From: Erythrobacter sp.
GTDB lineage: Bacteria > Pseudomonadota > Alphaproteobacteria > Sphingomonadales > Sphingomonadaceae
Length of the DNA stretch: 16,521 nt
Assembly: GCA_002695185.1 (NCBI GenBank)
Contig: NZOF01000060.1
Location: 1-16,521 of the forward strand
Reading direction: 5' to 3'
Below, piece after piece: positions 1 to 16,521 of this stretch (its first letter is position 1; each line of letters starts with the position of its first letter). The notes under the pieces were generated by a model. The model made no database searches. It was not told where the DNA came from and saw only the letters and a list, made by a program, of their open reading frames with translations. The position numbers and the translations under genes were made by a program.

Positions 1-1
1 A

Positions 2-133
2 GCAATGATCGCATTCCTCGTGCATTTGTTCGAAGCAGGCGAGGCGGCATCCGAGCAGGGAGGGACGACGAAACCTGTATCGTTCATCCCGATGGCGAAC
101 AATCGACAGAGGCGGCTGGGTGAGATGGAATGA
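2..133 (+). CDS. Possible 3' end of an unrecognised gene (5' end outside the window)
   Basis: Frame 2 is open from the left edge to a TGA at 131-133 and would encode about 43 residues ending in ...RQRRLGEME. Third-position GC in this frame is clearly higher than in the other open plus frame, which is the only positive sign of coding. I do not recognise the protein and see no motif. The short length means the open frame could be chance. No gene is visible between 134 and 290. Confidence 0.2.
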   Translation, partial: AMIAFLVHLFEAGEAASEQGGTTKPVSFIPMANNRQRRLGEME

Positions 134-190
134 AAGGGCAAGCGCTTCGATCATCGCCTCAAATCGCCACTCTGCCAACCAGACTGTCAA

Positions 191-205
191 ACTGCATCAA
201 GCAGT
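191..205 (-). terminator. Weak hairpin downstream of the XRE-cupin regulator
   Basis: ACTGC at 191-195 pairs with GCAGT at 201-205 around a five-base loop. Read on the minus strand it is followed by only three T residues, so it is a poor intrinsic terminator. It lies about 85 bases beyond the regulator's stop codon, which is the only reason to propose this role. Confidence 0.2.
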
Positions 206-290
206 GATAAAAATAGAGGCATAATCAAGACGTCATCGGTGGCGAAAAATCCCTGTCCCAGCGTGAATGGCTCCACCGGATGGAAATACA

Positions 291-968
291 TCACGGTTTC
301 TTCCTGCCCCCCACAGGTGAATTTTTATTCGCATTCACCTGGTCGTTGTGAATTTTCAGCAGTTCCTGCATCAATTCGTCATCAGGGCTGGACATTACGC
401 CCAGGACGACTGCTTCGGCACAATCGTCGGCTGTCACATAAGCATGCCCCATGCTGGCGTCGATGTAGATGGACTGGCCTTCGCATAGCGTGACCGGGTC
501 GTAGAATTCGGTGTGCACGACGATGCTGCCCTTGACGACATACACATATTCTTCACCGGCGTGGCGTACATATTCGCCAAACTGCTCGACGCTCTTGGCT
601 CTTATCGTCGTTAATACGGGCACCATCCGCTTCTGGCGCAATTCCGTGCATAAATATCGATAATCATAATTTGGCGTTTCGACACGGACCGAATGTTCCA
701 TGTCCCCGATACTACGCCGGGCGGTGACGACTTTGGGCGTATGCGGACCTCTGGCTCCGTCTTCCACGAAAAGTTCGGACATACGCATTCCCAAGCGCTG
801 ACTGAGCTGTTGCAGCTTGTCATATGTCAGCGTCAAACGATCATGTTCGACCTTTGACAATGTCGACACCGGGATGCCGCTGTGATCGCTCATTTGCTTT
901 AACGTCCATCCGTTGCGGCTGCGCAGCGCACGAAGCAGATGGCCAAGGGTAGGAACTGACGACGCCAA
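291..968 (-). CDS. XRE-family transcriptional regulator with C-terminal cupin domain
   Basis: Probable DNA-binding regulator of the divergent peptide-utilisation genes. From the proposed start it is 225 residues. An N-terminal helix-turn-helix spans about residues 7-62 (TLGHLLRALR..., then WTLKQMSDHSGIPVSTLSKVE). A small cupin fold covers about 127-183 (HAGEEYVYVVKGSIVV ... GHAYV). Family members of this two-domain type bind a small ligand in the cupin and control neighbouring amine, amino acid or peptide catabolism genes. The frame stays open back to an ATG at 1247, but that would lie inside the divergent hydrolase gene and upstream of the promoter. I chose the TTG at 968 because GGAG sits seven bases before it and the HTH begins just after. 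The ligand is unknown; a D-Glu peptide or its product is a guess from context. The domain call is firm and the start is moderately sure. Confidence 0.85.
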   Translation of the reverse strand: MASSVPTLGHLLRALRSRNGWTLKQMSDHSGIPVSTLSKVEHDRLTLTYDKLQQLSQRLGMRMSELFVEDGARGPHTPKVVTARRSIGDMEHSVRVETPNYDYRYLCTELRQKRMVPVLTTIRAKSVEQFGEYVRHAGEEYVYVVKGSIVVHTEFYDPVTLCEGQSIYIDASMGHAYVTADDCAEAVVLGVMSSPDDELMQELLKIHNDQVNANKNSPVGGRKKP

Positions 969-986
969 GAATTTGCTCCAACACGG

Positions 987-1018
987 TTGACGAACTTTCC
1001 AATCAGGATAAACATATC
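987..1018 (+). promoter_or_regulatory. Candidate promoter of unit 1 (serine hydrolase, dgcA, POT transporter)
   Basis: TTGACG at 987-992 is a good -35 hexamer. The -10 is weak, either TAAACA at 1009-1014 (16-base spacer) or CATATC at 1013-1018 (20-base spacer). The spacing of TTGAC to the downstream motif TCAGGATAAACAT resembles the better promoter before the TonB receptor gene, which supports the call. A poor -10 would fit a promoter that needs activation. Confidence 0.4.
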
Positions 1019-1038
1019 CCGACCAGGATAGTTTGGTC
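1003..1038. promoter_or_regulatory. Operator-like repeats in the divergent intergenic region
   Basis: CAGGATA occurs at 1004-1010 and again at 1024-1030, exactly 20 bases apart, so both copies lie on nearly the same face of the helix. The first copy is part of an inverted repeat, GGATA-N4-TATCC (1006-1019). The second lies inside another, GACCA-N8-TGGTC (1021-1038). Both overlap the promoters for the regulator and for unit 1. A related motif covers the -10 of the TonB receptor gene. The likely binder is the XRE-cupin regulator, by inference from position. Confidence 0.5.
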
Positions 1039-1040
1039 AA
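1011..1040 (-). promoter_or_regulatory. Candidate promoter of the XRE-cupin regulator
   Basis: On the minus strand TTGACC (1035-1040) and TATGTT (1011-1016) are separated by 18 bases. This gives five of six and four of six matches to the sigma-70 consensus. Transcription would start near 1004, leaving a leader of about 35 bases before the TTG start at 968, which supports that start over the upstream ATG. The promoter overlaps the CAGGATA repeats, so autoregulation is likely. Confidence 0.5.
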
Positions 1041-1092
1041 TAATATCGACTGGAATGAATGGGGGCAATGCCCTGAATTGGGAGGGCCATTT

Positions 1093-3108
1093 ATGCGGAA
1101 GATAATGCGGCTGGTCGCTATGGCGGTGCTAGCGTGCGCAGCGCCGACACATGCGCAAAGTCTAGCACCGCCAAGCACGACGGATCTGTCCAACGTCATG
1201 CGGCAACCGCCGGCAGGCAAAATCGCTATGAAGCCCGACGTGACCAACGGCGATGCGCTGACGAAAGGCGACCTCGATACCTGGCTCGACGGCTATATGC
1301 CCTATGCCCTTCGCAGCGGTGATATTCCAGGCGCCGTGGTCGTGATCGTCAAGGATGGATCGATCCTAACGGCACGGGGCTTTGGCTATGCGGACGTGGC
1401 GCGCCGCACGCCTGTCGATCCCCAGAAGACCCTGTTCCGCCCCGGCTCCATATCGAAGCTGCTCACCTGGACCGCCGTCATGCAGCAGGTTGAGCGCGGC
1501 AAGCTTGACCTTGATCGCGACGTCAACGCCTATCTCGATTTTAAAATCCCACCCTTCAAGGGCAAGCCCATTACTTTGCGCCAGATCATGACGCATACGG
1601 CGGGGTTTGAGGAAACGGCGAAGGGCATCGTCTTTCACGATCAGGCTTATGCGCTGCCCTTGCGTACCTATCTGATAAAGCGGATGCCGAAGCGCATTTT
1701 CCTGCCCGGGACGACCCCGGCCTATTCCAACTACGCCACGGCCCTCGCCGGATACATCGTCGCCCGGGTGTCGGGGCAGTCCTACGACGATTATATCGCC
1801 CGCCACATATTGGCGCCGCTGAATATGCGCGATTCGACGACGCTGCAACCGTTGCCCAAGGCGCTGGCGAGTCAGATGGCGACCGGCTACCCCAACCCGG
1901 GAGAGGCCGCCCCGTTCGAGCTTGTCGGGCCGGGGCCTGCCGGAGATGCCTCCAGTTCGGGCACGGACATGGCGCGGTTCATGATCGCCCATCTTCAAGA
2001 CGGGGCAGGCCTGCTGAAGCCTGCGACGGCGCGGATGATGCACGACAGCCCAACCAGCCCCGTCAATCCTATTTCGCTGCTCCCGCCGCTCAATCGCATG
2101 GAACTGGGCTTTTTCGAAACCAACCTCAACGGTCGGCATGTCATCGGACATCTTGGTGATACCGAGGCATTTCACTCTGCGATGCACCTGTTCATGGGCG
2201 GAGGCGTCGGGCTGTATCTGTCAACGAACGGCACCGGGCGGGACGGCGCGGCCGGAACGCTGCGCACCGCACTGCTACAGGATTTTGCCGATCGCTATTT
2301 TCCCGACACTGCCAGGCCCGACGGACGTGTCGACGCGGAAACTGCGCGGAAACATGCCGCGATGATGGCGGGTCAGTGGTGGACTAGCCGCCGCCTTGAA
2401 ACCAATTTCCTGTCGCTGCTTTCGCTTTTCGGACAAACGCAGGTCGGGATCGGCCCTAATGGGGAACTGACGATCCCCAGCCTTCTTGGAACGAATGGCC
2501 GCCCGCGCGAATGGGTGGAGATCGCGCCTTTCCTTTGGCGCGAGCGCGGCGGCCATGACCGGTTGGCGGCGCAGGTCGTCGATGGCAAGGTCGTGCGTTG
2601 GAGTTTCGACTTCCTGTCGCCCTTCATGGTGTTCGACCGGGTGCCCTTCGGCTTGTCGAGCAGCTGGATCCTACCCGCGATGGCGGTCAGTTTCGGCGTG
2701 CTGTTGTTGACCTTCCTCCATTGGCCATCCGCGTGGCTCATCCGCCGCCGCTATGGCGCAGTCATCGGACTGAAAGGACGATCGCTGGCGGCGTATCGCG
2801 CCGTACGCCTGATCGCCGGGCTGACGGTCGTCCTGATTGCGGCTTGGGCGACCGCCATTATCGCCATTCTCGGCTCCCCGGACCTGGCCGCTGGCGGTGC
2901 TGACGCCATTCTCTGGGTGCTTCAGCTTGCCAGCGCCGCGATATTCGTGGGCGCAGCCGGATTGGCGCTCTGGAATGGCTGGATCGTGCTGAAAGACAGG
3001 CGTGGCTGGCGGTCGATGCTCTGGAGCCTGCTCATCATCCTTTCGACCCTGGTTTTCCTTTATGTGGCGATCCGCTTCGGCCTTCTCGCCATGACGGCGG
3101 AGTTCTGA
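1093..3108 (+). CDS. Membrane-anchored serine hydrolase, beta-lactamase/DD-peptidase family (paralogue 1)
   Basis: A 671-residue enzyme of the SxxK acyl-serine class (Pfam Beta-lactamase family, peptidase S12-like), probably a periplasmic peptidase or esterase. A signal peptide (residues 1-22, ...CAAPTHAQ) is followed by the catalytic domain. S119-I-S-K122 is the SxxK motif, Y211-S-N213 the YxN motif, and H353-L-G355 replaces the KTG box, as in HxG members such as D-aminopeptidase. After the hydrolase domain the chain ends in four hydrophobic segments, at about 525-548, 570-595, 604-628 and 640-664, which should hold it in the inner membrane. ATG at 1093 is preceded by GGAGGG at 1081-1086; an in-frame ATG at 1033 would place 20 unlikely residues before the signal peptide. 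Its stop overlaps the next start by one base. A close paralogue ends the locus at 12857-14851. The substrate is not readable; D-amino-acid peptides are suggested by context. Confidence 0.88.
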   Translation: MRKIMRLVAMAVLACAAPTHAQSLAPPSTTDLSNVMRQPPAGKIAMKPDVTNGDALTKGDLDTWLDGYMPYALRSGDIPGAVVVIVKDGSILTARGFGYADVARRTPVDPQKTLFRPGSISKLLTWTAVMQQVERGKLDLDRDVNAYLDFKIPPFKGKPITLRQIMTHTAGFEETAKGIVFHDQAYALPLRTYLIKRMPKRIFLPGTTPAYSNYATALAGYIVARVSGQSYDDYIARHILAPLNMRDSTTLQPLPKALASQMATGYPNPGEAAPFELVGPGPAGDASSSGTDMARFMIAHLQDGAGLLKPATARMMHDSPTSPVNPISLLPPLNRMELGFFETNLNGRHVIGHLGDTEAFHSAMHLFMGGGVGLYLSTNGTGRDGAAGTLRTALLQDFADRYFPDTARPDGRVDAETARKHAAMMAGQWWTSRRLETNFLSLLSLFGQTQVGIGPNGELTIPSLLGTNGRPREWVEIAPFLWRERGGHDRLAAQVVDGKVVRWSFDFLSPFMVFDRVPFGLSSSWILPAMAVSFGVLLLTFLHWPSAWLIRRRYGAVIGLKGRSLAAYRAVRLIAGLTVVLIAAWATAIIAILGSPDLAAGGADAILWVLQLASAAIFVGAAGLALWNGWIVLKDRRGWRSMLWSLLIILSTLVFLYVAIRFGLLAMTAEF

Positions 3109-4118
3109 TGTCCAAATTAACAATGTCCGTCGCGACGCAAACGCTCCGTCTCGCCGAACCCTTTCGCATTGCGGGCCATGTCTTCGACACGTCCGACATC
3201 ATAGTGGTCACGTTGCGGCGTGGGTCCGCCGTGGGTCGGGGAGAGGCATCGGGCGTCTTTTTCCTCAACGAAGGCGTCGCACAGATGCAGCAAACGCTGG
3301 AAGACGCACGCAGCGCCATCGAAGCAGGCGAAGGACGCGAGGCCTTGTGCGCCATCCTGCCGCCCGGCGGCGCGCGCAATGCGGTCGATTGCGCTTTATG
3401 GGAGTTGGAGGCACAGGAGGCCGACAAACCGGTCTGGGCGCTCGCAGGGCTGGACCAGCCAAAGCCATTGCGGACCACCTTCACGCTGGGCGCTGACAGC
3501 CCCGACGCCATGGCGCACAAAGCGCGGGCCTATGATCATGCACGATCGATCAAGATCAAGCTGACGGGCGATCTCGATCTGGACATCGACCGCGTGCGGG
3601 CCATTCGGGACGCACGGCCCGACGCCTGGCTTGGCATCGACGGGAATCAGGGCTTCAGGAAGGACCAGTTGCCACGCCTTATCCCGGCATTGGTAGAAAC
3701 CGGTGTGTCCTTGATCGAACAGCCGCTGGCGCGTGACCGCGATCAGGATCTGGAAGGGCTGGATTCCCCCATCCCCGTGGCCGGCGACGAAAGCCTTCTT
3801 TGCCTCGATGACATTGCCGGTGCCGTGGGACGGTTTCAGGTCGTGAACATCAAGCTCGATAAATGCGGCGGCCTGACCGAAGGCCTGATGATGGCGGCCG
3901 AAGCACGCCGACTGGGCCTGGGCGTCATGGTCGGCACTATGGTCGGCACAAGCCTTGCGACCGCGCCCGGATTTGTGCTGGGTCAGCTATGCGATCTTGT
4001 CGACCTCGACGGGCCGACCTTCCTTGCAAGCGACCGAAGTCCCAGCGTGCGTTACGAGGATGGCGCGATCTGGGCCGGTCCGCAGGTGTGGGGCGCGCCG
4101 CAGAGCACCCTGGTATGA
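3108..4118 (+). CDS. dgcA: Enolase-superfamily N-acetyl-D-glutamate racemase / dipeptide epimerase (DgcA-like)
   Basis: A 336-residue enolase-superfamily epimerase of the muconate lactonising subgroup, at full family length. Visible catalytic residues are the K149-x-K151 motif, metal ligands D178 (IDGNQ), E204 (IEQPL) and D227 (GDES), and the opposing lysine K252 in IKLDKCGG. D299-x-D301 (VDLDGP) matches the DxD signature known from L-Ala-D/L-Glu epimerases. Such proteins were long called dipeptide epimerases. Many proteobacterial members that occur with a DUF1611 partner are now assigned as DgcA, which racemises N-acetyl-D-Glu to N-acetyl-L-Glu. The dgcN-like gene at 7764 favours DgcA, while the DxD motif keeps L-Ala-D-Glu epimerase possible. 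Either activity acts on D-Glu from peptides, in the cytoplasm. The start overlaps the upstream stop (TGATG), and the 3' end overlaps the transporter gene by four bases. Confidence 0.82.
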   Translation: MSKLTMSVATQTLRLAEPFRIAGHVFDTSDIIVVTLRRGSAVGRGEASGVFFLNEGVAQMQQTLEDARSAIEAGEGREALCAILPPGGARNAVDCALWELEAQEADKPVWALAGLDQPKPLRTTFTLGADSPDAMAHKARAYDHARSIKIKLTGDLDLDIDRVRAIRDARPDAWLGIDGNQGFRKDQLPRLIPALVETGVSLIEQPLARDRDQDLEGLDSPIPVAGDESLLCLDDIAGAVGRFQVVNIKLDKCGGLTEGLMMAAEARRLGLGVMVGTMVGTSLATAPGFVLGQLCDLVDLDGPTFLASDRSPSVRYEDGAIWAGPQVWGAPQSTLV

Positions 4119-5389
4119 CCGCAGCGACGCCGACCTGGTTCGGACAGCCGCGCGGGCTGACCATCTTGTTCCTCACGAACATGTGGGAACAATTCTCCTA
4201 TTACGGGATGCGGACGCTGCTGGTCTATTATATGACCAAGCAATTGCTGCTGGGTCAGCAATGGTCGTCCTTCGTCTACGGCACCTATACCGCCTGCGCC
4301 TATTTCACGCCCATCGTCGGCGGGGTGATAGCGGACCGATTGCTGGGACGCAGGCGCGCGATCATGATCGGGGGTTCGATCATGGCCCTTGGGCATTTCA
4401 TGATGGCGTCCGAACCGCTTTTCTATGTTGCACTAGCGACGATCGCGCTGGGCAACGGGCTGTTCCTACCCAGTCTGCCAAGTCAGATCGACAGCCTGTA
4501 CGACGCGGCCGATCCCCGGCGCGGATGGGCCTATAATGTCTATTATGTCGGCGTGAACGTCGGCGGCTTTCTGGCGCCCCTGATTTGCGGCACGCTTGGC
4601 GAGACGCTGGGTTGGCATTGGGGGTTCGGGGCGGCCGGGCTGGGCATGGTTTCCGGCCTGATCATCTACAGCTGGGGGCGGCGCTATCTGCCGCCAGAGC
4701 CGGCGCGCGAAACGGCGACGCGGGAAAAGACCCGTGGTTTCGACGGGCAGATGGTAGCGGCCCTCGCGGCGGTCGCGATTGCCGTGACCATCTTTCGCGG
4801 GGCGTATGAGCAGGTCGGCAACACCATTGCGCTCTGGTCCGATACCGGGGTGGACCGAAGCTTTGGCGATGTGACGATCCCGATGACCTGGTTTCAATCG
4901 CTCAATTCGCTTTTCGTGATGGCTTTCACGCCCTTGCTGCTCCTCCATTGGCGGCGGAAAGCGGCAAAGGGCCTTACCGACTCGGCGGTCCGCCGTATGT
5001 CCAAGGGTGCCCTGATCGTCGCCGGTGCCTATGCGATGATAGGGGCGCTTAGCTTACAGGCTGGCGCAGACCTTGTCGGATGGGCGTGGCTCGCCCTCTT
5101 CTTTGTCGTCCTGACAGTTGGCGAACTCTATATCCTGCCCACAGGCCTCAGCCTTTTCGCGCGGCTGGCGCCGCCTGGCTATGGGGCGACCACAGTTGCA
5201 GCGTGGTTTCTCGCTATCTTTACAGGCAGCATGACGGCGGGCCTCGTCGGCACACTCTGGAGTCGCATGGAGCCTGGCCCCTTCTTTTTCCTGCTCGCTG
5301 GCATCGCCGGCGCGGCAGCGCTGTTGCTGCGATTGATGGATCCTCTCGTCACGCCGGTTGAAATGCGCGGTTCCGCACAAAAAGTTTGA
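4115..5389 (+). CDS. POT/PTR2-family peptide MFS transporter with altered ExxER motif
   Basis: A 424-residue polytopic inner-membrane protein that should import di- or oligopeptides. The N-terminus carries the family hallmark in altered form, N22-M-W-E25-Q26-F-S-Y-Y-G. The usual form is ExxERFxYYG, so both the first glutamate and the arginine of the proton-coupling motif are replaced. Other POT features are visible: GGVIADRLLGRRRAI after the second or third helix, and GWAYNVYYVGVNVGGFLAPL near residues 132-151. The protein is somewhat shorter than the common 14-helix bacterial POT carriers and probably has about 12 helices. The ATG at 4115 overlaps the epimerase stop as ATGA, which indicates translational coupling; an open frame reaching back to 3863 lies within dgcA and is not used. 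MlrD of microcystin degraders is described as a PTR2-like carrier and may be a relative. The family is firm and the substrate is inferred. Confidence 0.85.
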   Translation: MTAATPTWFGQPRGLTILFLTNMWEQFSYYGMRTLLVYYMTKQLLLGQQWSSFVYGTYTACAYFTPIVGGVIADRLLGRRRAIMIGGSIMALGHFMMASEPLFYVALATIALGNGLFLPSLPSQIDSLYDAADPRRGWAYNVYYVGVNVGGFLAPLICGTLGETLGWHWGFGAAGLGMVSGLIIYSWGRRYLPPEPARETATREKTRGFDGQMVAALAAVAIAVTIFRGAYEQVGNTIALWSDTGVDRSFGDVTIPMTWFQSLNSLFVMAFTPLLLLHWRRKAAKGLTDSAVRRMSKGALIVAGAYAMIGALSLQAGADLVGWAWLALFFVVLTVGELYILPTGLSLFARLAPPGYGATTVAAWFLAIFTGSMTAGLVGTLWSRMEPGPFFFLLAGIAGAAALLLRLMDPLVTPVEMRGSAQKV

Positions 5390-5415
5390 CAATTTCATTT
5401 CAGGATGAATATTCT
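5386..5415 (+). promoter_or_regulatory. Sigma-70-like promoter of unit 2 (TonB receptor onward)
   Basis: TTGACA at 5386-5391 is a perfect -35 hexamer and overlaps the stop codon of the transporter gene. TATTCT at 5410-5415 lies 18 bases downstream as the -10. Transcription would begin near 5422, giving a leader of about 70 bases that contains the hairpin at 5456-5477. Confidence 0.6.
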
Positions 5416-5417
5416 CC
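5400..5417. promoter_or_regulatory. Operator-like motif over the unit 2 -10 element
   Basis: TCAGGATGAATATTCTCC at 5400-5417 matches TCAGGATAAACATATCCC at 1003-1020 at 13 of 18 positions, including the first seven. Both follow a TTGAC -35 by eight to ten bases. The site contains the palindrome GAATATTC and covers the -10 hexamer. Placing the same motif before both units suggests one regulator, most simply the XRE-cupin protein. Confidence 0.45.
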
Positions 5418-5455
5418 AATCAGAGACTTATCGATCCAACTGCAATATTTCATCG

Positions 5456-5477
5456 CCTTTGGGATATGTCCCAAGGG
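5456..5477 (+). promoter_or_regulatory. Stable leader hairpin before the TonB receptor gene
   Basis: Bases 5456-5464 pair with 5469-5477 over nine base pairs (one G-T wobble) around the loop TATG; the core is TTGGGA-TATG-TCCCAA. The stem ends three bases before the ribosome binding site GGGGG at 5481-5485. It could protect the 5' end, modulate translation of the abundant receptor, act as an attenuator for read-through from unit 1, or be a DNA palindrome bound by a dimeric protein. No T-run follows, so it is not a classical terminator. Confidence 0.5.
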
Positions 5478-5490
5478 ATAGGGGGATGGC

Positions 5491-7761
5491 ATGAGCAATA
5501 ATCTCCAGACACTGCTTGTCATATCGACGGCTCTCGCAACGCTGGGTTCTGTCGATGGTGCGCTTGCACAGCAGGCCCCTGACCGGCTGGACGCCAATTC
5601 GGACAGCACGATCATCGTGACCGCCCAAAAGCGTCAGCAAACGTTGATCGACGTTGCGCAATCGGTGTCCGTCCTTTCTGCCGACACTTTGGAAAATCAA
5701 TCGGTCAACACGATCGCTGATTTCCTCAATGCAGTGCCTAGCCTGCAACTCGTCCAATCCACGCCGGGGCAGGGGCGTATCATCCTGCGCGGCGTCAACA
5801 CCGGCGGCGTCGCATCGACGGTCGCGGTCTATATTGACGAAACGCCGTTCGGGTCCAGCAGCGGCCTTGCGAACGGGGCCGAACTGGCGGGGGATTTCGA
5901 CACGTTCGATCTATCGCGGATCGAAGTGCTGCGTGGTCCGCAGGGGACGCTTTACGGCGCAAGCTCGCTGGGCGGGCTCGTCAAATATGTGACGAACGCG
6001 CCTGATGCGACCAAATTTGCCGGGCGTGCTCGTGCGAATGTCGAATTTACCGATGGCGGCGCCATGTCCTATCAGGGCAACGCGATGATCAATGTCCCGC
6101 TGAGCGACACGCTCGCCTTCCGGGCGTCGGGGAGCTATCGCAAGCAGGGCGGCTTCATCGATTCCATCGGTACGGCCGGGTCGGATGTTCAAAAGAACAT
6201 CAATGATTTCCAGAGCTATGGCGTCCGCGCCTCTTTGCAATGGACGCCCAATACGACATTGAAGGTGCGCGCGAGCGCGCTTGTGCAGGACATCAAGGTC
6301 GATGCGCCGACCCGGGTAGAGGTCGATCCCGTCACGCTTCAGCCGCTTTATGGCGGGCTGACCCAGGCGCAATATGTCCCGTCCTTCAGCAATGTTCGCT
6401 ATCGCCTTTATAATCTGCTGGTCGAAAAGGATTTGGGTGCCGCCACCATTACGTCGTCCACAAGCTATGGCGAACAGTTGCAGCGGCGTCGCGACGATCA
6501 GACCGTCTGGATCAACAATGTCGTGTCGGTCCTTGGCCCGGTCTTCGGCTTGCCCCCGCTCGACGGCGACGTCTATCAGGCGCAGATTACCGATAACAAG
6601 AAGTGGACGCAGGAAGTTCGTCTGGCGTCCAACGGCGGCGGTATGCTGGACTGGCTCGTCGGCGGCTATTACACCCATGAAAAGGCACTGATCGACCAGC
6701 AGATCCTGGCGGTCGATCCAGGCACGCTCACCCTGCAACCCTATCTTGCTGAATTTGGCGGCATAGGCAACGCCAACCAACCGTCGAAATACGAGGAATA
6801 TGCAGGCTTCGCCAACGCGACGCTGCATTTTGGCGAGCATATCGACCTCGACTTCGGGGGCCGTTACAGCCACAACAGCCAGAGCACCTCGCAAACCGGC
6901 GGTGGCGTATTGGGCGCACCTGACCCTCTGTCAGGCAGTTCGTCCGACAATGTCTTCACCTATTCGGTGGCGCCCAAATATAAACTCAGCGATCGCGCTT
7001 CGCTCTACGCTCGTGTCGCGCGCGGCTACCGTCCCGGTGGACCCAACACCATTCCGCCCGGCGCGCCGTCTAACGTGCCCCTGACCTTCGGGCCGGACCG
7101 CGTGACAAGCTACGAAGTCGGCTTCAAGGGCGAAACCGTGGACCGCACCTTCGGCATTGATGCCGCGGTCTATCGCATCGACTGGACCGACATTCAGCTC
7201 TATGGCGTCGTCAATAATTACGGCGTCAACATCAACGGCTCGACAGCACGGGTCAACGGCGCGGAAGTGACAGCGACTCTGCGTCCTGTCCGGGGCTTCG
7301 TCACCGCGATCAATGCGGCCTATACCGACGCCGTGCTGACGGGCGACACCGACCCGCAATCGCTTGGCGCGGTCGATGGCGATCGTCTGCCCTTCTCCCC
7401 GAAATATACGGTGAGCATGAGCGCTGACTATGACTGGGACATTGGCAATGACGTGGTTGCGTCTGTCGGCGGCACGATACGGTCCGTTGGCGAGCAAACC
7501 GGGCCCTATGATCCTGCCTATCTCGCGACGGTCGGGCGGTTCGCCCGCATTCCGGCCTATGAGCAGGTCGATCTGCGGGCATCGATCGACTTTGGGCGAT
7601 ATAATCTTCAGGCTTATGTCAAAAATCTGACGAATGCACGGGGTGTGACTGCTGTATTGAACCCGACATCGAGCGGCCTTGCCAACTATCCCAATGACGC
7701 CGGAGCGGTCGGCATCATCCGTCCGCGGACTATTGGGCTCAGCGTCACGGCGGGCTTCTGA
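5491..7761 (+). CDS. TonB-dependent outer-membrane receptor
   Basis: A 756-residue outer-membrane active transporter, powered by TonB-ExbBD, for a substrate too large or scarce for porins. A signal peptide (about residues 1-27, ending GALAQQ) precedes a TonB-box-like stretch (DSTIIVTAQKR, residues 38-48). The plug domain follows (QSVSVLSADTLENQ ... RIEVLRGPQGTLYGASSLGGLVKYVT, to about 170). The remainder is a beta-barrel ending in GLSVTAGF, with the terminal phenylalanine needed for barrel assembly. Length and layout are those of the large sphingomonad family often annotated as siderophore-type receptors. Here the neighbours are peptidases and a D-Glu pathway, so a peptide ligand is more likely than iron. 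Start ATG 5491 has GGGGG at 5481-5485. It leads unit 2 and its stop is two bases before the next start. Confidence 0.93.
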   Translation: MSNNLQTLLVISTALATLGSVDGALAQQAPDRLDANSDSTIIVTAQKRQQTLIDVAQSVSVLSADTLENQSVNTIADFLNAVPSLQLVQSTPGQGRIILRGVNTGGVASTVAVYIDETPFGSSSGLANGAELAGDFDTFDLSRIEVLRGPQGTLYGASSLGGLVKYVTNAPDATKFAGRARANVEFTDGGAMSYQGNAMINVPLSDTLAFRASGSYRKQGGFIDSIGTAGSDVQKNINDFQSYGVRASLQWTPNTTLKVRASALVQDIKVDAPTRVEVDPVTLQPLYGGLTQAQYVPSFSNVRYRLYNLLVEKDLGAATITSSTSYGEQLQRRRDDQTVWINNVVSVLGPVFGLPPLDGDVYQAQITDNKKWTQEVRLASNGGGMLDWLVGGYYTHEKALIDQQILAVDPGTLTLQPYLAEFGGIGNANQPSKYEEYAGFANATLHFGEHIDLDFGGRYSHNSQSTSQTGGGVLGAPDPLSGSSSDNVFTYSVAPKYKLSDRASLYARVARGYRPGGPNTIPPGAPSNVPLTFGPDRVTSYEVGFKGETVDRTFGIDAAVYRIDWTDIQLYGVVNNYGVNINGSTARVNGAEVTATLRPVRGFVTAINAAYTDAVLTGDTDPQSLGAVDGDRLPFSPKYTVSMSADYDWDIGNDVVASVGGTIRSVGEQTGPYDPAYLATVGRFARIPAYEQVDLRASIDFGRYNLQAYVKNLTNARGVTAVLNPTSSGLANYPNDAGAVGIIRPRTIGLSVTAGF

Positions 7762-7763
7762 GG

Positions 7764-8816
7764 ATGTCCAGCGCTCCTCATTTTGCTCTGGATCGTCAGG
7801 AAGAAACTGTCACGAACCTGCCTTCGCCCTATCTGCTTTTTCTGGGGGATACGACAGAAGCTGGCTATGCGAAAACGGCGTTCGGTCTGCGGGATTGGGC
7901 GCCGGACCGGTGCGTAGGCGAATATGTGATGCCCGGCGGTAGCGTATCGACCGGTCTGCCGCAGCTCGATTTTGCCCAAGCCGTCGATAAAGGAGCGCGT
8001 GGGCTCGTCATCGGCGTTGCCAATGCTGGTGGCGTCATCCCGGATGAATGGGTAAACGCGCTGGTGAAAGCGCTGGATGCCGGGCTCGACATCATTGCAG
8101 GAATGCACATGAAACTGAACGCTGATCCGCGACTGGCGGAAGCCGCGCGGCGTTCGGGCAGAAAGCTGATCGATGTGCGGACCCCGCCGCCCGCCATTCC
8201 AGTCGCAAGCGGTCGCCGCCGCAGCGGGCGCAGGCTGCTGACGGTAGGGACGGATTGTGCACTGGGGAAAAAATATACTGCTCTGGCGATCGCACGCGGG
8301 CTTCGGACCCGGGGCGTCGATGCGCAATTCCGCGCTACAGGCCAGACCGGCATCATGATCGCAGGTACAGGAATCCCCCTTGACGCGGTAGTTGCCGATT
8401 TCATCGCCGGCGCGGCCGAACTGCTGAGCCCTGACGCGCACCCAGACCATCTTGATGTCATCGAAGGGCAAGGGTCGCTCTTCCATCCTGCCTACGCCGG
8501 CGTGACGCTGGGGCTGCTTCATGGCAGCCAGCCTGACATGTTCATTGTATGCGACGCTCCTCATCGCGCGACTATATTGGGCAGTCCCGGCTTTCGCCTC
8601 CCGACAATCGAAGCGGTGATCGAGCAGACCATTTCGCTGGGCCGAACCACCAATCCGGACATTCGATGCGTCGGCGTCAGCCTTAACACATCCGGGATGC
8701 CGGAGGACGAAGCCGATGCCCTTTGCGTGGCGCTTGAGCGCCGCGTTGCGCTGCCGGTCGCCGATCCCATGCGGGTAAACCCCCGGTTCGACCGGCTGCT
8801 GGACGCATGCCAATGA
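7764..8816 (+). CDS. dgcN: DUF1611-family D-glutamate N-acetyltransferase (DgcN-like)
   Basis: A 350-residue protein of the DUF1611 family. In the DgcN-DgcA pathway the family member acetylates D-Glu to N-acetyl-D-Glu, which DgcA then converts to N-acetyl-L-Glu. An N-terminal Rossmann-like part (about 22-140, YLLFLGDTTEAGYAKTA ... GVANAGG ... GMHMKL) is joined to a P-loop-like domain. That domain has G162-T-D-C-A-L-G-K-K170 followed by YTA, then FRATGQTGIMIAG and EGQGSLFHPAYAG (234-246). The P-loop is unexpected for an acetyltransferase, and the biochemical assignment rests on family knowledge, not on a visible acetyl-CoA site. The ATG at 7764 is two bases after the receptor stop with no well-spaced ribosome binding site, so translation is probably coupled. 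The first 18 or so residues look like an extension beyond the usual start. Cytoplasmic. The family is firm, the function probable. Confidence 0.83.
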   Translation: MSSAPHFALDRQEETVTNLPSPYLLFLGDTTEAGYAKTAFGLRDWAPDRCVGEYVMPGGSVSTGLPQLDFAQAVDKGARGLVIGVANAGGVIPDEWVNALVKALDAGLDIIAGMHMKLNADPRLAEAARRSGRKLIDVRTPPPAIPVASGRRRSGRRLLTVGTDCALGKKYTALAIARGLRTRGVDAQFRATGQTGIMIAGTGIPLDAVVADFIAGAAELLSPDAHPDHLDVIEGQGSLFHPAYAGVTLGLLHGSQPDMFIVCDAPHRATILGSPGFRLPTIEAVIEQTISLGRTTNPDIRCVGVSLNTSGMPEDEADALCVALERRVALPVADPMRVNPRFDRLLDACQ

Positions 8817-9958
8817 CAGGGGTCCCGGTCAGGCCCTCTGAACACGCCCGGCAGGTGCACGCCCGCCTGCTCAAGCTCGATGGCCACCTCGACGCGCCCA
8901 TCCACTTCATGCGCCAGGGATGGAGCATCGGCGATCGTCATGACCGCAGCACCGACGTGGCGCAGCTCGATTTTCCGCGGATGGAAGACGGCAATCTGAA
9001 CGGCGGTTTTTTCGTCATCTATACGCCACAAGGCCCTTTGACCCAGACGGACTATGACAGGGTGTTCGCGGACGCGTGCCGCAGGTCGGAAGAAATCGAC
9101 GCGACATTGGCGGCATTCCCCGACCGCATTGGCCTGGCGCTGACGGCGCAGGACGCCGAAAGACTGCACGGGCAGAACCGGCTGATCTGTTTCAAGAGCA
9201 TCGAAAACAGCTACCCCGTCGGCGACGATGTGACGCGGGTTGAGGCGTTCCACAAACTCGGTGTGCGTCTGGCAGGCCCGGTACATAGCCGCACAAACCA
9301 GCTGGCGGATTCGGCCACCGATGCCCCGCGCTGGGGCGGGCTTAGTCCGCTGGGCAAAGAGTGGGTCAGCGCGATGAACCGGCTCGGCATGATGATCGAC
9401 CCGAGCCACGCGTCCGACGCCGCCTTTGACGACATGCTGTCGCTGTCGCGTGCGCCCTTGCTGCTGTCGCATTCGGGATCGCGATCGGTCTTCGACACGG
9501 AACGCAATCTCGACGATGGGCGGTTGCGCGCATTGGCGCAGGCGGGCGGCGTCCTGTGCTTCACCACCATCTACCTGTCCGACCTCCACATGACCCCCGA
9601 ACGCGGCGCGCTGATGCGCAAGCTGGGACTGATCCATAGGCTGACCCCCGACGAGCAGGCAGAACTGGCCCACGACTGGAACGCGCTCGACGCGGCGGAG
9701 CCGATGTGGACCGCTGGGTTCGACGCGTTCATGGGCGGTCTACTTCACGTCATCGATGTAGTGGGCATCGATCATGTCGCATTCAGCGGGGACTTTGACG
9801 GCGGCGGCGGCATCGATGGCCTGGCCGACGTAACCGACCTTCCCGTCATCACCGAAAGGCTGATCGAGGCGGGATTGGGCGAAGCCGATCTTGCCAAATT
9901 ATGGGGCCAGAACATATTGCGCGTGCTTCGCGATAATGAGGCGGCTGCGCGCCCGTGA
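8807..9958 (+). CDS. Membrane dipeptidase (renal dipeptidase family, peptidase M19)
   Basis: A 383-residue zinc dipeptidase; M19 enzymes accept dipeptides with a D-residue at the C-terminal position. The binuclear metal ligands are visible: H27-L-D29 (DGHLD), E133 (KSIENSYP), H201 (DPSHAS) and H222 (SHSGSR). An acidic active-site residue lies in SGDFDG (D329). Length is typical. No signal peptide is evident, so it probably acts in the cytoplasm on imported dipeptides such as L-X-D-Glu, although the substrate is inferred. Two starts are possible: ATG at 8807, or ATG at 8813, which gives the ATGA four-base overlap seen at other junctions of this locus; the difference is two residues. The 3' end overlaps the next gene by four bases (GTGA). 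Confidence 0.9.
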   Translation: MPMTGVPVRPSEHARQVHARLLKLDGHLDAPIHFMRQGWSIGDRHDRSTDVAQLDFPRMEDGNLNGGFFVIYTPQGPLTQTDYDRVFADACRRSEEIDATLAAFPDRIGLALTAQDAERLHGQNRLICFKSIENSYPVGDDVTRVEAFHKLGVRLAGPVHSRTNQLADSATDAPRWGGLSPLGKEWVSAMNRLGMMIDPSHASDAAFDDMLSLSRAPLLLSHSGSRSVFDTERNLDDGRLRALAQAGGVLCFTTIYLSDLHMTPERGALMRKLGLIHRLTPDEQAELAHDWNALDAAEPMWTAGFDAFMGGLLHVIDVVGIDHVAFSGDFDGGGGIDGLADVTDLPVITERLIEAGLGEADLAKLWGQNILRVLRDNEAAARP

Positions 9959-11520
9959 CGGCTGCGACCGCCCATATCGACCATGCGGCGCTCGACCGGC
10001 TCTTCGCGCCGTTCGACCGGACCGATGCGCCGGGTTATGCGGTGGGCGTGGCGGTGCGTGGCCAGCCCGCCTATCGCCGTGGCTTCGGTATGGCCAGTAT
10101 CGAACTGCCTGTCGCCTTGTCCCCGACCATACGTATGCGCATAGGGTCGACGACGAAGCATTTCACCGCGCTGGCGCTGCTCCTGCTGGAGGAAGCCGGG
10201 GCACTTTCGCTGGACGATTCCCCCCGCGCCCATCTGCCCGAACTGCCGTCCTGGGCCGACGCCATGACGCTGCGGCAATTGCTGGCGCACACAAGCGGCA
10301 TGCGCGACAGCCTCGACATCCTGCTGCATGCTGCGGGACCGGGGACGGCGCTGCCCGCCGATTATCAGGTTCGCGCGCTTGCCCGCATCGACGATGTCAA
10401 TTTCGCGCCGGGCAGCAGCTGGTCCTATAATAATGGAGGCTATGTCCTCGCCGCCGAGATCATCAGCCGGGTGAGCGGCATGAGCTTCCCGGCCTTCATG
10501 CGCGAGCATATCTTCCTACCGATCGGCATGCGCGACAGTATGGTGCGGCCTCTGGACACCGATCTCGTGCCCAACAGCGCCACGTTGCATGTGCCAAGGC
10601 CCGATGGCGGGTATGATAGGGGCGTTTTCGGCGCCCCGATCGGGGGCGAAGGCGGGATCGCATCGACTGTCGATGATATGCTGCTCTGGCTGCGGCATAT
10701 GGATGATCCTATGGTCGGTAGCGATCAGAGCTGGACCGCCCTGCGCACGGCCCTCATCAGCCACGGTTATGGCCTTGGCCTGTTCGTGGACGCGCATCGG
10801 GGGCTGGAGCGGTGGCATCATGCCGGCGCGGTCATGGGCGGATCATCGCAAATGGTGAAGATCCCGGCGGCTGGCCTCGACATCATCATTCTGTCCAACG
10901 GACGCAGCAGTCTGGAAGGCTATGCCCTTGCCGACTCGATCATAGACCTGTGCATAACGGACCGTCCCCCCATCCCTGAGGACAGGGCAAGCCCCGCGAC
11001 GACAGGCACATATCATTCCCGAGCGACCGGGCGCGTGTTGCGCCTGACCGAAAAGGACGGCGCGCAGATGGTCGCGATCGGTGCCGTCACGCTGCCTGCA
11101 CGCACCGGGCAGGATGGCTCGCTCAGCCTTCCGATCCTGCCGACCGACATGAGGATCACTCTCGGCGATGAGGGCGATCTTCTGACAGTTCGCGAATTCG
11201 GCAAGGTCGACCAACTCGAACGGCTTGCGCTTTCGACCGACGCCGACATGGGGTCGATCATTGGCGATTATGAGAATGAAGCGGCATCCCTGACTGCCAG
11301 CATATCGATCGAAGCGGGGGCCGGGTCGGCACAGCTTGTTCTGGGTAGCCCGATGGGTTCCACAACCTACCAGCTCACACCATTGGCCGACGGACTGTGG
11401 GAAGCGATAGGTGGGACCGGGCTGCCGCTCGTCGTTACGCTCGAATTTGGCGACGGCGGCTTTAGGCTGACGACCGGCAGGACGACGCGGCTTCCCTTTT
11501 ACCGCAAAATGTCGGCCTGA
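9955..11520 (+). CDS. D-aminopeptidase-like serine hydrolase (DAP family, S12)
   Basis: A 521-residue cytoplasmic SxxK hydrolase that should remove N-terminal D-amino acids from peptides or amides. S65-T-T-K68 is the catalytic motif, Y158-N-N160 the YxN motif and H289-A-G291 the HxG box. Ochrobactrum anthropi D-aminopeptidase is about 520 residues with catalytic Ser62, Lys65, Tyr153 and His287. The spacing here is therefore nearly identical, and the roughly 170-residue C-terminal part (from about 345) would correspond to its two beta-barrel domains. Unlike the two anchored hydrolases it has no signal peptide and no membrane segments. The start is GTG at 9955, overlapping the dipeptidase stop as GTGA. 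The stop shares one base with the MFS start. A general beta-lactamase-family esterase is the alternative. The match in length, motif positions and context makes D-aminopeptidase the best reading. Confidence 0.8.
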   Translation: MTAATAHIDHAALDRLFAPFDRTDAPGYAVGVAVRGQPAYRRGFGMASIELPVALSPTIRMRIGSTTKHFTALALLLLEEAGALSLDDSPRAHLPELPSWADAMTLRQLLAHTSGMRDSLDILLHAAGPGTALPADYQVRALARIDDVNFAPGSSWSYNNGGYVLAAEIISRVSGMSFPAFMREHIFLPIGMRDSMVRPLDTDLVPNSATLHVPRPDGGYDRGVFGAPIGGEGGIASTVDDMLLWLRHMDDPMVGSDQSWTALRTALISHGYGLGLFVDAHRGLERWHHAGAVMGGSSQMVKIPAAGLDIIILSNGRSSLEGYALADSIIDLCITDRPPIPEDRASPATTGTYHSRATGRVLRLTEKDGAQMVAIGAVTLPARTGQDGSLSLPILPTDMRITLGDEGDLLTVREFGKVDQLERLALSTDADMGSIIGDYENEAASLTASISIEAGAGSAQLVLGSPMGSTTYQLTPLADGLWEAIGGTGLPLVVTLEFGDGGFRLTTGRTTRLPFYRKMSA

Positions 11521-12860
11521 TGACGACGTTGGCACCCTCCTTCCCCACGCCTGCCCAAGCACGACGCGGCGTCGCGTGCATTGCCACGGCCGGCTTCTTC
11601 CTGTCGATGGACATCACGCTCACCACGCTGCTGATCGAGCCGATAAAGCGCGAAATGGGGTTGAGCGACATCCAGATCGGCCTCGTTCAGGGAACGGCTT
11701 TCGGCATAGCCTTCGGGCTGAGTTCAGTGCCGCTAGGCCGCCTCATCGACAAAGGCGATCGCGTGCGGTTCCTTGGGGTCGGCCTTCTGTTCTGGATTGC
11801 CGCGATGGTCACGACCGGCGCGGCATCGAGCTTTCTGACCCTCATCTGTGCCCGCCTTGTCCTTGGCTGCGTCGCGGCGCTGCTCATTCCAGCGGCATTT
11901 TCCCTGATTGCGGACCTTTTTCCGCCCAAAGGACGCTCGGTCGCGACCAGCCTTTTCGTCGTCGGGCAAGCGGCGGGGCAGGCGTTCGGCATCTTGGTCG
12001 GCGGTCTCGCATTCGACGCGCTCACCGCCTTTCAAAATGCGCATCTCGGCGCGGCGTGGGGCCTGCCCGCCTGGCGCATCCTGTTCATCGGCGCAGCGCT
12101 GCTGGGCCTCGTCCCCTATCTGTTGCTGGCACGCGTCAAGGAACCGGCACGACAGGAACAAAAAGAGCATCATGCAACAGCGATCGGCGCTGCGCGGGAG
12201 CTTTGGACATATCGGCGGTTACTGATCCCGCTTCTCGCCGCAATGTTGTTCACGCAAATCACCATGCAAGCGACTTCGGTGTGGGCGCCCCCCGTTCTGA
12301 CGCGACAGTTCGGGTTGACCCCCGGGCAGTTCGCCGGCTGGCTGAGCGCGATCATGCTTGCAGGCGGAATGCTGGGTGCACTGGCGGGCGGCCGCCTTGG
12401 GAAAGCCGGGCAGCGTCAGGGCGGAAATCGCCGCGTGCTGATGCCCGCCATGACTGCGTCCCTTGCCCTTATTCCGCTTTCCTTGTTCGGCGTGCTTCCG
12501 ACTATCCCGCTCGTTGCGCTTTTCCTTGCGGGGAATATTTTCGCAGGCGCTGTGATCGCGACATTGGGCGTCATCGCGATAACGCTCAACTTCCCGAATG
12601 AAATCCGCGGATTGGCACTCGGCAGCAACGTCCTGTGTTCGACGCTGCTCGGGACCGCCACCGCTCCCGCCGCGATCGCGATGGTCAGCAAGGCCATGGG
12701 CGGAGAAACGATGCTCGGCTTTGCGATTGCCGGTCTGTGCGCGCCGGCAGCGCTCCTGTCGGCGCTGTGCTTTTTCCTGGCGATGCGACAGGGTACCGCC
12801 AACCAGGACGGACGAGGGACAACGAGCGCACAACGCAGTTTGACGGAGGCGAGAGAATGA
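11520..12860 (+). CDS. Major facilitator superfamily transporter
   Basis: A 446-residue inner-membrane carrier with about 12 hydrophobic segments. A loop PLGRLIDKGDRVRFLGVGLLF (after the second helix) corresponds to MFS motif A (GxxxDrxGrr). The fourth and fifth helices carry ARLVLGCVAALLIPAAFSLI and SLFVVGQAAGQAFGILVGG. A charged cytoplasmic loop (VKEPARQEQKEHH) separates the two six-helix halves. It lacks the POT signature, so it is a different type from the transporter at 4115 and may move a product or a second substrate. Direction and cargo cannot be told from the sequence. TGATG overlap with the upstream gene and ATGA overlap with the downstream gene place it firmly in unit 2. Confidence 0.85.
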   Translation: MTTLAPSFPTPAQARRGVACIATAGFFLSMDITLTTLLIEPIKREMGLSDIQIGLVQGTAFGIAFGLSSVPLGRLIDKGDRVRFLGVGLLFWIAAMVTTGAASSFLTLICARLVLGCVAALLIPAAFSLIADLFPPKGRSVATSLFVVGQAAGQAFGILVGGLAFDALTAFQNAHLGAAWGLPAWRILFIGAALLGLVPYLLLARVKEPARQEQKEHHATAIGAARELWTYRRLLIPLLAAMLFTQITMQATSVWAPPVLTRQFGLTPGQFAGWLSAIMLAGGMLGALAGGRLGKAGQRQGGNRRVLMPAMTASLALIPLSLFGVLPTIPLVALFLAGNIFAGAVIATLGVIAITLNFPNEIRGLALGSNVLCSTLLGTATAPAAIAMVSKAMGGETMLGFAIAGLCAPAALLSALCFFLAMRQGTANQDGRGTTSAQRSLTEARE

Positions 12861-14851
12861 GGGCGGTGATAGGCAGGCTGGCAAGAACGGCGCTATTGTG
12901 CGTCGCCGCTCACATGATGGTCGGGGCAGCGCCCGTCACCAAGCCCGCGAAAGTCCTGCCCGCGCCCCCGGTATCGCAGCCCGACGCCAGGCGCACGGTC
13001 GATGTCCCGCAGCCATCCCATGACCTCCACGCCCGCGACCTTGAAGCATGGTTCGACGGCATGCTTCCCGTTGCGCTTGAACAGGGCGATGTCGCGGGCG
13101 CGGTCGTATCGGTGGTGAAGGACGGCCAGATCCTGTTTGCCAAGGGCTATGGCTATGCCGATGTCGCGCGCAAAGTGCCGATGGACGCGCGACGCACGCT
13201 GGTGCGCCCGGGTTCGGTGTCCAAGCTCGTCACATGGACGGCGGTGATGCAGCTGGTGGAACAGGGCAAGCTGGACCTCAACGCCGACGTCAATCGCTAC
13301 CTTGATTTCAGGATTCCCGAACCCTTCGGCAAACCCATCACGCTCAATCAGCTGATGACGCACCGGGCCGGTTTTGAAGAAGGGCTGAAGGACGCGATCA
13401 TCACCGATCCCAAATCGCTTCAAAGCCTCGAAGTCTTTCTCAAACGGCATGTCCGGCCGGTGCTTTTCGCGCCGGGCGAAACGCCTGCCTATTCCAATTA
13501 CGGAACGGCGCTTGCCGGTTACATCGTGCAGCGCGTTTCCGGCCAGTCGTTCGACGATTATGTGGCGCAGCATATTTTCCAGCCGCTCGACATGAGCAGC
13601 TCGACGTTCAATCAGCCTCTGCCGCCGCGCTTTTCGGCGCGCATGTCGAAAGGCTATATTGCGGGATCGGACGCACCCCGCCCGTTTGAGCTCATATCCT
13701 TTTCGCCTGCCGGGGCGCTGACCTCATCGGCCACCGACATGGCGAACTTCATGATCGCGCATCTTCAGAACGGCCGGTTCGGCGGCCAGTCGATATTGCG
13801 GCCCGAAACCGCGCAGACAATGTACAGCGCGTCCATTCCCCATGCCAAGGGATCGGACGTGATGGCCCATGGCTTCTTCCGGGGGTATCGCAACGGCCAC
13901 CTCATCCTGGAACATGGCGGCGACACGATCCTCTTTCACAGCAACCTGCAAATTCTGCCTGATGATGGTGTCGGCCTGTTCATCAGCTTCAACAGCCGGG
14001 GCAAGGGCGATGCGGCCTATGGCATCAGAACCAGTCTGATCGACGGGTTCATGGACCGCTATTTCCCGGGGCCCAAGACCGTGACGCCCCCCGCCCTGTC
14101 CACCGCCAAGGCCCATGGCGCGGAAATCGCCGGACGCTACGAAACGTCGCGCCGCGTGCAATCGGGTTTCATGAGCCTGTTCTACGTCCTTCAGGGGCAG
14201 CAGGTCGTCAGCCTTCAACCGGACGGCACGATCAAGCTCGCCACCGCACCCGAAAAATCCTATCGAGAAGTCGCGCCCTATGTCTGGCAAGAGGTGGGCA
14301 GCACGCAAACCCTGACTCTTCGGCGGATCGATGGCACGAAGACCATCATCGACAGCCACGATCCCATCCAATATTTTCAGGAAGTGCCGCTTCGGCGCAA
14401 CGCCAGCTTCAACCTGGCGATCTTCGGCATTTCCTTTTTGCTTTTGATTGCCGGGGCGGTCGCATGGGTCGCTTCGGCCATCAGCAGGCGGGTCCATGGT
14501 CACGCGGTTGCCTTGCCCCGGCAGGTCGTGCTGGCGCGCCGGTTTGGGCGGATCGCGGTCATGGCGGACCTGGCTTATCTGGTCGGATGGTTTATACTGC
14601 TCTCTCCAATCCTCAGCAATGACGTGGCCTATTATACCTCGGCCCGCGACACCATCATCCGCTCTATGCAAATTGCCGGAGTCATCCCCATGCTCGCCCT
14701 ACTGGCTGGCATCTGGAATTGTGTGGAGGCGTTCCGAGCCCGTCGGCACTGGCTGATCCGGCTTGGAACACTGGTGATGGCGGCTGCCTTGGCGGGTGTC
14801 CTGTGGATCGCCTATGTGGGCGGACTGCTGAGCTTCACGTTGAATTACTGA
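12857..14851 (+). CDS. Membrane-anchored serine hydrolase, beta-lactamase/DD-peptidase family (paralogue 2)
   Basis: A 664-residue paralogue of the hydrolase at 1093, colinear along its whole length. A signal peptide (about residues 1-25, ...MMVGAAP) precedes S120-V-S-K123, Y212-S-N214 and H353-G-G355. The C-terminus again has about four membrane segments (near residues 517-540, 565-588, 605-625 and 635-658 by eye). Stretches such as RPGS-SKL-TWTAVMQ, PAYSNY-TALAGYIV-RVSGQS and DMA-FMIAHLQ are nearly the same in both. Differences cluster in the insert before the HxG box, which may tune substrate choice. The start ATG at 12857 overlaps the MFS stop (ATGA) and GGAGG lies at about 12845-12849. 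It is the last gene of unit 2. Periplasmic trimming of imported peptides is inferred. Confidence 0.87.
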   Translation: MRAVIGRLARTALLCVAAHMMVGAAPVTKPAKVLPAPPVSQPDARRTVDVPQPSHDLHARDLEAWFDGMLPVALEQGDVAGAVVSVVKDGQILFAKGYGYADVARKVPMDARRTLVRPGSVSKLVTWTAVMQLVEQGKLDLNADVNRYLDFRIPEPFGKPITLNQLMTHRAGFEEGLKDAIITDPKSLQSLEVFLKRHVRPVLFAPGETPAYSNYGTALAGYIVQRVSGQSFDDYVAQHIFQPLDMSSSTFNQPLPPRFSARMSKGYIAGSDAPRPFELISFSPAGALTSSATDMANFMIAHLQNGRFGGQSILRPETAQTMYSASIPHAKGSDVMAHGFFRGYRNGHLILEHGGDTILFHSNLQILPDDGVGLFISFNSRGKGDAAYGIRTSLIDGFMDRYFPGPKTVTPPALSTAKAHGAEIAGRYETSRRVQSGFMSLFYVLQGQQVVSLQPDGTIKLATAPEKSYREVAPYVWQEVGSTQTLTLRRIDGTKTIIDSHDPIQYFQEVPLRRNASFNLAIFGISFLLLIAGAVAWVASAISRRVHGHAVALPRQVVLARRFGRIAVMADLAYLVGWFILLSPILSNDVAYYTSARDTIIRSMQIAGVIPMLALLAGIWNCVEAFRARRHWLIRLGTLVMAAALAGVLWIAYVGGLLSFTLNY

Positions 14852-14856
14852 ACATG

Positions 14857-15037
14857 GGAGACGCGCTCTCCGGCAAGTAGGGCCTTGCTGAAGAGCTTGA
14901 CGCCTGGAGGAGGGGCGGCTAGCCCGCCGCTTGCATCAAGAGTCGGGTGAACGCCTGACACCAACCTGCTCCCGGGCAAGGTGGTGCCCCGTAAAAGCGG
15001 GGGATGTGGCCGGACCGGCAACCATGGGATCCTTGCC
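14857..15037 (+). ncRNA. Highly structured non-coding segment, probable group II intron domain fragment
   Basis: This stretch folds into successive hairpins that can be read directly: GGAGA/TCTCC (14857-14871), GCAAG/CTTGC (14873-14888), GGCGG/CCGCC (14914-14928), GTCGGG/CCTGAC (14942-14959), an 11-base arm pair with two mismatches (14959-14969 with 14976-14986), CCCCG/CGGGG (14987-15002) and GCCG/CGGC (15009-15019). GGCAAGG (14975-14981) can alternatively pair with CCTTGCC (15031-15037). The blocks GAAGAGCTTGACGCC and GTCGGGTGAACGCC followed by AACCTGCTCCCGGGCAAGGTG look to me like bacterial group II intron domain I (Rfam group-II-D1D4 type). No reverse transcriptase gene and no domain V are visible, so it would be a remnant. 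A leader riboregulator of the threonine aldolase gene is the alternative. The gene-free gap is 14852-15084. Confidence 0.5.
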
Positions 15038-15084
15038 GCATGAGACGTTTGCTTCGCCCTTAAAGACGCAGGGAGCGATAGGTT

Positions 15085-16164
15085 ATGACTATGCCGGCAC
15101 AGCAATTTGCCAGCGACAATTATGCAGGTATCTGCCCCGAGGCCTGGGCGGCGATGGCACAGGCCAACCAGGGATCTGCGCCGGCCTATGGCGATGATGA
15201 CTGGACGCAGAAAGCGGCGGACGCCTTCCGCGCGCTTTTCAATAGCTGCTGTGAAGTGTTTTTCGTCTTCAATGGCACAGCCGCCAACTCGCTCGCGCTC
15301 GCATCCCTCTGCCAATCCTATCACAGCGTAATCTGCGCAGCGTCCGCGCATGTGGAAACAGACGAATGCGGAGCTCCGGAATTTTTTTCGAATGGATCGA
15401 AGTTGCTGGTCGCGAACAGTGAGGACGGAAAGCTGACGCCTGAGGCGATTTATAGGATTGCCCAGAGCCGGAAGGATATTCATTTTCCCAAGCCGCGCGT
15501 GGTAACCATCACCCAGCCCACCGAAACTGGGCAAGTCTATTCCATCGACGAAATACGGGCAATCTCCGCCGCCTGCCGGGACCTTGGGCTCAAATTGCAC
15601 ATGGATGGCGCGCGTTTTGCGCACGCCTGCGCCGCTTTGGGTTGCGACCCGGCAGATATAAGCTGGCGGGCCGGGGTGGACGTCCTCTGTATGGGCGGAA
15701 CAAAGGGCGGAATGGCTGTGGGGGAGGCGGTCGTCTTCTTTGACACGGACCTGGCTCAGGACTTCGACTATCGTTGCAAGCAGGCTGGACAGCTCGCGTC
15801 AAAAATGCGGTTTCTGGCAGCGCCCTGGCTCGGTGTATTGTCGGGCGGGGCGTGGCTTCGGCACGCTGGCCATGCCAATCGTTGCGCGCAAACACTTGCG
15901 CAATCAACTGCCGATTTGCCCGGCATCGACCTGCTTTACCCCGTTCAGGTCAATGCCGTGTTCATGCGGGCCGACCCTGTTATCCTGGAGCGATTACGCG
16001 CTTTGGGATGGCGCTTCTACACCTTCATCGGTGGGGCAGCGCGCTTCATGTTCGCGTGGGACTCGGACATCGATACCGTTGAAAGACTGGCCAACGACAT
16101 CCGGCACAGCGTGGCGCCTGTGCACGAGGCGCAAGACGCCGACCAAGCGGAATATATGCGATAA
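15085..16164 (+). CDS. Low-specificity L-threonine aldolase (beta-eliminating lyase family)
   Basis: A 359-residue PLP enzyme that cleaves threonine, allo-threonine and related beta-hydroxy amino acids to glycine and an aldehyde. The N-terminal signature FASDNYAGICPEAWAAM ... AYGDDDWT is typical of the family. H89 (AHVETDECGAPE) should stack on the cofactor, D174 (HMDGAR) binds the pyridine nitrogen, and K207 (GGTKGG) forms the Schiff base. Length is normal and the protein is cytoplasmic. ATG at 15085 has GGGAG about nine bases upstream (near 15071-15075); a second ATG at 15091 is possible. It is separated from the peptide locus by the structured segment and has no visible strong promoter, so whether it belongs to that regulon is uncertain. 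It could handle beta-hydroxy residues released from peptides, but a housekeeping role is equally likely. Confidence 0.9.
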   Translation: MTMPAQQFASDNYAGICPEAWAAMAQANQGSAPAYGDDDWTQKAADAFRALFNSCCEVFFVFNGTAANSLALASLCQSYHSVICAASAHVETDECGAPEFFSNGSKLLVANSEDGKLTPEAIYRIAQSRKDIHFPKPRVVTITQPTETGQVYSIDEIRAISAACRDLGLKLHMDGARFAHACAALGCDPADISWRAGVDVLCMGGTKGGMAVGEAVVFFDTDLAQDFDYRCKQAGQLASKMRFLAAPWLGVLSGGAWLRHAGHANRCAQTLAQSTADLPGIDLLYPVQVNAVFMRADPVILERLRALGWRFYTFIGGAARFMFAWDSDIDTVERLANDIRHSVAPVHEAQDADQAEYMR

Positions 16165-16209
16165 GTCCATGACTGGGGGGATATAGGCTTCGGTCGTCCA
16201 GTTGCGCCT

Positions 16210-16226
16210 CGGGCCGTCATGGCCCG
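16210..16226. terminator. GC-rich hairpin between convergent genes
   Basis: CGGGCC (16210-16215) and GGCCCG (16221-16226) form a perfect six-pair stem with loop GTCAT. A weaker stem GGCGA/TCGCC follows at 16243-16260. Both lie between the threonine aldolase stop and the convergent partial gene, where a bidirectional terminator is expected. There is no T-run on either side, so rho-independent function is doubtful. Confidence 0.3.
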
Positions 16227-16265
16227 CGGACCTTGCCTGCGCGGCGAGACTTTGGTCGCCACGCA

Positions 16266-16520
16266 TCAGGATGCGAAGAGATCCCCCTGGCGGGCGGGCG
16301 CGTTCGTCCTGGGTGGGGCAGGCCGGCTGGAGACCAGTGCTCTGGCGCGTCCGGTCAAAGTGTAGACCGCCTGACGCTGGGCGCCGCGATTGAGATGGTC
16401 CACGCGATAGCCCTGATAGTGCCGCTTGAGCAATCCGGCCTTTACCAGTTCCGATGCTGCCCGACTCAAATTGGTCTTTCCTGAAGCGCGCACGCGCACC
16501 TGTACTTCATCGTGAACCAA
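16266..16520 (-). CDS. C-terminal part of an unidentified, winged-helix-like protein (cut by the window edge)
   Basis: The frame enters from the right edge and ends at 16266. The 84 visible residues include LSRAASELVKAGLLKRHYQGYRV and AVYTLTGRAR, which look like the recognition helix and wing of a winged-helix DNA-binding domain. The tail is proline- and arginine-rich and ends PARQGDLFAS. The methionine at the edge is unlikely to be the start, since the sequence probably continues upstream of the window. I do not recognise the family. A MarR-like or replicon/mobile-element regulator is possible. Confidence 0.5.
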   Translation of the reverse strand: MVHDEVQVRVRASGKTNLSRAASELVKAGLLKRHYQGYRVDHLNRGAQRQAVYTLTGRARALVSSRPAPPRTNAPARQGDLFAS

Positions 16521-16521
16521 T

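Follow-up and report, generated by a model that had tools for sequence, protein, structure and literature searches.

Organization of the locus

The window, that is, the whole stretch of 16,521 nucleotides analysed, contains nine co-directional genes on the + strand between positions 1093 and 14851 (Table 1). A sequence-only reading had described these genes with mostly overlapping junctions, and both the coordinates and the profile matches bore it out. Overlaps ranged from 1 to 10 bases, the exceptions being gaps of 101 bases between the POT and receptor genes and of 2 bases between the receptor and DgcN-like genes. The divergently transcribed regulator gene, which lies outside the interval first delimited, is also part of the locus. 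A megablast search with the whole window found no plasmid copy of the locus.

Table 1. Genes and regulatory features of the locus, with their positions in the window.
Feature	Position	Strand	Evidence
XRE-family HTH + cupin regulator, divergent	about 333..950	-	Pfam HTH_31/HTH_3/Cupin_2; start codon uncertain
Operator/promoter-like element, divergent region	987..1030	+	TTGAC -35-like box; core TTTCCAATCAGGAT (996-1009); second TCC..GGA dyad
SH1 serine hydrolase	1093..3108	+	PF00144, 198.8 bits; ATG start
DgcA-like enolase-superfamily racemase/epimerase, G[HY]xF clade	3108..4118	+	NF042940, 358.2 bits; ATG start
POT-family carrier	4115..5389	+	TIGR00924, 276.1 bits (cut-off 130.2); ATG start
TonB-dependent outer-membrane receptor	5491..7761	+	Pfam Plug + TonB barrel; ATG start
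DgcN-like (DUF1611) protein, putative N-acyltransferase	7764..8816	+	NF041892, 453 bits; ATG start
M19 dipeptidase	8807 (or 8813)..9958	+	PF01244, 286.4 bits (cut-off 26); ATG start
DAP-like PF00144 hydrolase (accessory)	9955..11520	+	NF009622, 121.9 bits; GTG start
MFS carrier (accessory)	11520..12860	+	MFS_1, 132.3 bits; ATG start
SH2, membrane-anchored PF00144 hydrolase, SH1 paralogue	12857..14851	+	PF00144, 211.3 bits; ATG start

The SxxK and YxN motifs were present in SH1, SH2 and the DAP-like protein. In SH1 they corresponded to SISK at 119 and YSN at 211; its N-terminus was signal-like, and its C-terminal part held several TM-like segments. C-terminal TM-like segments were also found in SH2, which shares 39% identity with SH1 over 684 columns. 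The DAP-like protein had neither signal nor TM segments and did not reach the D-aminopeptidase cut-off (443 bits); ClbP and D-amino acid amidase appeared as weak matches among its many S12 relatives. No signal peptide was seen in the M19 dipeptidase, whose best solved relative (2rag) is titled Dipeptidase. The solved relatives of the TonB receptor, all of them weak, were the pesticin, colicin I and ferrichrome receptors.

Conservation of the gene neighbourhood

The comparison set was obtained by a DgcN-similarity search, in which the best 80 of 562 confirmed matches gave 78 distinct loci (65 of at least 20 kb) and thus represents the closest relatives only. Among these best-matching loci, a DgcA-like gene was found in 71, an SH1 homologue (at least 40% identity) in 72, a regulator homologue at the same threshold in 61 (best 74%), a POT in 36, an M19 gene (at least 40%) in 23 and a TonB receptor match in 52, with at least 40% identity in 22. 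The exact set of nine genes did not recur in any of them. No MFS homologue (E 1e-10 over 40% of length) was detected in the 78 loci, nor any DAP-like gene of at least 40% identity, weaker PF00144-type matches being present in 58; downstream of DgcN, many relatives carry a permease-like gene without Pfam match in place of the MFS gene. In the neighbourhood count that also covers the distant-branch and canonical-type loci (below), both flanks were complete in 49 of the 77 near-branch loci.

The recurring core therefore comprises the XRE-cupin regulator, a membrane serine hydrolase, the DgcA-like and DgcN-like proteins, a TonB receptor, a POT or another permease and sometimes M19. It was found behind a common operator-like element in Sphingomonadales, Caulobacter, Lysobacter-type and Oxalobacteraceae genomes. 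Conservation of the neighbourhood across Sphingomonadales, which the sequence-only reading had proposed as its own test, was thus supported for the core and extended beyond that order, but not for the MFS and DAP-like genes. At least 11 bases of the 14-base core of the element, which the window carries exactly, were matched in 41 of 52 regulator/SH1 intergenic regions versus 0.6% of mononucleotide shuffles, the core having been picked from these same, mutually related regions. The sequence suggests that the regulator would bind at this element. The association appears to exceed chance, and the uptake, hydrolase, carrier and DgcN/DgcA-like genes are apparently co-regulated.

Divergence of the two enzymes and the carrier

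NF042940 (DgcA) and NF041892 (DgcN) were the best-scoring NCBIfam families for the respective proteins, although both remained under the equivalog cut-offs (400 and 480 bits). In the DgcA-like enzyme, K149, K151, D178, E204, D227 and K249, which by family analogy would form the catalytic lysine pair and bind the metal, as in other enolase-superfamily enzymes, were invariant in the 32 rows aligned. The same was true of D299 and D301, but this D-x-D motif is also invariant in canonical DgcA rows; it is therefore not discriminating and was dropped as evidence for a dipeptide substrate. The differences lie in three basic residues, R23, K/R26 and R52, that are fixed in the 18 core canonical rows. 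The 75 operon rows had G23 in 75, F26 in 74 and Y/F52 in 75 (G23, F26 and F52 in the window), and Arg-Gly was absent from all 71 DgcA-like rows of loci L001-L078. The core canonical set leaves out six Arg-Gly rows (L089, L102-L105 and L107) and includes two, L101 and L106, without DgcN in the fetched stretch, L106 scoring 388 bits, below the cut-off. In a tree of 82 rows (35 drawn at random from L001-L078 plus the others), the DgcA-like protein fell in a clade separate from canonical DgcA, and YcjG (L086) was placed away from that clade, on the Arg-Gly side of a branch with 100/100 support. The DgcA, DgcN and POT rows were selected by length filters, and the aligned rows share descent.

A third group (L089, L102-L104 and L107) keeps Arg-Gly and has no DgcN nearby. 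Three of its members (L089, L102 and L103) exceed the DgcA cut-off, with up to 439 bits, and none of them stands beside DgcN; therefore, this cut-off cannot serve to delimit the D-Glu pathway. The YY lid occurs in L089, L102, L103 and L104, so the lid on its own is uninformative on acidity.

In addition, 147 genomes were searched for distant relatives and 18 places were chosen (3 near-branch and 15 lower-scoring). The G..F loop was found in 13 of the 15 lower-scoring places, and DgcN adjoins it in 12 of these 13; the remaining two (L125, with Arg-Gly, and L121, whose loop was not covered) have no DgcN nearby. The corresponding near-branch count is biased, because those loci were mostly picked by DgcN similarity. 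None of the 13 distant-branch loci had a POT within 5 kb, and DgcN R46 was still present in 10 of the 12 rows from that branch.

The AF2 model of the DgcA-like enzyme had a pLDDT of 94.6, and the closest solved relatives of the enzyme are, or are likely to be, dipeptide epimerases. At position 26 the solved epimerases carry Arg (1jpd, 4gfi and 3iji) or Ile (3jva and 3rit). According to their titles, 3iji is an L-Ala-D-Glu complex and 3rit an L-Arg-D-Lys complex. Since 3rit has an Arg at an adjacent loop position and 3iji a Tyr at 52, a basic loop residue is not unique to Glu enzymes and, at 52, is not universal among them. Arg24 of YkfB and the ligands of the 3jva series entered the comparison as background knowledge.

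The best structural match of the predicted DgcN-like model was solved DgcN. Arg272 was present in 18 of 18 canonical DgcN rows and in none of 99 DgcN-like rows, which come from operon-type loci, some without their own DgcA in the fetched stretch; the window has Leu. This Arg is a candidate contact for D-Glu in canonical DgcN.

The carrier, which scores over the TIGR00924 cut-off as POT peptide transporters do, has NMWEQ where the canonical motif is E1xxE2R. The Arg of ExxER was absent from all 41 operon POTs (Lys at that site in 5), as was the Lys of TM4 (Leu in 40 and Met in 1), whereas each of the 17 other POTs examined from these genomes kept both; this control drew on the 30 loci retrieved (13 operon POTs and 17 others) from 16 genomes. 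The alignment omits rows with a stop codon, and residue numbers count from 4118, one being added for the start at 4115. The roles of the POT residues E231 and E336 are likewise background knowledge. The atypical POT DtpC/YjdL also lacks the Arg of ExxER, DtpC having Tyr there (PMC9309889), but the operon POTs differ from it and from other POT peptide transporters in that the TM4 Lys, described as highly conserved (PMC3478282, section 6), is gone as well.

Proposed function and alternatives

We propose that the locus encodes a regulated system for taking up, as nutrients, D-residue peptides or peptide-like compounds in which the D-residue would be non-acidic, most likely hydrophobic or aromatic; given the sequence comparisons, we assign this reading a probability of about 0.53. 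The order of steps, the chemistry and the substrate are our inference. The receptor would carry the D-residue compound across the outer membrane into the periplasm, for trimming by the membrane-anchored serine hydrolases. An amine-bearing fragment would then be imported by the POT-type carrier, or by another permease in relatives, and from this fragment M19 and the accessory hydrolases may release the D-amino acid. The DgcN-like protein would N-acylate it and the DgcA-like enzyme would racemise the N-acyl-D-amino acid.

The D-residue had first been read as D-Glu, with a true DgcN/DgcA pair and a locus that obtains its D-Glu from D-Glu-containing peptides such as muropeptides. The top-scoring families of both enzymes, the closeness of the DgcN-like model to solved DgcN and the M19-family gene in the operon agree with it, and the DgcN-DgcA pathway shares with the locus a DUF1611 acetyltransferase-like protein and an enolase-superfamily racemase in one operon, with the same folds and catalytic residues. 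However, the comparison did not support it: both enzymes fall below their cut-offs and have lost the basic residues (DgcA positions 23, 26 and 52 and Arg272 of DgcN), and the DgcA-like protein lies in a separate clade. Moreover, a second-DgcA search in the genomes of 36 of the 78 loci detected a second protein over the cut-off in 19. Of the 21 over-cut-off places, 16 were fetched: 3 belonged to the third group and 13 to the core type, and DgcN was the neighbour in 12 of the latter, which come from 11 genomes; 4 places below the cut-off were also fetched. A separate canonical pair thus coexists with the operon-type locus in at least 11 of the 36 genomes. The 19 canonical-type loci contained LysR (12), a DctA-like symporter (9), an amidohydrolase (7), a TonB receptor (4), a PF00144 hydrolase (1) and no POT, whereas the operon-type pair is accompanied by the receptor, S12 hydrolases, a permease of the POT or another type and, in some cases, M19. 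D-Glu was accordingly downgraded as a substrate and now seems rather unlikely. With the D-Glu features missing from the key enzymes, the true substrate is probably another, uncharged D-amino acid.

It is also improbable, in our view, that the DgcA-like protein is a dipeptide epimerase converting L-Xaa-D-Xaa into L-Xaa-L-Xaa for subsequent peptidases while the DgcN-like protein has another role. Its solved relatives, the gene's annotation as such in records and the invariant D299 and D301 would fit, the last as they would in canonical rows; nevertheless, a DgcN-like gene is adjacent even in 12 of the 13 distant-branch loci, which were picked by DgcA similarity, and is absent from the other Arg-Gly/YcjG loci (7 of 7). 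YcjG/YkfB of muropeptide recycling share the enolase-superfamily fold, D-x-D and nearby peptidases, but the locus differs by its DgcN-like partner and outer-membrane receptor. A YcjG-type role was downgraded by the score of 212.7 bits against the NF011708 cut-off of 343 and by the tree position. Destruction of a D-residue antibiotic or siderophore in defence or detoxification, with nutrition secondary, has a very small probability. It would suit the three PF00144 (beta-lactamase-fold) hydrolases, the weak ClbP and amidase matches and the weakly siderophore-type receptor, but the receptor and inward-type carriers point to uptake, and a PADLOC defence scan of four locus proteins gave no match.

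N-succinyl- and N-acyl-amino-acid racemase routes turn D- into L-amino acids by N-acylation followed by racemisation. The uptake operon proposed here would follow the same logic with another acyltransferase family and enolase subgroup, and a deacylase was not recognised in the window. DgcN, DgcA and D-glutamate are treated in PMC10845958. The operon was undescribed in the literature searched, which included PMC10845958, PMC12363236, PMC5808125, PMC8142540 and PMC13338154 and in which subscription journals are mostly absent. More tentatively, the locus might represent a widespread class, undescribed in that literature, of D-peptide loci whose carrier, acyltransferase and racemase have all lost canonical positive charges. 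The compound imported by such loci would lack a free carboxylate at its C-terminus, as would, for instance, a D-residue peptide blocked at that end, and the loci would provide a second N-acyl D-to-L route, for a non-acidic D-amino acid, beside that for D-Glu.

D-amino acids form a large pool of organic matter that is degraded slowly. If the proposed function is correct, DUF1611/dipeptide-epimerase pairs that can be read as D-Glu catabolism would serve another D-residue in these genomes, and the G[HY]xF loop together with the loss of Arg272 in DgcN would be a sequence signature telling the two types apart. The correction of annotation would be of value even with a mundane substrate. In addition, the operon POT, which has neither of the two basic residues believed to contact the carboxylate of the substrate, would offer a direct test of substrate binding in the family.

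Organization and conservation of the locus

The nine co-directional, closely packed genes proposed from the sequence alone were borne out by gene calls and profile matches in the window, and the divergent XRE-cupin regulator is part of the locus as well. The two PF00144 serine hydrolases, SH1 and SH2, share 39% identity as paralogues, and both have SxxK and YxN motifs and C-terminal TM-like segments. A TM anchor was looked for in the M19, DAP-like, DgcN-like and DgcA-like proteins and none was seen, the sole exception being a single marginal hydrophobic stretch in the DgcN-like protein. Coordinates are collected in the table.

Relatives were collected by a DgcN similarity search of species genomes, which gave 78 loci (the best 80 of 562 matches). 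Among the matches listed, a DgcA-like gene was present in 71 of the 78 loci, an SH1 homologue (at least 40%) in 72, a regulator homologue (at least 40%) in 61, a POT in 36, a TonB receptor in 52 (22 at at least 40%) and an M19 gene (at least 40%) in 23. Their hosts include Sphingomonadales, Caulobacter, Stenotrophomonas/Lysobacter/Dyella and Duganella/Massilia. The most frequent order among the loci listed was regulator (divergent), SH1, DgcA, POT, receptor and DgcN, followed by a permease-like gene with no Pfam match, a further PF00144 hydrolase, and either M19 or an amidohydrolase. Three annotated plasmid loci carried the regulator, serine hydrolase, "dipeptide epimerase", TonB receptor and DUF1611 gene, arranged in that order, and two of them had the peptide carrier as well. 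The 77 operon loci of the near branch, the clade of the window's DgcA-like protein, held a PF00144 hydrolase in 75 cases, POT or the no-Pfam permease in 66, DgcN in 59, the receptor in 57, the regulator in 55 and M19 in 20. The locus is real and conserved, a shared neighbourhood being one of the checks that the sequence-only reading had proposed. The exact nine-gene set, however, did not recur: neither the window's MFS carrier nor a DAP-like homologue of at least 40% occurred in any of the 78 loci among the matches listed, and the set is one variant within a family of loci.

The no-Pfam gene (about 380 aa) often lies 3' of DgcN (41 of the loci listed). It had no Pfam match at E 0.001 in locus L007, nor, with the threshold relaxed to E 1, in loci L080 and L122; its N-terminal start is permease-like (KAVVIGGGYATG) and it presumably resembles YkvI-type proteins. 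Five related loci (L006, L014, L028, L039 and L074) have two SH1-type hydrolase copies together with PRK09061-type and Xaa-Pro-dipeptidase-like amidohydrolases, both under NCBIfam cut-offs in L006, hinting at an expanded locus type.

An operator-like element, TTGACAATTTTCCAATCAGGATCATTATGTCC, recurs across 52 regulator/SH1 intergenic regions. At least 11 of the 14 core bases were matched in 41 of these 52 regions vs. 0.6% of mononucleotide shuffles, a lenient control since the core was picked from the same, related regions. The window has the exact core and three more matches at 3 mismatches, one of them before the receptor gene; these three barely exceed the mean of 1.03 that chance gives for all matches.

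Features in the window and of the no-Pfam gene in three related loci
Feature	Sequence	Position	Strand	Remark
XRE-cupin regulator	window	about 333-950	-	divergent from nine-gene run
Operator-like core	window	996-1009		exact
Nine-gene run	window	1093-14851		
Operator-like match	window	5393-5406		3 mismatches
SAM-I/IV riboswitch	window	14928-15035	+	50.4 bits vs. cut-off 41.1
PLP beta-eliminating-lyase/threonine-aldolase-like gene	window	15085-16164	+	directly 3' of riboswitch
Partial reading frame	window	16165-16521	-	3' part; start beyond window
No-Pfam permease-like gene (cluster 6)	L007	11001-12098		
No-Pfam permease-like gene (cluster 6)	L080	11002-12135		
No-Pfam permease-like gene (cluster 6)	L122	4177-5304		

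The DgcA-like and DgcN-like proteins

The assignment of D-Glu as the D-residue was not supported, since both enzymes fall under their cut-offs (358.2 vs. 400 for DgcA and 453 vs. 480 for DgcN) and have lost basic residues of the canonical pair. In 32 rows, both catalytic Lys residues and the metal ligands were invariant. The 20s loop reads [AS]RG.[KR] in the epimerase YcjG and in core canonical DgcA, but the operon clade mostly has [AS]G[HY]VF, with Arg-Gly absent from all 71 DgcA-like rows among the matches listed. R23, K/R26 and R52 were fixed in the 18 core canonical rows, while the 75 operon rows had G23 (75), F26 (74) and Y/F52 (75). Six other Arg-Gly rows were kept out of this core; five of them lack a nearby DgcN, and the lid is of the YY form in four (L089, L102, L103 and L104). 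In a maximum-likelihood tree of 82 rows, a branch with 100/100 support parts the G-loop type from YcjG and canonical DgcA. DgcN Arg272 was present in 18/18 canonical rows vs. 0/99 rows of operon-type loci, and Arg46 was lost in the near branch and retained in 10 of 12 rows of the distant branch. The latter was sampled in 147 genomes of the order, from which 18 places were fetched: 13 of 15 lower-scoring places had a G..F loop, 12 of these adjoining DgcN, and the remaining two (one Arg-Gly, one with the loop uncovered) had no DgcN.

Among 36 of the genomes that carry the 78 loci, 19 also encoded a protein above the DgcA cut-off. We fetched 16 of the 21 places above it and four below. Thirteen of the 16 were of the core canonical type, 12 of them adjoining DgcN, in 11 genomes; the other three (L089, L102 and L103) are members of a third group, which lacks DgcN. 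Operon copies placed via their adjoining operon POT (e.g., G001 C38, G005 C13 and G035 C6) had DgcA scores of 345-377. The surroundings also differ: within 5 kb of 19 Arg-Gly DgcA loci (15 fetched places and four plasmid records) there were DgcN (17), LysR (12), a DctA-like symporter (9), an amidohydrolase (7), a TonB receptor (4) and a PF00144 hydrolase (1), and POT, the no-Pfam permease, the XRE-cupin regulator and M19 were each found in 0/19. The third DgcA/YcjG-like group (L089, L102, L103, L104, L107 and L125) keeps the Arg-Gly loop, lacks DgcN nearby and has a mostly YY-type lid; the DgcA cut-off can mislabel it because some members exceed that value (up to 439 bits).

Peptide carrier and proposed pathway

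The window POT exceeds its family cut-off. None of the 41 operon-type POTs, nevertheless, has the ExxER Arg (Gln in 31, Lys in 5, Thr in 2, Met in 2, Ile in 1) or the TM4 Lys (Leu in 40, Met in 1), and E231 and E336 are invariant. Sixteen of the same genomes yielded 30 POT loci for comparison, with ER and K kept in 17/17 other POTs vs. 0/13 operon POTs. The Arg of canonical POTs is placed within salt-bridge distance of the peptide C-terminus (PMC9309889), and the highly conserved TM4 Lys is speculated to meet it (PMC3478282). No POT lay within 5 kb in the 13 distant-branch loci, so the carrier argument is limited to the near branch.

The protein class of each component is observed; from here we infer step order, chemistry and substrate. 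A peptide would enter through the TonB receptor, be acted on by the S12 hydrolases in the periplasm, pass the carrier and be cleaved by M19 and accessory hydrolases in the cytoplasm, after which the DgcN-like protein would acylate the D-residue and the DgcA-like enzyme would racemise it. As regards this residue, the lost basic positions argue against an acidic one, though it may be D-Asn or D-Gln. F26, the aromatic lid and the resemblance of this lid to that of the solved epimerase 3jva favour a hydrophobic or aromatic side chain, although a YY lid also occurs in the third Arg-Gly group. Most likely, the locus represents a new form of the DgcN/DgcA theme, adapted to another D-residue within a peptide utilisation operon. 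No published account of this operon was found in the part of the literature that was searched.

The 3' flank

The SAM riboswitch and PLP lyase gene 3' of the operon appear to be a separate unit. The riboswitch also lies upstream of the two closest homologues of the PLP gene (L156 and L157; 76-77%) and was found in none of five scanned relatives at 45-47% (L158-L161 and L163), which suggests that the window's PLP enzyme may be SAM-controlled.
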